This document shows, piece after piece, positions 1 through 64,000 of a stretch of DNA of 64,000 nucleotides. Within the stretch, counting starts at the first letter, position 1, and each line of letters opens with the position of its first letter. Both the position numbers and the translations under genes were made by a program. The DNA comes from Bacteroidales bacterium. GTDB taxonomy: Bacteria; Bacteroidota; Bacteroidia; Bacteroidales; ML635J-15. The notes beneath the pieces were generated by a model. That model saw only the letters and a list, made by a program, of their open reading frames with translations. It was not told the DNA's origin and made no database searches. The DNA lies in assembly GCA_003249955.1 (NCBI GenBank), contig QKHS01000043.1, positions 1-64,000 of the forward strand, written 5' to 3'.

Positions 1-1
1 G

Positions 2-3000
2 TCTTTTACAAAATTTCCGGTTGAAGCAGATTCTCTTTCATATAACTATGCCGTTGTTAAAATTTATCAAAAATGGCTTAACTTCAGGCTTTCAGATACA
101 GAGAACATTGAGGCTCTGCTGTTCACAGATTTGAGGAGACTTAACTTTGTAAAGTCCAGAATGTCTAATCCTGACAAAGACAAAATATGGGAATCAGGAA
201 TACTTAAACTTCACGAAAAATATTATAAGAATCCGGAGCTGACAATGGTAGATTATGAACTTGCCGTTTACTACAACCAACTTGGAAACTCGTATAATTT
301 TCAGGATTCAGCAAAGACCAAATTCATAATGTTTAACCGCAAAGCAGTAACACTGCTCGAAGAAGCTCTTAAACTTTATCCGGATGCATGTTATTCTCCC
401 GATTGTATGAATCTGAAATCAGAAATTGAAAAGCTTACATTTTCATTCGAATCAGAGAAAATTGTTTCTGCCGGTAAAAAATTCCCGTTACGCATAACAT
501 GGCGCAATACAGACAAGGTTTATATGACAATCCTCACATGTGATTATGATGACTTTATAAACATGAAAAAATCATATTATGAAGATGACTATTTTAAATC
601 GTTATTAAAGTTCGCAAAACCTGTAGTAAGTGCTGTAGTCGTTGAATTACCAAAAACCAATGACTTCAACTCCCACTATACGGAATATCTTGCACAGGCT
701 TTACCAAAAGGTTTCTATATAATATATCTTCATGCAAAACCGGAGTTAAAACTTGACGAAAATTATCTGGCATCTACTCAGGTTTTTGTTTCAGGACTAA
801 GCTTAACCGGGAATAATGATTATAGCAAAAACAACGGCTATTATGTTTTTGACAGAAATACAGGAGCTCCGGTAGAAAATGCAAAAGTTGAAGCATACAA
901 GTATGAATATTCTTACATAAAACGTGAGTATGTTTACACAAAAATTGCTACTGAATACACCGACAGGTCAGGATACGTTCCGTTGAAGAAAACCAATAAT
1001 TCCGATTACTATAATATAAGGATTGACGTAAGTAAAGATAACGACTTTATTTCTGAAAGTTCATATCAATATTATTACGAAGAACGCGAACCGGAGAAAA
1101 TCACAGAAGTAAAACTTTTCACAGACAGGGCAATTTACCGTCCCGGACAAACAGTTTATTTTAAAGGTATTTGCATAGAAAAAAAAGGAGAAGAAGTTAA
1201 TCTGCTTACCGGTTATGCCACTACATTGTTTTTCAAAGACGTTAATTATCAGGAAGTTGGCCAGACTATGGTAAGAACAAACGAATTCGGGAGTTTTAAC
1301 GGAAGTTTTACGATTCCGATGGATGTTTTAACCGGGAACTTTATTATTTCATGCTATGGCGGAAGTATGTATATAAGAGTTGAAGAATACAAGCGCCCGG
1401 TGTTTGAGGTCGATATGTTACCCATAGAAGGCGAATACCGTATCAACGACAGTATTTATCCGGAAGGTAAAGCAACTACTTATGCAGGCACTGCTCTTAC
1501 GGATGCGAAAATAACATATACCATTGTCCGTAATCCTTTATGGTGGGGATATTACCGTGGCGGGAGCTTTACGTCAAAAGAAATAGCATTTGGCGAGGTA
1601 AAACCAGACGATACAGGTAAATTTAAGATCGGGTTCAAGGCAATTGCCGAAGATATGGGTGCAATGAACGAGTATGTTTATTATTATTACACAATAAATG
1701 TTTCGGTTACCGACATAAACGGTGAAACCCAATCTGCAGCCACAACAGTATATGTTTCAGACAAAGCATTGTCCTTATCTAACGATATTTACGGGCCTTT
1801 AATGAAAGAGCAGATTGACAGCATCGCAATAAATACGACCAATATATCAGGAGTCTTTGTGCCTGCAAATGTAGAAGTCGAAATATTCAGGCTTAAAGAT
1901 CCGGAACTTTTACTGGCAAAAAGACAGTGGCCCGATGTTGACAAAAAATCTTATACTAAAGAGGAATGGTATGCTCAATATCCCGGCTACGAATACAAAG
2001 ACGAGACAAACTATGCAAATTGGGAAAATTCAAAATCAGTTTTCAAATCAAATATCAATACTGCCAACGCGAAAAAGCTAAAACTTAACGGAGCAGGCAA
2101 ATGGGAGTCCGGGGCATACAGAATAATTATGAAATCGAAAGACAAATGGGGAAATTCTGTTAAAAGTCAAACAGAATTTGTATTGTTTTCATCATCTGAT
2201 ACAAAAATGCCTTATACTGCCACATCATTCTTTATGGGAGACAAATATTATGCACAACCCGGTGAGACTGTCAGCATTTACCTCGGATCATCTTATAAAG
2301 ATGTTCAGATACTGTATCAACTCAACATAAAAGGAAAAACTTCTAAAACTGAAATTATAAAACTCAGTTCAGAAATAAAGAAAATTGAGATTCCTGTTGA
2401 CGAGACATTCAGAGGCGGTGCAACAGCAGGCTTTATGTTCATCAAAGACGGACGGCTCTACTCTTTTTCACACAGGATTGATGTTGCCTGGGAAAACAAA
2501 CAGTTGGATCTTAAGTTTATTACCTTCCGTGATAAAACATTGCCAGGATCGGCAGAAAACTGGAAAATAAAGATTAGCGACAAATCCAAAAATCCGGCAG
2601 CAGCCGAAATGTTAGCAACAATGTATGATGCTTCTCTTGATGTTTTTGCAAAGAATTCATTCTTCTGGTCAATTTATCCCTACTATTATTCATATGACAA
2701 CTGGTCACAAACAAGCTTCAGCTATGGAGGATCATCCGTTTCAACAAAGAATTTCTACCCTCCGTCTGTTCCTAAATATAATTATTTACCGTCCTTCAAT
2801 TTCTTTGGGCTTAGTTACTACGGACGATACTATTATACCGAAAACGAACAATCTTATAAAAGATCTTCACGGGTTTCTTTAGCATCAAATGCAGCCTCAC
2901 CTTCAACAATATCTATGGAAGATTCAGAAGACAGACCTATGCTTGAAGGAACATTATCTATGGATGAAACTGCAGCCGGAGAGTTCGCAATTATGGAAAC

Positions 3001-5443
3001 GAGCGGCAAAGCAGATATTGCTGATAAAGATTATCAATCAGACAGCAGAACATCTTCAGACAGAACCAGATCCGAAGCACCTGTTCAGATACGTAAAAAC
3101 TTTAACGAAACAGCTTTCTTTTACCCTGATATGGTTACAGATAAAAACGGAGAAATTTTGATTAGCTTTACTGTTCCCGAAAGTCTTACCAAATGGAATT
3201 TTCTTGCCTTTGCACACACAAAAGATCTTAAAACCGGACAAATTACCAAAGAACTTGTTACACAGAAAGAACTGATGGTAATGCCAAACTTACCCCGTTT
3301 TTTCCGCGAAAACGACAAAATGAGTATCAGCACTAAAATAAACAACGTGTCTGATGTTGTTATTGCCGGAAATGCAACAATCGAATTTTTTGATCCTGTA
3401 ACACTTAATGTTATTAACAAAGAATTCCTTGGCAAAAGTTCAAACTCTGCTGAATTTACAGTTGAACAGGGTAAAAATATTGCAGTTCAGTGGGAAATAG
3501 AAATTCCGGAGGGAATAAGTGCTGTTGGTGTCAGAATTGTCGCTGCAGGCAAAAACCACTCTGACGGAGAAGAAAGGATTATTCCGATACTCACAAACAG
3601 AATGCTGGTTACCGAAACCATGCCTTTACCGGTAAGAAAAGCGGGAACAACCAGATTTACCATGAACAGACTTAAAGAAAGCGGAAATTCAAACACTTTA
3701 CGTCATCACAGATACACTCTTGAGTTTACTTCCAATCCGGCATGGTATGCTGTTCAGGCATTGCCTTACATAATGGAATATCCTTACGAATGCGCCGAAC
3801 AGACTTTCTCAAGATACTATGCAAATATTCTTGCTTCACATATCGCTAACAGCGATCCTAAAATTAAAAGAGTTTTCGAAATATGGAGAAATACCCCTGA
3901 CAGTGAAGCTTTAATGTCGAACCTCGAAAAAAATGAGGAACTTAAATCTCTTATGCTGGAAGAAACGCCATGGGTGCTTGAAGCCAAAGACGAGAACGAA
4001 AGAAAACATCGTATCGGTTTATTATTCGACCTTAACCGCATGAGCATGGAAAGCAAATCAGCTCTGAAAAAACTTGAAGAACAGCAGAAATACAACGGAG
4101 GCTGGGCATGGTTTAAGGGAATGCCCGAGAGCTGGTATATTACACAGCATATCGTTTGCGGGTTAGGACACCTCAACAATCTTGGCGTTACAGAAATCAA
4201 AAAAGACAATAAAACCTGGAATATGACCCAAAAGGCTGTTGACTTTATTGACGGGGAAATTGTTCGTAATTATAAAGAAACAAAAAGATATTGTGACGCT
4301 AAATGCATGGCTGAAGATCACCTTGGCTACATGGAAATTCACTATTTGTATGCCCGCTCCTACTTCATTAACGATATTCCGGTCAGCAATGCAACTAAAG
4401 AAGCTTTTGACTATTACAAAGGCCAGGCTGAAAAATACTGGAAAAATAAAAGTTTTTACATGCAGGGTATGATTGCTCTGGCTCTTAACAGATACGACAG
4501 TAAAATTGTGCCTGTTAAAATAATGGCATCATTAAAAGAACATTCTTTGCAAAGCGAAGAAATGGGTATGTACTGGAAAAACGACCGTGGTTACTACTGG
4601 TATCAGGCTCCTGTTGAAACTCATGCATTGCTTATCGAAGCATTTGATGAAGTCACTGACGATCAGCAAGCTGTTGAAGAAATGAAAGTATGGTTACTGA
4701 AACAAAAACAAACTCAGGATTGGAAAACTACAAAAGCTACCTCCGATGCAATTTATGCTTTACTACTTCGCGGTACAGACATGCTTGCCGATGACGAAGT
4801 TGCAGTTATTACCGTAGGCTCCATGAAGATTGACGCTGCAAACGATCCCGAAATCAAAACTGATGCAGGAACCGGCTATTTCAAAAAGGCATGGGACGGT
4901 AGTCTTGTAAAACCTGAGTGGGGAGATGTAAGTGTTACAAAATCATCAAATACAGTTTCGTGGGGTGCCGTTTACTGGCAGTATTTTGAACAACTCGACA
5001 AGATTACAACTTTCGAAGAAACTCCGTTAACAATAAATAAGAAGTTATTTGTTGAACGTCGCGAAGGTGTTATGCCGGTAATTGTGCCGATTGAAAAAGA
5101 TGCAAATTTAAGTGTCGGAGACAAAGTTACAGTTCGCATAGAAATAAGGGTTGACCGTGATATGGAATACGTTCACCTTAAGGATATGAGAGCAAGCTGT
5201 TTTGAACCTGTTGACTATCTGTCGGGCTATCGCTATAAAGCAGGACTCGGGTACTATCAGGGAATTAAAGATGCCTCCATGAACTTCTTTATCGACTATT
5301 TACGTAAAGGAACTTATGTTTTCGAATACGAACTTGTAGTTGCCCAGAAAGGTAATTTTTCTAACGGAATAACTACTGTTCAGTCTATGTACGCTCCTGA
5401 ATTTACAAGTCACTCTGAAGGCGTAAGAGTAACTGTTAAATAA
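2..5443 (+). CDS. Alpha-2-macroglobulin family protein (5' end outside window)
   Basis: This is a large alpha-2-macroglobulin-like protein, a periplasmic or surface protease trap. The frame is open from base 2, so the start lies upstream; the TTG at 131 is not the start. An MG2-like segment (RPGQTVYFKG) lies near 1138. A Tyr/Ser-rich, low-complexity stretch (about 2660-3090) sits where a bait region would be and is followed by the conserved RKNFNETAFFYPD segment. The thioester motif C-A-E-Q is intact at 3791-3802, so covalent capture of proteases is plausible. The following alpha-helical thioester domain and receptor-like C-terminus are present. In many bacteria this gene is followed by pbpC; here a terminator and an unrelated gene follow. 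The family call is secure; the target is unknown. Confidence 0.93.
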   Translation, partial: SFTKFPVEADSLSYNYAVVKIYQKWLNFRLSDTENIEALLFTDLRRLNFVKSRMSNPDKDKIWESGILKLHEKYYKNPELTMVDYELAVYYNQLGNSYNFQDSAKTKFIMFNRKAVTLLEEALKLYPDACYSPDCMNLKSEIEKLTFSFESEKIVSAGKKFPLRITWRNTDKVYMTILTCDYDDFINMKKSYYEDDYFKSLLKFAKPVVSAVVVELPKTNDFNSHYTEYLAQALPKGFYIIYLHAKPELKLDENYLASTQVFVSGLSLTGNNDYSKNNGYYVFDRNTGAPVENAKVEAYKYEYSYIKREYVYTKIATEYTDRSGYVPLKKTNNSDYYNIRIDVSKDNDFISESSYQYYYEEREPEKITEVKLFTDRAIYRPGQTVYFKGICIEKKGEEVNLLTGYATTLFFKDVNYQEVGQTMVRTNEFGSFNGSFTIPMDVLTGNFIISCYGGSMYIRVEEYKRPVFEVDMLPIEGEYRINDSIYPEGKATTYAGTALTDAKITYTIVRNPLWWGYYRGGSFTSKEIAFGEVKPDDTGKFKIGFKAIAEDMGAMNEYVYYYYTINVSVTDINGETQSAATTVYVSDKALSLSNDIYGPLMKEQIDSIAINTTNISGVFVPANVEVEIFRLKDPELLLAKRQWPDVDKKSYTKEEWYAQYPGYEYKDETNYANWENSKSVFKSNINTANAKKLKLNGAGKWESGAYRIIMKSKDKWGNSVKSQTEFVLFSSSDTKMPYTATSFFMGDKYYAQPGETVSIYLGSSYKDVQILYQLNIKGKTSKTEIIKLSSEIKKIEIPVDETFRGGATAGFMFIKDGRLYSFSHRIDVAWENKQLDLKFITFRDKTLPGSAENWKIKISDKSKNPAAAEMLATMYDASLDVFAKNSFFWSIYPYYYSYDNWSQTSFSYGGSSVSTKNFYPPSVPKYNYLPSFNFFGLSYYGRYYYTENEQSYKRSSRVSLASNAASPSTISMEDSEDRPMLEGTLSMDETAAGEFAIMETSGKADIADKDYQSDSRTSSDRTRSEAPVQIRKNFNETAFFYPDMVTDKNGEILISFTVPESLTKWNFLAFAHTKDLKTGQITKELVTQKELMVMPNLPRFFRENDKMSISTKINNVSDVVIAGNATIEFFDPVTLNVINKEFLGKSSNSAEFTVEQGKNIAVQWEIEIPEGISAVGVRIVAAGKNHSDGEERIIPILTNRMLVTETMPLPVRKAGTTRFTMNRLKESGNSNTLRHHRYTLEFTSNPAWYAVQALPYIMEYPYECAEQTFSRYYANILASHIANSDPKIKRVFEIWRNTPDSEALMSNLEKNEELKSLMLEETPWVLEAKDENERKHRIGLLFDLNRMSMESKSALKKLEEQQKYNGGWAWFKGMPESWYITQHIVCGLGHLNNLGVTEIKKDNKTWNMTQKAVDFIDGEIVRNYKETKRYCDAKCMAEDHLGYMEIHYLYARSYFINDIPVSNATKEAFDYYKGQAEKYWKNKSFYMQGMIALALNRYDSKIVPVKIMASLKEHSLQSEEMGMYWKNDRGYYWYQAPVETHALLIEAFDEVTDDQQAVEEMKVWLLKQKQTQDWKTTKATSDAIYALLLRGTDMLADDEVAVITVGSMKIDAANDPEIKTDAGTGYFKKAWDGSLVKPEWGDVSVTKSSNTVSWGAVYWQYFEQLDKITTFEETPLTINKKLFVERREGVMPVIVPIEKDANLSVGDKVTVRIEIRVDRDMEYVHLKDMRASCFEPVDYLSGYRYKAGLGYYQGIKDASMNFFIDYLRKGTYVFEYELVVAQKGNFSNGITTVQSMYAPEFTSHSEGVRVTVK

Positions 5444-5467
5444 AAAGATCTTGAATTACAAATAACC

Positions 5468-5525
5468 AAATCCCCGGGAAGAATGAATTTGCCTGATAGT
5501 AAATTTTATTCATCCCGGGGATTTT
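5468..5525 (+). terminator. Strong hairpin terminator after the macroglobulin gene
   Basis: A perfect 12-bp inverted repeat (AAATCCCCGGGA at 5468-5479, complement at 5513-5524) encloses a 33-nt loop that is itself partly self-complementary. It begins 25 bases after the stop codon. Because the arms start with A and end with T, it could work in both directions. Confidence 0.8.
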
Positions 5526-6072
5526 ATAAAATAAACCGGGACACCAGCTATAGAAACAAATTACGCATTCATTGAGTTTGCTGAAATAAAGAAGTTTAAA
5601 CGCAAAAATACTGTTTGTGTTTCAAAACTTTATCACGGTTGATAACAAAATACAAGTTACACTATACTTCGCTAATAATGTATTAACTTAATCTGAACAT
5701 TACTATCACACAAATAACCGGACATCATTAATAAATTATTTATTAATTTATACATACACCACATTATTGTTCAAGTATTTTATATATATTTGTACAATTA
5801 CTCATCGTCATTGTATGATAATAAATAATTAGTATCATATAATGTGTTATAATTAAGCAAATTAACCTTAAATTTTTATACATATTTTACAGTTACAGTA
5901 AGGGCTTGAAGCAAAGACAGTGATAAAAACCATGGGTTTAAAATATTTATATGAACTTCGGGAGTAAAAAAGAAGCCTGATTATCAGGTTTCAGTTACAA
6001 ACACAGGATGAGCTTCAGATACATGTAATGCATAAAATTAAGACACAAACTGTCTTAAAACAATTAACTGTT
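5526..6072 (+). promoter_or_regulatory. Long leader/intergenic region before the glycyl-radical cluster
   Basis: This AT-rich stretch of about 550 bases holds no convincing gene. It contains a TATATTTG match to the Bacteroidetes -7 element at 5785-5792, although the nearest upstream TTG (5767-5769) is only 15 bases away. Just downstream is an inverted repeat TATGATA-N12-TATCATA (5814-5839), which could be an operator. A short palindrome CCTGATTATCAGG lies at about 5976-5988. The distance from the promoter-like site to the first gene leaves a leader of over 200 bases, so regulation of this cluster is likely but not proven. Confidence 0.35.
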
Positions 6073-6984
6073 ATGAAAAAATTAAAGTATTTCGATATTT
6101 CATGGTTTTCTTCAGTTGATGGCCCCGGAACCAGGGTTGTATTGTATTTGTCCGGATGTCATTTAAGATGTCCGTGGTGTCATTCTCCACATTCGTGGGA
6201 AATATCATCACCTTTGTTTTTTTTCGAAAGCTGTTGCCACAAATGTGGGATATGTGTGGATACCTGCCCCAACCATGTTCACAGCATTTTAAACGGGACT
6301 CACCTTCTTGACAGAAGTAATTGTATTAAATGTGGTATCTGTATTGAAAATTGTCCGTCCTCTGATATTAACAAATGGAATTCCGGGGCCCTGGGATTTG
6401 CCGGCAAAACAACAGAAGTGAGCGAACTTTACCAGTTACTGAAACCTCAATTAGAATTACTTAAAGAAATTGGCGGATTAACAGTGTCCGGTGGTGATCC
6501 GCTGTTGCAATCAGAAGCCTTGTCTGAACTATTGGAAATCTGCGTAAAAGAAGGAATTCACACAACAGTTGAAACATCGGCAACGCTTGGTAAGACACAT
6601 ATACAGGATTTGTTGCCGTTTGTAGATAATTGGTTAATCGGCATGCGGCCTTATAAGGCAGACAAATCAGAAGACCGGAAACAACTTTTAGAGAATATCG
6701 ATTATTTAGCTAATCACAATCCCAAATCAATAACAATCCGGACACCAATCATACCAGGATATACAGATACACAGTCAACTTATGACACTATTATCGAAAC
6801 TATGCAAAACAACAATCTCGATTCTATAGAAATTCTTCCGTACAATCCTTATTCAGAGAACTACTACAAAGCAATGGGTCTTAATTTTTCTTTAACCGGA
6901 ACTCAACCGCCGGATAATGAAAAGATGGAACAAATAAGATCTGTGTTTACTTCTGCAGGGATAAATGCAAAAATTGTGAATTAA
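6073..6984 (+). CDS. Glycyl-radical enzyme activating protein (PflA-type radical SAM)
   Basis: This protein uses S-adenosylmethionine and a [4Fe-4S] cluster to install the glycyl radical on its partner enzyme, almost certainly the next gene. The radical-SAM signature CxxxCxxC is at residues 29, 33 and 36. Two ferredoxin-type CxxCxxCxxxC sets follow (residues 55-65 and 84-94). This insert is typical of activases of non-PFL glycyl radical enzymes. I chose the ATG at 6073, which gives the family's usual short lead into the FDIxxFSxxDGPGTR segment. An in-frame ATG at 6028 would add 15 residues without family support. The stop codon is 36 bases before the glycyl radical enzyme, consistent with one operon. 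Confidence 0.92.
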   Translation: MKKLKYFDISWFSSVDGPGTRVVLYLSGCHLRCPWCHSPHSWEISSPLFFFESCCHKCGICVDTCPNHVHSILNGTHLLDRSNCIKCGICIENCPSSDINKWNSGALGFAGKTTEVSELYQLLKPQLELLKEIGGLTVSGGDPLLQSEALSELLEICVKEGIHTTVETSATLGKTHIQDLLPFVDNWLIGMRPYKADKSEDRKQLLENIDYLANHNPKSITIRTPIIPGYTDTQSTYDTIIETMQNNNLDSIEILPYNPYSENYYKAMGLNFSLTGTQPPDNEKMEQIRSVFTSAGINAKIVN

Positions 6985-7020
6985 AACTTAACTCTAACCA
7001 AATAATAGGAGATACTAATT

Positions 7021-9873
7021 ATGAACGACTTAACAATGGAAAAAACGATTATTGGTTCTACTCTAAGAATTGATAGTCTGATTAAAGCAATGGAAAAACG
7101 TGCCTGGGCTGACCGGTCATCAGAATGGTTTACAAAAGACATGTTTAACAAAATCGGTGATGAAAACCCCGACAAGACAGTGATTGTTCGCCGGGCACTG
7201 GCTATTGATGAAATTCTTAAAGCCATGACCAATAAAGAACTTTTTAATGGTCAGAATCCACACTACCAGATAAGAGACGGCGAACTGATTGTTGGGGTTA
7301 TAACTCTGGGATCGCTGGGTCTGGGAAAAGCTTTTCCGGATTATCTTACCAAAAGTGAAACGGATGTTGCCGCTATAAGCACAAAATCGGAAATGGGATT
7401 ATTCGGACATAATTCGGTAAATTATGACGTTATGCTTGCAAGAGGGCTTAACGGAATTATCGAAGATTGTGAAAAGGAGCTCAGTGATATTGAAAATAAG
7501 ATTAATCATTATGATAACCTTTTTAAACACTGCGATAAGATTGAAAAGAGCAACGTGTTTATTGAAGAAATATCTGATTTAAAGTCAAACGGAAAAGATA
7601 CCGGAATTGCAGAAAGTCTTAAAGAAGTTTACGAGGAAAACCACGAAAACAAAGGTAACAGAACCACTGCTTATGACCCGGATCTGGTTGACTTGTTTGA
7701 AGGTCTTGAACACCACATTCAGAATAATTTTAAAACAATTACCGATAAGCGTCAGAAAAATCAGGAACAGGTAAATATTCCTTATCTGAAACAAATAAAT
7801 GAAATACTGACAAGCAAAAGAAATATTCTTCATAACAGAAGGGAATTTTACAATTCTGTAAAAATCAGTTGTCAGGCTGTTATTGAGTACGCCGGCCGGT
7901 TTGCAGAACTTGCTGAGGAGATGATGTGGAATGAAACAGACCCTGTACGCAAAGATGAATTAAAAGAAATAAGCAGAATTTGCCGCAAAGTTCCGGCTCA
8001 ACCTGCACATACATTCCACGAAGCCCTTCAGTCTGTTTATTTCTTTCACCTGGCTTTGCACAGCAGCATGAACCAATTGTCGCTTGGCAGACTTGATCAG
8101 ACTCTGCAACCATTCTACAGGGAAGAAGAACATGAAAAGCAGCAGGAACTTTTCGAATGTTTTTTGATTAAATGTGCAGAACGTTTGATTCTGGACTCAA
8201 CTACCTTTGTAAAACAGGATCATTTGGATTATGGCTCAAATTTATTAACTATTCCGGTAGCTCTGGATCAATGGGCAGAATCAAACGAGTTTTTGCAGAA
8301 TATCATTATCGGGGGACAAACCCGCGAAGGTAAAAATGCTGTTAACGACTGCACCTTTCTTATCTTAAAAGCATTTCAGAAAACAAAACTTTACACCCCT
8401 ACCCTTAATGCAAGAATTTTTAACGAACATCTGGAAGGTGGCGAAGAGTCTGAAAAATATCTGAATGCAATATCAGAATGCTTGTTCGAAGCAAAAAACG
8501 GTATGCCGGTTATTGGAAACGATGAAGTTCTGATTCCCGCCATGCATAAAAATTCCGGGATTCCTCTGGAAGAAGCAAGAGATTATGTAATTGACGGTTG
8601 TTGGGAACCATTACTTAACGGCTCCAGCGACTGGACATTCAGAATGTTTAACATGCTTACTGCTCTGGAATGTGCTTTAAACGGAGGTGCAACACTAAGT
8701 TCAAATCCTATATTGTTACGTGGCCAGAAACTTAGTTATGAAACACCACAACCGGCAGTTGACAAAAACATAGGTTTTGAAGGCCTGCAGGAAATTTTAA
8801 GAAGGCACATAAAATTCTTTACAGACAATGCCGCATTAAGCATTTACATGCTTTACTTAATTGATCAGGCAATAAATCCAAATCCGCTATATTCTGCTTT
8901 ATTAAAAGGATGTATGGAGAATGGAAGAGACAAGACCTGGGGTGGAGCAAAATATAAGCTTGCCGGAATTATACCTGCAGCATTACCTGACACTGTAAAT
9001 ACTCTTGCCGCGATAAAGAAATGGGTATATGATAAAAAAGAGTTTGAATTGACAGATGTTTTAGATGCCTTCAGATACAGTTATAAATCTGAAAACAAAG
9101 CACAGCAGGAAATATTCAGTAAAATAAAAAACAGATTTCAGCTTGATTCTCCTAAATTTGGCAATAACGACAAAGCATTGGAAGAAATAATGCAATGGAC
9201 CGTAAACACATTTTACGAATGTGTTAAGGAATCGCAGGCATTAGCCGAAGAAGTATTTTTATATCCTCCCAAAAAAGAAGATGAGGAAAGAATAGTCTCT
9301 CTGAGAGCTTTGGCCGGTTATGCAGGAAAATCCTTAAAAGAAGAATTCGGGAACGATTTCATAATAAACATTACTGCCGGAATGGGAACATTTGAGTTAT
9401 TCGATATTTTTGGCGGCGGGAATGCAGCCTCTGCCGACCGTGATAACGCAGGCGATCCGATTGCCAGAAATTTTGCACCAATGGTCGGCACTACAAATTA
9501 TAGCATCGGACACCTTTTGTCTTCGTTCAAAAATCTTGGACTCGAGCGGTTTGCCGGCGGCGCAATCACCGATTTATGCCTCGAAGAATACGATTTGGGG
9601 AAAAACGGCCCCACCATTATTAAATCTGTTATCCGTAATTTTATCCACAACAATGGCAACATGCTGACAATAACCATTGCAGACAAAAAACAACTTAGCT
9701 TAATATATGATCTGTGTGAGAAAAACAGAGGTGGCAATGAACAAGCTAAAAAAGAGCTAAAACAATATGAGCATATAAATGTCAGGGTTGGCGGATTCCA
9801 GATGCCATTTGTCACTTTGCCACCGAGAATGCAGCAGAGTTATATCGAAAGGCCTATGCCTCCGCTTAATTAG
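7021..9873 (+). CDS. Glycyl radical enzyme, PFL-like, subfamily not assigned
   Basis: This is a pyruvate formate-lyase-like glycyl radical enzyme of 950 residues, longer than the roughly 800-850 of most diol dehydratase, choline lyase and decarboxylase relatives. The thiyl-radical cysteine is Cys527 in a D-G-C-W-E-P context; the usual motif in these families is GC(V/I/S)E. The glycyl radical loop is R-V-G-G-F with Gly925, where most relatives have RV(S/A)GY. The extra length is mostly a charged helical insert at about residues 155-275. The conserved FHEALQS and SLGRLDQ segments are present. I cannot assign the substrate: dehydratase, C-C or C-N lyase and decarboxylase activities all remain possible. 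The activase is directly upstream. Confidence 0.92.
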   Translation: MNDLTMEKTIIGSTLRIDSLIKAMEKRAWADRSSEWFTKDMFNKIGDENPDKTVIVRRALAIDEILKAMTNKELFNGQNPHYQIRDGELIVGVITLGSLGLGKAFPDYLTKSETDVAAISTKSEMGLFGHNSVNYDVMLARGLNGIIEDCEKELSDIENKINHYDNLFKHCDKIEKSNVFIEEISDLKSNGKDTGIAESLKEVYEENHENKGNRTTAYDPDLVDLFEGLEHHIQNNFKTITDKRQKNQEQVNIPYLKQINEILTSKRNILHNRREFYNSVKISCQAVIEYAGRFAELAEEMMWNETDPVRKDELKEISRICRKVPAQPAHTFHEALQSVYFFHLALHSSMNQLSLGRLDQTLQPFYREEEHEKQQELFECFLIKCAERLILDSTTFVKQDHLDYGSNLLTIPVALDQWAESNEFLQNIIIGGQTREGKNAVNDCTFLILKAFQKTKLYTPTLNARIFNEHLEGGEESEKYLNAISECLFEAKNGMPVIGNDEVLIPAMHKNSGIPLEEARDYVIDGCWEPLLNGSSDWTFRMFNMLTALECALNGGATLSSNPILLRGQKLSYETPQPAVDKNIGFEGLQEILRRHIKFFTDNAALSIYMLYLIDQAINPNPLYSALLKGCMENGRDKTWGGAKYKLAGIIPAALPDTVNTLAAIKKWVYDKKEFELTDVLDAFRYSYKSENKAQQEIFSKIKNRFQLDSPKFGNNDKALEEIMQWTVNTFYECVKESQALAEEVFLYPPKKEDEERIVSLRALAGYAGKSLKEEFGNDFIINITAGMGTFELFDIFGGGNAASADRDNAGDPIARNFAPMVGTTNYSIGHLLSSFKNLGLERFAGGAITDLCLEEYDLGKNGPTIIKSVIRNFIHNNGNMLTITIADKKQLSLIYDLCEKNRGGNEQAKKELKQYEHINVRVGGFQMPFVTLPPRMQQSYIERPMPPLN

Positions 9874-9917
9874 TATGTGAAGCAAAACAATAAAATAACC
9901 TTTAAACTTAATTAATT

Positions 9918-11006
9918 ATGAAAAATCTTATGTTTTTAGTCTGGTTATTGTTATTAGCCGGCGTATGTCAGTCGCAGTCATATAAATTTGCAGTATTGTG
10001 CGACACCAGAAGCGACGGAAGTAATTCAGGATTTAACGGGGTAAATGTTTCGGCAATTAAAGCAGTATGTACACACTTAAAAGACTCGGGAGCTGAGATT
10101 GTAATTGCTCCGGGCGATTTCATTTGTGGTAACGTAACCTGGTATAATTCAACACAAACACCTCCCGATAATAGTGTGCAGTATCAGGCATTATTAGATG
10201 CAGCGAGATCAGTCGGAGTTGGACTTCCGGGTGATGGAGAAAAAGTTACTCTTTATCCTGTAAGAGGAAATCATGAATGTTACCAGCAAATTTTACCGGA
10301 AGACAGCATAGAAGAAGCCTGGTTAAAAAGCATTGGTTATTCGCTCACAGGCATGGAGCATCCTGAAGATGAAGCCGGGTTTACCTATAGCTTTGTTTAT
10401 AATGGCTCGCTGTTTATTGGTCTGGATGAGTACATGCATGCAAATGCAACCAAGGACAGCATTATATATGTTAATCAAAAGTGGCTGGACTATGAATTAC
10501 TTAAACACCCTGATTCGAAACACGTATTTGCATTTGGCCATACACCGGCATTTGCTGCTCAACATCAGGATTGTCTGGGACAGGACTCTATTGCCAGAAA
10601 TGCATTTTTACAATCTTTAAACGATAGATCAGGAGTATATTTCTGTGGTCACGACCATTTTTATGCACGTGCAGAGATTCCTGTTTACAGCCGTGGAGGC
10701 GGGATCGAAAACTACATGCAGCAGGTTATAACACCAAGCGGGGCTCCGTTTCTCGGAGGATTCAGCCCCAGATGGAACGGAATATATAAAAATCAAGACG
10801 TAGAAACAGAAACATTTATAGACCATGCAGTAGGATACCAGCTTGTAACTGTGGACGGGAACAAAGTTAATGTTCAGTTTATTGCAACAAATGATGCATG
10901 TACGTTTACAATTGATTCTACCGGGAAGTTTAGTTTTATATATAATGATAACTGGCAGAATTGGAGTTTTGTAGTAATGGATGAGTTTTCCTATGAATTA
11001 CCTTAG
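9918..11006 (+). CDS. Exported calcineurin-like metallophosphoesterase
   Basis: A two-metal phosphoesterase of 362 residues with an N-terminal signal peptide (hydrophobic residues 4-16, then CQSQS). Metal-binding motifs occur in the family order: an Asp-containing first strand with D-T-R (residues 29-31) in place of the usual DxH, G-D (66-67), G-N-H-E (117-120), G-H (207-208) and G-H-D-H (244-247). It probably acts in the periplasm or outside the cell on a phosphomonoester or diester. It lies 44 bases after the glycyl radical enzyme and 62 bases before the aldehyde oxidoreductase, on the same strand. Its role with two cytoplasmic redox enzymes is not obvious. Confidence 0.87.
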   Translation: MKNLMFLVWLLLLAGVCQSQSYKFAVLCDTRSDGSNSGFNGVNVSAIKAVCTHLKDSGAEIVIAPGDFICGNVTWYNSTQTPPDNSVQYQALLDAARSVGVGLPGDGEKVTLYPVRGNHECYQQILPEDSIEEAWLKSIGYSLTGMEHPEDEAGFTYSFVYNGSLFIGLDEYMHANATKDSIIYVNQKWLDYELLKHPDSKHVFAFGHTPAFAAQHQDCLGQDSIARNAFLQSLNDRSGVYFCGHDHFYARAEIPVYSRGGGIENYMQQVITPSGAPFLGGFSPRWNGIYKNQDVETETFIDHAVGYQLVTVDGNKVNVQFIATNDACTFTIDSTGKFSFIYNDNWQNWSFVVMDEFSYELP

Positions 11007-11068
11007 GAATTATACCCTTTTATTTAGCAGGATAACACAAAATATTTTATTAATTTAAAAATTTAACA

Positions 11069-13024
11069 ATGAAGACAAAATACGGATATATGGGTAAAAT
11101 CCTTTGGGTGGATTTAACCAACGGTACTTTCAGGGACGAAGAAATCCCTGATAATGTTTATGAAGAATTTCTTAGTGGCTACGGATTAGCATCAAAAGTT
11201 ATTTACGAAAATCAGCCTGCCGGCATTGACTATAAGGATGAACGCAGTATAATTTCAGTTATGAGCGGCATTTTAACCAATACCGAAGCCACATTTAACG
11301 GTCGCTGGATGTTGGCCGGAAAAAGCCCGTTAACCGGATGCTGGGGAGATGCAAACTGTGGTGGTAATTTTGGGCCTGCTATTAAACAAACCGGCTACGA
11401 TGGTATTTTTATTACCGGCAAAAGCGAAAAACCGGTTTATATTTACATAGATGATGAAACACAACAGATTCTCCCGGCCGATGATTTATGGGGTCATAAA
11501 GATGCTGTTGAAACAGAAATAATACTTAGCGAAAGGCATAGCAAAAAGCCATACAACAATAATGAAAAGAATATGGCTAAAGTAATCAGCATAGGAAGTG
11601 CCGGTGAAAACTGCTCGCTCATATCCGGTGTTGTAAACGATAAAGGCCGCCTTGCCGCACGAAGCGGGTTAGGTGCTTTGTTCGGCACAAAACAACTAAA
11701 AGCTATCTGTCTTAACGACAACCAAACGGTATATGTGTATAACAGCGAGGAGGTAATCAATGCTACCAGAAAGTTAGTCAATGATTTACAAAATTCCACC
11801 GATTCTTTTTGTACTACTATGAAATGGTCGGGAACAGCCGGAACTACAGTAGATTCTGTAAATACAGGAGATTCTCCGATAAAAAACTGGGCAGGTGTTG
11901 CCGAAGATGATTTTCCACAAGAAAAAGCAGCAAAAATAAACGGCTATTCCATTACAAAATACCAAACCGAGGAATATTACTGTGCAGGTTGTGTATTTGG
12001 TTGCGGAGGAACATGTACAGTAAAACAACTTGGATTGAAAGACACTCACCGTCCTGAATATGAAATACTGGCAGGATTCGGGGCTTTGTTGTTATGTGAT
12101 GATGCCATGGCAATTTTCGAAATCAATGAAAAACTGAACCGTGCCGGATTCGATGCTATTAGTGTAGCAACAACCATATCATGGGCATTCGAGGCATGGG
12201 AAAAGGGTTTGTTTAAAGAGAAATTTCCTGACTTAAAACTGGTATGGGGAGATTCTCAGGCTGTAATTAATCTGGTAGATGATATGATCGCAAACAAAAA
12301 TCTGGGAGCTTATCTGAATAATGGTGTAAAGCAAGCAGCCGAACAATTTGATAAAGATGGAATAACTTCTCCTATGCATGTATTCGGACAGGAACTCCCG
12401 ATGCACGATTCCCGTAAAGACGGCTCTCTGACTCTTGGTATAGGATATGAAACAGAACCAACTCCGGGAAGGCATACATCTACCAATGCTCAGTGGGAGC
12501 AAATGGCCGACACTCATGACGTTGACGTTGTCCTTAACAATAACAAGCTGAATATTAAATTCCAGAAAAGATATGTTCATACTGACATGTCACACGAACA
12601 ACAGGGACAGGATTTAATGGCGTCAAGTTGTTCCGAGGATATTATTAACGGAAGCGGGCTTTGCAACTTTAGTTTTATGGGATCTTATGTTCCCATAGTT
12701 AGCTGGATCAATAATGTTACCGGATGGGATAAGTCTTTTAAAGAATATCTGGAAATAGGAAAAAGAATTAAAACAGTCCGGCATTCATTTAATATCAGGG
12801 AAGGTGTTGATGTTGCAAGTATCAGAATGCCTGACCGGGCCAGAGGGAATAACATACTGAAAGACGGGCCCAACGCATATAGCGCAAACGTGTTAAAATG
12901 GGACGATGCCAAAGCCGATTATTATATTTCAATGGGATGGGATGTTGATACCGCTAAACCATCGGCAGAGACATTAAAAACTTTGGGATTGGATTTTGTT
13001 TATAAAGATCTTTATAAAGAATAA
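11069..13024 (+). CDS. Aldehyde:ferredoxin oxidoreductase family protein (W/Mo-pterin)
   Basis: This 651-residue protein belongs to the tungsten/molybdenum bis-pterin aldehyde:ferredoxin oxidoreductase family. The N-terminal domain is full length (GYMGKILWVDLT onward), with pterin-binding segments including the GRW-LAGKSPLTG region at residues 78-90. The four [4Fe-4S] ligands are visible as C305-x2-C308-x3-C312 and C532, matching the spacing in the archaeal enzyme family. Members oxidise aldehydes to acids with ferredoxin as acceptor, or reduce acids in reverse. With a glycyl radical enzyme upstream, one plausible role is oxidation of an aldehyde formed by a dehydratase, but that is inference. 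Cytoplasmic; no signal peptide seen. Confidence 0.92.
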   Translation: MKTKYGYMGKILWVDLTNGTFRDEEIPDNVYEEFLSGYGLASKVIYENQPAGIDYKDERSIISVMSGILTNTEATFNGRWMLAGKSPLTGCWGDANCGGNFGPAIKQTGYDGIFITGKSEKPVYIYIDDETQQILPADDLWGHKDAVETEIILSERHSKKPYNNNEKNMAKVISIGSAGENCSLISGVVNDKGRLAARSGLGALFGTKQLKAICLNDNQTVYVYNSEEVINATRKLVNDLQNSTDSFCTTMKWSGTAGTTVDSVNTGDSPIKNWAGVAEDDFPQEKAAKINGYSITKYQTEEYYCAGCVFGCGGTCTVKQLGLKDTHRPEYEILAGFGALLLCDDAMAIFEINEKLNRAGFDAISVATTISWAFEAWEKGLFKEKFPDLKLVWGDSQAVINLVDDMIANKNLGAYLNNGVKQAAEQFDKDGITSPMHVFGQELPMHDSRKDGSLTLGIGYETEPTPGRHTSTNAQWEQMADTHDVDVVLNNNKLNIKFQKRYVHTDMSHEQQGQDLMASSCSEDIINGSGLCNFSFMGSYVPIVSWINNVTGWDKSFKEYLEIGKRIKTVRHSFNIREGVDVASIRMPDRARGNNILKDGPNAYSANVLKWDDAKADYYISMGWDVDTAKPSAETLKTLGLDFVYKDLYKE

Positions 13025-13085
13025 AAGTAATTATTCAGGTATTATGTTAAAAACAGAATTCTGTTATTGTTTCGCTGCGGCGAAT

Positions 13086-13210
13086 GTAATCTGTAATCTG
13101 TAATCGGCAAAATTGTAGTAACCCTGAGATTCTGCTTTATTTTACAAAAGTTAAATTCCAATAAGCGGAAGCGACTATGCAAAACCCACTGATTACAGAT
13201 TACAGATTAC
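13086..13210. repeat. 20-bp inverted repeat of heptamer GTAATCT units
   Basis: The sequence GTAATCTGTAATCTGTAATC (13086-13105), nearly three tandem units of a heptamer, recurs as its exact reverse complement at 13191-13210. The 85-nt region between contains nothing I recognise. It lies between the aldehyde oxidoreductase and the RadC-like gene, where the accessory region begins. It could be a foldback remnant or a transcription end structure. Confidence 0.7.
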
Positions 13211-13292
13211 AAAATTATACCAGGAACCTAAATAATTACGTTTATTTGTAAAAAAAAATATTTAGCTTTGTAACAGACAAGAAAATAATACC

Positions 13293-13958
13293 ATGGGTAT
13301 AAAAGTTACTGGCAAAGACCTTATAAAAATTGCAAATTCAGACGATGTTTTCGGGATAATGCAAAGAGTATTGTTACGTGAGAACAAACTGGACAGAGAA
13401 AAAGAACATTTCTGGTTAGTAGGCTTAAATACTGCCAATAAAATGCTTTTTGTTGAATTAATAAGCATAGGCGGAGTAAAAAGCACAACCGTTGAGCCAA
13501 TGAATGTTTTCAGGATGTCGATTTTAAAAGGAGCTGTTAAAGTAATTTTAGTTCATAACCACCCATCAGGAGAAGTAATTCCCTCAGATGCAGATCTTGA
13601 CCTTACCGACCGCCTTATACAAGCCGGTAAAATAATAGACATTGAAGTTATTGACCACCTTATAATCTCAGAAAATACCTACATGAGCTTTAGCAATACC
13701 GGGCGCATGAAAGAACTCCAGGAAAGCACCAAATGGGTTCCGGCTTACGAACTTATAGAGCGCATAAAAAAACAGGAAGCCGAGCTTAGAAAAGAAGCCG
13801 TTAAAATTGCTAAGGAAAAAGGAGAAAAAGACGGAATAAAAAAAGGTAAACTGGAAGAAAAACAGGAAATGGCTAAACAAATGAAAGCCAATAATGAACC
13901 CATTGAAAAAATAGTATTATATACCGGCCTTACCAAAGCAGAGATAGAGAAGCTGTAA
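13293..13958 (+). CDS. RadC-like JAB/MPN domain protein with Rpn-like tail
   Basis: The protein has 221 residues. Residues 20-130 form a RadC-type JAB domain with the metalloprotease-like motif H88-N-H90-P-S-G followed by P-S-D-A-D (97-101) and an upstream Glu55. The helix-hairpin-helix region normally found at the RadC N-terminus is short or absent. From about residue 145 a charged coiled coil is followed by a segment (AKQMK...IVLYTGLTKAEIEKL) resembling the C-terminus of Rpn/PD-(D/E)XK transposase-like proteins. The function of such proteins is not settled; they are common in mobile regions. A TAGCTTTG -7 element at 13263-13270 lies 22 bases before the ATG and supports this start. Confidence 0.82.
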   Translation: MGIKVTGKDLIKIANSDDVFGIMQRVLLRENKLDREKEHFWLVGLNTANKMLFVELISIGGVKSTTVEPMNVFRMSILKGAVKVILVHNHPSGEVIPSDADLDLTDRLIQAGKIIDIEVIDHLIISENTYMSFSNTGRMKELQESTKWVPAYELIERIKKQEAELRKEAVKIAKEKGEKDGIKKGKLEEKQEMAKQMKANNEPIEKIVLYTGLTKAEIEKL

Positions 13959-14509
13959 AACAAACAGGCCACACTATAAATTTTATCACAAACTTTTCCA
14001 TAATTTATTGCCGGTATTTTACCGGGATTATTTGTACTTCTATTAGGAAAATTCATAAAACTTTTGCTGCCCATTGATTAGAAAATGTAGTTGGACTTTG
14101 ATATATTCAAAAGTGCATCAGGCTTGCTAATAGTAATATATGCGCTTAAAAGTAAATTAAAATTATAAAATAAAAACACATTGAATAGCTTGTGTTTATA
14201 GAAAATATTAATTGCTTTCACTTAAAAAAATACAATTTGTCTTGTGAAATAAAAATATTATATATTTTTGAAAAATATTAATGATGGGAGTTGAAAGAGA
14301 GTAATTAATATGGAAAATAGTAAAAGATTTAATAAAAAACCGTTGAGAATTGAATTTGTAATGAATTTCAGATTATTGAAAATAATAAAATAAAAGGTAT
14401 AACTAATTGAAAAATAAATGGCATTGTGGTGGTTACACAATCGTTGTGTTTCATGCTAAGAAAAGACAGTCCAACTAAAGCCAACGCACGTAATGATGAT
14501 AAACATGTT
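13959..14509. other. AT-rich intergenic region before the accessory genes
   Basis: No convincing gene in about 550 bases. Composition becomes markedly more AT-rich here. A short frame at 14310-14393 would encode 27 residues rich in Lys, Arg and Asn after a promoter-like site; it may be a leader peptide or chance. An AACGCAC heptamer at about 14483 also occurs three times in the gap after the next gene, hinting that the large gene is bounded by related cassette sequences. Confidence 0.4.
14242..14270 (+). promoter_or_regulatory. Candidate promoter TTG-N18-TATTTTTG
   Basis: A TTG at 14242-14244 is followed after 18 bases by TATTTTTG (14263-14270), fitting the Bacteroidetes primary sigma consensus TTTG-N19-TAnnTTTG. 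The nearest large gene starts 240 bases downstream, so it would have a long leader, or the promoter serves the short frame at 14310. Confidence 0.4.
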
Positions 14510-17500
14510 ATGACAAAGAAAATCGGAAGAAATGCCCCTTGTCTTTGTGGGAGTGGTAAGAAATATAAAAAGTGTTGTATAGGTTCAGAAAAAGAATTTG
14601 AATTTGCTCAACCCACACCGAGCAATGGGAAAAATAAGACATTTGAATTTATTGAATCAAATAATTCTCACCCATTACTGAATTTTATTATTGGGCTGCA
14701 AATGCAGCCCAATAATCACGGCAAGAATGTGCGAATGGAAGAATTAGCAACACACATTGTTACAAATTTAAACAGCAATCCAAATGGAAATTTAAAGTTG
14801 TTCAAGCAACATCTTGACACAGAATTTGCGTCGAATTATTTGGAAGACATTCCCGAAAATCTTTTTAGTGAAAACATCGTTTTCTATGGCGGAAACTATA
14901 CAGTTTTTTCAGGAATTTACGGATATGCAGTTGAAATCTTCAAAAACTTAACCGAGACAATTTTTACACAAAAAAACGACCTGCCTGACGAATTTAAAAA
15001 TCACGTTTATAGTGGAGTTACTCTACTTTTAGAATTAGGAAAAATACTTTCTACAAAATTTGAAATTGAAGGAAATATTGAAGGAGCACAAGTCGATAGA
15101 AAATTTGGTTATTCAACTGACGAAATTGACACATCTTTTAGTCAAGGCGATATAATTCGAATTTGTCAAGAACATCAAATTGACCCACGAGTCATTAATG
15201 AATTTATTGTTCACCCGAATGACTCAGGCTTTTCAAACAACGACCCTGACAAAAATCCCTTACTAAAAAAGCCAATTATCAAGTTTGAAGACAAGTGTTA
15301 TTTTGTTCTTATTTCAAGCCAAGTAACCGTTTTGAATGAGTTTATCATACGATTGAGCAACAAGTATAATTGCAATCAAAAATTGACGGAATTATATCAC
15401 GATAAACTATGGCACGAACAATGGGGAGCTTGCGACAAAATGGGTTGGCAATTAACAGATATAGTACTATCTCAAAACAACACACCAACGATTTTAAAAG
15501 AACGTGTTTTTCAATTTGAACAAAACAGACTTGCTTACGCTTGTTACGTTCACAATGATAAGGACGAAGAATATTTTTCGGACAAAAATTTAGACATAGA
15601 CAAGCGAATTACAGAAGTAATTACGGAGCTAAAGAAAAATCCGTCAATGAAAGACCATAAATTTCTTTCATTAGTTACTTATGATTGTATGGGGCGTAAT
15701 ATGTTTATTGGATTCGGTGCACCTCAAAAAGACGAACTGCGCTTATCGTTTTCAATGCACCAATTCAACTTTCTTTGCTCTTCTGAAAAATGGGAAAATT
15801 TAAGTTTATGGAAATTTGCAAAGTCTTATGAAATTTTTTCTAAGACCACAAACTCAACATCTACCGATACTTTGGATATGTATTCCATCTACAAAGCTAA
15901 AGACGAAAGTTTTTATTTCGGAGACGATGCACGACCTAATTTTCTTACAGTTCTTCCCGGAGACGGAAGTCGCTTAATAAAAGAAGCAAAAATTAAAAAA
16001 AACAATCACGGTATTTTGAGCCAAATAAAAGGACGAAATGTTTTTATCCCTTCTACAAAATATGCCGACTATGCACCATTATACAAACCATTAAACAGTT
16101 TAGGCTATTACTCTATTTGTTTAAAAGCTTTTGATGTCCCGATTTGGGTAGTTAATCACCAAGTCAAAAACAAATCAATGACAATACAAGTTCGGAACTT
16201 TGCAGAAGCAATCGGTTTTTGGCTTTACAAACTTAAACCTGAAATCGCTAAAATTTTAAATCTAGCTATTTCAAACTTCTTTGAAATAAGCATCATTCTT
16301 GACCAAAAACTTTTTGAAGATACGCAAACAAAAGATATTGTTGAAAACGAAGACGATGACAATTACACTTTCTCATTAAACGAAAACATTTTAGAGTTTT
16401 CAATCCCATTTTCCAAAATGAAAACCTTTACCGGTAGCAATAATTTTGGTGAAAGAGAAATGATGAAAGCGATATTAAATGCATTCAACTTGGTTCCGGG
16501 TATTAGTTTTTCAGTACAAGACATAGTTTCTTTCATTGATAAGTGCATTCCGTTGGGTCAAGCAAAAATGATATTGCTATCCGATAGCCATAAAGACCCA
16601 TTAATCGACAACCGATGGCTTGTAAAACCTTTCTACATAAGCGATTCAGAAGTAGATATATTATTAGATGAAATTCCATTGCTAATTGGACAAACAACAA
16701 AAATCCCTAAAAATATTGACAACGAAGAAGATAAGAAAAAACTTTTCAATATAGCAACGAAGTTGCTGTTAGATACACTAAACAACGAAATTCAAAATTT
16801 TGAATTTGAATTCTTATTGCACGTTCTTTTGGAATTACACGAAACATTAGTGTGGAAAAGAGAACAAAACAAAACGATGATTCCTGCACAAATTCTTTGT
16901 TTTGGAAACATAGAAGGAGAGCTCAAGGAAATTTTAGATAAGGACAATAAATTAGTTAAAACGTCTTTAGCCACAAGATGTTTAATAGAATACGTTGCAG
17001 CTAAACCAACAAATGGAAGTGTAAAAGTAGGTTTTGACGACATTGATAGACTTTTAGTATTGATGCACGAAATAGTAAATTATGGATTTTTAAGTGATGC
17101 TATTCACTTCAAACTTGCAAACCCGACAGTTGGTAAATTAGATTCAGGTAGAATAGGAATTTCAAGAGAGTTTTTTGATGAAAAACTTAAACCGTTTGCC
17201 GAAGCAAACACAAAAGAAGAAGTTAATAGATACATAGAAAATTTTGACAATAGATTTGAAATCGCAAATTTTTCCCAAGAAGAAAAAGAACCAGAAGAGA
17301 ATAAAGAACTAGAAGAAATTGATTCTGCATTTTTAGAAGATTGGGGAATTGGTTACTTGAATATTTACAAATTCTGCTTTAGCAGTTTTATCATTTGTAT
17401 TGAAAAACAGAGTTCCACCTGCTCGATGAAAGAATCTGAATTTATTAAGTTAATTAAGGACAAAACAAAAATTGACGAAAAAGAGATAATCGCAGGTATT

Positions 17501-18256
17501 GAACGATTCTCAATTACACATAGAGATGAATATTTAAAAGCACCTAAAGGCTATAATGATAGCGAAGTTTTTCCTTGGAAATACAATCGTGAATTTAGTT
17601 TTGCAAGAAGATTTATCGTGAAATATAAAAACAATAAAGGCGAGACGATTTTGACTTGGGGATTTAGAAATGCTATTTCTGCACAAAAACAGTTGGATTA
17701 CTTGTTGTTTGAAGGAAAACTAAACAATGGCGGCAAGAGAATAGAAAAACTACTTGGAACTTTTCGTGAGAAAAAAGGGAAACTATACCGTAACAAAGTC
17801 AAAGATTGGCTCAAAACAAATCCCGACTTAAATGTAATTGATTATGAAGTGAAAATTGACACTAACGGACATCTTATTGCAGATAAAAACTATGGCGACA
17901 TTGATGTTTTAGTGCATAACACAAAGACTAACACAGTATACAGTCTTGAATGTAAAGACACGAACAAGGCAAAGAATATTCACGAAATGAAAAAGGAAAT
18001 GGATAGTTATCTTGGACGTGAAGGACAAAAAGGAATGATTCAAAAGCATGTTGAGAGACATAATTGGTTAGAGAGCAATACTGATAAAGTTTGTGCCTTC
18101 TTAAAAATTGAGGAATCAATAAAAGTAGTATCGTATATGTTGACTTCTGAAGTTATTCCAACCTCATATACAAAAGCAGAAGAATTACCGATGCCTATCA
18201 TTGCCTTTCCTGATTTAAAAAGAGAAGGTGTAAAATTATTATATCCGACCCGCTAA
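14510..18256 (+). CDS. Large SEC-C zinc motif protein with PD-(D/E)XK-like nuclease end
   Basis: About 1248 residues from the ATG at 14510, chosen because the SEC-C motif then starts at residue 4; an in-frame ATG at 14426 would add 28 residues that look unrelated. The SEC-C zinc site is C11-x-C13-x8-C22-C23. Most of the protein is a long region I cannot assign, with an acidic stretch near 17280-17340. The C-terminal 140 residues contain G-D-I-D (D1130, D1132) then L-E-C-K (E1147, K1149), the D-x14-E-x-K arrangement of restriction-endonuclease-fold nucleases. Size, AT-rich composition and neighbours suggest an accessory, possibly defence, protein. The function is unknown; the nuclease assignment is from motif only. 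Confidence 0.78.
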   Translation: MTKKIGRNAPCLCGSGKKYKKCCIGSEKEFEFAQPTPSNGKNKTFEFIESNNSHPLLNFIIGLQMQPNNHGKNVRMEELATHIVTNLNSNPNGNLKLFKQHLDTEFASNYLEDIPENLFSENIVFYGGNYTVFSGIYGYAVEIFKNLTETIFTQKNDLPDEFKNHVYSGVTLLLELGKILSTKFEIEGNIEGAQVDRKFGYSTDEIDTSFSQGDIIRICQEHQIDPRVINEFIVHPNDSGFSNNDPDKNPLLKKPIIKFEDKCYFVLISSQVTVLNEFIIRLSNKYNCNQKLTELYHDKLWHEQWGACDKMGWQLTDIVLSQNNTPTILKERVFQFEQNRLAYACYVHNDKDEEYFSDKNLDIDKRITEVITELKKNPSMKDHKFLSLVTYDCMGRNMFIGFGAPQKDELRLSFSMHQFNFLCSSEKWENLSLWKFAKSYEIFSKTTNSTSTDTLDMYSIYKAKDESFYFGDDARPNFLTVLPGDGSRLIKEAKIKKNNHGILSQIKGRNVFIPSTKYADYAPLYKPLNSLGYYSICLKAFDVPIWVVNHQVKNKSMTIQVRNFAEAIGFWLYKLKPEIAKILNLAISNFFEISIILDQKLFEDTQTKDIVENEDDDNYTFSLNENILEFSIPFSKMKTFTGSNNFGEREMMKAILNAFNLVPGISFSVQDIVSFIDKCIPLGQAKMILLSDSHKDPLIDNRWLVKPFYISDSEVDILLDEIPLLIGQTTKIPKNIDNEEDKKKLFNIATKLLLDTLNNEIQNFEFEFLLHVLLELHETLVWKREQNKTMIPAQILCFGNIEGELKEILDKDNKLVKTSLATRCLIEYVAAKPTNGSVKVGFDDIDRLLVLMHEIVNYGFLSDAIHFKLANPTVGKLDSGRIGISREFFDEKLKPFAEANTKEEVNRYIENFDNRFEIANFSQEEKEPEENKELEEIDSAFLEDWGIGYLNIYKFCFSSFIICIEKQSSTCSMKESEFIKLIKDKTKIDEKEIIAGIERFSITHRDEYLKAPKGYNDSEVFPWKYNREFSFARRFIVKYKNNKGETILTWGFRNAISAQKQLDYLLFEGKLNNGGKRIEKLLGTFREKKGKLYRNKVKDWLKTNPDLNVIDYEVKIDTNGHLIADKNYGDIDVLVHNTKTNTVYSLECKDTNKAKNIHEMKKEMDSYLGREGQKGMIQKHVERHNWLESNTDKVCAFLKIEESIKVVSYMLTSEVIPTSYTKAEELPMPIIAFPDLKREGVKLLYPTR

Positions 18257-18394
18257 GCCATGCACATTAAGCAAACGCACATATCAAACGCACAGCCAAA
18301 TTTGCTTAAAGAGCATGTCTCTTCAACGCACGGATTGACAGACAGAATAAAGCACGAAAACACAACACCGTTAGGCATAATTAATAACTAAAAA
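18257..18394 (+). repeat. attC-like gene-cassette boundary
   Basis: This gap contains three copies of AACGCAC (18274, 18287, 18325), an inverted pair AAGCAAA/TTTGCTT (about 18269-18307), and a hairpin AGAG...CTCT. It ends with GTTAGGC (18370-18376), an exact match to the integron R' core GTTRRRY. The next gene begins 18 bases later. I did not find a matching RYYYAAC core at its left side, so this is only partly attC-like. Confidence 0.4.
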
Positions 18395-19156
18395 ATGGCA
18401 ACAAAAAAAACACCTGAATCAAATACCAAAGAAACTTGCTTCGTAATAATGCCTTTTGGAAGTTGGTTTGATAACTATTTTAATGAAATTTATAAACCTG
18501 CAATTATTAATGCTGGGTTACTTCCCAAAAGAGCTGACGATATCTATAGACCAAGTACAATTGTGCAAGATATTTGGAATTATACCCAATCAGCCAAAAT
18601 AGTTTTAGCTGATTTAACTGGTAAAAATGCTAATGTTTTCTACGAATTGGGACTGGCGCATGCATTAGCTAAACCTGCAATATTAGTTACAAATTCTATG
18701 GATGATGTTCCTTTTGATTTAAGAGCCTTGAGAGTAATAGAATACAATAAAAATGATTGTAGTTGGGGGAATGTGCTAAAAGAAAAAATTGAAAAATCAA
18801 TTAAAGAAACTCTTGAGTCTCCATTAAATTCAGTATTACCCGCATTTTTGAACATTACCAGTTCCGAGAAAACAAAGATTACGGTAAACGAAAAAGACTT
18901 TCTCGAATTAAAAAGAGATTTGGAGTTAATGCGAAATGAAATCAGACATTCCTCAAATAGAATTGAAAATAGGATTCCTCCATATGAGGCAATTGAGTTG
19001 ATTAAAAAATATTTAGACAGAGGAATGCCCCCTGAGAATATTGTTGACAGAATGTATAAACATGGTATTGGTGGTAATTGGGTAATAAATAAAATTAATG
19101 AATTATATAACGAGAAAAGTCTTTTTGTATCGGATGAAGAAAAGGAAAATAAATAA
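18395..19156 (+). CDS. Nucleoside 2-deoxyribosyltransferase/TIR-like domain protein
   Basis: The protein has 253 residues. Residues 14-130 match the nucleoside deoxyribosyltransferase-like Rossmann fold seen in many prokaryotic accessory proteins: CFVIMPFG, then RADDIYRPSTIVQDIW, then IVLADLTGKNANVFYELGLAHAL with the Glu expected at the catalytic position, and finally DDVPFDLRALRVIEY. Relatives of this fold hydrolyse nucleotides or NAD-like molecules or sense them in defence. Residues 165-245 are helical, with a coiled-coil stretch and a segment (YLDRGMPPENIVDRMYKHGIGGNWVINKI) that could be a small binding domain. It is flanked by attC-like sequences, as a single-gene cassette would be. The exact activity is not known. 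Confidence 0.8.
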   Translation: MATKKTPESNTKETCFVIMPFGSWFDNYFNEIYKPAIINAGLLPKRADDIYRPSTIVQDIWNYTQSAKIVLADLTGKNANVFYELGLAHALAKPAILVTNSMDDVPFDLRALRVIEYNKNDCSWGNVLKEKIEKSIKETLESPLNSVLPAFLNITSSEKTKITVNEKDFLELKRDLELMRNEIRHSSNRIENRIPPYEAIELIKKYLDRGMPPENIVDRMYKHGIGGNWVINKINELYNEKSLFVSDEEKENK

Positions 19157-19313
19157 CTATGCCTAACAAATTGTATATGGCAGGGGGGGGGGGGTAGCGG
19201 TCTGACTTGTTAGACCTTTCGCCCACTTTCCTGCGGGTCTGACACGATTTCTTCCAGAAATCCCGCCCGACCACATACAAGTGACCGTTACCACACATTA
19301 AAAAATCCGACAT
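19157..19313 (+). repeat. attC-like palindromic site with a 13-base G run
   Basis: It begins with GCCTAAC (19160-19166), an exact RYYYAAC core. TTGTATATGG (19170-19179) pairs with CCACATACAA (19271-19280) in 9 of 10 positions. Inside are a GGTCT/AGACC hairpin (19199-19216) and a GCGGG/CCCGC pair. A GTTACCA at 19287-19293 stands where the second core would be but fits GTTRRRY poorly. This is the layout of an integron recombination site with a long, paired middle. The G run at 19182-19194 is prone to slippage or miscounting. Confidence 0.5.
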
Positions 19314-20357
19314 ATGAACAAAAAGTATCAAATATTTGTGAGTTCAACTTACGAGGACCTAAAAGAAGAACGAGATTTAGTTATAGAAGCAATTCTCGAA
19401 ATGGGACACTTTCCTGTTGGTATGGAGATGTTTAGCACTGGTGATGAACAACAATGGGAATTAATAAAAAAACAAATAGACGATTGCGACTATTATGTTG
19501 TGATTTCAGCATTTCGATATGGTTCTTTGGATGGCGACATAAGTTATACCGAAAAAGAATATGATTATGCAAAATCAATTGGAGTCCCGACTCTTGGATT
19601 TGTTATAAATGAAGGAGTAAATTGGCCTGCTTCCAAGCTGGATAAAGACGCAGTAAAGGTTGAAAAGCTCAGCCTATTTAAAGATAAAATAAAGACAAAA
19701 CTTGTTAGCTATTGGAATGACAAAAACGACTTGTATAGGAAAGTATCGATTGCTTTAATGAAACAATTCAATACTAATCCAAGAATTGGATGGGTGAAAT
19801 CAATAGAATATAATTCTCCCGAAATATTAAGTGAAGTTTCAAGGCTAAGTAAGGAAAATTCAGAACTTAGAGAAAAGATTAATGGTTTTAAAATCAATGA
19901 AAAGAAGGAAGAGGCAGACCATATTGAAAACACACTTAATATTCTGAAAAACAATAAAAGAACTATTTCATTCTTCTATAAATTCGCGAGAGATTGGGAA
20001 AACCCCAAAGACTTTGAACTTTATAAAGTTTTCAATTTAATTGCACCAGAAATAATGATTGAAAACACAACCAATTATTGTATTGATTTTGTTGGAAGAA
20101 TGTTTAATCCTGACAATAAAAAGGAACTAAGGAACACTTATCCAATTCCGACGAATACAATGAAAAGGATTTTAGCAGATTTATCTGTATTAGATTTAAT
20201 TAAACCATCTGACAAGAAACATCAAATAAAAGACACAAATGAATATTGGAGTTTGACAGATTTTGGGAAAAAGGTTTACAAGATGATACGTCAAGAGATA
20301 ATGTTAAAATTATTGGATGAAAGTATTGATTCGACTCCAACTGATGAAAAAAAATAA
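19314..20357 (+). CDS. DUF4062 domain protein
   Basis: The protein has 347 residues. Residues 1-115 match DUF4062: YQIFVSSTYEDLKEERD, then MEMF, DYYVVISAFRYGS and SYTEKEYDYA. This domain is common at the N-terminus of proteins in defence and signalling islands and has a TIR/flavodoxin-like look. A coiled coil spans about residues 178-215. The C-terminal 100 residues contain a probable winged helix (NTMKRILADLSVLDLI, then YWSLTDFGKKVYKMI). It follows the nucleoside deoxyribosyltransferase-like gene across an attC-like site. It may be a sensor with a DNA-binding or protein-binding tail; the function is unproven. Confidence 0.8.
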   Translation: MNKKYQIFVSSTYEDLKEERDLVIEAILEMGHFPVGMEMFSTGDEQQWELIKKQIDDCDYYVVISAFRYGSLDGDISYTEKEYDYAKSIGVPTLGFVINEGVNWPASKLDKDAVKVEKLSLFKDKIKTKLVSYWNDKNDLYRKVSIALMKQFNTNPRIGWVKSIEYNSPEILSEVSRLSKENSELREKINGFKINEKKEEADHIENTLNILKNNKRTISFFYKFARDWENPKDFELYKVFNLIAPEIMIENTTNYCIDFVGRMFNPDNKKELRNTYPIPTNTMKRILADLSVLDLIKPSDKKHQIKDTNEYWSLTDFGKKVYKMIRQEIMLKLLDESIDSTPTDEKK

Positions 20358-20371
20358 CATGTGGTAATCAA

Positions 20372-20521
20372 GTAGCCCCCCCATCAGACAAACTGACGGG
20401 GAGAACCCTTCGATTTCCTCAGCAACCACCTCTCACAGTTCTGCTAAGCAAGGTCGAAGCACCACCGTACACTTCAGCTTTGTTCAGTGTAAACCAGACG
20501 GGTCACTTATACGATGAATAG
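20372..20521. repeat. Structured ~150-bp repeat, copy 1
   Basis: This sequence aligns end to end with 22032-22178 with roughly 85-90 percent identity by hand. Its ends pair (GTAGCCC near the left, GGGTCAC near the right). Internal hairpins include TACACT/AGTGTA (20468-20492), GAGA/TCTC, and a GCC..GGC-type first stem. It starts 14 bases after the stop codon of the DUF4062 gene. The conserved core followed by TATACGATGRATAG suggests a mobile structured element or recombination site. No protein frame is shared by both copies. Confidence 0.75.
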
Positions 20522-20569
20522 ATATTATTTTTTATTATAAATAATTAAAAATGATATAAAAAACAACAC

Positions 20570-20600
20570 TTGTACATGTAAATAGCATTTTATATCTTTG
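20570..20600 (+). promoter_or_regulatory. Promoter TTG-N20-TATCTTTG
   Basis: TTG at 20570-20572 and TATCTTTG at 20593-20600 with a 20-base spacer match the Bacteroidetes promoter consensus. The start codon at 20623 is 22 bases downstream, the same distance as at several other genes in this window. Confidence 0.65.
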
Positions 20601-20622
20601 TGTTTCAATAAAAAAGAGATTT

Positions 20623-20733
20623 ATGAAAAAAAACATCATTTTAACATTATTTATTGTTTCATTATTTGCCATTAGTTGTGAACAAGAAGAGACTACGCTA
20701 CAAAACAGCATAAATCACAACCAAGATATTTAA
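20623..20733 (+). CDS. Very short lipoprotein (36 residues), possibly a remnant
   Basis: The frame encodes a clear lipoprotein signal: MKK, a hydrophobic stretch, and lipobox F-A-I-S-C with Cys19. Only 17 residues follow the cysteine. It has a good promoter 22 bases upstream and lies 56 bases before the GLPGLI gene on the same strand. It may be a genuine small lipoprotein or the 5' end of a longer gene cut by a stop or deletion. No function can be read from it. Confidence 0.5.
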   Translation: MKKNIILTLFIVSLFAISCEQEETTLQNSINHNQDI

Positions 20734-20789
20734 ACCTTGATTTACATATCATTACACGACCTTAATCATTTATTCTAAAACACATAAAT

Positions 20790-21485
20790 ATGAAAAAATT
20801 AGTATTACTATGTTTATTTTATTGTTTTGCCATAACTATGTCAGCACAATATAAACAGATAACTTATTCTCATAATCTGTTATTTGAATACCCACAAGCA
20901 GGACACATAACGGAAACTAAATATATTTTCAAAGAAACGCAGGGTATGAGTTTAAATAATTTTAATAATTACAGCTTATATATTAATAAACCAAAAGAAC
21001 ATCAGATTTTTATTCCAATTACATTATTTGATAAAAAGAAAAAATCTTATAAGGAGTTGCTCCTTATTAGTGACACATTAAATAATGAATACAGCTTGCA
21101 CTATATTTATAATAAATGGAGTCCAATGTCTGATTACTTTGAAAATTTTGAATTATTGGAACAAAAAGAATCAGACTCCTCGAAAACAAAAAGAAAACTT
21201 ACGATCAAAAAGACAAATGAAACCCAGGTAATAAACGGATATGAGTGCAAATTATTTATCGTGTCTGAATATGGCAAGGAATATAACGCTTGGTGTACAA
21301 AAGAAATAAATTACAATTGGTTATTTAAAAATTTTATTTATGAATTACCTGGAACTGTAGTCAAAATTTACAGAAATGATAATATCGTTTTAGAATTAAA
21401 GAATATTGAAGAAATGAAATATCATGAAATCGTATTTCCTGCAGAATTTATGATACAGATTTTAAGTGAATGGGAAAACAAGTGA
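20790..21485 (+). CDS. GLPGLI family secreted protein
   Basis: The protein has 231 residues and a signal peptide (residues 1-19, cleavage after SAQ). The second half fits the GLPGLI family found in Bacteroidetes: INGYECKLFIVSEYGKEYNAW, a Trp-Thr/Cys-Lys-Glu-Ile segment, and Y-E-L-P-G-T-V-V in place of the name-giving motif, so the motif is degenerate. The function of the family is unknown; members are exported. It is probably transcribed with the short lipoprotein upstream. It lies between the two copies of the 150-bp repeat. Confidence 0.75.
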   Translation: MKKLVLLCLFYCFAITMSAQYKQITYSHNLLFEYPQAGHITETKYIFKETQGMSLNNFNNYSLYINKPKEHQIFIPITLFDKKKKSYKELLLISDTLNNEYSLHYIYNKWSPMSDYFENFELLEQKESDSSKTKRKLTIKKTNETQVINGYECKLFIVSEYGKEYNAWCTKEINYNWLFKNFIYELPGTVVKIYRNDNIVLELKNIEEMKYHEIVFPAEFMIQILSEWENK

Positions 21486-21602
21486 ACTGAACTTGTACAG
21501 AGATTGAAATGACTTCAGGCAAGCTTGATTCTGGTTGGATAAAGTGGAGAAGTATAATGAATTATTAATTGAATACTTTTTAACTATGTAAATAAATGAG
21601 CT

Positions 21603-22010
21603 ATGACAAAATATTCGTTTCATAAATTGATTCTCTTTTCATGCATTTTATTGGCTATATCATGCTCTGAAAAAGCTGATTATGATTTCATTATCACCAA
21701 CGAAACTGACTATCAAATTAATTCTTTTGTAATAGGTTCTGGTGATGATAGAATTGTTATAACTATTCAACCAAATGATACATCTGAAATAGTTACCTAT
21801 GAATTTGATGGTACATATTTTAATTTTACAGAGCCTCTTCTGACATTAATGGTTAAACAATATTCTGATTCAATTGGCACTTATGATTATAACACTGGTG
21901 GCGGGACATCGATTCCAGATTTAAAAGATGATAGTGTAAATAGAATTTATATAAAATTAGATGAAAAAAGTTCTGATTCAGATGTAATTTTTAAGATAGA
22001 AACTAATTAA
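21603..22010 (+). CDS. Small lipoprotein of unknown function
   Basis: The protein has 135 residues. The N-terminus is a lipoprotein signal with lipobox L-A-I-S-C (Cys21). The mature part is acidic and rich in Asp, Thr and Ile, with an alternating pattern that suggests beta strands; no family recognised. It sits 117 bases after the GLPGLI gene and ends 21 bases before the second copy of the 150-bp repeat, so it may be carried in the same cassette. Confidence 0.65.
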   Translation: MTKYSFHKLILFSCILLAISCSEKADYDFIITNETDYQINSFVIGSGDDRIVITIQPNDTSEIVTYEFDGTYFNFTEPLLTLMVKQYSDSIGTYDYNTGGGTSIPDLKDDSVNRIYIKLDEKSSDSDVIFKIETN

Positions 22011-22031
22011 AAACTACGCACAATTGATTAG

Positions 22032-22178
22032 GTAGCCCCGCCAGTAAAAACTGACAGGGAGAGCCCTTCGATTTCCTCAGGAACCACCTCTCACTGTTCT
22101 TCTGGCAAGGTAGAAGCACCACCGTACACTTCGGCTTAGTTCAGTGTAAACCAGGCGGGTCACATATACGATGGATAG
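22032..22178. repeat. Structured ~150-bp repeat, copy 2
   Basis: Second copy of the element at 20372-20521, in the same orientation and 1660 bases further on. The ends pair more fully here (GCCCCGCC at 22035-22042 with GGCGGGTC at 22154-22161). Differences from copy 1 include apparent paired changes in the terminal stem, which would suggest selection on structure. As with copy 1, it begins about 20 bases after a stop codon. Confidence 0.75.
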
Positions 22179-22317
22179 TGGCATAACCTGCCATTCTTTA
22201 ATTTTCTGATATACTGTAATTTTACTTAACTTTGCATCGTTTCTTTTGTTTTATCCGCGGGTAAAAAATATGCATCCGAAACCGGAATTTTAAATTAATT
22301 CAAATGATATTATTTGC
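22179..22317 (+). promoter_or_regulatory. Leader of the secreted phosphatase gene with TAACTTTG element
   Basis: TAACTTTG at 22227-22234 matches the -7 consensus TAnnTTTG. No good TTG lies at the right distance upstream. The start codon is 84 bases further on. Nothing else recognised. Confidence 0.35.
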
Positions 22318-23481
22318 ATGAAAACATATATTGTAATCTTTCTTTTTTTGCTAAGCTCTTATTCATTGCTATCACAAACTTTAAATCTCCCCTCTTTTGG
22401 TTCAGATTCTACCCTTGAAGTTGTTACCTGGAATATTGAGAGCTTTCCAAAAAACGGGGAAGCAACATTTGATTATATTGTTGATATTGTTCAGGCATTA
22501 GATGTTGATATTATTGCATTTCAGGAAGTTAGCGATACTACTGCTTTTAAACAAATGATGAATAATTTACCGGAATACGGATATTCTTTCAGATTAAATT
22601 ATTATGTAGGCCTTGCATATATTTATAAAACAGAGTCTGTACAAATTAACAATATTTACGAAATCTACAATTCATATCAATATTGGAGTACTTTTCCGAG
22701 AGCCCCGTTTGTAATGGATTTTAATTACCGGAATCAGAGATTTATCATTATTAATAATCATTTAAAGTGTTGTGGCGACGGAGTTATAGACTATAGCGAT
22801 TCTGACGATGAGGAAAACAAAAGATACAATGCAGTGAATTTACTCAGAAGCTATATTGATTCTTATCTTTCAGGTAACAATGTTTTTGTTGTTGGCGATT
22901 TTAATGACGAAATTACTGATGAAACTCAAAATAATGTTTTCAGGTCTTTTATTAACTATCCTGATGATTTTTTGTTTGCCGATATGGGAATTGCACAGTC
23001 GAACAGCTCGGACTGGTCTTATCCTGCATGGCCATCACATCTCGACCATATTTTAATTACAAATGAATTGTTTAATGATTTTCAAAATCCTGATTCCGAT
23101 ATTCAAACTCAAAAAATTGATCAATATTTGACAAATGGCTGGTATGAATATTCAGAAAATGTCTCTGATCACAGACCTGTTGCAATTAAGTTGAAGACAA
23201 GCTATAATTCAGGTTTTGAGTCAGCAAAACAAGATGTAAATGATTTTTATATTTTCCCTAATCCTGCCGGTTCCGGTGCGGAGTTCACATTTGAAACCGC
23301 CATCGGAAATTCACGCGTAGAAATTTACAATGCCGCGGGTCAGTTAAAAGATTTTATCAATCTTAAATCCGGGCAAACAAGTGCAATGTGGAATTGCAGT
23401 AATTTGCAATCCGGTGTTTATTTTGCAAAACTTATAAATGGAAACATTACGGGGCTTTACTGTAAAATAATAAAATTGTAA
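22318..23481 (+). CDS. Secreted endonuclease/exonuclease/phosphatase protein with T9SS sorting domain
   Basis: The protein has 387 residues with a signal peptide ending at L-L-S-Q. Residues 33-300 form an endonuclease/exonuclease/phosphatase fold: E-V-V-T-W-N-I-E, A-F-Q-E-V, V-V-G-D-F-N-D, L-D-H-I and S-D-H-R-P, covering the metal and catalytic positions of the DNase I-like superfamily. The C-terminal 80 residues (YIFPNPAGSG ... GVYFAKLING) are a type A T9SS sorting domain, so the protein is exported across the outer membrane and anchored or released. Substrate could be DNA, RNA or a phosphoester; it cannot be decided by sequence reading alone. Confidence 0.88.
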   Translation: MKTYIVIFLFLLSSYSLLSQTLNLPSFGSDSTLEVVTWNIESFPKNGEATFDYIVDIVQALDVDIIAFQEVSDTTAFKQMMNNLPEYGYSFRLNYYVGLAYIYKTESVQINNIYEIYNSYQYWSTFPRAPFVMDFNYRNQRFIIINNHLKCCGDGVIDYSDSDDEENKRYNAVNLLRSYIDSYLSGNNVFVVGDFNDEITDETQNNVFRSFINYPDDFLFADMGIAQSNSSDWSYPAWPSHLDHILITNELFNDFQNPDSDIQTQKIDQYLTNGWYEYSENVSDHRPVAIKLKTSYNSGFESAKQDVNDFYIFPNPAGSGAEFTFETAIGNSRVEIYNAAGQLKDFINLKSGQTSAMWNCSNLQSGVYFAKLINGNITGLYCKIIKL

Positions 23482-23751
23482 AAAATCTGTAATCCCGGAT
23501 TTAATGCTTTTCGACCTCTCCCCCAAAAAATCTCTCAATTATTTTTCCTGACTTTATGGAATATTAATATGTCAACCGCCAACCACACACTGAGCTCTTC
23601 CGTCTTGTTTGGTGAGCAAAGACGAACCATCCGTCTTCTTCCTTCCCCCTATGTCATTAGTATAAAATCACTGTTAAAATTATTTTTTGGTAAAGTGTTT
23701 GCTTTGCAAGAGGCAGTTTTTTTATTTATTTCGCAACATAAAACATTAACA

Positions 23752-24447
23752 ATGAAGATTTTACTTTTCTTACTTTCAGCAACATTACTTTTCTCAGTAA
23801 CTTGTTTAAAAGCACAAACTGATTTCGAGCCATACTTTATCTACCAGAAAGGTTCAAAAATTAAAATCGAACATTTCAACTCAAGATCCATTCCTCAGGG
23901 CTACAGCATTTATACAGTTGAGGATGTAAACGAAACCGATTCTATGAGTTACATTACTTTTAAAGTAGAGACTCTTGATAAATACCAACGTCCTTTGCAT
24001 TCTCAAAATTTTAATGCTAAATTTCACGAAGGCGAGATATCCATTGAAAAACTGATTATGATTCCGGTTGACACTCTGGCAACAATTGAAGAAGAAAATT
24101 ATCAGATTGAAGGGAAAGATTTTGTAATTCCTGCATTTCTCGGTAACGGAATAAATCTGGCATCTGCATGGGTTGAGCTTTCTGTTAATGGCAGCACTGC
24201 ATATAAAGTGTCTGAATATAGCCGGGTCGTTGACAATTTTGAGCAAATCAAAACCGGAATAGGAGAATTTGAGGCATGTGTAATTTCAAGTAAACTGGAG
24301 TCTGTATTAGGTGAAACAGAATTACTTACTGTTTATACATATTATTCAAAAGGTATCGGGCCTGTAAGAACCGACTATTTTAACACAAAACGGAAAATGG
24401 TCAGATATTCAGAAATTGTTGAGATTGAAATTCCTGGGAAATCATAA
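23752..24447 (+). CDS. Secreted protein of unknown function
   Basis: About 231 residues from the ATG at 23752. That start gives an immediate signal peptide (MKILLFLLSATLLF, cleavage near KAQ); an in-frame ATG at 23569 would add 61 residues with no signal and is rejected. The mature protein is mainly beta, with repeated patterns such as Y-F-I-Y-Q-K-G-S-K-I and a C-terminal YYSKGIGPVRTDYF. This pattern resembles exported DUF3108-like or TapB-like proteins that form barrels, but the match is weak. A bidirectional terminator follows the stop codon. Confidence 0.72.
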   Translation: MKILLFLLSATLLFSVTCLKAQTDFEPYFIYQKGSKIKIEHFNSRSIPQGYSIYTVEDVNETDSMSYITFKVETLDKYQRPLHSQNFNAKFHEGEISIEKLIMIPVDTLATIEEENYQIEGKDFVIPAFLGNGINLASAWVELSVNGSTAYKVSEYSRVVDNFEQIKTGIGEFEACVISSKLESVLGETELLTVYTYYSKGIGPVRTDYFNTKRKMVRYSEIVEIEIPGKS

Positions 24448-24448
24448 A

Positions 24449-24478
24449 AAAAGAGGCTGTAAAATCACAACCTCTTTC
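24449..24478. terminator. Bidirectional terminator between convergent genes
   Basis: AAAGAGG (24450-24456) pairs with CCTCTTT (24471-24477), extended by TGT/ACA around a short loop. The A run on the left and T run on the right let it serve both the gene ending at 24447 and the minus-strand gene ending at 24487. Confidence 0.7.
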
Positions 24479-24486
24479 GCTCAATC

Positions 24487-25689
24487 CTATCTTTTTCTGA
24501 ACATGTCAAATATCCCTCCTTTTTTCTTTTCAGGCTTTTCCGGCAATTTCACATTCTTATCGGCAGCCATAGCCTGTAATCTGTCCTGATATTGAAAATA
24601 AACCATTTCTGAATTTATTTTTCCGGCCAAAGCTTCATATTTAGCCGTAATTTCATCAGCACGTTTATCCGGAAGATAGTAAAAAACTTTATTCTGTTCA
24701 CTTAGCAAAATATCATCAATACTTCGGTCAGACAATATTTCATTAAACAAGAGTTCCCTTATTACATCTATATTCTGAGGATCAAGAGTTTGCTTTATTC
24801 TTCCCATAGAATCAAGATTAACCGGAACCAAAAGCCAGATTTTCATCCACTCATCGTTAACAATATAGTCAAAGTCCCATCCAAATGTGTTTTTTATAAA
24901 TTCATATGTCTTTTTTGCTGCATCACGTTGGGCTACAAGTCCCAATAAGTCGGACTGAGGACTCTGCCAGCTTCTGAATTTTATTTTACAGTTTGAATAC
25001 CCCATTACTGCCCCGCTAAGAATTATCGACGCTGTCATTTTTGACATAAACCGGTAGTTAAACTGCTGATTTTCCTGAATTGCAACATCTGTAAGATAAG
25101 TTAGTTCTTCGTCACAGGTCGAATCCCTGCAAACTTTAATAAGGTTTGTAAATTGCTTTACAATTCCCTCGTTAAAAACATCTGTTGCCTCAAGTATAGG
25201 TTCATAAATATCCTGAAAATCTTCAGAAACAATTTTCCATAGCATCTTTTCATTTTCGAGGATTATATTCATTTCTATTAAATCATCAGTACGTCCGGCA
25301 ACATCAAAAATGTTTTCATAAGCTTTCTCTGCTCTTTTACGATAACCTGCATTTTTAACGGCTTCATATGATGCTTTATACTGATCCAGAAACTCTTTTA
25401 CAGTCGGCAATTTATTTGCCGAAGCCTGTGCTGTTTCATTACCACCTGCCATTCCTGACGATGCCGCAGGCGGAGCCGATGCTCTTGCAATAAGGTCAGA
25501 ATACCTATCCTGCAAACCACCGGACGAAAATCCGGTCATAAAATCCATTATGTCAGAAGATTTTTCGCCCAATGCATCAACTTCCGCTTTAAAATTCTCA
25601 ATTTCTGCTTTTAAACTGTCATCACTAATTGTAAAAGCGCTGAATACTCCGGTGTAACCGGATATTGTTTGTTTAATAATTGAATCCAT
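24487..25689 (-). CDS. Helical protein of unknown function, 400 residues
   Basis: I do not recognise this protein. It has no clear signal peptide or membrane segment, is mainly alpha helical, and contains a low-complexity Ala/Ser/Gly stretch near residues 66-92 and a basic C-terminus (KPEKKKGGIFDMFRKR). A hydrophobic patch near residues 215-230 (ASIILSGAVMGYS) could be a buried helix. It begins three bases after the stop of the next gene upstream (25692-26492), so the two are probably one operon. The pair is bounded by a terminator and the divergent tRNA gene. Confidence 0.7.
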   Translation of the reverse strand: MDSIIKQTISGYTGVFSAFTISDDSLKAEIENFKAEVDALGEKSSDIMDFMTGFSSGGLQDRYSDLIARASAPPAASSGMAGGNETAQASANKLPTVKEFLDQYKASYEAVKNAGYRKRAEKAYENIFDVAGRTDDLIEMNIILENEKMLWKIVSEDFQDIYEPILEATDVFNEGIVKQFTNLIKVCRDSTCDEELTYLTDVAIQENQQFNYRFMSKMTASIILSGAVMGYSNCKIKFRSWQSPQSDLLGLVAQRDAAKKTYEFIKNTFGWDFDYIVNDEWMKIWLLVPVNLDSMGRIKQTLDPQNIDVIRELLFNEILSDRSIDDILLSEQNKVFYYLPDKRADEITAKYEALAGKINSEMVYFQYQDRLQAMAADKNVKLPEKPEKKKGGIFDMFRKR

Positions 25690-25691
25690 AA

Positions 25692-26492
25692 TTAAAATTC
25701 CTCCTGTTCATTAGACATAAATTCGTATTTACCACTAATATCAGCAGGTGGAACTGCCATAAAAACAGAACGCTTTGTTTTTGCATTTTCGCTGCGGCCA
25801 ATCTCCTGAATCTGCGATTTTTTATCTTTTAATATGCCCCATGCTATTTCCGCAATTTCGTTAAAATTCTGAATTTCACTTTTATCTGCCTCATATTTTG
25901 TAACAAAAGATTCAACCTCTGAAACAAAAATCATATAATCAGCATCTGACAAAATAATGTGATGTCTGAAATACTTGTCCCCGGAAACACTTCTGAAATC
26001 AGTTCCAAGACTATTCAGTTTATTATAATTTTCACGTATGCTTTCCAAAGAGGATTTGTACAATAAATCAAAAACATTGGCAGATTTATGATTAAGGTAA
26101 TTATTATAAATCTCGTAAAATGCATTTAAGATATTGCTTTGTTTTGCCATAAAAGCCGAAACTTTGTCGCTATAACCTATCTCATACATTTTATTAAAAT
26201 CAGCTTTTACTTCATCATATCTGTCCTGATATATTTTTGCAAGCTCTTCAAAACCGTTAATCTGTGCTGCTTTTTTCAGAGCCATCATTTTGTCCATGTA
26301 CAAAGCCTGACCGGGCGATTCGTAATATCCCCCGCTTTTCATTTTTTGCTGAATTTCCTCATACGACGAACATGAAAGCACTAATTCTTTAATCTCTTTG
26401 TAAACCCTTAATTGATTCGGGGATTGTCCTGTCTTTGCAAATTTATCAATCAATAACTGATAATAATCTGCAGTTCTTTTAATTCTATCCAT
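25692..26492 (-). CDS. Helical protein of unknown function, 266 residues
   Basis: First gene of a two-gene operon with 24487-25689. No family recognised. The protein is rich in Tyr, Lys and Glu, with long amphipathic helices throughout and no signal peptide. The last 30 residues are more polar and may be disordered (SVFMAVPPADISGKYEF). The similar helical character of the two proteins suggests they could form a complex. Start chosen at the first ATG, 94 bases from the divergent tRNA. Confidence 0.7.
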   Translation of the reverse strand: MDRIKRTADYYQLLIDKFAKTGQSPNQLRVYKEIKELVLSCSSYEEIQQKMKSGGYYESPGQALYMDKMMALKKAAQINGFEELAKIYQDRYDEVKADFNKMYEIGYSDKVSAFMAKQSNILNAFYEIYNNYLNHKSANVFDLLYKSSLESIRENYNKLNSLGTDFRSVSGDKYFRHHIILSDADYMIFVSEVESFVTKYEADKSEIQNFNEIAEIAWGILKDKKSQIQEIGRSENAKTKRSVFMAVPPADISGKYEFMSNEQEEF

Positions 26493-26585
26493 CTCTTAAA
26501 TTTGGTTGATTTGTAAATAATTTGATAAAGTTAAAAAAAAATGTTTATGATTTAAAAATTTAAATTATTTTTGCATCTCCAAAAT

Positions 26586-26669
26586 GCCCAGATGGTGAAA
26601 TTGGTAGACACGCCAGCTTGAGGGGCTGGTGTCCGTACGGATGTGCAAGTTCGAGTCTTGTTCTGGGCA
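26586..26669 (+). tRNA. tRNA-Leu (anticodon GAG)
   Basis: A class II tRNA of 84 bases. The acceptor arms GCCCAGA (26586-26592) and TCTGGGC (26662-26668) pair fully, with discriminator A at 26669. The anticodon stem CCAGC/GCTGG encloses the loop TTGAGGG, giving anticodon GAG for Leu CUC/CUU. A long variable arm and TTCGAGTC T-loop are present. CCA is not encoded. Confidence 0.97.
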
Positions 26670-26670
26670 C

Positions 26671-26705
26671 AAAAAAACTCCTGATGTTTTTCAGGAGTTT
26701 TTTTA
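26671..26705 (+). terminator. Terminator after tRNA-Leu
   Basis: AAAAACTCCTGA and TCAGGAGTTTTTT form a stem of about 12 bp around a short T-rich loop, immediately after the tRNA, ending in a T run. Confidence 0.85.
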
Positions 26706-26716
26706 TTCTATAAATT

Positions 26717-27136
26717 TTGATCCGATCAAAGAGATTGGATCAAGCAATATTTCTGGAGGATTACACAAATCCAGGAATAAAAATATTTCATTTAAAAATA
26801 GACACTAAAATATTTCTTATTTGTCTTTTTCTTTTGTCATTGCCACAAAAGAAACAAAAAGGCTAGGGAAAACAAAGCTTCCCCCCGCCTCAATCAAAAC
26901 AACAGAATTGTAAGGCAACCCTGCCTAAAACAAAGTTCCATCACACATTCCATTAAAACTTTGTTTTAGAGAATGACATAATAATGTCAGCTTGCCACAA
27001 TTCTGGTTGTTTTGATTTTCACCTCCGGAGCTGGCCCGCAGTTTTCCCATGGCCTGCCCGCGTCGCTTTTCTGTACATTTATTGCTATTATTTTTTTTGA
27101 CGCAGCCCTCAGAAATTTTGCTTGATCCGATCAAAG
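26717..27136. mobile_element. Foldback (MITE-like) palindromic element, about 420 bp
   Basis: The outer boundaries are 15-bp repeats TTGATCCGATCAAAG (26717-26731 and 27122-27136). Just inside, 26737-26755 is inverted at 27111-27129 with one mismatch in 19. A second nested inverted pair surrounds ATCAAAACAAC (about 26892-26920 against 26994-27020), and a third is CTAAAACAAAGT/ACTTTGTTTTAG (about 26928 and 26957). The whole element can therefore fold into a long hairpin. It has no transposase gene and its right end reaches into the last codons of the adjacent protease gene. Non-autonomous mobility is inferred from structure. Confidence 0.7.
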
Positions 27137-29590
27137 TGCAATCATCCTCAAATTTTCAACCATATTACCGGTTTTAACCACACAGGTATAAATGCCCGGG
27201 CTCAGATTATGTCCGGGAGAGATAACCTGAATGGTATTGGTTCCGGGGACAATCTGTTCATTAATTTCAGCAACCTTTTGACCTGAAACATTGTAGATAT
27301 AAATCTCAACATCCGAATAATCAGTCGCTTTTAACTCCAGATAAGCATTATCCGTAAACGGATCAGGATAAATTGTGCTTAATAAATCCCTGCCTATTAC
27401 TTCTATTCTTGTCTTTCTTACAGCCTTATTTCCACCGGCATCTGTAAGCATTAAATAAACATCCTTCACTCCTTCTGTTTGTGAAGGAGGAAATAAAAAT
27501 TCTCCTTCTGCTGCCGTTGAAACGTCAACTTCGACCTCCTCCGGATAAAAGACTACCGTATTATTATGCAAAGAAACTCCGGGTGAGCATAGGCCGCTGT
27601 AATAAGTACCTGAATATGTTTTTATGCCTGCCGAACGCCAATAGTAATTCTGCACATTGGAATATGATAATTTGATTCTGCCGTCACGATAAACAGAAGC
27701 CGAAAAACGACAGCCTGTATTTCCGGAATCATCAAACCAGACTGTAATACATGAATCATTTGATTCACATGCATAGGCAACAGGCTCAACAAGATAATAG
27801 CCCCCGAAAACCTCAATCTGCAAATCGCGGTAAAAAGAACTTATCATAGGAGGATACGGGTAAATATCTCCTATCTCTCTGTTCTTTCCGTCAAAAGAAA
27901 TAGTTGTATTGTTTCCGATGTAAATACTATCCCACAATTGTCCGGCAAACGGAATTTTCCAACCTGCACCTGCCGCAGTTAAAGTATTGATTCCGAAAAC
28001 CAGTTCTTCCGGCTGGACATAGGACTCATTCAAATATTCCTGATAATATTCATTTGTAACTACCTGCCGGAAAGAATACGGCTCTGCTCCACCTTTCCCT
28101 ACAACTGAGAAATCTGTTTCATCACCCGTATATGCCGCAAGCATATCAGGAGCATCAAGAGTAAGAACACTGTCATCAGGCTGCGAAAACAGCGGAACTT
28201 CAACCGGATAATAAGAAACCGATGCCGGCATAACAGTAACAGGTTCTGAGACTACGGTATATTCTTCTCCTGATCCGTGTTCATAATCAAAAACAGAAAA
28301 ATATTGTAATTCTCCGCTACTTCCACCTGCATTTTCAAGTATCAAAAAGACTTTTGAATTTCCGTTAAGTTTAATATGCTTTTTAATATCGGTAATATCT
28401 ATCCCGAACTCAAGAATGTCGGAATCGGGCAAGGTATCAAGTCCTGTCATAGTATGAATTCCTCCCTGAAAGTTAAAAACGGGAAAATCAATCGTTTTTT
28501 CAGGCAATTCCGATTCAGGGTCTGAAGCAATTCCTGCACTTATTTTAATAGAGTTCCTTACAGAATGTTTCAGCTTAATTTTAAAAGTAAGCTCCGGGTT
28601 GTATGCTGTGTCGGGAACCGGAAAGAAAACCTGCTTGTTCCAGACTCTTTCCAATAAATCGTACTTAAACAAAAACATCGAATATTGCCAGGAATCCCCA
28701 TATGAATTGATCACAATCCAAAGTGTTTTTTCATTATCGTGTCTGTCAACTACGTGGTCCCCGTTTATATCCACATTATCAGTCACAAGTCCGTCTCCAT
28801 TAAAATCTATAGTAGTGTTTTTGTAATAACCGGCCAAAGTCATACTATGAGTAGGACGGCCTGAAATATATGATATAACCTTTGCCTTTCCGTTCGGGGA
28901 ACACAGGTTAGTATCAGTAATATAAGGTGTTGAGCCGGTGTACATAAAATAAGAATTTGAATAAAATATCGCAGTCCCGCCATGATCCTCTCCCCGCAGG
29001 TGGTCGTCAAAATAATGCATAAGAATTTTTAAGTCCTCATCCGTTGCTACATCAAGGCTGTAATAATCCGAAATGCGGTTCTTCATTGCAGAATAATAAT
29101 TATCATATCCTTCCATCCTGTACTGCCCTACATAATTCCCGCTTAACACTCCGTAAACAGGGGAATAAAATTCGTTATAATTTGCCAGCACAGGGTTCCC
29201 CTGACTTTTGACAAGATTCCACGAGTCAAAGGTACTTACTCCATACCAACCATTTCCTTCGCACAAATTATTATATGAATAAACAGGTGCGAAAACCGTT
29301 GTCGAATCGGCCGTTCTTCCCAACATACGGTTAAACTCATAGCTCATACAATAATAAATTCCCGAAGCCTGACCGCAATCAGGCAAACTACTCTGGTTAT
29401 AAAACCATGGAGGAAAATAAGGTAGTTTATGATTCCAGATATTCTCAGGTAAATCAGGAGCATTATCAGTGTAATAAATTGCAGGTACCGGATAATTGTG
29501 GATATAAAAAGTGTCGGCAACGACCTGTGTAAATAAATAACCCGCACAAATTGTAAATAATGACACCAATATTAAAAACTTTTTAATCAA
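27131..29590 (-). CDS. Secreted papain-like (C1) peptidase with T9SS sorting domain
   Basis: The protein has 819 residues with a signal peptide (residues 1-22). A cysteine-protease triad of the C1 type is visible: Cys72 in P-D-C-G-Q-A-S-G, His248 in P-T-H-S-M-T-L-A-G and Asn295 in W-I-V-I-N-S-Y-G-D-S-W. Between His and Asn is an Asp/Asn-rich insert (residues 262-285, DFNGDGLVTDN and DINGDHVVD) like paired calcium loops. The middle part is beta-rich, and the last 75 residues (STIYPDPFTD ... GIYTCVVKTG) form a T9SS sorting domain. The protein acts outside the cell. Its stop codon lies inside the right end of the foldback element. A serpin gene is divergently adjacent. Confidence 0.85.
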   Translation of the reverse strand: MIKKFLILVSLFTICAGYLFTQVVADTFYIHNYPVPAIYYTDNAPDLPENIWNHKLPYFPPWFYNQSSLPDCGQASGIYYCMSYEFNRMLGRTADSTTVFAPVYSYNNLCEGNGWYGVSTFDSWNLVKSQGNPVLANYNEFYSPVYGVLSGNYVGQYRMEGYDNYYSAMKNRISDYYSLDVATDEDLKILMHYFDDHLRGEDHGGTAIFYSNSYFMYTGSTPYITDTNLCSPNGKAKVISYISGRPTHSMTLAGYYKNTTIDFNGDGLVTDNVDINGDHVVDRHDNEKTLWIVINSYGDSWQYSMFLFKYDLLERVWNKQVFFPVPDTAYNPELTFKIKLKHSVRNSIKISAGIASDPESELPEKTIDFPVFNFQGGIHTMTGLDTLPDSDILEFGIDITDIKKHIKLNGNSKVFLILENAGGSSGELQYFSVFDYEHGSGEEYTVVSEPVTVMPASVSYYPVEVPLFSQPDDSVLTLDAPDMLAAYTGDETDFSVVGKGGAEPYSFRQVVTNEYYQEYLNESYVQPEELVFGINTLTAAGAGWKIPFAGQLWDSIYIGNNTTISFDGKNREIGDIYPYPPMISSFYRDLQIEVFGGYYLVEPVAYACESNDSCITVWFDDSGNTGCRFSASVYRDGRIKLSYSNVQNYYWRSAGIKTYSGTYYSGLCSPGVSLHNNTVVFYPEEVEVDVSTAAEGEFLFPPSQTEGVKDVYLMLTDAGGNKAVRKTRIEVIGRDLLSTIYPDPFTDNAYLELKATDYSDVEIYIYNVSGQKVAEINEQIVPGTNTIQVISPGHNLSPGIYTCVVKTGNMVENLRMIAL

Positions 29591-29670
29591 CTATTTAATA
29601 TTTTTAAAATAATGACACGAAAGATATACATTAAGTTGCATCTTTAACAATTCTGAATTATTTTTTTCGC

Positions 29671-29678
29671 TAATTTTG
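29671..29678 (+). promoter_or_regulatory. Candidate -7 element of the serpin promoter
   Basis: TAATTTTG matches TAnnTTTG, 33 bases before the serpin start codon. No well-placed TTG is seen upstream, so only the -7 half is supported. Confidence 0.35.
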
Positions 29679-29711
29679 GATTAATTATTTAACAATCAAA
29701 ACATTAAGGCT

Positions 29712-30947
29712 ATGAAAACAAGGCTATTTTTACTTTCAGTTATAATAATGCTTGCTGTTTTAAGTGCTTGCAAAGACGATAAAAACAATAAAGATGTAAA
29801 AGAAATAAAGCTTACTGCAAAACAGCAGGAAATTGCTGTTGCCGGAAACGAATTCTCTCTGGGACTGTTTCAAAAAGTAGCAGAATCGGAAACAGAAGAC
29901 AATTTTATGATTTCACCTCTCAGCATTAATTATGCAATGGCTATGACTACCAACGGGGCAAAGAACAATACCCTTAATCAAATGCTTGCCGCTATGGGAT
30001 TTACCGATTTCAGTTTGTCCGAATTCAACAATTATTTCGGTTATGTTATGGACGAGCTTGTAGGTTTAGACCAGAATGTTAACCTTTCTGTTGCTAACTC
30101 TATTTGGTACCGTAACGGTTTTACAGTTCTCCCTGAATTTCTCGATATAAACCAGCAATATTACGATGCAGAAATTACCGCACTTAATTTTGATTCTCCT
30201 GATGCTGTAAACACCATCAATAACTGGGTTTCGGAAGCTACAAACAATAAAATTCCTACAATTATCGAAAGCATTAGTGCCGATGTGGTAATGTATCTTA
30301 TTAATGCAGTTTATTTTCACGGAACATGGAAATATGAATTCGATCAGTCTCAAACACAAACGCAAAATTTTTATCTTCAGAACTCTCAAGCCATTGAAAC
30401 AGAAATGATGAAAATGGAAGCGGAACTTAAGTTTTACTATGACGCGGACATTTCGATGGTTGAACTGCCATATGGTAATGGGGACTTTGTAATGGATATA
30501 ATCTTACCTTCGTCAGAGAATTCCGCCGCTGATATTGTTACTGATCTTGATAATGAAAGATTTACAGAAATTACTCAGGGGTTGGCTAACAACAATATTG
30601 TTTTGTCAATGCCTAAATTTAAGTTCTCATTTGAAAACAGCTTAATTCCTGCTTTACAATCTTTGGGAATGTCCGACTTGTTTATTGAAGGTGTTGCTGA
30701 CTTATCAGGAATAAATGGAGACGGAGGTTTATTTGTTTCGGACGTTAAACATAAAACATATATAGATGTTAATGAAGCGGGGACTGAAGCCGCCGCGGTA
30801 ACTTCGGTTGAAGTAGGTACTACATCTGTTGACCCGAATGCTCCTTTATATCTTAACGTTGATCATCCTTTTATTTTTGTTATCCGTGAAACCGGAACAG
30901 GAATTATTTTATTTACCGGAGTAGTAAGAAATCCTGAGCAGGAATAA
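29712..30947 (+). CDS. Serpin family lipoprotein
   Basis: The protein has 411 residues. The N-terminus is a lipoprotein signal with lipobox L-S-A-C (Cys20), so it should sit on the outer or inner membrane. The rest is a full serpin: N-F-M-I-S-P-L-S-I near residue 65, Y-L-I-N-A-V-Y-F-H-G near 195, and the breach/C-terminal D-H-P-F-I-F-V-I-R. The reactive loop hinge is E-A-G-T-E-A-A-A-V-T, small residues as in inhibitory serpins; by counting from the hinge Gly, P1-P1' would be about Thr-Ser. It may protect the cell from the adjacent secreted cysteine protease or from host enzymes; the target is not known. Confidence 0.92.
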   Translation: MKTRLFLLSVIIMLAVLSACKDDKNNKDVKEIKLTAKQQEIAVAGNEFSLGLFQKVAESETEDNFMISPLSINYAMAMTTNGAKNNTLNQMLAAMGFTDFSLSEFNNYFGYVMDELVGLDQNVNLSVANSIWYRNGFTVLPEFLDINQQYYDAEITALNFDSPDAVNTINNWVSEATNNKIPTIIESISADVVMYLINAVYFHGTWKYEFDQSQTQTQNFYLQNSQAIETEMMKMEAELKFYYDADISMVELPYGNGDFVMDIILPSSENSAADIVTDLDNERFTEITQGLANNNIVLSMPKFKFSFENSLIPALQSLGMSDLFIEGVADLSGINGDGGLFVSDVKHKTYIDVNEAGTEAAAVTSVEVGTTSVDPNAPLYLNVDHPFIFVIRETGTGIILFTGVVRNPEQE

Positions 30948-31103
30948 GACAAATTTGATGGGCATTACACTACACAAACACTAACTTCTTGTTTATATGA
31001 TAATGAAAAAATAGTTTACACGCAGGTAGTCGGGAAATCACCGGAGAATTGATTTGGCAATAGCTATATATTATCGGAGCAATTTAAATTTCTGCAACAG
31101 TTT

Positions 31104-31442
31104 TTATTCCGTAATATCCCTGACAGTAATCCTGTTTTCATTGCCAAGTTTCCAGAACTCTCCTTTGACTGACACTGTTTCTCCTTTTTCGAAAACCCTG
31201 TATTTGTCAGAATTATCACCAAGATTTGGGATGCTTACTGTTACAAAATAGATTTCACCGTCATCCGCTTTTATTTTTGCGGTATAACCATCTTTACCGG
31301 GTTCTGCTGACTGAACAACACCTGAAATTGTCAGTATCTCATTTTCTTTTTTCGACATCTGATTTTCTGTTTTATTTGACGGAACACAGGAAAAGAGAAT
31401 TAAAACTGAAATAATAATTGTGGCAACAGAGGTCTTGTTCAT
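31104..31442 (-). CDS. Small lipoprotein with OB-fold-like domain
   Basis: About 112 residues from the ATG at 31442, where a lipoprotein signal begins (lipobox I-L-F-S-C); an earlier in-frame start at 31559 would overlap the next gene and is rejected. The mature part (ILTISGVVQSAEPGKDGY ... KGEFWKLGNENRITV) has five beta strands in an order typical of small OB-fold proteins. It is the last gene of the minus-strand division cluster, 55 bases after the GatB/YqeY gene. Function unknown. Confidence 0.68.
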   Translation of the reverse strand: MNKTSVATIIISVLILFSCVPSNKTENQMSKKENEILTISGVVQSAEPGKDGYTAKIKADDGEIYFVTVSIPNLGDNSDKYRVFEKGETVSVKGEFWKLGNENRITVRDITE

Positions 31443-31497
31443 AGCATTTTGTTTAAAATATAAAGCAGTTAAGAAATGGCAAAGGCGGTTGAAGGTA

Positions 31498-31950
31498 TTA
31501 AACCCCCAACAATCCTTTAACAACTCCCGAAATAGTTTTACTGTCCGATTTACCGGCAAGTTTTGCGTTAGCGGCAGCCATAACTTTACCCATATCTTTC
31601 AGGCTGGTAGCATTTTGTTCTTTGATAATTTCAGCTATAACTGTTTTTAGTTCTTCTTCTGACATCTGAGCAGGGAGATAAGCTGAAATTATGCCGGCCT
31701 GGAATTCTTCAGGTTCGTATAAATCCTGACGATTCTGAGCTTTGTATATTTCGGCAGCATCGCGGCGTTGTTTTACTAATTTCTGGATTATCTGCAATTC
31801 TTTTTCAGCGGTTATTTCTGAAGCAACTCCGCCTTCGGTTTTTGCAAGCAGAAAGGCTGCTTTTACAGCTCTCAACGCTTCGAGTTTTTCTTTCTCTTTT
31901 GCAAGCATTGCTTTCTTTATGTCTTCGTTAATCTGATCAAAAATACTCAT
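31498..31950 (-). CDS. GatB/YqeY domain protein
   Basis: The protein has 150 residues and matches the YqeY family: an N-terminal helix set with LEALRAVKAAFLLAKTE, then IIQKLVKQRRDAAEIY, and the C-terminal MGKVMAAANAKLAGKSDSKTISGVVKGLL. The fold equals the tRNA-binding tail of GatB; the function of stand-alone members is not established. It is 4 bases after the ftsZ stop on the minus strand, an arrangement often seen in Bacteroidetes. Confidence 0.9.
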   Translation of the reverse strand: MSIFDQINEDIKKAMLAKEKEKLEALRAVKAAFLLAKTEGGVASEITAEKELQIIQKLVKQRRDAAEIYKAQNRQDLYEPEEFQAGIISAYLPAQMSEEELKTVIAEIIKEQNATSLKDMGKVMAAANAKLAGKSDSKTISGVVKGLLGV

Positions 31951-31954
31951 AATA

Positions 31955-33280
31955 TTATTCGTTTTCGTTGTTTAAATCTTCATCTTCTGTAAACTTGCGT
32001 CTTTCTATTGCCGGCTGGTTTTCCAACTGGTCGAGGGTCATAGAATCATTAAGTTTGTTTATGTCTTTAAGATGTTCAAAATGTGACCTGTCGGTGTCCG
32101 GTAAAATAATATTATCTTCGTCATTTACCGGATTATTTCTGTCGAAATCCAACTCCAGTTCAATTACATTTTCATCATTATTTAGCTGGTCAACAGGAAA
32201 GAATTCATCAAAACTGTCATCTATATCATCTTTTATTACTTCCAGCGATTCTCCGAATTTAACCCTTATTACTTCTTTCTTTTTTTCGTCTTTTTCGTAC
32301 AGTCCCGGATACGTTTCAAATCCGGTAGCAATTATGGTAACACTTATACTGTCACCCAGAGTCTCATCATGTCCGGTACCCCATATTACATTGGCATCTT
32401 TACCAACAACCTCTTTAAGATACTTGGTAATTGACCCGAATTCGCTCATGGTAAGTTCGTTGTCGCCCTTTTCGCTCATAATGTTGAGCAGAATGTTACG
32501 GGAGCCTCTTATGTCGTTATCTTTAAGAAGCGGTGATTCCAAAGCTGTTTTTATTGCAACCATATCGCGGTCGGGGCCATTGGCTTTTGCCGATCCCATA
32601 AGAGCGACACCACTATCTTTCATCACAGTCTTAACGTCCTCAAAGTCAACGTTTATATAGCCGTGAACTGTGATAATTTCGGCAATACCTTTTGTGGCAA
32701 TTGCCAGTACATCATCAGCTTTTGAGAATGCATTTGACATTTTAAGATCGGTATAAATGCTCTGAAGCTTTTCGTTGTTAATAATCAAAAGAGCATCAAC
32801 AAATTGCTTCATTTTGCTTATTCCTTCTATAGCCTGGTTTATACGAACCTCGCCTTCAACCTTAAAAGGGATAGAGACAATTCCGATTGTTAAAATATCT
32901 CTTTCTTTTGCAGCCTGAGCAATAACCGGAGCAGCACCGGTTCCTGTTCCTCCACCCATGCCGGCGGTAATAAAAATCATCTTGGTGTTATTATCCAGAA
33001 CCGCTTCAATATCGGTTATATTCTCTATAGCAGCCTGCCGTCCCTTTTCAGGATTGTTCCCGGCTCCACGTCCTTCGGTAAGGCTTGTACCAAGCTGAAT
33101 TTTAATCGGCACAGGACTAGCCCGCAGAGCTTGCTCGTCGGTATTACACACGACAAAGTCAACGCCTTTTACATGCATCTGATACATCTGGTTTACGGCA
33201 TTGCTACCACCACCGCCAACACCAATAACTTTTATTATTGAAGTTTCTTCTTTTTCAATGTAGAAATCAAGTTCGGTCAT
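31955..33280 (-). CDS. ftsZ: Cell division GTPase FtsZ
   Basis: FtsZ polymerises into the division ring. The tubulin signature G-G-G-T-G-T-G is at residues 109-115, and the nucleotide-binding start GVGGGGSNAVNQM at 20-32 is intact. The C-terminus has a long acidic linker and a final segment (LENQPAIERRKF) that fits the conserved tail that binds FtsA. The length, 441 residues, is normal for the phylum. It lies 73 bases downstream of ftsA. Confidence 0.98.
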   Translation of the reverse strand: MTELDFYIEKEETSIIKVIGVGGGGSNAVNQMYQMHVKGVDFVVCNTDEQALRASPVPIKIQLGTSLTEGRGAGNNPEKGRQAAIENITDIEAVLDNNTKMIFITAGMGGGTGTGAAPVIAQAAKERDILTIGIVSIPFKVEGEVRINQAIEGISKMKQFVDALLIINNEKLQSIYTDLKMSNAFSKADDVLAIATKGIAEIITVHGYINVDFEDVKTVMKDSGVALMGSAKANGPDRDMVAIKTALESPLLKDNDIRGSRNILLNIMSEKGDNELTMSEFGSITKYLKEVVGKDANVIWGTGHDETLGDSISVTIIATGFETYPGLYEKDEKKKEVIRVKFGESLEVIKDDIDDSFDEFFPVDQLNNDENVIELELDFDRNNPVNDEDNIILPDTDRSHFEHLKDINKLNDSMTLDQLENQPAIERRKFTEDEDLNNENE

Positions 33281-33353
33281 ATTGCTTTGTTTCTATAAAT
33301 TCATTTTTAATTTTGCCACTAATCCTGAAATATTTCCCGGGACATTGTTTTTA

Positions 33354-34697
33354 TTAATCTTCATCTTCATCAAACAATCTGGACATCTTAAGTTTTAATT
33401 TGTCCAACAGTTTGCCGTTTGAGTCAGAATCTTTATGTTTATGTTTTTCAGATTTTGTTTTTTCGTTAACTTCAGGTTTTTCTTCTTCGGCTTCCTGTTC
33501 TTCGTTAAGCTTGTCAAAAGCTGATTTTTCTTCGATAATTGTATTGTAATCGCAACCTTTCATTATTAAGCCTATAGCAGTAGAATATTGCGGTTTATTG
33601 AGCAAATCGGAAAATTCTCCTGTGATATAGCCTGTGGGATAAGCAATCCTGATATCGTTGTTGGTGATATATGCAGCCAGTTGTTTAAGGTTTCGCATCA
33701 ATGAGCCACCACCGGTGATAACAATCCCGCCTGCAAGTTTTTCTCGGATTCCGGCACTTTCAATCTGAAACATTACCGCATGTAGTATTTCTTCCATTCT
33801 TGCCTGAATAATTTTTGCAAGTTCACGGAGACTGAATTCTTTTTCTTCCCGTCCTTTTAATCCTTCAATAGATATTACAGTATCTTCCTGACTTTTTTCC
33901 TGAAGAGCTGAGCCATAAATTATTTTTAGTTCTTCTGCCTGCTTTTCCATTATAGCCAGACGCTGTTTTATATCGTTGGTTATTGTATTGCCGCCGATAG
34001 GAATTACGGCAGTATGAACAACCTTGTTGTTTTTGTAAATTGCAAGATCTGTAGTTCCGCCACCTATGTCAATCATTGCGACCCCCGATTCTTTTTCCTG
34101 TGAAGACAATACGGCTTCGGCAGATGCAAGAGGTTCGAGGAAAAGAGATTTAACCTTTAATCCTGCTATGGTAGCACATTTTTTTATGTTATTAACCATA
34201 GACATTTGCCCCACGATTATATGATAATTACCTTGCAGAATTGATCCGGTCATATCGCATGGGTTGTCAATACCGGTTTCCTTGTCAACAATATAGGACT
34301 GCGGAATTATATCCAGAATCTCTTCTCCCGGGTCAGAAATCATCTGACGCATAAGATCCTCCAGTTCCTGAAGATGTTCTTTTTTTATAATACCGTCAGT
34401 ACTGCCTATTTTAAGACTGCAACGGTTCTTCTGACTTAGAACATGCTGTCCGGCGATACCGATAAAAACCTCGTTAAACCTTATTCCTGAATTGTCGTAA
34501 GCTTTTTTTACAGCTATACGAATGGAGTTTACTGTTTCATCAATGTTCAAAACAACGCCTCGTCTTATTCCTTTTGACGGAGTGGTACCAAATCCGATTA
34601 TTTCAAATCTGTTGTCTTTTGTTTTTTTGCCTGCAAGAGCAACAATTTTTGTTGTCCCTATGTCTATTGCAGCAATTATTTCCGAATTATTTTCCAT
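33354..34697 (-). CDS. ftsA: Cell division protein FtsA
   Basis: An actin-like membrane tether for FtsZ, 447 residues. Phosphate-binding and adenosine motifs are visible: AAIDIGTTKIVALAG at the start, MIDIGGGTTDLAIY near residue 205, and GGIVITGGGSLM near 325. The C-terminal 55 residues are Lys/Glu-rich and end in a short amphipathic helix (KLLDKLKLKMSRLFD) expected to bind the membrane. Its start is 4 bases after the ftsQ stop. Confidence 0.97.
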   Translation of the reverse strand: MENNSEIIAAIDIGTTKIVALAGKKTKDNRFEIIGFGTTPSKGIRRGVVLNIDETVNSIRIAVKKAYDNSGIRFNEVFIGIAGQHVLSQKNRCSLKIGSTDGIIKKEHLQELEDLMRQMISDPGEEILDIIPQSYIVDKETGIDNPCDMTGSILQGNYHIIVGQMSMVNNIKKCATIAGLKVKSLFLEPLASAEAVLSSQEKESGVAMIDIGGGTTDLAIYKNNKVVHTAVIPIGGNTITNDIKQRLAIMEKQAEELKIIYGSALQEKSQEDTVISIEGLKGREEKEFSLRELAKIIQARMEEILHAVMFQIESAGIREKLAGGIVITGGGSLMRNLKQLAAYITNNDIRIAYPTGYITGEFSDLLNKPQYSTAIGLIMKGCDYNTIIEEKSAFDKLNEEQEAEEEKPEVNEKTKSEKHKHKDSDSNGKLLDKLKLKMSRLFDEDED

Positions 34698-34701
34698 GCG
34701 T

Positions 34702-35484
34702 TTATCTTTTTTTGCAAATTACCTGATCTGAGTATTTTAAATTAATTGAAGAATAAATATTCCAGTCGGTTAAAGCAAAGCCTTTCTTGTAAAGTGCTTC
34801 CAGTTTGCCGAGTTTATATTTATAATTTTCAAGACTCCCTAATATAATAATATGATTACCGACTCTGGGAACCAATTCTGCTTCCATATCCTGATTTACA
34901 TAAATCTGTTCGAACTGCGAACGCCATAATTCATTTTCATTTATGTAAGTAACAAAATCATAAAGTTTGGCAAGGGTAATATCGCCGGAAACAGTATCTT
35001 TTCCAAACTCCGGAGCCATTCCGGTATTCAGAAATGCTTCATCAATTTCCCCGCTTACAGCAATAACGTTTGCCGAATAATGATCGCAGACCGGCATAAG
35101 TTCGCAGTTGTCATCAATGTAATAGCTGTTATTATCTTTCGTAATTACCCTCATTACAGGATTTCTCTGTTTAATGGTTATGTAAACCTCTCCGTAAAAG
35201 TTGCTGTAAACCTGTGCTTCTTTTACAAAAGGATCTGTTTCAATTATTTTTTCTATTTCATCAAAATTAAGCTTATCTATGACACAAGAGTCAATAATAA
35301 TGTTTTTTCTAATCAACATTTTTTCAACAGTCTCCTGACTTATAAACCCGTGAGCGTTGTCAACACTTATTTGCAGCGAAGTACATACAATACTGCCCTC
35401 TTTTTTTGCTGCAAATCCAAGCATTGCCAGAATGTAAGCAGCCAAAAGCGACCATTTTAATATTGCAAGTATTTTTTTCTTCAT
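34702..35484 (-). CDS. ftsQ: Cell division protein FtsQ
   Basis: A bitopic membrane protein of 260 residues that links early and late division proteins. It has a short cytoplasmic start, one membrane helix (residues 6-25) and a periplasmic POTRA-like region (LQISVDNAHGFISQETVEKML) followed by a beta domain (VYSNFYGEVYITIKQRNPVMRV). The assignment rests on this layout plus position between murC and ftsA. It overlaps murC by 4 bases. Confidence 0.88.
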   Translation of the reverse strand: MKKKILAILKWSLLAAYILAMLGFAAKKEGSIVCTSLQISVDNAHGFISQETVEKMLIRKNIIIDSCVIDKLNFDEIEKIIETDPFVKEAQVYSNFYGEVYITIKQRNPVMRVITKDNNSYYIDDNCELMPVCDHYSANVIAVSGEIDEAFLNTGMAPEFGKDTVSGDITLAKLYDFVTYINENELWRSQFEQIYVNQDMEAELVPRVGNHIIILGSLENYKYKLGKLEALYKKGFALTDWNIYSSINLKYSDQVICKKR

Positions 35485-36860
35485 TTATTAAGCAACTTTT
35501 CAATAGGATTTATAAACAGATCAATATCTCCGGCACCCATAGTTACCAAAAGTCCGGGGTTTAGTTTTTCTATCATATTTAAAAGTTCGTCTTTATCGCA
35601 CAAATGTTTTTCGGGCGAACTCACAAGATCGAAAATCATTTTTGAGCTAACTCCAGGGACAGGCTTTTCACGAGCCGGATATACCGGGAGTAATATCAAT
35701 TCGTCGCATAACGAAAGACTTTCAGCAAAGCCCTGATAAAAGTCGGCAGTACGGCTGAAAAGGTGAGGCTGAAAAACTCCTGTGATTTTTCTGTCAGGGT
35801 ACAACAATCGTACAGCACTGAGAAAAGCTGTTATTTCCCCCGGATGATGTGCATAGTCGTCAATGTAAGTATGATCTGAGTTTTTCACTCTGTAGTCAAA
35901 ACGTCTGACTATTCCCCTGAAACTTTCAAGTCCTTTTCTCACATCTTCACTGCCTGCCCCGTTAAGCAAAGAAACCGAAGCCCCGGCCAAAGCATTTTCA
36001 AGATTATGATTCCCGCCAAGACGGTATTTTATTGATTCTATTTTCCCTCCCGGATAATTAATATCAAAAACACAGGATTCATTTTCATAGCTGACATTGC
36101 CGATATAAAAATCACAACTGCTATCGTTAAGCCCGTATGTAAAAATGTTTAATTCTTTTTTGAATGACTTTTTAATTTCCTGACCAATACTTTTGTTGAG
36201 AATTAAATTCCCGTCGTTTTTCACCTTGTTACCAAAAATTACAAAAGCCTCTTTAAGCGATTCAAAATCTTTGTAAATGTCCAGATGATCGGCTTCTATG
36301 CATGTAATAAGTGCCGTAGAAGGAGTAAGCCTGTGGAAAGAACGGTCAAATTCGTCAGCCTCAACAACCACATATTCACTTTCAGTATTTAAAACCAGGT
36401 TAGAGTTAAAGTTTTTTGCAATGCCTCCAAGAAAAGCCGAACAAGAGTTTTTTGTCTGAGACATTATATTGGCACAAATTCCCGAAACCGATGTTTTTCC
36501 ATGTGTTCCGGCAATTGCAAGGCCTTTTTTAGGATTGCTTATCATTCCCAGAATTTCGGACCTTTTGGTGATCTGAAAACCGTTATTGATAAAATAATTT
36601 AATTCGCTGTGTTCCGAAGGAATAGCCGGAGTTAAGATAACCAGTGTTTTGGCAGTATTCAGAAAGTCTGCCGGAATATTTTTAATATCGTCTTCGTAAT
36701 GAATAGCAATTCCCTGATTTTCAAGCCTTACACAAATTTCGCTCTGCACCCTGTCGTATCCGGCAACTTTGTATCCTGAAGAATGAAAGTATTGTGCCAG
36801 TGCACTCATACCGATTCCTCCGATACCAAGAAAAAATATGTTACTATAATTATTCTCCAT
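35481..36860 (-). CDS. murC: UDP-N-acetylmuramate--L-alanine ligase MurC
   Basis: Cytoplasmic ligase that adds the first amino acid of the peptidoglycan stem peptide. The Rossmann-like N-terminus has FFLGIGGIGMSALAQY, the ATP loop is G-T-H-G-K-T-S (about residue 117), and the middle domain has VEADEFDRSF and the ITCIEADHLDIY segment. The C-terminal ligase domain contains D-D-Y-A-H-H-P. The length, 459 residues, is normal. It overlaps murG by 11 bases. Confidence 0.98.
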   Translation of the reverse strand: MENNYSNIFFLGIGGIGMSALAQYFHSSGYKVAGYDRVQSEICVRLENQGIAIHYEDDIKNIPADFLNTAKTLVILTPAIPSEHSELNYFINNGFQITKRSEILGMISNPKKGLAIAGTHGKTSVSGICANIMSQTKNSCSAFLGGIAKNFNSNLVLNTESEYVVVEADEFDRSFHRLTPSTALITCIEADHLDIYKDFESLKEAFVIFGNKVKNDGNLILNKSIGQEIKKSFKKELNIFTYGLNDSSCDFYIGNVSYENESCVFDINYPGGKIESIKYRLGGNHNLENALAGASVSLLNGAGSEDVRKGLESFRGIVRRFDYRVKNSDHTYIDDYAHHPGEITAFLSAVRLLYPDRKITGVFQPHLFSRTADFYQGFAESLSLCDELILLPVYPAREKPVPGVSSKMIFDLVSSPEKHLCDKDELLNMIEKLNPGLLVTMGAGDIDLFINPIEKLLNK

Positions 36861-37965
36861 AAGCCAGTTTGTAAACTTCCTTTGCTATTATATCGGCAGC
36901 ATCGGGCAACTCCAGTTTTTTTATGTTCTCTGCAAGTTCCCTGCATTTTTCTTTGTCCGAGAGCAGGATGATTGCCTCATCGGTTAATTTGCTGCGCGAT
37001 TCGGCATCAGTAACCATTATAGCGGCATTAACATCACACAAAGCTTTGGCATTTTTGGTCTGGTGATCTTCAGACACATTAGGGGAAGGGACAAAAACAG
37101 CCGGTTTTCCCACTATGCAAAGTTCCGATATTGTACTAGCTCCTGCACGTGTGATTATAATATCTGCTACAGAAAAAGCATAATCCATTTTATAAATAAA
37201 ATCGCTCACATAAACATTCGGGGAATTAAAGCTTTCCGCAATTTCCCGTGCTTTGGGAATGTATGTTTTACCGGTTTGCCATATGACCTGAATGTCTTTA
37301 TCAAGTATTTTTTGCAATCCTTCGGCGATGCTGTCATTTATTGTGCCTGCACCAAGACTTCCTCCTACTATAAGGATGACAGGTTTATCAGGATTAAGCC
37401 CGAAAAACTCAAATGCCTCAATATTTTTGTTTTTAATATTTTTGATGTCTCCCCTAACAGGATTTCCGGTTTTTATTATTTTGTGAGCCGGGAAAAATCT
37501 GTCCATATTGTCGTAGGCGACACAAATTCTGGATGCTTTTGCCGCCAGTATTTTGTTTGTAATTCCGGGGTACGAGTTCTGCTCCTGAATAAGGCAGGGA
37601 ATATGAAGGCCGGTTGCGGCCCGCAGAGCCGGTCCGCTGGCATATCCGCCCACTCCTACTACTACGTCCGGATTAAATTCTTTAATTATTTTTTTTGCCT
37701 TTTTCAGGCTCTTCATAACTTTAAATGCAAAAGTAATCATTGACAAAGACAACTTTCGTTTCATACCAACCACAGGTAGCCCGACAATTTTATAGCCGGC
37801 CGCGGGTACTTTTTCCATTTCCATTTTACCCTCTGCCCCGATAAACAGAATTTCGGTATCAGGATAATTTTGCTTTAACGCATTAGCAATAGATACCGCC
37901 GGAAATATATGACCTCCGGTTCCTCCTCCGCTGACGATTACTCTAAGCTTCCTGTCTTTCATCAT
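36850..37965 (-). CDS. murG: N-acetylglucosaminyltransferase MurG
   Basis: Peripheral membrane glycosyltransferase that converts lipid I to lipid II. The donor and acceptor loops GGGTGGHIFPAVSIA (residues 10-24), GVGGYASGP and the second glycine loop GGSLGA are present, and the C-terminal ITRAGASTISEL is intact. The length is 371 residues. The gene starts 23 bases inside the end of ftsW. Confidence 0.98.
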   Translation of the reverse strand: MMKDRKLRVIVSGGGTGGHIFPAVSIANALKQNYPDTEILFIGAEGKMEMEKVPAAGYKIVGLPVVGMKRKLSLSMITFAFKVMKSLKKAKKIIKEFNPDVVVGVGGYASGPALRAATGLHIPCLIQEQNSYPGITNKILAAKASRICVAYDNMDRFFPAHKIIKTGNPVRGDIKNIKNKNIEAFEFFGLNPDKPVILIVGGSLGAGTINDSIAEGLQKILDKDIQVIWQTGKTYIPKAREIAESFNSPNVYVSDFIYKMDYAFSVADIIITRAGASTISELCIVGKPAVFVPSPNVSEDHQTKNAKALCDVNAAIMVTDAESRSKLTDEAIILLSDKEKCRELAENIKKLELPDAADIIAKEVYKLAYGE

Positions 37966-39211
37966 CGTTGTCTTTTTCGGTTAAACCTGTATTTAAATCC
38001 TCTTCAATTTCTGTATCATCAACATTCTGAACAGTTTCTGACGGTTCGGACACCTCCTCACTTTCGGCAAGTTTCTGTTTCTCCAGATCGGTAACTTCGC
38101 GGCTGACACTTAAAATTACACCAAGTGCCATACCGATAAAGAAAATTGAAGTTCCCCCGTAACTGACGAACGGCAATGGTTGTCCGGTAACGGGAATTAT
38201 ATTTGTTGTTACCGCCATATTCGCAAATGCCTGTAGCACGATTAGTGTCGCCAGCCCGCTGACGACATAAACCCCGAATTTGCGGTTCACTTTTTTGACA
38301 ATTATTTTTACACGTAAGTAAAGAAAAAGATAAAGTAAAATCAACGGGATTGCGCCTATAATCAATCCGAATTCCTCCACAATTACAGCAAAAATATAAT
38401 CGGAATAAGGGTGAGGCAAAATATTTCTTTGGTTTGATTTTCCGGGTCCTTTCCCAAACAACCCACCTGTAGCAACTGCAATTTTAGCATGTTTTTCCTG
38501 TATATTTTCTTCTTTATCTCCTCCTGCAAAAAAACCTTCTATACGGCTGTTCCATGTTGCAAAACGCCCCACGTCTTTAAAAGTTTTAACTGCCCCGATA
38601 AAAATGACTCCGAAAATCATTACAACCCCGAGCATTGCTGCCAGATACTTAAACTTAAGATTACTGAAAAAAACAAGAATCATCGAGACTCCGAATATAA
38701 GAACGGCAGTAGATAAGTTGGCAGGAAGAATAAGTCCTGTTGTTATTGCAACCGGTAGAAAAACATGTTTGAATACTCCTTTGTAGGAGTTTATCTCGGC
38801 TTCTTTAAGTGCCAAAACCCGTGAAAGATACATCAAAAGTGCAATCTTTGCAAAATCTGATGTCTGGAATGTTAGCCCTCCTGGCAGCATAATCCAGCGC
38901 CGGGCATCGTTTACATTCATCCCGAAAAACAGGGTAAAAACCAACAATCCTATTGATAAGTACCACGCGTAAACCGACAGTTTGGAGAAATATCTGTACG
39001 GGATGTGATGAATAAGTACTATGAAAGATATACTCAGTAATAACATAAATGATTGCCGGAGCAGATAGGTTGTGGTGTTTCCGTCGCCATTGCGGAATGC
39101 AAGCTGTCCGGATGCACTGTAAACCGAAAGCATGGAATAGATGAACAGGAAAAATATAATCATCCAGATTCCCCTGTCGCCCCGAAATATTTTGTTAATA
39201 AATATCTTCAC
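37943..39211 (-). CDS. ftsW: SEDS glycosyltransferase FtsW
   Basis: Polytopic membrane protein (about ten hydrophobic segments) that polymerises septal glycan with its FtsI partner encoded in the same cluster. Family motifs include DARRWIMLPG, QPSDF-like TFQTSDFAKIALL, and the C-terminal PVTGQPLPFVSYGGTSI. The 50-residue Glu/Asp-rich tail is cytoplasmic. The length is 422 residues; a RodA identity is less likely given the location. Confidence 0.95.
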   Translation of the reverse strand: MKIFINKIFRGDRGIWMIIFFLFIYSMLSVYSASGQLAFRNGDGNTTTYLLRQSFMLLLSISFIVLIHHIPYRYFSKLSVYAWYLSIGLLVFTLFFGMNVNDARRWIMLPGGLTFQTSDFAKIALLMYLSRVLALKEAEINSYKGVFKHVFLPVAITTGLILPANLSTAVLIFGVSMILVFFSNLKFKYLAAMLGVVMIFGVIFIGAVKTFKDVGRFATWNSRIEGFFAGGDKEENIQEKHAKIAVATGGLFGKGPGKSNQRNILPHPYSDYIFAVIVEEFGLIIGAIPLILLYLFLYLRVKIIVKKVNRKFGVYVVSGLATLIVLQAFANMAVTTNIIPVTGQPLPFVSYGGTSIFFIGMALGVILSVSREVTDLEKQKLAESEEVSEPSETVQNVDDTEIEEDLNTGLTEKDNDDERQEA

Positions 39212-39249
39212 TTAAATCAATTTTAAAAATCCCGATTAAATAAGCAGAA

Positions 39250-40599
39250 TTATAATTTTCTTACTTCAATTTTAAACTGTGTTCCTCTGTCTTCATAGTT
39301 TTCGAATAAATCGAAACTTGCACATGCAGGTGACAATAAAACGGTATCTCCTTTTTTGCCTAGATAATATGATGCTTTTACTGCTTCTGCCATACTGGTG
39401 GTATCTACAATCTGAGGAACAATGCCTTCGAATGCCTTATGAATTGCTGTATTGTCTTTTCCGAGGCAAACAATTGCTTTTACCTTTTTTGCAACAAGAT
39501 CCTTAAGCATGTTGTAGTCATTTCCTTTATCAATTCCTCCGGCAATCCATACAATTGAAGGCTCCACAGATTCCAGTGCATACCATGCAGAATTTATGTT
39601 TGTTGCCTTTGAATCGTTAATAAACTTAATTCCGTGTACGCTGATTACAGATTCGAGCCGATGCTCTACGTTCTTAAAATCCATAAGGCTTTCGCGTATT
39701 ACATCTTTACGGATATTAAGTACCTGAGCAACTATTCCTGCTGCCATCGAATTGTAAACATTGTGTTTTCCCTTAATTGCCAGTTCATCTATTTGCATGG
39801 TCATTTGCTGTTTGTGGTTGTACATATAGTTAATTTCTCTGTCGGTTTCGTTTAAAAAAGCTCCGTTTTCGATATCTTGCCTGGTTTGGGTAAATTCGTA
39901 TTGTGTGGCATTAATTTCACGGTTTGAAATTTCTTTCAAAATTGTTTCATCGTCGGAACAAAAAATAAAAGTGTCTTTATTGGTTGTATTTTGCAGTATT
40001 CTGAATTTTGAATCGACATAATTCTGGAATTTGTAATCGTATCTGTCGAGGTGATCGGGAGTAATGTTCATCAAAACAGACAATTCGCTTTTAAACTCAT
40101 ACATATTGTCAAGCTGAAAACTGCTTAATTCAATAACGTAATAATCAAAATTTTCTGTAGCAACCTGGTAAGCAAAGCTTTTTCCCACATTTCCCGCCAG
40201 TCCCACGTTTAAGCCGGCTTTCTGAAGTATATGGTAAGTAAGCATTGTTGTGGTTGTTTTCCCGTTACTTCCGGTTATACATATTTTAACAGCATCGGTA
40301 TATCTTGAAGCAAATTCGATTTCGGATATAATCGGAATACCCATGGCTTTAATAGTCTGAATCAACGGGACTTTGTCGGGAATTCCCGGGCTCTTTATTA
40401 TTTCATCAGCACTCAGAATAAGTGATTCCGTATGTTTTAATTCCTCGAATTCAACATTGTATTCACGGAGAATTTTTTTGTATTTTTCATCAATACTTCC
40501 CTTGTCAGACACAAATACGTCGAAGTTGTTAAGTGCTGCAAGAACGGCTGCCCCTGTTCCGCTTTCTCCCGATCCTAAAATTACGATTCTTTTTTCCAC
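39250..40599 (-). CDS. murD: UDP-N-acetylmuramoylalanine--D-glutamate ligase MurD
   Basis: Cytoplasmic ligase adding D-glutamate. The N-terminus has ILGSGESGTGAAVLA, the ATP loop is I-T-G-S-N-G-K-T-T-T-T (about residue 111), ELSSFQLD and NITPDHLDRY follow, and FINDSKATN marks the C-terminal domain. The length, 449 residues, is normal. It is 38 bases upstream of ftsW and 2 bases after mraY on the minus strand. Confidence 0.98.
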   Translation of the reverse strand: MEKRIVILGSGESGTGAAVLAALNNFDVFVSDKGSIDEKYKKILREYNVEFEELKHTESLILSADEIIKSPGIPDKVPLIQTIKAMGIPIISEIEFASRYTDAVKICITGSNGKTTTTMLTYHILQKAGLNVGLAGNVGKSFAYQVATENFDYYVIELSSFQLDNMYEFKSELSVLMNITPDHLDRYDYKFQNYVDSKFRILQNTTNKDTFIFCSDDETILKEISNREINATQYEFTQTRQDIENGAFLNETDREINYMYNHKQQMTMQIDELAIKGKHNVYNSMAAGIVAQVLNIRKDVIRESLMDFKNVEHRLESVISVHGIKFINDSKATNINSAWYALESVEPSIVWIAGGIDKGNDYNMLKDLVAKKVKAIVCLGKDNTAIHKAFEGIVPQIVDTTSMAEAVKASYYLGKKGDTVLLSPACASFDLFENYEDRGTQFKIEVRKL

Positions 40600-40601
40600 G
40601 A

Positions 40602-41843
40602 TTACCTGAGTTTTAGGGTTATTATTGAAATTACTGCCAGCATCATTGATATAATCCAGAATCTTGCTACAATTTTAGATTCGGGATATCCTTTCTTCTG
40701 GAAATGATGGTGTAAAGGAGCCATTAAAAATATACGCCTTCCTTCACCGTATTTACGTTTTGTGTATTTAAACCAGCTCACCTGCAACATAACCGAAACA
40801 TTTTCAGCTATGAATATGCCGCAAAGTATAGGAATAAGAAGTTCCTTTTTTATGATGATGGCAAATACAGCAATAATACCGCCGATGGTGAGACTGCCGG
40901 TATCTCCCATAAAAACCTGAGCCGGATAAGAGTTGTACCATAAAAATCCTATTGCCGCCCCTATAAATGCACTTATGAAAATTACAAGCTCTCCCGTGTT
41001 CGGGATGTATAAAATATGAAGATACTCGGCTGCCAGCCTGTTGCCGGAAACGTATGCCAGTATTCCCAATGTTACCCCGATAATAGCAGAAGATCCCGTT
41101 GCAAGCCCGTCAAGCCCGTCGGTAAGGTTTGCCCCGTTAGAAATAAACGTGACTATCAGAATGGTGGCTATAATAAAGACCAGCCAGGCAGCTTTATCTG
41201 CATTTTCTCCCAAAAACCAGACAACTCTGGAGTAATCAAATTCATTATTTTTGAAAAAAGGAATTGTGGTTTTTGTCGATTTAACATCCACATACTCAAC
41301 AAATTCGGTACAGTTCGGATTATCAACAACTTCAACTATTTCCTGATTTGTATTTCCATGAATCTCTGTTCTTACAACAACATCGTCAGAAAAATATAAA
41401 ATACCGCCAACTATAAATCCCAGAATTATCTGCCCTATAATTTTGAATTTTCCTTTAAGGCCATCTTTGTTTTTTCTTTTAATCTTAAGATAATCATCCA
41501 TAAACCCGATAAACCCGAGCCATATCGTGGTTATTAACATCAGGATAACATAAATATTTTCAAGTTTGGCAAATAACAGTGTAGGAATTACTACAGCAAG
41601 TATGATGATAATACCTCCCATAGTAGGAGTTCCTTTTTTCTGCATCTGTCCTTCAAGGTCGAGATCTCTGATTTCTTCGCCTATTTGCTTTCTTTGCAGA
41701 AGACGGATAATTTTTTTACCAAAGATTATGCTTACAATCAGAGAGGTAATCATTGCCATAGCCGCCCTGAATGTAATATATTCAAAAACTCCGGTTCCCG
41801 GTACATTTAAATCATTAAGGTAATTAAATAAATAGTATAGCAT
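40602..41843 (-). CDS. mraY: Phospho-MurNAc-pentapeptide transferase MraY
   Basis: Polytopic membrane enzyme that makes lipid I. Catalytic segments are seen: [28 protein letters not shown] with adjacent aspartates, [16 protein letters not shown], and [12 protein letters not shown]. At 413 residues it is about 50 longer than the E. coli enzyme because of a periplasmic-type insert (about residues 155-215, [15 protein letters not shown] onward), as is usual in Bacteroidetes. Confidence 0.97.
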
Positions 41844-41845
41844 TA

Positions 41846-43300
41846 TTATAATTCTTTAAAGGTTTCTGTTAATACTTCTTTATCATCAAAGTGATGTTTT
41901 ACTCCGTTTATATCCTGATATTTCTCGTGTCCTTTTCCCGCAACCAGAATAACATCTCCCGGTTCAGCCATCATGCAGGCAGTGCGGATAGCCTCGGCTC
42001 TGTTACTTATTCTGAGCGTTTTTCTCTTTTGAACCACATTTATTCCGGACTGCATATCATTTAAAATAGATTCAGGGTCTTCAGTCCGTGGATTGTCTGA
42101 CGTAAGAATAACTTTATCACTTAATTCCGCAGCAATTGCAGCCATTTCGGGACGCTTGGTCTTATCTCTGTCCCCACCTGCCCCAACAACTGTTATTAAT
42201 TGTCCGGCTCCCTGTCTTATTTCATTAATTGTTGAAAGAACATTTTGTAATGCATCCGGAGTATGTGCATAATCAACAATTGCGGTAATCCCGTTTGGCG
42301 AGTGCAATGTCTCAAATCTGCCTTCAACAGGTTTAAGTCCTGAAAGGATCATTAAAACTTCTTGGCTATCAAAACCGCAAAGCAAAGCTGTTGCATATAC
42401 GGACAAAATATTATATGCATTAAATTTGCCGATAAAAGATGTCCATATTTCGTGCTCATTAAGTTTAAGTAACATCCCGTCGAAATGATTTTCAAGTATT
42501 TTTGCCTTGAACTCACTTGCTGATTTTAATGAATATGAATATTTCTTCGCAGATGTATTCTGCAACATTATATGTCCGTTTTTGTCGTCGGCATTTGTAA
42601 GTGCAAAAGCTGTTGACGGCAACATATCAAAGAACATTTGTTTAGCTCTTATATACTCTTTAAATGTTTTGTGAAAATCGAGATGGTCGTGAGTTATGTT
42701 TGTAAAAATTCCTCCGGCAAACACAAGTCCTGCAATCCTGTTCTGAACAACAGAGTGAGAGCTTACTTCCATAAAACAATAGTCGCATCCGGTTTCAACC
42801 ATTTCGGAAAGAAACCTGTTAAGGCTAAGCTGATCCGGTGTTGTGTGTGTAGAAGGGATTGCACGTGTTTCTATAATTACCTGTATTGTGGAAATCAGAC
42901 CTGCTTTGTAACCGGATTCTCTTACAAGATTAAACAATGTACTGGCTATAGTAGTCTTGCCGTTTGTTCCGGTTACGCCGATAAGTTTTAATTTTGATGA
43001 AGGATTGCCATAATATGCAGAAGCAAGTATTCCCAAAGCTTTAGATGCAGACTCAACACTTAAATAACTTGCATTGTTATTTAATTTTTCGGGCATTTGT
43101 TCGCATATAATAACTTTTGCCCCTTTCTCAATAACAGAATCAATAAATCTGTGTCCGTCTGAAATTGTTCCGGGGATCGCAACAAAAAGATCACCTGCTT
43201 CAACTTTACGAGAATCCTGTACTATATTCCTGAATTCTCCGTCGTTGTTAAAAATACAACTTACAGCTTCTATATCTTTTATGTAATTATTTATGTTCAT
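41846..43300 (-). CDS. murE: UDP-MurNAc-tripeptide synthetase MurE
   Basis: Cytoplasmic ligase that adds the third stem amino acid. The ATP loop is [10 protein letters not shown], and the substrate-specificity motif D-N-P-R (in [10 protein letters not shown]) is the one found in meso-diaminopimelate-adding enzymes, so the peptidoglycan is predicted to be of the mDAP type. The length is 484 residues. It overlaps ftsI by 4 bases and lies 2 bases before mraY. murF is not in this cluster. Confidence 0.97.
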
Positions 43301-45402
43301 TCTCCAAGATATAATGTTATTAAATCTCCTTTATTAAAACTGCTTCCCGGTGCAGGCACCTGTTTTGATACCCTTCCGCGCCCGCTGACATGAACAGTTA
43401 AACCGGCTTCTTCAAGAATTACAACAGCATCTTTTAATCCCATGTTTATTACATTGGGGACTTTTGTCTTGTCGCTGTAATTTACCGGGTTATAAACTAT
43501 TTTATGTTCATTTATCTGTGGTGCTACCCATTCTGTTTGAGCTACTTTGTCAGAGTTTGTCGATATCTGAAGCCAGCTATAAACATTTTCGGTTTCATCT
43601 TTATTCCCTTTTTTTGCAGAAGGAATACTTTGTGAAACTGTAAATGACGAAGTAAAACCATGGTATTTCGGATTGGTAGCATAAATTTTGTCGGCAATTT
43701 CCTTAAAAACCGGACCCGATACCACGTTACCGTAGAAACCGTTCTGTCTTGGTTTGTAAATTGAGACAATACATGAATATTCAGGATCTTCAGCCGGGAA
43801 ATAACCCACAAATGATGCATGATACTCAATTCCCAGAGTATCGTTTCCGTATTGCATCTGGGCAGTTCCGGTTTTTCCTGCAATTGTGTAATTTTTACTT
43901 TTTATATTTGTTGCAGTCCCGCGTTCCACCACACCTTCAAGCATTTGCTTTACTATCTTAAGCGTTTTTGTGGAGCAAATCTGAGGATCGATAACTTCAG
44001 TTTCAAATTCTTTAATAATCTTTCCCCTATATGACAGAGCTTTTGCAAATACAGGCTTTACCATTTCTCCGTTATTGGCGATTGCATTATACAATGTAAG
44101 TATCTGAAGAGGTGTTATCTGCAATTCGTAGCCTATAGACATCTGGGTAAGAGAAAGTCCTGACCATTCCCTGTCAGACGGAGAGTGAATAACCGGAATT
44201 CCTTCACCTCTTATCACAACATTCAAAGGCTCGTTTAAATGAAGTCTTTCCAATCCTGCTACGTATTTGCCGGGTTGATACTTGTAATTTTTATCTATGA
44301 TTTTGGAAATCCCCACATTTGAAGAAACTTCAAAGGCACGTTGTACCGTAATAGTACCGTAGCCGCCTTCGTGAGAATCTTTCATCTTTTTACCATAATA
44401 ATATGTAATTCCGTTTCCTGTGTCCACGGAATCTTCGGGACTGATATATCCGTCTTCGAGAGCTACTATTACAGAAGCAAGTTTGAATGTTGATCCGGGA
44501 TCGGCAGCATGGCCCACGGCGAAATTGGTTTCTTCAAAATAGTTACCTTCAGAGTTTCTTTTCAGATTTGCAATTGCAAGCACTCTTCCGGTTTTTACTT
44601 CCATAAGTACAACTGTTCCGAATTCGGCACTATGTTTACGCATTTGTTTTTCCAATGCAGATTCTGCAACATCCTGAAGCCCTATATCAATTGTTGTAAT
44701 TAAATCGTAACCGTCTTTCGGCTCAATATATTCCGCATCTTCAACAGGCATCCACATATTTCCGGGAATTCTTTCCTTAACAGTATGTCCTTCAATTCCA
44801 CGCAGATCTTTGTCATAAGCATCTTCAAGCCCGACACCTTTACGTCCTGTTGAAGGCTCTGTTCCTATTGTTCTTCTGGCCAATTCCCCGAAAGGCTTTT
44901 CACGTTTATATGTTTTTTGATAAACAAAGCCTCCTCTTGTACGTCCTTTCCTTATCAACGGGAAACTTTGCAGAATTTTAAAGTCCGAATAATTAATATT
45001 AAAACTAAATCTGTAATATCTTGATCCGCTGTCACGGGCATCAATAAGCTCCTGCCTAAACTGATCCTGTGTTTTTGACTTAAACAGTTCAGACAGACAC
45101 AAAGTAAGCGAATCAATATTTTCATCAAAAACAGTCTGGGTAATTGCATCACAGTTGGGATCAATACCGGCTTCGAAATAAGCAACAGAAGTCGCCAGCA
45201 GTTTACCGTCAGACGAATAAATATCTCCGCGTGTAGGTTCAATACTGGTATAAACCCGGGTCGATTTCAAAGCTTCTTCGATAAGAGATTTGTCATAAAA
45301 AAACTGGAAATAAATTATCTTACCGATTATAAATAAGCCGAAAGCCACCATAACAATGTACAGCAGGTTATATTTTACCAATATGTTGGTTCTTTCGCTC
45401 AT
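43297..45402 (-). CDS. ftsI: Septal transpeptidase FtsI (class B PBP) with one PASTA domain
   Basis: Bitopic penicillin-binding protein of 701 residues, partner of FtsW in septal wall synthesis. It has one membrane helix (residues 13-33), a class B dimerisation domain, and the transpeptidase motifs S304-x-x-K307 (STFK), S360-S-N362 and K510-T-G. The last 65 residues (VPNVINMGLKDAVVILEEAGL ... LITLYLGE) form one PASTA domain, common in Bacteroidetes and Firmicutes versions and absent from E. coli FtsI. Confidence 0.96.
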   Translation of the reverse strand: MSERTNILVKYNLLYIVMVAFGLFIIGKIIYFQFFYDKSLIEEALKSTRVYTSIEPTRGDIYSSDGKLLATSVAYFEAGIDPNCDAITQTVFDENIDSLTLCLSELFKSKTQDQFRQELIDARDSGSRYYRFSFNINYSDFKILQSFPLIRKGRTRGGFVYQKTYKREKPFGELARRTIGTEPSTGRKGVGLEDAYDKDLRGIEGHTVKERIPGNMWMPVEDAEYIEPKDGYDLITTIDIGLQDVAESALEKQMRKHSAEFGTVVLMEVKTGRVLAIANLKRNSEGNYFEETNFAVGHAADPGSTFKLASVIVALEDGYISPEDSVDTGNGITYYYGKKMKDSHEGGYGTITVQRAFEVSSNVGISKIIDKNYKYQPGKYVAGLERLHLNEPLNVVIRGEGIPVIHSPSDREWSGLSLTQMSIGYELQITPLQILTLYNAIANNGEMVKPVFAKALSYRGKIIKEFETEVIDPQICSTKTLKIVKQMLEGVVERGTATNIKSKNYTIAGKTGTAQMQYGNDTLGIEYHASFVGYFPAEDPEYSCIVSIYKPRQNGFYGNVVSGPVFKEIADKIYATNPKYHGFTSSFTVSQSIPSAKKGNKDETENVYSWLQISTNSDKVAQTEWVAPQINEHKIVYNPVNYSDKTKVPNVINMGLKDAVVILEEAGLTVHVSGRGRVSKQVPAPGSSFNKGDLITLYLGE

Positions 45403-45755
45403 TCGTTTATGTAATATGTAATTTTTTGAGGTGGCATATTGGATTCTTTCAACGTGGAGCCCTTTTCTTCCAGCAATTTCAAAACTCTGTCACGTCTGCT
45501 GCTGATCATCAGATTTGATTGGATTTCAATTTTTTCAGCTCTCAGATCTTCAATTTCTTTTTTTGCTTTCTCTGTTTCTCTGAAAATACTTTCTGCATGA
45601 TAGCGGTTGGCAATATATATCAGCCCGAGAACGAACAGAAATGAGATAAAAGGTATTTGTTTGCGCACAAGGTCTGATGCTACAATAGAGCCGTTAACCA
45701 GTCCGCGAACCGTTGCTTTTATTGATTTTCCCGTTGTATCAGACTTTTTTTTCAT
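45399..45755 (-). CDS. ftsL: FtsL-like division protein
   Basis: Small bitopic protein of 118 residues between rsmH and ftsI, where ftsL always lies. It has a basic N-terminus, one membrane helix (about residues 34-50, IPFISFLFVLGLIYIAN) and a periplasmic coiled coil (ETEKAKKEIEDLRAEKIEIQS). Sequence similarity between FtsL proteins is low, so the call depends on position and topology. It overlaps both neighbours by 4 bases. Confidence 0.82.
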   Translation of the reverse strand: MKKKSDTTGKSIKATVRGLVNGSIVASDLVRKQIPFISFLFVLGLIYIANRYHAESIFRETEKAKKEIEDLRAEKIEIQSNLMISSRRDRVLKLLEEKGSTLKESNMPPQKITYYINE

Positions 45756-46648
45756 ACTCTTTCTGCAATTCTTAATTTTGCTGATTTAGCACGCGGATTA
45801 GCAAGAATTTCATTTTCATCAGGGATAATTACATGCCTGTTAATCTGTTTAAACGGCAGAAATGATCTGCCGAAAATATCTGTTTCTGTTTTTCCTCCGG
45901 TATTTCCGGTTTTGATAAGGTTTTTTACGGGTTTGTCCTCCAGAGAATGGTATGAAATAAATGATATTCTGCCACCTTTGTTAACAATATGAGGGCATGA
46001 GTCCAAAAACTCGGTTAAAGCAGTTATTTCATCATTTACACATATGCGTAGTGCCTGAAAGACCTGAGCCAGATATTTGTAGTCTCCTTTTTGCGGCAAG
46101 GCAGGAGAAATTGTGTTTATAAACTCTTCGATATCTTTAAATTCATTGCTTTGTCTGAAACCGGTAATAAGAGGCACCAGCTTACCGGGATTGGTAATAT
46201 CGCAGTAATTTTTAAAAATAAAATATAATTTTTCTTCGTCGTATTGGTTAAGAATATCGGCAGCAGTTACTTTCTGATCCGGGTTCATTCTCATGTCCAG
46301 ATTGCCACCAAGCCTGAAAGAAAATCCACGGCCGGCAACGTCGAACTGGTGAGATGAAACGCCAAAATCGGCAAGAATGCCGTCAACTTTTTCTATCCCG
46401 TAGTAATCCAGATAATTTCGCAGATATCTGAAGTTTCCGTAGATAAGTTTAAATCTGTCATCTTTTATAGCGTTTTTATGGGCATCTTTATCCTGATCTA
46501 TTGCAATCAGCCTGCCCGAAGAAGAAAGATGAGCAAGAATCCCGGCAGAATGCCCTCCTCCTCCGAAAGTAACATCAACATAAACTCCGTTTGGGTTAAT
46601 GTTCAGTCCTTCAACACTTTCTTTCAATAATACCGGGTTATGATACAT
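45752..46648 (-). CDS. rsmH: 16S rRNA m4C1402 methyltransferase RsmH
   Basis: SAM-dependent methyltransferase that modifies C1402 in the ribosomal P site. The family segments HNPVLLKESVEGL, VDVTFGGGGHSAGIL, DGILADFGVSSHQFD, GFSFRLGGNLDMRM and FISYHSLEDKPVKN are all present. The length is 298 residues. It follows mraZ by 2 bases, as in most bacteria. Confidence 0.98.
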   Translation of the reverse strand: MYHNPVLLKESVEGLNINPNGVYVDVTFGGGGHSAGILAHLSSSGRLIAIDQDKDAHKNAIKDDRFKLIYGNFRYLRNYLDYYGIEKVDGILADFGVSSHQFDVAGRGFSFRLGGNLDMRMNPDQKVTAADILNQYDEEKLYFIFKNYCDITNPGKLVPLITGFRQSNEFKDIEEFINTISPALPQKGDYKYLAQVFQALRICVNDEITALTEFLDSCPHIVNKGGRISFISYHSLEDKPVKNLIKTGNTGGKTETDIFGRSFLPFKQINRHVIIPDENEILANPRAKSAKLRIAERV

Positions 46649-46650
46649 AA

Positions 46651-47118
46651 TTAGTCCTGATTATAAAATCCGAAATCTCCTCCTAAAATCTCATTTGCCA
46701 GATTTGCAAAATCTTCATTATCAGCCTGTTTCGATTCGTAAACCTCTTTGGCCCATATTTCGATTTTTCCTTCCTGACCTGCAAACACCAAATCCTTGTC
46801 AACATTCACAAATTCCAAAAGCCTTTTGGGTATCAGCAAACGGAAACTGCCGTCAAAATTTATTTCTGCCGTTCCGCGGTAATATTCACGAAGAAATTCT
46901 GCATGTTTTTTATTGAACGGATTTAGTTTCTTTTTGAGAATAGCTGTCTGATATTGCCATTCGCTCATAGGGTAAAGCAAAAGGCATTTTTCGTAAATAT
47001 CTCTTTTCACGACAAAAGCCTGTTGTAATTCGGCCTCGGGAATCTGACGTTTCAATGGCGCCGGAAATATCACCCTCCCTTTGGTATCAAGCTTTGCAAT
47101 GTATTCACCTACAAACAT
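46651..47118 (-). CDS. mraZ: Transcriptional regulator MraZ
   Basis: DNA-binding regulator and first gene of the division and cell-wall cluster, 155 residues from the ATG at 47118. That start gives the family N-terminus F-V-G-E-Y-I-A-K-L-D-T-K-G-R; an in-frame start at 47169 lies within the promoter region. Two SpoVT/AbrB-like halves carry the D-T-K-G-R and D-G-S-F-R-L-L-I-P motifs used for DNA contact. MraZ usually represses its own operon, and repeats upstream fit that. Confidence 0.96.
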   Translation of the reverse strand: MFVGEYIAKLDTKGRVIFPAPLKRQIPEAELQQAFVVKRDIYEKCLLLYPMSEWQYQTAILKKKLNPFNKKHAEFLREYYRGTAEINFDGSFRLLIPKRLLEFVNVDKDLVFAGQEGKIEIWAKEVYESKQADNEDFANLANEILGGDFGFYNQD

Positions 47119-47147
47119 AATTCTGTTGTTTTGATTGTGATGTAAAA

Positions 47148-47196
47148 CTACATTAAAAACACTACACAATAAAACACTATACTACATATTTCTACA
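47148..47196 (-). promoter_or_regulatory. Probable MraZ operator: 10-bp-periodic TGTAG repeats
   Basis: Read on the minus strand, TGTAG, TGTAG, TGTTT and TGTAG occur at exact 10-base steps (47196 down to 47162), with 5-base spacers. A further TGTAG follows 14 bases later (47152-47148). MraZ binds direct repeats of a short box at 10-base period in other bacteria (TGGG-type in E. coli). The cluster lies 44-78 bases before the mraZ start codon; TAGTTTTA just downstream resembles a -7 element. Confidence 0.6.
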
Positions 47197-47249
47197 CATT
47201 GTTGATAACTTTTGAGCCATAAAAAGTTAAACCGCTGACAATCAGACGT

Positions 47250-47280
47250 TTGTGTAAAATCAAAATATTCTTTATTTTTG
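47250..47280 (+). promoter_or_regulatory. Promoter TTG-N20-TATTTTTG
   Basis: TTG at 47250-47252 and TATTTTTG at 47273-47280 with a 20-base spacer. The ATG at 47302 follows 21 bases later. It rules out the TTG at 47278 as a translation start. It is divergent from the mraZ promoter. Confidence 0.65.
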
Positions 47281-47301
47281 CAGAAATTAACAATTGGTTT
47301 T

Positions 47302-48123
47302 ATGTCTGACAGTGAATTACTTAAAGTTGATGTAGAAGGGGTTTTAAAGGCAAAAAACCCAAAACTGGCTAAAAGGGTTCCCCGTTTTTTAATCAGTTAT
47401 CTCAAGCGTATTGTTCATCAGGAAGAAATTAATGAACTCCTTGAAAACAGCAGAGGAAAACTCGATATGGAATTTGTCGAAGCCGTAATAGATTACATGG
47501 GATTAAAGGTTGAAGTTACAGGATTTGAGAACATTCCTGATAACGGCAAACTGGTTTTTGCCGCTAATCATCCTTTAGGCGGACTCGAAAGTCTGGTATT
47601 AATGAAAGTTGTGAATTCAAAATTTAACGATTTTGTTTTTATTGTTAACGATATTCTGATGGTTTTGAAACCACTTGCCGGGCTTTTTGTACCTGTAAAT
47701 AAACATGGAAGTCAGTCACGCGAAGTAATAAACAGAATAAACAAAGTTTATGCTTCCGATAGTCAGATTTTATATTTTCCTGCAGGCCTGGTTTCGAGAA
47801 AAATTAAAGGAAAAATTATTGATCTGCCATGGCAAAAAAGTTTTGTAAATAAATCTGTAGAATATAAGCGGGACATTGTTCCTGTGTACATTGACGGCAG
47901 GAATTCCCGTTTTTTTTACAACTTGTCAAATTTCAGAAAATTTTTAGGAATTAAAGCAAATGTTGAAATGCTTTATCTTGTTGACGAGATGATGAAACAA
48001 AAAGGGAAGACTATTCATATAACCTTTGGTAAACCTGTAGCATATTCAAAATTTGACAAGTCGGAAAGTGCAGGTCATTGGGCAGATTATTTGCACAAAT
48101 TGACTTATTCTCTCAAAAAATAA
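47302..48123 (+). CDS. glsA: PlsC-like O-acyltransferase, probably GlsA/OlsA type
   Basis: About 273 residues from the ATG at 47302, supported by the promoter just upstream. The acyltransferase motif is F-A-A-N-H-P-L-G-G-L-E around residue His90, with G-x-F-V-P-V-N-K and F-P-A-G-L-V-S later. No membrane helix at the N-terminus. Followed 58 bases later by a GNAT-type acyltransferase, the pairing known for glycine lipid synthesis in Bacteroides (GlsA and GlsB), where this enzyme adds the second acyl chain in ester linkage. The amino acid headgroup (glycine, serine dipeptide or ornithine) cannot be told from sequence. Confidence 0.75.
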   Translation: MSDSELLKVDVEGVLKAKNPKLAKRVPRFLISYLKRIVHQEEINELLENSRGKLDMEFVEAVIDYMGLKVEVTGFENIPDNGKLVFAANHPLGGLESLVLMKVVNSKFNDFVFIVNDILMVLKPLAGLFVPVNKHGSQSREVINRINKVYASDSQILYFPAGLVSRKIKGKIIDLPWQKSFVNKSVEYKRDIVPVYIDGRNSRFFYNLSNFRKFLGIKANVEMLYLVDEMMKQKGKTIHITFGKPVAYSKFDKSESAGHWADYLHKLTYSLKK

Positions 48124-48181
48124 GATTATTGAATATTTATTTTGTAATTTTGCAATAAAAACTATTAAATAGACTTTTCAG

Positions 48182-49189
48182 ATGGCCGTCATGAATCCGG
48201 TAATTCCGCCGGTAAAAAAGGAGCTGTTATTATCAGAACTTACAAAAGATAAATTATTGCGTAAATCAAATTACGGCAATACCGAAATATATGTATTTAG
48301 CTACAAAGATTCTCCAAACCTTATGCGGGAACTAGGCAGGCTTCGCGAAGTTACTTTCAGAATGGCCGGTGGGGGAACAGGTCTGGAAATAGACATTGAT
48401 GATTTCGATATTGCTGAAGATCCCTATTTTCAGCTTATAGTATGGGATCCTGATGAGAATGAAATTATAGGAGGCTACAGATTTATTTTGGGTGAATCGG
48501 TGCTTGATGATCCTGAGCAAAAGCTGGCAACGTCTCATCTGTTCGATTTTTCTGAAGAATTTCTACGCGATTATTTGCCTTATACAATAGAACTGGGACG
48601 TTCTTTCGTTCAGCCAAATTATCAATACGGGCGTAATTCGCGAAAGGGAATGTTTGCTCTTGATAATTTATGGGATGGATTGGGAGCTTTAATTGTGGAA
48701 TACCCCGAAATGAAATATTTCTTTGGTAAAGTGACAATGTACAAACATTTCGACCTTAATGCCAGAAATTATATCCTGAGCTTTTTAAATTTGTATTTCC
48801 CTGATACTACAAATCTGGTGGTTCCGAAAAACCCCATTTATTTTGCGTATGAACAAAATAAAAAACTATTTTTCGGAGATAATTACGACAGTGATTATAA
48901 AAAGTTGAATTCTCTTGTACGTGATGTGAACGAAAAAATCCCGCCTTTGGTAAATGCTTATATGAATCTGTCTCCGTCGATGCTTACTTTCGGAACTGTC
49001 GAAAACGATGAGTTCGGTGGGGTTGAAGAAACAGGAATTCTAATAAATATCAAAGATATATACACCTCAAAAAAAGAGCGCCACATAAAATCGTATAACC
49101 GTCTTATAAGAATGAGCCAGATTTTTCCGCGCCAGCCAAAAATATTCAATCTCAGTAATTGGAAAATTAAAAAGAAAATAAAGAAGTAA
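48182..49189 (+). CDS. glsB: GNAT-family N-acyltransferase, probably GlsB/OlsB type
   Basis: The protein has 335 residues. The N-terminal two thirds resembles the OlsB/GlsB N-acyltransferases: LGRLREVTFR, GGYRFILGE, then YTIELGRSFVQPNYQ and a final DNLWDGLGALI segment. These enzymes transfer a 3-hydroxy fatty acid from acyl carrier protein to the amino group of an amino acid. It probably works before the neighbouring PlsC-like enzyme to make an aminolipid. A TAATTTTG element at 48145-48152 suggests it may also have its own start site. Confidence 0.78.
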   Translation: MAVMNPVIPPVKKELLLSELTKDKLLRKSNYGNTEIYVFSYKDSPNLMRELGRLREVTFRMAGGGTGLEIDIDDFDIAEDPYFQLIVWDPDENEIIGGYRFILGESVLDDPEQKLATSHLFDFSEEFLRDYLPYTIELGRSFVQPNYQYGRNSRKGMFALDNLWDGLGALIVEYPEMKYFFGKVTMYKHFDLNARNYILSFLNLYFPDTTNLVVPKNPIYFAYEQNKKLFFGDNYDSDYKKLNSLVRDVNEKIPPLVNAYMNLSPSMLTFGTVENDEFGGVEETGILINIKDIYTSKKERHIKSYNRLIRMSQIFPRQPKIFNLSNWKIKKKIKK

Positions 49190-49236
49190 TATATACTATT
49201 TTAGTATTTTTACAGTTTACATACAAAACGGATTGA

Positions 49237-50622
49237 ATGAAGGTTTCTTTATTTATTTTAATATTATTGTCGGTTGTCATGGTCTCAAGATCCCAGAACC
49301 TGGTTGAAAACCATAGTTTTGAAGATGCCTGGACCTGTCCTTACTCCTACACCACACTTTTCGTGGCCAGACCTTATCCGGGCTGGGAAAATCCGAGCAA
49401 AGGAACTCCGGACCTGCTACATGTTTGCAGTACAGGCGATGCCGGAGTCCCGGATAATTTTGCAGGTCACATGTATCCTTCCGACGGAGCAGCATATGCA
49501 GGAATAATTTTAAGAGAGACTTTTGACGATTCAGTAAAAGTATATGAAGGCGTTTCCAGAGAATATATACAGACCAGGCTTTTGTCTCCTCTGTCAAAGA
49601 ATAAACTTTATTGTGTAAAATTGTTTTATGCTAATTCTTCAAAATCTGTATTTTCGGTAGATGCTCTCGGAATTACTGTTACGGCCGGCGATATCGGAAC
49701 AAAAGATGCCGGGCTTATTATTCAGAGACCGCAGGTAATAAACAAACCCGGCCACATAATGGATAATGTCGATTACTGGCAGGAAATGTGCGGAGTATAT
49801 CGCGCCAGAGGAGACGAAAAATATCTTACAATAGGGAATTTTTGGGATAATAACAACACTTCATACAAACAAAATAAAAGAGAAAGTACCGATTCTGCAT
49901 TTTATTACGCTTACTACTACATTGATGATGTAAGGGTTTTTGAAATTGAAAACACATTTGAGTGCGGTTGTACCAACGACTTCTCGTTTGGCTCCGATTG
50001 GATGGCAGATGATTACGACCCTGAGACAGGATATAACTCACTAGCACTTAATGCTGCTGATAAGGCAGGTGACAACAACGGGAATTTGTCGGAAAACGGA
50101 ATAAATAACGGAAATAACAGTAACCTTAATAATTCTGGCTTAAACGGAGCAAATGGCATAAATACGGATGATTCGCTAAACAACATTAATGGAGCAGCAA
50201 ATGATTACGGGAATTCTTTACTTATAAATATGAAGGAGTCGGAGATTTCGCAAAAAGCATTTGAAAATGCCCAAATCGGGAGCAAATTCAACCTTAACAG
50301 AATTTTCTTTGAGTTTAACTCTTCGGAATTGTTGACAGCATCCTATGCAGAACTTGACAAACTGAGCGGGATACTTAAAGATAAACCAGGCTTAAGAATC
50401 GAAATACGCGGACATTCCGACAATGTAGGCTCCGATTCATATAACAAGACTCTTTCGGTAAAAAGAGCTGCCGCAGTTTACGATTATCTTATTTCCGAAG
50501 GAATTGATAAATCAAGAATGAAATACAGGGGATTCGGAAACAAATTACCTGTTGCAGACAATGACACCGAAGAAGGCAGAAGCAAAAACAGAAGAGTCGA
50601 AATTGTTGTGGTTGAGTTGTAA
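49237..50622 (+). CDS. OmpA-like peptidoglycan-associated outer membrane protein
   Basis: The protein has 461 residues with a signal peptide (residues 1-19). Residues 20-245 form a beta-rich extracellular or periplasmic domain (LVENHSFEDAWTCPY at the start), like Bacteroidetes proteins with a carbohydrate-binding-type fold. A linker rich in Asn and Gly (about residues 275-325) follows. The C-terminal 110 residues are an OmpA domain: FFEFNSSEL, then EIRGHSDNVG and NRRVEIVV, which bind diaminopimelate in the wall. Confidence 0.88.
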   Translation: MKVSLFILILLSVVMVSRSQNLVENHSFEDAWTCPYSYTTLFVARPYPGWENPSKGTPDLLHVCSTGDAGVPDNFAGHMYPSDGAAYAGIILRETFDDSVKVYEGVSREYIQTRLLSPLSKNKLYCVKLFYANSSKSVFSVDALGITVTAGDIGTKDAGLIIQRPQVINKPGHIMDNVDYWQEMCGVYRARGDEKYLTIGNFWDNNNTSYKQNKRESTDSAFYYAYYYIDDVRVFEIENTFECGCTNDFSFGSDWMADDYDPETGYNSLALNAADKAGDNNGNLSENGINNGNNSNLNNSGLNGANGINTDDSLNNINGAANDYGNSLLINMKESEISQKAFENAQIGSKFNLNRIFFEFNSSELLTASYAELDKLSGILKDKPGLRIEIRGHSDNVGSDSYNKTLSVKRAAAVYDYLISEGIDKSRMKYRGFGNKLPVADNDTEEGRSKNRRVEIVVVEL

Positions 50623-50714
50623 TGTTTTTTTAGTCCAAAGGTCTTCTTTTTCCGGTTTTAATGGTTTTGGGATGAAACCAAACAAGATTGTTTTTTATTG
50701 CCGTGATTTTTAAT

Positions 50715-50744
50715 TTTGTTTCTCACAAAAAAGCTGTATATTTA
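50715..50744 (+). promoter_or_regulatory. Promoter TTTG-N18-TATATTTA
   Basis: TTTG at 50715-50718, an 18-base spacer and TATATTTA at 50737-50744 (one mismatch to TAnnTTTG). The ATG at 50766 is 22 bases downstream, which supports that start for the next gene. Confidence 0.5.
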
Positions 50745-50765
50745 CAAAATAAAATTTTAAAAGGG

Positions 50766-51809
50766 ATGAATCTGTATAACGATGTATATCAACTACTTAG
50801 CGATAATGATTGCGTAATAATTCCTGATTTCGGAGGCTTTGTTGCGAATTATTACGAAGCCAGGGTAGATTTACGTAATCAGGAATTTTGTCCTCCTGCC
50901 AGAAAAATAGCTTTTAACGAAAGCCTGAAAAATAATGACGGTTTACTGGTAAATCATATTTGCCAAAACACAAATGTTAACTGGGCAACAGCAAACGAAT
51001 ATGTTTCCCGTTTTGTAACAGAAATAAATGATTCTCTGAAAGATAATCAAACTTTAACATTTGAAAATTTAGGTAAATTTACACGCAAATCAGGAAGTCT
51101 TGTTTTTGTTCCTTTTGAAGGTTTAAATTTGCTGGAATCATCATACGGCCTTGGCTCGTTTCATTTTCCCATGCTGAAACCGGCAAATGCATTTATCGAA
51201 ATTCAGAAGCCTCAGACTTTATCTAAAACCAAATCTGCTAAAGCAAACAAACCTGTAAAATCACGTAAATCATTAATTTATGCAGTTTCGGCAGCAGCCG
51301 TAATTACAGGCTTGGTGGTTATTTCGGTTCAGTTCGGCTGGCTTGATTTAAAAACAGGGAACACCGGCAATAACAATAACTACGCGAACATAAACCCTGT
51401 AGAGACACTTGCAAATACAGGAAAAGAAACTGTTAAACCAGAAAAAACAGTTGCTCCGGTTATAACAGATGAAAATACTCAGGATAAAGTAACTGAAAAT
51501 ATTACAGAACCGGATAAAGAAGAAATTGCTCCTGTAGCTGAAAACACAACAGTTGTAAAACCTGTTTCTGAAAATAACTTTAGTGCAAAATCTTATGTTA
51601 TTGCAGGTAGTTTCTCTAATATCGAGAATGCAGATAATCTTCAGAAAAGTCTTGCCTCAATAGGATTACCATCACAGGTTTTGCCTGTCAGTAACGGAAT
51701 GTACAGAGTATCTGTAAAATCTTATGCGGATTCCGGTCAGGCAGTATCTGAACTAACCGGATTAAGAGAGCAAACAGGGAATCCTTCCTTGTGGATTTTG
51801 AATCTTTAA
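50766..51809 (+). CDS. HU-like plus SPOR domain membrane protein
   Basis: About 347 residues from the ATG at 50766, chosen because the conserved M-N-L-Y-N-D-V-Y-Q-L-L begins there and a promoter ends 22 bases earlier. The N-terminal 140 residues contain two CCDC81-like prokaryotic HU domains (CVIIPDFGGFVANYYEA, TLTFENLGKFTRKSGSLVFVP). One membrane helix lies near residues 166-186, then a Thr/Glu/Asn-rich linker, then a SPOR domain (residues about 272-347) that binds denuded septal glycan. It probably links the cytoplasm to the division site; whether it binds DNA is unknown. Confidence 0.87.
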   Translation: MNLYNDVYQLLSDNDCVIIPDFGGFVANYYEARVDLRNQEFCPPARKIAFNESLKNNDGLLVNHICQNTNVNWATANEYVSRFVTEINDSLKDNQTLTFENLGKFTRKSGSLVFVPFEGLNLLESSYGLGSFHFPMLKPANAFIEIQKPQTLSKTKSAKANKPVKSRKSLIYAVSAAAVITGLVVISVQFGWLDLKTGNTGNNNNYANINPVETLANTGKETVKPEKTVAPVITDENTQDKVTENITEPDKEEIAPVAENTTVVKPVSENNFSAKSYVIAGSFSNIENADNLQKSLASIGLPSQVLPVSNGMYRVSVKSYADSGQAVSELTGLREQTGNPSLWILNL

Positions 51810-51830
51810 GAAGAAACAATATAAATATTG

Positions 51831-51859
51831 CGCTTATCCTTCGGGGTAAGCGTTTTTTT
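51831..51859 (+). terminator. Hairpin terminator
   Basis: CGCTTATCCTTCGGGGTAAGCG (51831-51852 as a stem with TTCG loop) is followed by a run of seven T. It ends the transcript of the HU-SPOR gene. Confidence 0.9.
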
Positions 51860-51966
51860 ATTTCAGTAAATCATGCTACCCCACAAAAAATCAGAATTTC
51901 ACAGCATTACCATGAAATAATATTTTTAATTAAAATAAAAATAGTATATCAAAAACAAAACCTGCT

Positions 51967-54051
51967 TTATTCCTTAACAAATTTTACCCTTTCAATAAAA
52001 TCTCCGGTTTTAATTTCCATGATGTAAATTCCTGATGAAAGCCCCTGTAATGACAATTCAGATTCGGTATTGTTAACCTTATTTTCTTTCCGGCATAATT
52101 TTCCGTCGTAGTTATAAACAGAAATTTCCACATTATCACATAACTCAGGGAGCCTTACAAATATTCTCTCGTTGGCAGGATTAGGATAAATTTTAATATT
52201 GCTTTTGTAAATATTATCAACATCTGTAACATTAATTTCATAATGCAGCTTAAAGCCATCTGACCGTACACTTGCGTTACTGCGGAAACTTACTGTCGCT
52301 TTATTTCCGGTTATCAAAACAGGCTCTGGCAATTCGGACCCTGACAAGTTTGCTACTGTTTGATTTGATGAATTAAGAACCTTTACATAATCGTTTACCG
52401 GCTCAATGTCAAATTCATCAAAAGTAATCAGGATATTTTCGGCTCCGGTGGGAAAAATAGTCCAGTTACAAAACTCATTGTTTTGATACTGATAAGAATT
52501 ACTTCCGTCTGATATTGTTCCGCTGCTTGCAGTAAGAGTTGTTGAAACGCTGCAGTAATCCGGCTTTATTCCAACATATTTAAGCAGCCATCCGTCATTT
52601 ACAGAATCAGAGTTTGTAATAAACTTTACAAGCACCTGATCTGAAGTACTTTCAAATTCTGAAGGAGTTTCGCCGCCATAAACAATTTGCAAAACAGGAG
52701 ATGCTTCTGTGGGACCATCATAAATTACAATATAATCTTCATCATCAGCAAGTAGTTTCAGAAATTCAAAACTTATCCCGTTTACAGAATCTGCGGGATT
52801 TATCAGCCATGAACATTCAGCATCGTTTTGATAATAATCCATAGGACCGCTTCCATCCTCAAGAATTCCTTCTATAGTATTAAGTTCTTTAAGCCCGCTA
52901 CAGAACTGAGGTGCCGATGCCGGAACAGCATAAGCAATTACTTCATGTAAAAGTGTAAAATCAGAACTGCCAGGGGTTAAATCATCAATAAAGAAATAAC
53001 CATCCGAAGAACCTCCCCACCCCCAGTTTATATGGTAATGAGTGTTATCACTGTATCCGTCAAGAATAAATGCATGCCCCATTATAAAATCATAATCAGA
53101 CCAACCGGCATAGTAAAGCGGAATATTCTGATCAAGATGCATTATTAAAGTATCTGTCCAGTTAAACTCAGGAGCGACACTGTCACGAAAAAAATAAGTG
53201 GTTTCCGGATTATATCCGAAATATGTTCTTAGTGTGTAAGCTCCTTTATGATTGTACATGCCGCTTCCGTCAGGTCCGTAGTTCATGTCCACAGAAACGC
53301 CGATATTATAAAGTAATCTTGCAATATCATCATTATAATCCGTCGGAATTTCAGGCATCTGGTCATAATTGTAAGATTGTTCTGCAAAATTTACTTCGAG
53401 CCAGCCATATTCAGGATGTTCGTAGCCGTATGAGCCAGTGCCTGTTGACGGGTATCTGAAATAATTCATTAACTGGCCTAATGCTGTTGCAACACATCCA
53501 ACCACCACATGTCCGTCTGTCCCGGCAGGATCAGCGGGGCAATGGGCATTAAAATATCTTCCCTGGTTCCATTTGGTTGTGAGTAATGGGGTAATAGATT
53601 TTATCCCTGATTTTGAGACAAACTCATCAGGAATTTTTGACAATCTTTCCCAGTCTTCAACTGCTTTGCCGGATGGCATTACATTGTTTTTGATGTTGTA
53701 CTCTGCTTGCTTTGCATAGTTGTTAACCCAGGCCTGTGCCGAAGGATTTAGCTCTGCTCCTGCAAAAACAGATTCGGCAGAAAATGCAAGTACCGGGACT
53801 GTACTTTGGTCTGCCGAGACAATTACGAAGCCTTGTGGTTCAAGGTTAAAAACATGAAACACATCTGTACCGTTATATGTTTGAGTATATGCATCGCTTA
53901 TCTTAAACTTAATGTTTTCTTTGGTTATACCGGCAAATCTTTCAGTTATAGTATTTATTGCAACATTTTCGGCTTGCGAAATATCACAATATTGTGCAAA
54001 AATACTGGTCGTAATCACAGAAATAGCGATAAAGAGTAACATCTTTTTCAT
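51967..54051 (-). CDS. Secreted C10 (streptopain-like) peptidase with two CUB domains and T9SS domain
   Basis: The protein has 694 residues. Signal peptide (1-19), then an inhibitory propeptide of about 130 residues. The catalytic domain has Cys186 in V-G-C-V-A-T-A, His326 in M-G-H-A-F-I-L-D-G-Y and the downstream W-G-W-G-G motif of family C10. Two CUB-like domains follow (about residues 380-500 and 500-610), each with the paired cysteines and D-Y-(I/V)-x-(I/V) strand. The last 75 residues (IYPNPANERIF ... GIYIMEIKTGDF) are a T9SS sorting domain. The secreted protease probably degrades proteins for nutrition or acts on host tissue. Confidence 0.9.
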   Translation of the reverse strand: MKKMLLFIAISVITTSIFAQYCDISQAENVAINTITERFAGITKENIKFKISDAYTQTYNGTDVFHVFNLEPQGFVIVSADQSTVPVLAFSAESVFAGAELNPSAQAWVNNYAKQAEYNIKNNVMPSGKAVEDWERLSKIPDEFVSKSGIKSITPLLTTKWNQGRYFNAHCPADPAGTDGHVVVGCVATALGQLMNYFRYPSTGTGSYGYEHPEYGWLEVNFAEQSYNYDQMPEIPTDYNDDIARLLYNIGVSVDMNYGPDGSGMYNHKGAYTLRTYFGYNPETTYFFRDSVAPEFNWTDTLIMHLDQNIPLYYAGWSDYDFIMGHAFILDGYSDNTHYHINWGWGGSSDGYFFIDDLTPGSSDFTLLHEVIAYAVPASAPQFCSGLKELNTIEGILEDGSGPMDYYQNDAECSWLINPADSVNGISFEFLKLLADDEDYIVIYDGPTEASPVLQIVYGGETPSEFESTSDQVLVKFITNSDSVNDGWLLKYVGIKPDYCSVSTTLTASSGTISDGSNSYQYQNNEFCNWTIFPTGAENILITFDEFDIEPVNDYVKVLNSSNQTVANLSGSELPEPVLITGNKATVSFRSNASVRSDGFKLHYEINVTDVDNIYKSNIKIYPNPANERIFVRLPELCDNVEISVYNYDGKLCRKENKVNNTESELSLQGLSSGIYIMEIKTGDFIERVKFVKE

Positions 54052-54134
54052 AAACTTCGGTTTGAATTTGAGTTGTAAAGATAAAAAAAATTCAGTTTGG
54101 CTAAAACTGAATTTTTTCTGTTGACATTTTTGAA

Positions 54135-54506
54135 TCAGTTACCGGTTCCGTTGGTCAATGCATCAACTGTCGCATTGATTATTGCATGGCTGGCTTCGGT
54201 AGCTCCGCTGACAGCGTCAACGTACGGAGTCTGTTTTTCGACAATGCGTTGAGGGATACTGTCTTTTGCAGGTTGTCCGAACTTTGTTGCATCAAACTCC
54301 AACAACTCTACTGTTTCAATTCTGTGATTGCTTAATACAACTTTTACTCTTGCTTTATTCATACTTTCGGCATAACCTTCATATTCTCCGTCACTTATTT
54401 TGGTTAAGTCTATCTGTTGTACATTTATTTCTGCAGGTTTGCATGAGCTTATAAGCATTAAAAAAGTTAATGCGCTGCCGATAAAAATTATTTTCAGTGT
54501 TTTCAT
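54135..54506 (-). CDS. FMN-binding domain lipoprotein
   Basis: The protein has 123 residues. Lipoprotein signal with Cys22 (L-I-S-S-C). The FMN-binding domain includes D-G-E-Y-E-G and the covalent flavinylation motif V-D-A-V-S-G-A-T (Thr103 is the expected FMN attachment site). Such proteins carry electrons across or outside the membrane, alone or with Rnf/Nqr-type complexes and flavin transferase ApbE. No ApbE gene is in this window. The domain is short but complete. Confidence 0.85.
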   Translation of the reverse strand: MKTLKIIFIGSALTFLMLISSCKPAEINVQQIDLTKISDGEYEGYAESMNKARVKVVLSNHRIETVELLEFDATKFGQPAKDSIPQRIVEKQTPYVDAVSGATEASHAIINATVDALTNGTGN

Positions 54507-54693
54507 ATTTCCTTAAATTAAAACAAACAATTAAATATTCTGATTGAAAAAAAATATAATACCAGCCTTAAAGAACAGATGATTCCTTTGACTGCAAATC
54601 TTACCCAATCCGGTATGCCAGGTAAATTAAAAAAAAGGTGTTTCATTGTTTGTTGATTTGACAATTGTTTTTATGTTTTTTACTAACTTACTA

Positions 54694-55062
54694 TCAGTTA
54701 CTTATGTGCAGGTTTATCTTACCATTACCCTGAATACTTTCATATTTTAATTTCCAATATCCAGGGGTTGATGAAAAACAGGTATTTATTACAGTGTCAC
54801 ACGGGGCATTGAATGTTTCCAGATATACGCTGCTGCTATCCGGATCTGACAACAAAACTTTAACAGAACCTGTTTCAACATAAATATTCCCTTTCAGAAA
54901 AATAGTTGTAATGTCTTGTCCTACTGCCATTATTGTTAATCCGTCAGATGTCTTTCCGTATTCCGAATCAAAACCTGTTCTGGAGTAATCTTCAGAATCA
55001 TGTTTACATGTACTAAATAAGGTAATGCCGGAAATTAAAATTGCTAATACTGTTTTTTTCAT
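54694..55062 (-). CDS. Small lipoprotein of unknown function
   Basis: The protein has 122 residues. The signal ends in lipobox L-F-S-T-C (Cys19). The mature part has alternating beta strands (LTIMAVGQDITTIFLKGNIYVETGSVKVLL) and two more cysteines that could form a disulfide; no family recognised. It lies 187 bases upstream of the FMN lipoprotein on the same strand, with T-rich sequence between. Confidence 0.65.
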   Translation of the reverse strand: MKKTVLAILISGITLFSTCKHDSEDYSRTGFDSEYGKTSDGLTIMAVGQDITTIFLKGNIYVETGSVKVLLSDPDSSSVYLETFNAPCDTVINTCFSSTPGYWKLKYESIQGNGKINLHISN

Positions 55063-55160
55063 TTTCGTTATTTATTTTATGTGATTTTTTATTAATCAAA
55101 GTTATTGGCTTTACATGACTTATTTTTATAACCGATATTTCACCCCAGATATAATCCAGA

Positions 55161-55655
55161 TTAAATCCCGCTTATGGTAACGACTTCCAGTTCTTTTGCC
55201 ATTTCGTCAATTTTCGAATAATCAATTTTCGACACAGTACCATTTACCTTTGATACTTTTTTAACTATGGCCTTTTCAAAGAAATTCATTTTGCCGAACA
55301 AAAATTCACCACCTATTATTTTAGAACTGACAGCTTTTTTACGTAATAATTCGGGAAATGCATGTTCAAATTGCACATCAAACTCTGGCTCATTCATACA
55401 ACATAAATAAAGTGCCAGTCTTTTATTTAAAAGTTCAACCATATTTTTACTGCAGAATTTTCTTACAGAAGACTGAATATTGCCTGCATGAACAGAGCCT
55501 CCTATTATTATTGTGTCGAAAATTGTTAAATCTGCATTTTTTAATTTTTTCAGATTAAAAATCTGTGTTTGAGAATTTGTCATTTTTTGCGCGAGCAATT
55601 CTGCAACTTTTGCAGTAGTCCCGTGACTTGATGAATAAAAAATTGCTGTTTTCAT
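55161..55655 (-). CDS. Flavodoxin-domain protein (HemG-like)
   Basis: About 164 residues from the ATG at 55655. The start is chosen because M-K-T-A-I-F-Y-S-S-S-H-G-T-T begins the flavodoxin fold with its phosphate-binding loop; an upstream in-frame start at 55760 adds unrelated residues. Further segments are IIIGGSVHAGNIQ and KRLALYLCCMNE, as in protoporphyrinogen oxidase HemG and related flavodoxins. FMN binding is likely. Whether it acts in heme synthesis or general electron transfer is not known. Confidence 0.82.
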   Translation of the reverse strand: MKTAIFYSSSHGTTAKVAELLAQKMTNSQTQIFNLKKLKNADLTIFDTIIIGGSVHAGNIQSSVRKFCSKNMVELLNKRLALYLCCMNEPEFDVQFEHAFPELLRKKAVSSKIIGGEFLFGKMNFFEKAIVKKVSKVNGTVSKIDYSKIDEMAKELEVVTISGI

Positions 55656-56097
55656 TTGTATTATTACTTTTTTAAATTTTTGTTGCAAAGAAACACCCCC
55701 AAAGAAAACAGGCAGTCTCATAAAAAGGTTAAGGGGTCTCACTTTAACGAAAAAGTGCATTTTAAAGGTCTCACTTTTTACAGGACATTAAATAACACCT
55801 TAAATAGTAATGGAATTTATAAAGTTTTGAGCCTTTTCAGTTTCTGAACAACCCGGGTTTTAACTTTATGCCTGATACTCTGTTGCGGCTTATCAGGAAT
55901 TCAAAATGTCTTTATAATCTATTCACATTGACAAAGCCGAAATCATAAAAAAAACAAAATAATTTCTATTTTTTGTGTTTTTATTTAAACATTATTAGTT
56001 TAATCTTGTTTCTGAACTTGAAATAAAAAACGTTTTTATTTCTAAATTAAGATACTTTTTTAGCTATATTTATGATTAAATTTTAAAACTAAAGATT
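55656..56097. other. Intergenic region with two GGTCTCACTTT repeats
   Basis: No gene seen in 442 bases. GGTCTCACTTT occurs at 55735-55745 and 55767-55777 in the same direction, 32 bases apart. TATATTTA at 56065-56072 is a one-mismatch -7 element 26 bases before the plus-strand gene at 56098. Confidence 0.4.
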
Positions 56098-56526
56098 ATG
56101 TTACCATTAAGCCATTTACACCCGATGTTAGTACATTTTCCGATTGCATTAGTAGTTTTCGGATTTCTTGCCGATTTGGCATCTGTATTTTTTAAAAAGC
56201 AAAGTTTTTTACCGAAGACAGGCTTTTTCCTATTGATTATAGGAACTCTTGCCGCGCTGGCAGCAGTTTTAACAGGGGCTCTCTTTACTTCAGAAATGTC
56301 CGGAGAGGCAGGACTTGTTCGTGAAACTCACGAAATGTTTGCATGGATTACTCTGGGGCTTCTTGTTGTAACATCTGCACTTCGCATTTTTCTTAAAATC
56401 AAAAAGATGGATGAATCAGGTCTTAAATGGTTTGTTTTAGGGCTGTACGGTTTTGCAACACTATCTGTTATGTTAACAGGATTTTATGGTGGAAATCTTG
56501 TTTATAATTATATGATGCCTCTTTAA
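56098..56526 (+). CDS. DUF2231 membrane protein
   Basis: The protein has 142 residues with four membrane segments (about 10-30, 38-60, 78-98, 112-132). H-P-M-L-V-H-F-P-I-A-L-V near the start is the conserved feature of DUF2231, whose two His residues could bind heme. Function not established. It is 26 bases before the lipoprotein rubrerythrin and is probably cotranscribed, suggesting a shared role in redox or oxidative stress defence. Confidence 0.85.
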   Translation: MLPLSHLHPMLVHFPIALVVFGFLADLASVFFKKQSFLPKTGFFLLIIGTLAALAAVLTGALFTSEMSGEAGLVRETHEMFAWITLGLLVVTSALRIFLKIKKMDESGLKWFVLGLYGFATLSVMLTGFYGGNLVYNYMMPL

Positions 56527-56551
56527 TATTAACTTTAAATAATTTATAAAA

Positions 56552-57166
56552 ATGAAAAACACGTTATTAATAGTATTAGTAAGCATGCTTGCATTTACAG
56601 CATGTAATCAACCAAAACCGGTTAAAACAATCGAGAACCTTAAAGAAGGGATTATCGGCGAAACCACAGCAAGTGTTAAATACGAGGCTTTTGCCGAGAA
56701 AGCTCTTGAGGAAGGTTATGATACCATTGCAAATTTATTTTATGCTGCATCAAAAGCCGAGTCAATTCATGCAGCTAATCACAGAAAGGTTTTGGAAGAT
56801 CTGGGAGAAAAAATGGATGATTTTAAACCTGAATTTGAGGTAAAAACAACTGCTGAAAATCTTCAGGCTGCAATTGACGGAGAGTCATATGAAGTTTCAA
56901 CCATGTATGCTAAATTTCTCGAAGATGCCAAGACCGAAAAAGTTGACAAAGCAACCAAATCATTTACCTGGGCTTCGGATACAGAGAAAAAGCATCTGGA
57001 ATTTTACAAAGAAGCTTTGGCTGCTTTAAATGCAAATGCAGAAAATACTTTACCTTATGAATACGCAGTTTGTCCTGTTTGCGGTAATACTTATGAAAAA
57101 GATAATATGGACGCAAAATGTGCATTCTGCCAGACAAGCAGCGATAAATACATAATGATAAAATAA
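56552..57166 (+). CDS. Rubrerythrin with lipoprotein signal
   Basis: The protein has 204 residues. Unusually for a rubrerythrin, it begins with a lipoprotein signal (lipobox A-F-T-A-C, Cys18). The diiron four-helix domain has E37 and E70-x-x-H73, then E111/E114 and E145-x-x-H148. The C-terminal rubredoxin-like site is C174-P-V-C177 and C190-A-F-C193, with a shortened spacing. Typical rubrerythrins reduce peroxide in the cytoplasm. An exported form would need periplasmic electrons, perhaps from the flavin lipoprotein class encoded nearby. Confidence 0.88.
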   Translation: MKNTLLIVLVSMLAFTACNQPKPVKTIENLKEGIIGETTASVKYEAFAEKALEEGYDTIANLFYAASKAESIHAANHRKVLEDLGEKMDDFKPEFEVKTTAENLQAAIDGESYEVSTMYAKFLEDAKTEKVDKATKSFTWASDTEKKHLEFYKEALAALNANAENTLPYEYAVCPVCGNTYEKDNMDAKCAFCQTSSDKYIMIK

Positions 57167-57187
57167 AACGACTTGTTCAATGTTCTC

Positions 57188-57223
57188 AAAAGAGGGTCAC
57201 AATTATTTGCGGCTCTCTTTTTT
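57188..57223 (+). terminator. Hairpin terminator after the rubrerythrin gene
   Basis: AAAAGAG (from about 57188) pairs with CTCTTTT, extended by G/C pairs, with a T run at the end. Its A-rich left arm could also serve the convergent AraC-type gene ending at 57242. Confidence 0.7.
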
Positions 57224-57241
57224 GTAACTATTCCTGAATAA

Positions 57242-58363
57242 TCAGCTTTTTTGGTATTCGCCGGGCGTTAGTCCGGTTGTCTGTTTAAAAACCCTGTTGA
57301 ATGTTGCTTTTGAATTAAACCCGCAATCGTAAGCAATGCTTATTATTGTATAATTTTTATTTGCAGGATCTTTACATGCTTTTTTAAACTCAGAAACCCG
57401 GTAATAATTTATAAAATCAAAAAAATTCTGATGTAACCCGGTATTTAAAATTGTTGAAAGATAATCAGGACTTGTTTCAACTTCTGCCGCAAGTGCTGCA
57501 ATTGTTAAATCAGGATTCAGAAACGGCTTTTCGTTCTCCATGTAATTAATAAGACGGCTGATAAATTTTTCATCCTCGTTACGTAACGGAGATGAATTAG
57601 CTCTTTCAGGAATTTCTTTATCAATATTGAGCTTAATCTCCTTATCTTTAAAAATATTACCCTGCTTTTGTCCGAAAAAACCTTGTATCAATATGAAAAC
57701 TGATGCAATGGCAAACCCGGTAAGTTGCATAAAATTGTAAGGCAACAAATCAAATGCAAAATCAGCGATATAAATAAGACTTATTGCAGAATAACCTATA
57801 AGGCTGCTAAGCAAAAGGATTTTAAGCCACTTTAAGTCAATGTTGTCAATATGAGAAAAATATTTTTTTATGTTTAAATTATGTCTGCGCAGAATTACAA
57901 GCCCCCAAACAAAATATGCCTGATTAGAAATTGCTATTATTCCTAAAACAAACGGATAAGCCGGATCATTTTTAAATAAAGCATTGTAATCCATATTAAT
58001 CTTTTCCTGAGCCGGAAGCATCATCATTGTAATAAAAATTATCAGAAAAGTGATTACAAACGGAACAAAATGCAAAATGTAAACCGGTCTGAATCTGAAT
58101 TTCTGCGTGGTAAGCGATTTTATGTAAAACCATAAAAACGGTCCGTGCAGCAAAATCGGTGCTGTAGATGTGTTTATAAATCCGGGATAAGGATAATTGT
58201 TTTGCCTGTTGTATATTTCAATGGCTGCCAGCAAAATTGTTATGCCGAAAAGCAAAAAAGAAGCTGATAAGAAGTAATCAGAGAGGCTCTTATTCTTTTT
58301 GCTGAGAATAAGAACCATTAAAAAAAGAGCCTCGAAAATTCCTGCGACAAGAAAAACATTCAT
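57242..58363 (-). CDS. Membrane-bound AraC-family regulator
   Basis: The protein has 373 residues. The N-terminal half has about seven membrane helices (residues 5-230), and the C-terminal 105 residues form an AraC-type double helix-turn-helix (ISIAYDCGFNSKATFNRVFKQTTGLTPGEY). Such membrane-anchored AraC regulators are common in Bacteroidetes and sense an external or lipid signal. It lies 5 bases after the lipoprotein gene 58369-58809 and is likely cotranscribed with it. The target genes are unknown. Confidence 0.88.
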   Translation of the reverse strand: MNVFLVAGIFEALFLMVLILSKKNKSLSDYFLSASFLLFGITILLAAIEIYNRQNNYPYPGFINTSTAPILLHGPFLWFYIKSLTTQKFRFRPVYILHFVPFVITFLIIFITMMMLPAQEKINMDYNALFKNDPAYPFVLGIIAISNQAYFVWGLVILRRHNLNIKKYFSHIDNIDLKWLKILLLSSLIGYSAISLIYIADFAFDLLPYNFMQLTGFAIASVFILIQGFFGQKQGNIFKDKEIKLNIDKEIPERANSSPLRNEDEKFISRLINYMENEKPFLNPDLTIAALAAEVETSPDYLSTILNTGLHQNFFDFINYYRVSEFKKACKDPANKNYTIISIAYDCGFNSKATFNRVFKQTTGLTPGEYQKS

Positions 58364-58368
58364 CGGAC

Positions 58369-58809
58369 TTATTGCTTTTCAGGAGTCCATTCTGTTTTAT
58401 CTGCAAGCTTTGCGTAAATCAGTTCTATTTTTGCCGATTTGGTACCTTTCGGAGCCAGCTCAAGATTCATCATTGTTGTAAAGTCTTTTTTCTCGCCTGA
58501 AAGCACCATATTTTTGTCTATTTGCTGAACCGGGAAATAGTCCGGTTCTTCACCAAAGCCTTCAAATGTGTTTCCGTTTTCATCAAGCCAGATAACTTTT
58601 GCATAAAATTCATTGAGGTTAGACTCCATGTGATTGGAGATAGTAACAACTATATCCCCGTCTTCATTCACTTCTTTAAATACTATTTCAATTCCGGAAC
58701 CATCAACGGCTACTTTTTCATTCTCGTTATTCTTTTTATTGCTGTTACAGGAAAACAACATTCCTGTGATTATTAATGCAAATATTCCAAAAGTCAGTTT
58801 ATTTTTCAT
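58369..58809 (-). CDS. Lipoprotein of unknown function
   Basis: The protein has 146 residues. Lipoprotein signal with lipobox M-L-F-S-C (Cys21), then a Lys/Asn/Glu-rich spacer. The rest resembles small beta-sandwich domains (IVVTISNHMESNLNEFYAKVIWLDENGN) such as those in DUF or FxLYD-like proteins. A TATCTTTG -7 element on the minus strand (CAAAGATA at 58833-58840) precedes it. Encoded with the AraC-type regulator, so it may be part of its sensing. Confidence 0.7.
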   Translation of the reverse strand: MKNKLTFGIFALIITGMLFSCNSNKKNNENEKVAVDGSGIEIVFKEVNEDGDIVVTISNHMESNLNEFYAKVIWLDENGNTFEGFGEEPDYFPVQQIDKNMVLSGEKKDFTTMMNLELAPKGTKSAKIELIYAKLADKTEWTPEKQ

Positions 58810-59038
58810 GTTTTTATTTATGTTTTAAAGTTCAAAGATACAAATACGCTTTACTTTTTTTATGTAATCAGCATTTTTTTTAAATGCTGCGTTATTTTTA
58901 TGTAACCATGTAAAATTATATAATAAAGCAGAAGCTGTCTAAAAAGGCATAGAGCCAGACGTTGACTTCGTTCTGTAAATGTTATTCTGAAAGCACTTCC
59001 CTGACAGCCTCTGCCAAACAATTTCCCGATACAGATTT

Positions 59039-59482
59039 CTATCGTGTAAAGAAAAGTCTTGTGATAAATATCCCGTTTCCATCTTCTTTTCCGGCATCAC
59101 TTTCAACTGCACTTGTCACAAAAGCAAGTTTCCACCCGTCTTTTGACAGCTCCATTATTTTAGCTGTTATTACAGCATCGTTTGAAGCGATGTTCTGAAA
59201 ATTTATACCGATTGCACTGTAAAAGTTTAAAAGTTTTGTTTCTTCAAATTCATCAACTTTTACATCGTTACGGCTTACTTCATTTTGTTTGCTGGTTTTT
59301 CCGTCTGTTCTTTCTGTTGATAAGGCATTTATGTCAACATCAGATTTTGTCTCTATTAAACGGCTTCTGCCAAGTCCCATGGGAACAATTGACTCAACGA
59401 CGGTTACTACTTTATATTCCTGGGCGACACTAATAAGGCTGAACAAGCAGGCCCCAATTAAAAATAATACAGTCTTTTTCAT
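59039..59482 (-). CDS. Small secreted protein of unknown function
   Basis: The protein has 147 residues with a signal peptide (residues 1-20, cleavage after VAQ). The mature part begins with E-Y-K-V-V-T-V-V-E-S-I and ends with G-W-K-L-A-F-V-T-S and I-F-I-T-R-L-F-F, a pattern like DUF4177-type small domains. No firm family. It stands alone between gaps of about 230 and 160 bases. Confidence 0.68.
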   Translation of the reverse strand: MKKTVLFLIGACLFSLISVAQEYKVVTVVESIVPMGLGRSRLIETKSDVDINALSTERTDGKTSKQNEVSRNDVKVDEFEETKLLNFYSAIGINFQNIASNDAVITAKIMELSKDGWKLAFVTSAVESDAGKEDGNGIFITRLFFTR

Positions 59483-59642
59483 AAAATAAGATTTAAAATT
59501 TACAGATCAGGCATATCAAATATTAAGCCTTAAATTTTAAAAAGTCTGTTAACATACAGCAAAAAAATAACCTCATCTGAAATTATGACAGACGACACAA
59601 TAGTTTTTGTTTATACTATTTGTACGGAAAAGCAGCCGAAAG

Positions 59643-60266
59643 TTATTTTTGGGCGGGTTTCTCTTTTTTGTTTTTGCGCTGAAACATTTTTTCTGCCCTT
59701 ACCTGAAATTTTGAATGGGCGATATACTCATTTTTCAATATCCCGTAAACAGTAAGGTCGGCGTATGTCTTCTCTGCAGTAAGAAGCCCTGCTCTTTCAA
59801 CACCTTCATTAATAAAACCGGTTTTGCGAAGCACTCCTGTTAATGAAAAATCAGTAGCCGGTGTTTTAACCTCTATCCTGTTAAAGTTTATTTCATTAAA
59901 GCCAAATTTTAAAAGTCCGTCCAATAAGTCGGAATAGTTTTGCACTGTTCTGCCTCTTCTGGAAATCCAGATTACCAATTCTGTTTTATTATTTACTTTG
60001 TCGGTACTGTACAAACCGGCAATTCCCAAAAACCCTGCTTTGTCAGAAAAAGAAAACAAAAATTCGTGTTGATTTTCAAGACGTGTTAACTCATGCATAA
60101 GAAAAACCTTGGCATCGTCAACAGTTTTAATAACAACACTTTTGTCGATCCAATTGCGGAAGAAATTATCTTTGGTTTTTAAAACCGCTGCAATTTCTTT
60201 GGCATCTTCAAGGCTTAATTGTTTCAATTCAAGTTCATGGTTAAGTTCCAGGTTAATTTTTGCCAT
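59643..60266 (-). CDS. GNAT-family acetyltransferase (RimJ/RimL type)
   Basis: The protein has 207 residues. It matches the ribosomal-protein-alanine acetyltransferase-like branch: LSLEDAKEIAAVL at the start, GIAGLYSTDKVNNKTELVIWISRRGRTV in the acetyl-CoA region, LLKFGFNEINFNRIEVK, and LRKTGFINEGVERAGL. The canonical R/Q-x-x-G-x-G/A loop is only partly conserved (R-R-G-R-T-V-Q). The C-terminus is basic. It follows the thioredoxin-fold gene by 5 bases. Confidence 0.85.
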   Translation of the reverse strand: MAKINLELNHELELKQLSLEDAKEIAAVLKTKDNFFRNWIDKSVVIKTVDDAKVFLMHELTRLENQHEFLFSFSDKAGFLGIAGLYSTDKVNNKTELVIWISRRGRTVQNYSDLLDGLLKFGFNEINFNRIEVKTPATDFSLTGVLRKTGFINEGVERAGLLTAEKTYADLTVYGILKNEYIAHSKFQVRAEKMFQRKNKKEKPAQK

Positions 60267-60271
60267 AGCAT

Positions 60272-61291
60272 TTACAATTTAGATTTAAACTCGTTATTAA
60301 ATTTTTGCCAGTCCCCACCTGTCTTAAAAAGATCCTGCCCGATAAAATCAAGATACCTTTCCAAAACTGACGGTGGAAAATATCCTCTGAGTGCAAATAT
60401 AAGACTAAAATCTTTATCAAAAAATACCGTTGATGGTAATCTAATGTCAGGTTGTAGAAGAGAAATAACCAATTGATGTGGATAATTTGGCGATATTTGC
60501 TCGTTTATAAATATATTCTGATTGATTTCTAATGTATCTTTAGTATCATAATTTATTTTAACAGCATAAAAATTGTTATTAACAAATTCTGAAATAACAG
60601 GATGTCGAAATGACGAGCCAAGCATAATTTTACTTCCGTTATTAAAATCTGAATTTACGAAAAGCATAAGCTTTTTAGGCTTTTCCTGCATTAATTTCAT
60701 AGCTTCATCGAACGGAATCCAATTAATATTTCCATCTGTTTTTGACGTCGAATCGGGCATAAAAGTGTTAATAAAATCCTGACGAAAATCTGCAAAGTCA
60801 CAATTTTTATTTATTCTCTCTGTAAAATAAATAAGCAGCGGTTCAAGTGTGTTAACATCCATAAATCCGGGAACAGGATTGATATTGCCCTCAAAATCAA
60901 TATATACAATCGTCGGGTAAGACATCCTGCCGTTTAAAAGCAACTGTGCCAACTGATGAGATGATCTTTTCCCAGTATTGAGATTAACATAGGTTTTACC
61001 CTGATACTCCATAGTATCAGTTCTTTCAGCATCGAACCTTACCGGATAAAAATATGTGTTTATGTAATTTGCAATATCCGGGTTGTGAAAAGTTTCAATA
61101 TCCATTTTTTTACACCATCCGCACCATTCTGTGTACATGTCAATAAAAATTGTCCTCGGGTTTTCTTTTTGCTTTGCAATAGCTTCTTCAAAGCTCATCC
61201 AGTTTATTAAATCTTTTTGTTTTTCAGGAGTTTGTGCATTTATAAATAAGGTTCCGGCAACCATTAACAGTAATAAAAAGGACTTTTTCAT
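60272..61291 (-). CDS. Secreted tandem thioredoxin-fold protein
   Basis: The protein has 339 residues with a signal peptide (1-19). The first thioredoxin-like domain (about 30-165) has the redox motif C57-G-W-C60 in D-M-Y-T-E-W-C-G-W-C-K-K-M and the cis-proline S-Y-P-T. The second (about 190-325) repeats the fold with I-P-F-D-E-A-M-K-L-M and L-P-S-T-V-F-F-D but lacks both cysteines. The first domain probably reduces or forms disulfides in the periplasm; the second may bind a partner. Confidence 0.85.
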   Translation of the reverse strand: MKKSFLLLLMVAGTLFINAQTPEKQKDLINWMSFEEAIAKQKENPRTIFIDMYTEWCGWCKKMDIETFHNPDIANYINTYFYPVRFDAERTDTMEYQGKTYVNLNTGKRSSHQLAQLLLNGRMSYPTIVYIDFEGNINPVPGFMDVNTLEPLLIYFTERINKNCDFADFRQDFINTFMPDSTSKTDGNINWIPFDEAMKLMQEKPKKLMLFVNSDFNNGSKIMLGSSFRHPVISEFVNNNFYAVKINYDTKDTLEINQNIFINEQISPNYPHQLVISLLQPDIRLPSTVFFDKDFSLIFALRGYFPPSVLERYLDFIGQDLFKTGGDWQKFNNEFKSKL

Positions 61292-61384
61292 TTTTTTAAG
61301 TTTATTTTAATACAATATTTTGTCGTTTTTGTTTAATTTTTCTAATTTTAAGGTTTTAAAAAATTAATGTAAAAATAATAAGTT

Positions 61385-62842
61385 ATGAGCGAAATTAAAA
61401 ATTTAAATCCTCAAAGAGTCTGGAAACATTTTTATTCATTGACTCAAATACCACGTCCTTCCAAAAAAGAAGCCAAAGTTATTGAATTTATGAAGAATTT
61501 TGGAGAAGGTCTCGGACTGGAAACAATAGTTGACGGAGCAGGAAACGTAATTATAAGCAAACCTGCAACTCCGGGAATGGAAAACAGAAAGGGGATTGTC
61601 TTTCAGGGACACCTTGATATGGTACCACAGAAAAATTCAGATAAAGTTCACGATTGGGAAAAAGATCCTATCGAAGCTTACGTTGACGGAGACTGGGTAA
61701 CTGCAAACGGGACAACATTAGGAGCAGACAATGGTATGGGATGCGCTGCTGCCATGGCAGTACTTGAAGCCAAAGATCTGGTTCACGGTCCGGTAGAAGC
61801 TCTTTTTACAATTGATGAAGAAACAGGTATGACAGGTGCAGAAGAACTGAAACCCGGAATGCTTAAAGGCGACATTCTGATGAATCTTGATTCTGAGGAT
61901 GAAGGTGAACTTTATGTTGGTTGTGCAGGTGGTGTGGATGTTAATGTTTCGATGAAATATGATATGGTTGCCGCACCTGCAGGTTTTACAGCTTTTAATC
62001 TTTCGGTTACAGGCCTTAAAGGTGGTCACAGCGGAATGGACATTAACATAGGTCGTTCTAATTCCAACAAATTACTGTTCCGCTTCCTTAATAACTGCCT
62101 TTATCATTTTGATATTAAGTTGGAAGAAGTTAAAGGAGGAAGCCTCAGAAATGCAATTCCACGTGAATCTTTTGCCGTAGTTTTGGTACCGGAGAAAGAA
62201 GCCGCTGCATTTGAAGCAGATGTTAAAAAGTTTGAATCAATATTCACATCTGAATTCTCAGGAACAGAACCTGAAATGAAAATGAGAGCTGAGAAAACAG
62301 CAGCTCCTGCCAAAGTTATTGACCAGGAAGCTATGCTTAAAATTATTAAAGCAACTTTTGCCTGCCCTCACGGTGTAGAAAGAATGAGTGATGCAATGCC
62401 CGGGTTGGTAGAAACAAGTAATAATCTCGCTATTGTAAAATGTATTGACGGAGAATATACTGTTAATTGTCTGGTACGTAGCTCTGTAGATTCTGCAAAA
62501 GAAGGTGCAATGTACAAAATCGGGACTATATTTGACTTAATCGGAGCGAATGTTTCTTTCGACGGAGCATATCCCGGCTGGAAACCAAATATGGAATCAC
62601 CTATTTTGAAAACCATGATTAAGACATATGAAGATCTTTATGGAAAGACACCCGAAATTAAAGCAATTCATGCAGGTCTTGAATGTGGATTATTAGGTTC
62701 TGTTTATCCTAACTGGGATATGATTTCTTTCGGGCCTACAATCAGATATCCGCATTCTCCGGACGAAAAAGTTAATATTGCATCAGTTGAAAAATTCTGG
62801 AACTATATTGTTGAAACATTGAAAAATGTTCCTGTAAAATAA
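61385..62842 (+). CDS. pepD: Beta-Ala-His (aminoacyl-histidine) dipeptidase
   Basis: M20-family metallopeptidase of 485 residues that cleaves Xaa-His and other dipeptides in the cytoplasm. Metal and catalytic segments are in order: F-Q-G-H-L-D-M-V-P-Q, G-A-D-N-G-M-G, D-E-E-T-G-M-T-G-A, N-L-D-S-E-D-E-G, G-G-H-S-G-M-D and the C-terminal H-A-G-L-E-C-G. Length fits PepD. A terminator follows. Confidence 0.95.
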   Translation: MSEIKNLNPQRVWKHFYSLTQIPRPSKKEAKVIEFMKNFGEGLGLETIVDGAGNVIISKPATPGMENRKGIVFQGHLDMVPQKNSDKVHDWEKDPIEAYVDGDWVTANGTTLGADNGMGCAAAMAVLEAKDLVHGPVEALFTIDEETGMTGAEELKPGMLKGDILMNLDSEDEGELYVGCAGGVDVNVSMKYDMVAAPAGFTAFNLSVTGLKGGHSGMDINIGRSNSNKLLFRFLNNCLYHFDIKLEEVKGGSLRNAIPRESFAVVLVPEKEAAAFEADVKKFESIFTSEFSGTEPEMKMRAEKTAAPAKVIDQEAMLKIIKATFACPHGVERMSDAMPGLVETSNNLAIVKCIDGEYTVNCLVRSSVDSAKEGAMYKIGTIFDLIGANVSFDGAYPGWKPNMESPILKTMIKTYEDLYGKTPEIKAIHAGLECGLLGSVYPNWDMISFGPTIRYPHSPDEKVNIASVEKFWNYIVETLKNVPVK

Positions 62843-62866
62843 CAAATATTCTGTATAAAGTAATTG

Positions 62867-62913
62867 CAGTAGCGGAACGCAGGTTATTACCGGGATTTCG
62901 CTACTGTTTTTTT
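62867..62913 (+). terminator. Hairpin terminator after pepD
   Basis: CAGTAGCG (62867-62874) and CGCTACTG (62899-62906) pair perfectly, followed by a run of T. Confidence 0.85.
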
Positions 62914-63029
62914 ATAGCTGTTATTATTCTGTTTTCACTAACGGCATTATTACTGTAACTGTCTATACTAATTTATTCCATTGTTCATTTGCCTGTTGAT
63001 AAAACAACATGTTTATATGAGGCACAGAA

Positions 63030-63059
63030 TTTGTTTTTAAGCAATTTTTTATAATTTTG
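63030..63059 (+). promoter_or_regulatory. Promoter TTTG-N18-TAATTTTG
   Basis: TTTG at 63030-63033, an 18-base spacer and TAATTTTG at 63052-63059 match the Bacteroidetes consensus. The ATG at 63083 lies 23 bases further on. Confidence 0.7.
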
Positions 63060-63082
63060 TCATTCTTATAATCAGCATAAAA

Positions 63083-64000
63083 ATGAAGAAAGTATTAAAT
63101 GTTTTGTTATTGATTGTTTTGCCGGTAATTTACCTGACAGCACAGAATGAGGTTGCAATTTCCGGTGAGAAGGTTGTTATTGACGGGCAAAAATATTATA
63201 TGCATACCGTTGAGCAGGGACAAACATTGTTTTCTGTTTGTAAAGCATATAAAGTCAGCGAAGAAGAGATTGTTTCGATAAATCCTGAAATAAAAAATAA
63301 AACTCTTAAGTTAGGACAGGTTATTAAAATTCCGGTTATTGATGAACTAAGCCCTGATGGTAAATATATTATTTATTCTGTAAAGCCCGGTGACACGTTG
63401 TATTCTTTATGCCGTAAATATGGAATTACAGAGGATGAGTTTTATGCATTAAATACAGGAATCAAAAAAAACAAAGCATTGAAAATAGGCCAGGAGATAA
63501 AATTTCCTGTTAAAGTAATAGATGATAAAATTACGGAAGCTGAAAAAGATACTACAAAATATTATTATCATCTGGTAGAAAAGGGTGAAACTGTTTATGG
63601 CCTTACAAGGAAATACAATGTTTCCAAAGAAGAAATTATGGCTGTAAATCCTGATTTTGACGGAAGCAAATTATTGGTTGGAGAAGTTCTGATAATCCCT
63701 AAAAAGACGAATATCGTAAATGATGATCAACATATATTTATTGATAGCCTGGCAAACGTAAATTATAAAGATGAAGATTCTGTAAAAGTTAATAACACCG
63801 GAGATAAAAATGCTTGTGATAAAGAATCATGGTTTACACACGGGAAGAATTTCGAAATTGTTCTGTTATTGCCTTTTGAAACCGGGGCCAATATGCGTAA
63901 CTTATATAATCAGGCTACTTCCAACCGTGACCAGAGACTGTATCTGATTACAGAAAAAATGATTTCGTTTTATTCCGGATGTCTTATGGCATTTGAAAAA
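63083..64000 (+). CDS. LysM-repeat protein, 3' end outside window
   Basis: The frame is open to the last base (306 codons). After a signal peptide (residues 1-21) come three LysM domains (about 34-95, 97-160 and 170-210), each with a G-(Q/D/E)-T-(L/V)-(F/Y) start, which bind peptidoglycan or chitin. After a linker comes F-E-I-V-L-L-L-P-F, the usual beginning of a periplasmic ABC-type substrate-binding domain in LysM proteins of this phylum. The rest is not seen. A clear promoter precedes it. Confidence 0.85.
   Translation, partial: MKKVLNVLLLIVLPVIYLTAQNEVAISGEKVVIDGQKYYMHTVEQGQTLFSVCKAYKVSEEEIVSINPEIKNKTLKLGQVIKIPVIDELSPDGKYIIYSVKPGDTLYSLCRKYGITEDEFYALNTGIKKNKALKIGQEIKFPVKVIDDKITEAEKDTTKYYYHLVEKGETVYGLTRKYNVSKEEIMAVNPDFDGSKLLVGEVLIIPKKTNIVNDDQHIFIDSLANVNYKDEDSVKVNNTGDKNACDKESWFTHGKNFEIVLLLPFETGANMRNLYNQATSNRDQRLYLITEKMISFYSGCLMAFEK

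What the first reader, a model, noticed from the sequence alone, without database searches (positions are those of the whole stretch)
6073..13024. Glycyl radical enzyme, activase, exported phosphoesterase and W/Mo aldehyde oxidoreductase in one cluster
Four plus-strand genes with small gaps (36, 44 and 62 bases) combine a glycyl radical enzyme of unassigned type with an aldehyde:ferredoxin oxidoreductase. A dehydratase-type radical enzyme yields an aldehyde, which the oxidoreductase could oxidise to an acid while giving low-potential electrons to ferredoxin. I do not know of a described pathway with this set. The phosphoesterase is exported, so it might release the substrate from a phosphorylated precursor outside the cell. 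Direction and substrate are inference.
Basis: partly seen in the sequence, partly recalled or inferred. Interest (0 to 1): 0.72.

Follow-up and report, generated by a model that had tools for sequence, protein, structure and literature searches.

The report
Unassigned radical enzyme with phosphatase partners
The window holds a compact gene set for a radical enzyme of an unassigned family, with an exported phosphatase and an aldehyde-oxidising tungsten/molybdenum enzyme that recur beside some of its relatives, while a few relatives are joined to a peroxidase instead of having the usual activating enzyme.

Summary
The glycyl radical enzyme (GRE) has the GRE fold by model and keeps Cys527, Glu529 and Gly925, but stays under the cut-off of every GRE family model it matched in NCBIfam. 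With 38 relatives it forms one side of a branch (SH-aLRT 100) against 24 other GREs, CutC and HypD included. The set is real: one AOR subfamily lies beside 10 of 39 clade GREs, and in a draw of 295 genomes of the order it occurs in 3, each time beside this GRE. The phosphatase slot is filled by unrelated families (12 HAD-type, 6 calcineurin-type, 1 alkaline phosphatase, 2 5'-nucleotidases); 20 of 21 have a hydrophobic N-terminus. The two main types are in 15 of 34 clade loci and 0 of 46 other GRE loci. Most likely the phosphatase frees a polar substrate outside the cytoplasm, the GRE eliminates water or an amine to give an aldehyde, and AOR oxidises it, reducing ferredoxin. Substrate and reaction are inferred. 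Unexpected: four relatives from genera known as aerobic are fused or adjacent to a DyP peroxidase; the two of these whose genomes were searched have no match near the GRE-activase cut-off.

The parts
6073..6984 (+). Radical SAM glycyl-radical-enzyme activase (longest ORF starts 6028)
   Evidence: TIGR02494 205 bits, over cut-off 174.35; CxxxCxxC in the sequence and Fer4 dicluster matches; an activase is adjacent in 33 of 39 clade loci
7021..9873 (+). Glycyl radical enzyme of an unassigned clade, 950 aa
   Evidence: PF02901 373.7 bits; AlphaFold model pLDDT 87.6, top fold match 1r8w TM 0.79 by target; clade on one side of a branch, SH-aLRT 100
8599..8607 (+). Codons of Cys527-Trp528-Glu529 (predicted thiyl Cys and acid/base Glu)
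   Evidence: C, W and E each 35 of 35 in alignment A4
9793..9795 (+). Codon of Gly925, predicted radical glycine (RVGGF)
   Evidence: 35 of 35 in A4; aligned to the glycine of the RVAGY motif of solved GREs
9918..11006 (+). Calcineurin-like phosphoesterase with export-type N-terminus
   Evidence: PF00149 37.2 bits; best 11-residue hydropathy 2.96 near the N-terminus; GD, GNHE, GH and GHDH motifs invariant in 6; weak purple-acid-phosphatase match E 0.007
11069..13024 (+). Aldehyde:ferredoxin oxidoreductase (W or Mo pterin, metal not determined)
   Evidence: PF02730 and PF01314; 238 bits to 1aor; CxxCxxxC plus SGLCNF cysteine and PTPGRH kept; MoaC in genome

Best explanation
The four genes are one functional unit for catabolism of an extracellular phosphate monoester in a fermenting anaerobe. 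Step 1 (inferred): the exported phosphatase removes the phosphate and the free polar molecule enters the cell. Step 2 (the enzyme class is supported by sequence and predicted fold, the reaction is inferred): the activase installs a radical on Gly925; Cys527 abstracts a hydrogen next to a leaving group and Glu529 helps to expel water or an amine, giving an aldehyde. Step 3 (enzyme class by sequence, reaction inferred): AOR oxidises the aldehyde to an acid and reduces ferredoxin, which the cell can re-oxidise by [FeFe] hydrogenases or Rnf. The substrate is probably a polyol or amino alcohol, bound differently from glycerol, propanediol or choline in the known enzymes.
For: Order and content recur: activase-GRE-phosphatase-AOR (7 loci) or phosphatase-activase-GRE-AOR (3 loci) in 10 of 39 distinct clade loci, in Bacteroidota and Geobacteraceae. 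The linked AORs are at least 49% identical to each other over alignments of more than 470 residues (the 189-aa piece of the split L058 AOR falls to 40% against L042) and at most 33% to other AORs found in these genomes; 3 of 295 order genomes hold the subfamily, all beside the GRE. Phosphatases of four families occupy the slot in 21 of 39 loci, and the type changes at least 6 times on the GRE tree, with a hydrophobic N-terminus (best 11-residue mean 2.43-3.51) in 20 of 21; medians for GRE, activase and AOR are 1.18, 1.46 and 1.50, though one activase reaches 2.47. Locus L108 pairs window-like phosphatase (61-66%) and AOR (75-80%) with a GRE 45-46% identical to the window group and 58-60% to the HAD-phosphatase group. 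Control: 46 non-clade GRE loci hold 0 of either main phosphatase and 1 distant AOR. Genome G000 has MoaC, 3 AFOR_C matches, 6 matches to the [FeFe]-hydrogenase model and one RnfC. The top fold matches are glycerol and propanediol dehydratases, closely followed by other GREs.
Against: AOR is not found beside 29 of 39, nor a recognised phosphatase beside 18 of 39 (some are contig edges, and not all neighbours were scanned against Pfam). The closely related L041 (79%) has neither. No dedicated transporter was recognised; ABC-type ATPases occur within about 9 kb in 10 loci and were not followed up. Both 5'-nucleotidase genes run opposite to the GRE, and one lacks a hydrophobic N-terminus. PLD-like and XendoU neighbours in other members hint at a nucleic-acid or lipid derived substrate. 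Fold does not single out a reaction. No activity, substrate or direction is shown.
Confidence: 0.5

Rival explanations
1. The unit handles products of phosphodiester breakdown (nucleotides, lipid head groups): PLD-like or EndoU enzymes cut diesters, phosphatases free the nucleoside or alcohol, and the GRE acts on that.
For: PLD-like gene next to or within two genes of the GRE in 5 distinct loci (two Geobacteraceae, a Neomarinimicrobiota, a Bacteroidales and Hymenobacter); XendoU next to the GRE in L070 and three genes away in L082; 5'-nucleotidases beside L044 and L068.
Against: None of these was recognised beside the GRE in the window or in the other Bacteroidota loci that carry AOR (two Geobacteraceae AOR loci do have the PLD-like gene); the PLD-like and XendoU proteins may serve something else.
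Confidence: 0.2
2. The GRE makes a product that is not an aldehyde (C-C cleavage or decarboxylation), and AOR works separately, for example on aldehyde detoxification or in the reductive direction, acid to aldehyde.
For: AOR is not adjacent in 29 of 39 loci; the abstract start of PMC9295118, seen in the listing, says that AORs also reduce acids.
Against: Close linkage of this one AOR subfamily to this GRE; the C-x-E motif resembles the eliminase group.
Confidence: 0.2
3. The four genes are neighbours by chance or by a general tendency of anaerobe operons.
For: The close GRE relative L041 (79%) has no phosphatase or AOR next to it.
Against: as above.
Confidence: 0.03

Closest known systems
B12-independent glycerol / 1,2-propanediol dehydratase (1r8w, 5i2g, 9rcp)
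   Same: Top fold matches; C-x-E active-site motif; His at the position of His164 (35 of 35)
   Different: 20-22% identity; the aligned substrate residues His281 and Ser282 are not kept and Asp447 falls in a gap (residue numbers checked on the printed alignment, roles recalled); extra conserved QDH...LDQ...NxFLQN segment
Choline TMA-lyase CutC
   Same: GCxEP and WT motifs (Glu491 and Thr502 equivalents); highest-scoring solved sequence by profile
   Different: CutC Asp216 position is His (numbering and role recalled); 218.8 bits against cut-off 1050; outside the clade on the tree
YbiW / PflD anhydrohexitol-6-phosphate GREs
   Same: GRE with a sugar phosphatase gene next door in E. coli (ybiV); PDB titles 8id7 and 8id0 name sugar-phosphate ligands
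   Different: No AOR in the E. coli stretches seen; YbiW and PflD lie outside the clade; YbiV is cytoplasmic as far as recalled
Pyrococcus AOR (1aor) and E. coli YdhV (PRK09849)
   Same: Domain set and Fe-S cysteine pattern
   Different: YdhV model 159.7 bits against cut-off 868; this subfamily is GRE-linked wherever seen here

Membership tests
Glycyl radical enzyme superfamily | PFL/dehydratase-type barrel fold | tested here: met
   AlphaFold pLDDT 87.6, pTM 0.88; the 50 listed PDB matches are GREs, TM by target 0.67-0.81
Glycyl radical enzyme superfamily | Active-site Cys and C-terminal radical Gly | tested here: met
   C527 and G925 in 35 of 35; Pfam Gly_radical PF01228 itself is not reached in the window protein
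Glycyl radical enzyme superfamily | Dedicated radical SAM activase | tested here: met
   Window activase over TIGR02494 cut-off; not met in the two DyP-linked genomes searched
Glycerol/propanediol dehydratase | Substrate residues of 1r8w: His164, His281, Ser282, Asp447 (roles recalled) | tested here: not met
   Only His164 kept (35 of 35); 281 is N20 D9 S4 V1 I1, 282 variable, Asp447 in a gap
Glycerol/propanediol dehydratase | TIGR01774 (PFL2-3) cut-off 678.2 | tested here: not met
   272.1 bits
Choline TMA-lyase | TIGR04394 cut-off 1050 and Asp216 | tested here: not met
   218.8 bits; the aligned residue is His
trans-4-hydroxyproline dehydratase | NF043068 cut-off 1100 | tested here: not met
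   190.3 bits
Sulfopropanediol dehydratase, indoleacetate and hydroxyphenylacetate decarboxylases | NCBIfam equivalog cut-offs of 1000-1150 | tested here: not met
   203.4, 196.9, 145.8 and 104.2 bits
Aldehyde:ferredoxin oxidoreductase | AFOR_N and AFOR_C domains, four Fe-S cysteines, pterin cofactor supply | tested here: met
   MoaC in G000
Aldehyde:ferredoxin oxidoreductase | Metal (W or Mo) and activity | not testable with these tools
   needs purified enzyme
Calcineurin-like phosphatase | GD, GNHE, GH, GHDH metal-ligand motifs | tested here: met
   Invariant in 6 of 6; the first motif is DTR instead of the usual DxH or DxG (usual form recalled)

The most novel reading that the evidence does not exclude
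In the DyP-linked members of this clade a heme DyP peroxidase, fused to or next to the enzyme, replaces the radical SAM activase and makes the glycyl (or a functionally equivalent) radical with hydrogen peroxide, so that a glycyl radical enzyme works in oxygen-breathing bacteria. The same enzyme core would then have two unrelated activators, and the window would hold the anaerobic version.
Probability: 0.22. Interest if true: 0.93.

Novelty: new variant of a known kind. Interest (0 to 1): 0.7.

Why it matters
It defines a GRE clade with no assigned reaction, gives it a strong functional context (repeated recruitment of non-homologous phosphatases with export-type N-termini, and one dedicated AOR subfamily), and so narrows the substrate search to molecules freed from phosphate esters. 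If the DyP-linked relatives are active, they would break the rule that GREs need a radical SAM activase, and would open an aerobic radical chemistry that can be tested directly.

Tried and rejected
Chance neighbourhood: rejected by the AOR co-occurrence and by the non-clade control. Choline lyase and glycerol/propanediol dehydratase: rejected by model cut-offs, aligned residues and, for CutC, the tree. RNA regulators: at gathering scores Rfam finds only one tRNA in the whole window and, in 7 loci given, one DUF805 RNA about 6 kb from the GRE in L053. Viral contigs: 20 pattern hits, none a relative. More DyP-linked members: in the Chryseobacterium family draw 1 of 246, which is G277 itself; in the Bizionia class draw 2 of 295, Bizionia itself and G997, whose match lies at nearly the coordinates of the Bacteroides ihuae GRE. 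One grouping of the four DyP-linked rows is rejected on the quick tree (AU p 0.0049; long branches, and the group was named after the tree was seen), so the link is either ancestral to the clade or was gained more than once. PADLOC has no match for the window GRE, L070 or the first Hymenobacter piece. The pdb_via library was not available. A model of the phosphoesterase was not run. No sequence similarity network was made.

L047 lacks its 5' side, L054 and L055 end at the GRE, L050 showed no activase ORF, and the L062 GRE has its first part in a separate frame. L058's AOR is in two ORFs and was left out. The short HAD fragment beside the Hymenobacter GRE (PF12710 E 0.0019, under cut-off) is not counted. 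The genome-contig scan kept 80 of 100 relatives and needs exact peptide patterns, so the clade is under-sampled (Hymenobacter and Asticcacaulis were found another way). The control loci differ in taxa from the clade loci; 44 of 46 gave a GRE hit and 41 an activase hit in an ORF. In the control only the two main phosphatase types plus one AlkP, two 5'-nucleotidase and two PLD queries were sought (none), not every phosphatase family. The trees are quick ones without bootstrap. Of 24 outgroup rows only CutC, HypD, a PFL2/glycerol-dehydratase-type GRE, GrpM, YbiW and PflD carry a name; the glycerol dehydratase 1r8w itself is not in the tree.

Full report
OBSERVATION. The window carries four plus-strand ORFs with gaps of 36, 44 and 62 bases. 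Family models name them: radical SAM GRE activase (TIGR02494 205 bits, cut-off 174.35), GRE (PF02901 373.7 bits), calcineurin-like phosphoesterase (PF00149 37.2 bits, cut-off 21.5) and AOR (PF02730 and PF01314). The window is contig C79 of a 4.7-Mb genome, 99.8% complete, with one PF02901 match.

THE RADICAL ENZYME. It stays under the cut-off of all eight NCBIfam models it matches: PFL2-3 272.1 of 678.2 bits, CutC 218.8 of 1050, HypD 190.3 of 1100, and the others likewise. The AlphaFold model (pLDDT 87.6, pTM 0.88, 35 sequences) has the GRE fold: the first of the 50 listed PDB matches is glycerol dehydratase 1r8w (TM by target 0.79, 20% identity), and GREs of very different function score almost the same (0.67-0.81), so fold does not single out a reaction. 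In 35 of 35 aligned members Cys527, Trp528, Glu529, Arg922, Gly924 and Gly925 are invariant, and so are Gln399, Asp400, Asp416, Gln417, Asn422, Phe424, Gln426 and Asn427, in a segment longer than the matching loop of glycerol dehydratase and CutC. The position of CutC Asp216 and glycerol dehydratase His164 is His in 35 of 35, while glycerol dehydratase His281, Ser282 and Asp447 are not kept (roles and CutC numbering recalled). Trp528 is Tyr in the Hymenobacter and Asticcacaulis members, which are not in that alignment. So it looks like a C-x-E eliminase with a different pocket.

THE CLADE. A scan of the collection of 84,980 species genomes returned 80 loci, of which 34 are clade members (at least 36% identity over nearly the whole length). 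With loci there are 39 distinct loci, the window included. On a quick maximum-likelihood tree the 39 rows are one side of a branch, SH-aLRT 100, against 20 other GREs including E. coli YbiW and PflD, and again after adding annotated CutC, HypD, a PFL2/glycerol-dehydratase-type GRE and GrpM (24 outgroup rows). Members occur in Bacteroidales, Chlorobiaceae, Geobacteraceae, Fibrobacter, Lachnospiraceae, Neomarinimicrobiota and others by record title, but sporadically: 3 of 395 genomes in a phylum draw besides the window's own at E below 1e-130, 5 of 295 in the order at E below 1e-150 including the window's own, and 1 of 246 in the family of G277, namely G277.

THE PARTNERS. A radical SAM activase is adjacent in 33 of 39; the exceptions are four DyP-linked loci, one contig edge (L047) and L050. 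A phosphatase is the second partner in 21 of 39: the window's calcineurin type in 6, a HAD type (like 4ovy) in 12, directly after the GRE in all 12, an alkaline phosphatase in 1 (L045, 6 bases before the activase) and 5'-nucleotidases in 2 (L044 divergent, L068 convergent). The type changes at least 6 times on the tree, where three changes would be the least possible for four types. A hydrophobic N-terminus is present in 20 of 21, not in L068; this is a simple hydropathy rule, not a signal-peptide program, and one activase scores as high as the weakest phosphatase. AOR is the third partner in 10 of 39. These AORs are at least 49% identical to each other over alignments of more than 470 residues (a 189-aa piece of the split L058 gene: 40% to L042) and at most 33% to other AORs found in these genomes. 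Among 295 order genomes the subfamily is found in 3 (at or above 728 bits; the next match is 243 bits), each time beside the GRE. L108 combines a window-like phosphatase (61-66%) and AOR (75-80%) with a GRE 45-46% identical to the window group, 58-60% to the HAD group and 54-59% to the Geobacteraceae: parts have been exchanged while the set stayed whole. In 46 non-clade GRE loci (581 kb, against 602 kb for 34 clade loci) there are 0 of either main phosphatase, 0 DyP and 1 distant AOR of 87 bits; Fisher p is 2.8e-7 for the two phosphatases (15 of 34 against 0 of 46) and 0.009 for AOR (7 of 34 against 1 of 46). Against this reading: 18 of 39 loci have no recognised phosphatase and 29 no adjacent AOR, among them the close relative L041.

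PHYSIOLOGY. G000 has MoaC and three AFOR_C matches; two clade genomes without AOR (G238, G277) also lack MoaC, whereas two others without AOR (G121, G475) have it. G000 has six matches to the [FeFe]-hydrogenase model and one RnfC, so reduced ferredoxin has likely outlets.

HOW IT MOST LIKELY WORKS. The phosphatase frees a polar molecule outside the cytoplasm; the activated GRE eliminates water or an amine; the aldehyde is oxidised by AOR with ferredoxin reduction. Shown by computation: gene set, families, predicted fold, conserved residues, linkage, hydrophobic N-termini. Inferred: export, substrate class, reaction, direction, electron path.

THE PEROXIDASE RELATIVES. In Chryseobacterium defluvii (1304 aa) and an uncultured Bizionia (1266 aa) the GRE is the C-terminal part of a protein with an N-terminal DyP peroxidase. 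An Asticcacaulis plasmid encodes a 1326-aa protein of the same kind, and a Hymenobacter plasmid has a GRE in two ORFs followed by a DyP gene. All four keep the GRE Cys, Glu and Gly motifs. The C. defluvii DyP keeps GFRDG and CPFHAHIRKAN, Bizionia GFQDG and CPFHAHGRKVN (motif roles recalled); the Asticcacaulis and Hymenobacter DyP parts have no GxxDG match, and Asticcacaulis reaches only the DyP C-terminal model, so two of four may be altered. No activase gene is adjacent in the stretches seen. In the whole genomes of C. defluvii and Bizionia the best TIGR02494 scores are 26.1 and 40.4 bits, against 183.8-204.8 in three activase-bearing clade genomes; the other two genomes could not be searched beyond their plasmid. 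[quoted passage not shown] A peroxidase as the radical source is therefore the boldest reading; it rests on four loci and no experiment, and the fused domain could instead protect against peroxide or the GRE fold could serve other chemistry.

LITERATURE. Searches for GRE with AOR, with phosphatase or tungsten, with similarity networks or neighbourhoods, with anhydroglucitol, and with DyP or peroxidase (listings only, apart from the passages) showed no paper whose title or abstract start describes this set or the fusion. The library lacks most subscription journals, so absence from print is not established.

Noticed in passing
L082:7582-11496, L070:7675-11475, L161:5636-9616, L036:7548-10887: DyP peroxidase fused or adjacent to clade GREs, with SUMF1-like genes next to or within two genes of three of them; no match near the GRE-activase cut-off in the two genomes searched.
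   Followed up: partly
L048:13549-15177, L062:13453-15114, L056:11589-13934, L066:11571-13919, L036:11383-13164: A PLD-like protein family recurs near the GRE in both activase-bearing and DyP-bearing members.
   Followed up: partly
L052:242-1216 and L161:3518-4588: A DUF2278 plus lamin-tail-domain protein lies upstream of the GRE in both a Bacillota MAG and Asticcacaulis.
   Followed up: no
window 14426-20357: SEC-C protein with a PADLOC Upx match (133 bits), a TIR-effector match (37.6 bits) and a DUF4062 protein in a row: possible defence island.
   Followed up: no
window 29712-30947 and 51967-54051: A serpin, and a C10 peptidase with Spi inhibitor, CUB and Por secretion tail.
   Followed up: no
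window 13293-13958: RadC-like JAB domain followed by a C-terminal stretch weakly matching the Rpn family model (37.3 bits, under its cut-off of 52.1).
   Followed up: no
L041 and L053 (same MAG, JACABB01): One genome carries two clade GREs: a window-type one without phosphatase or AOR beside it, and one with HAD phosphatase and AOR.
   Followed up: no
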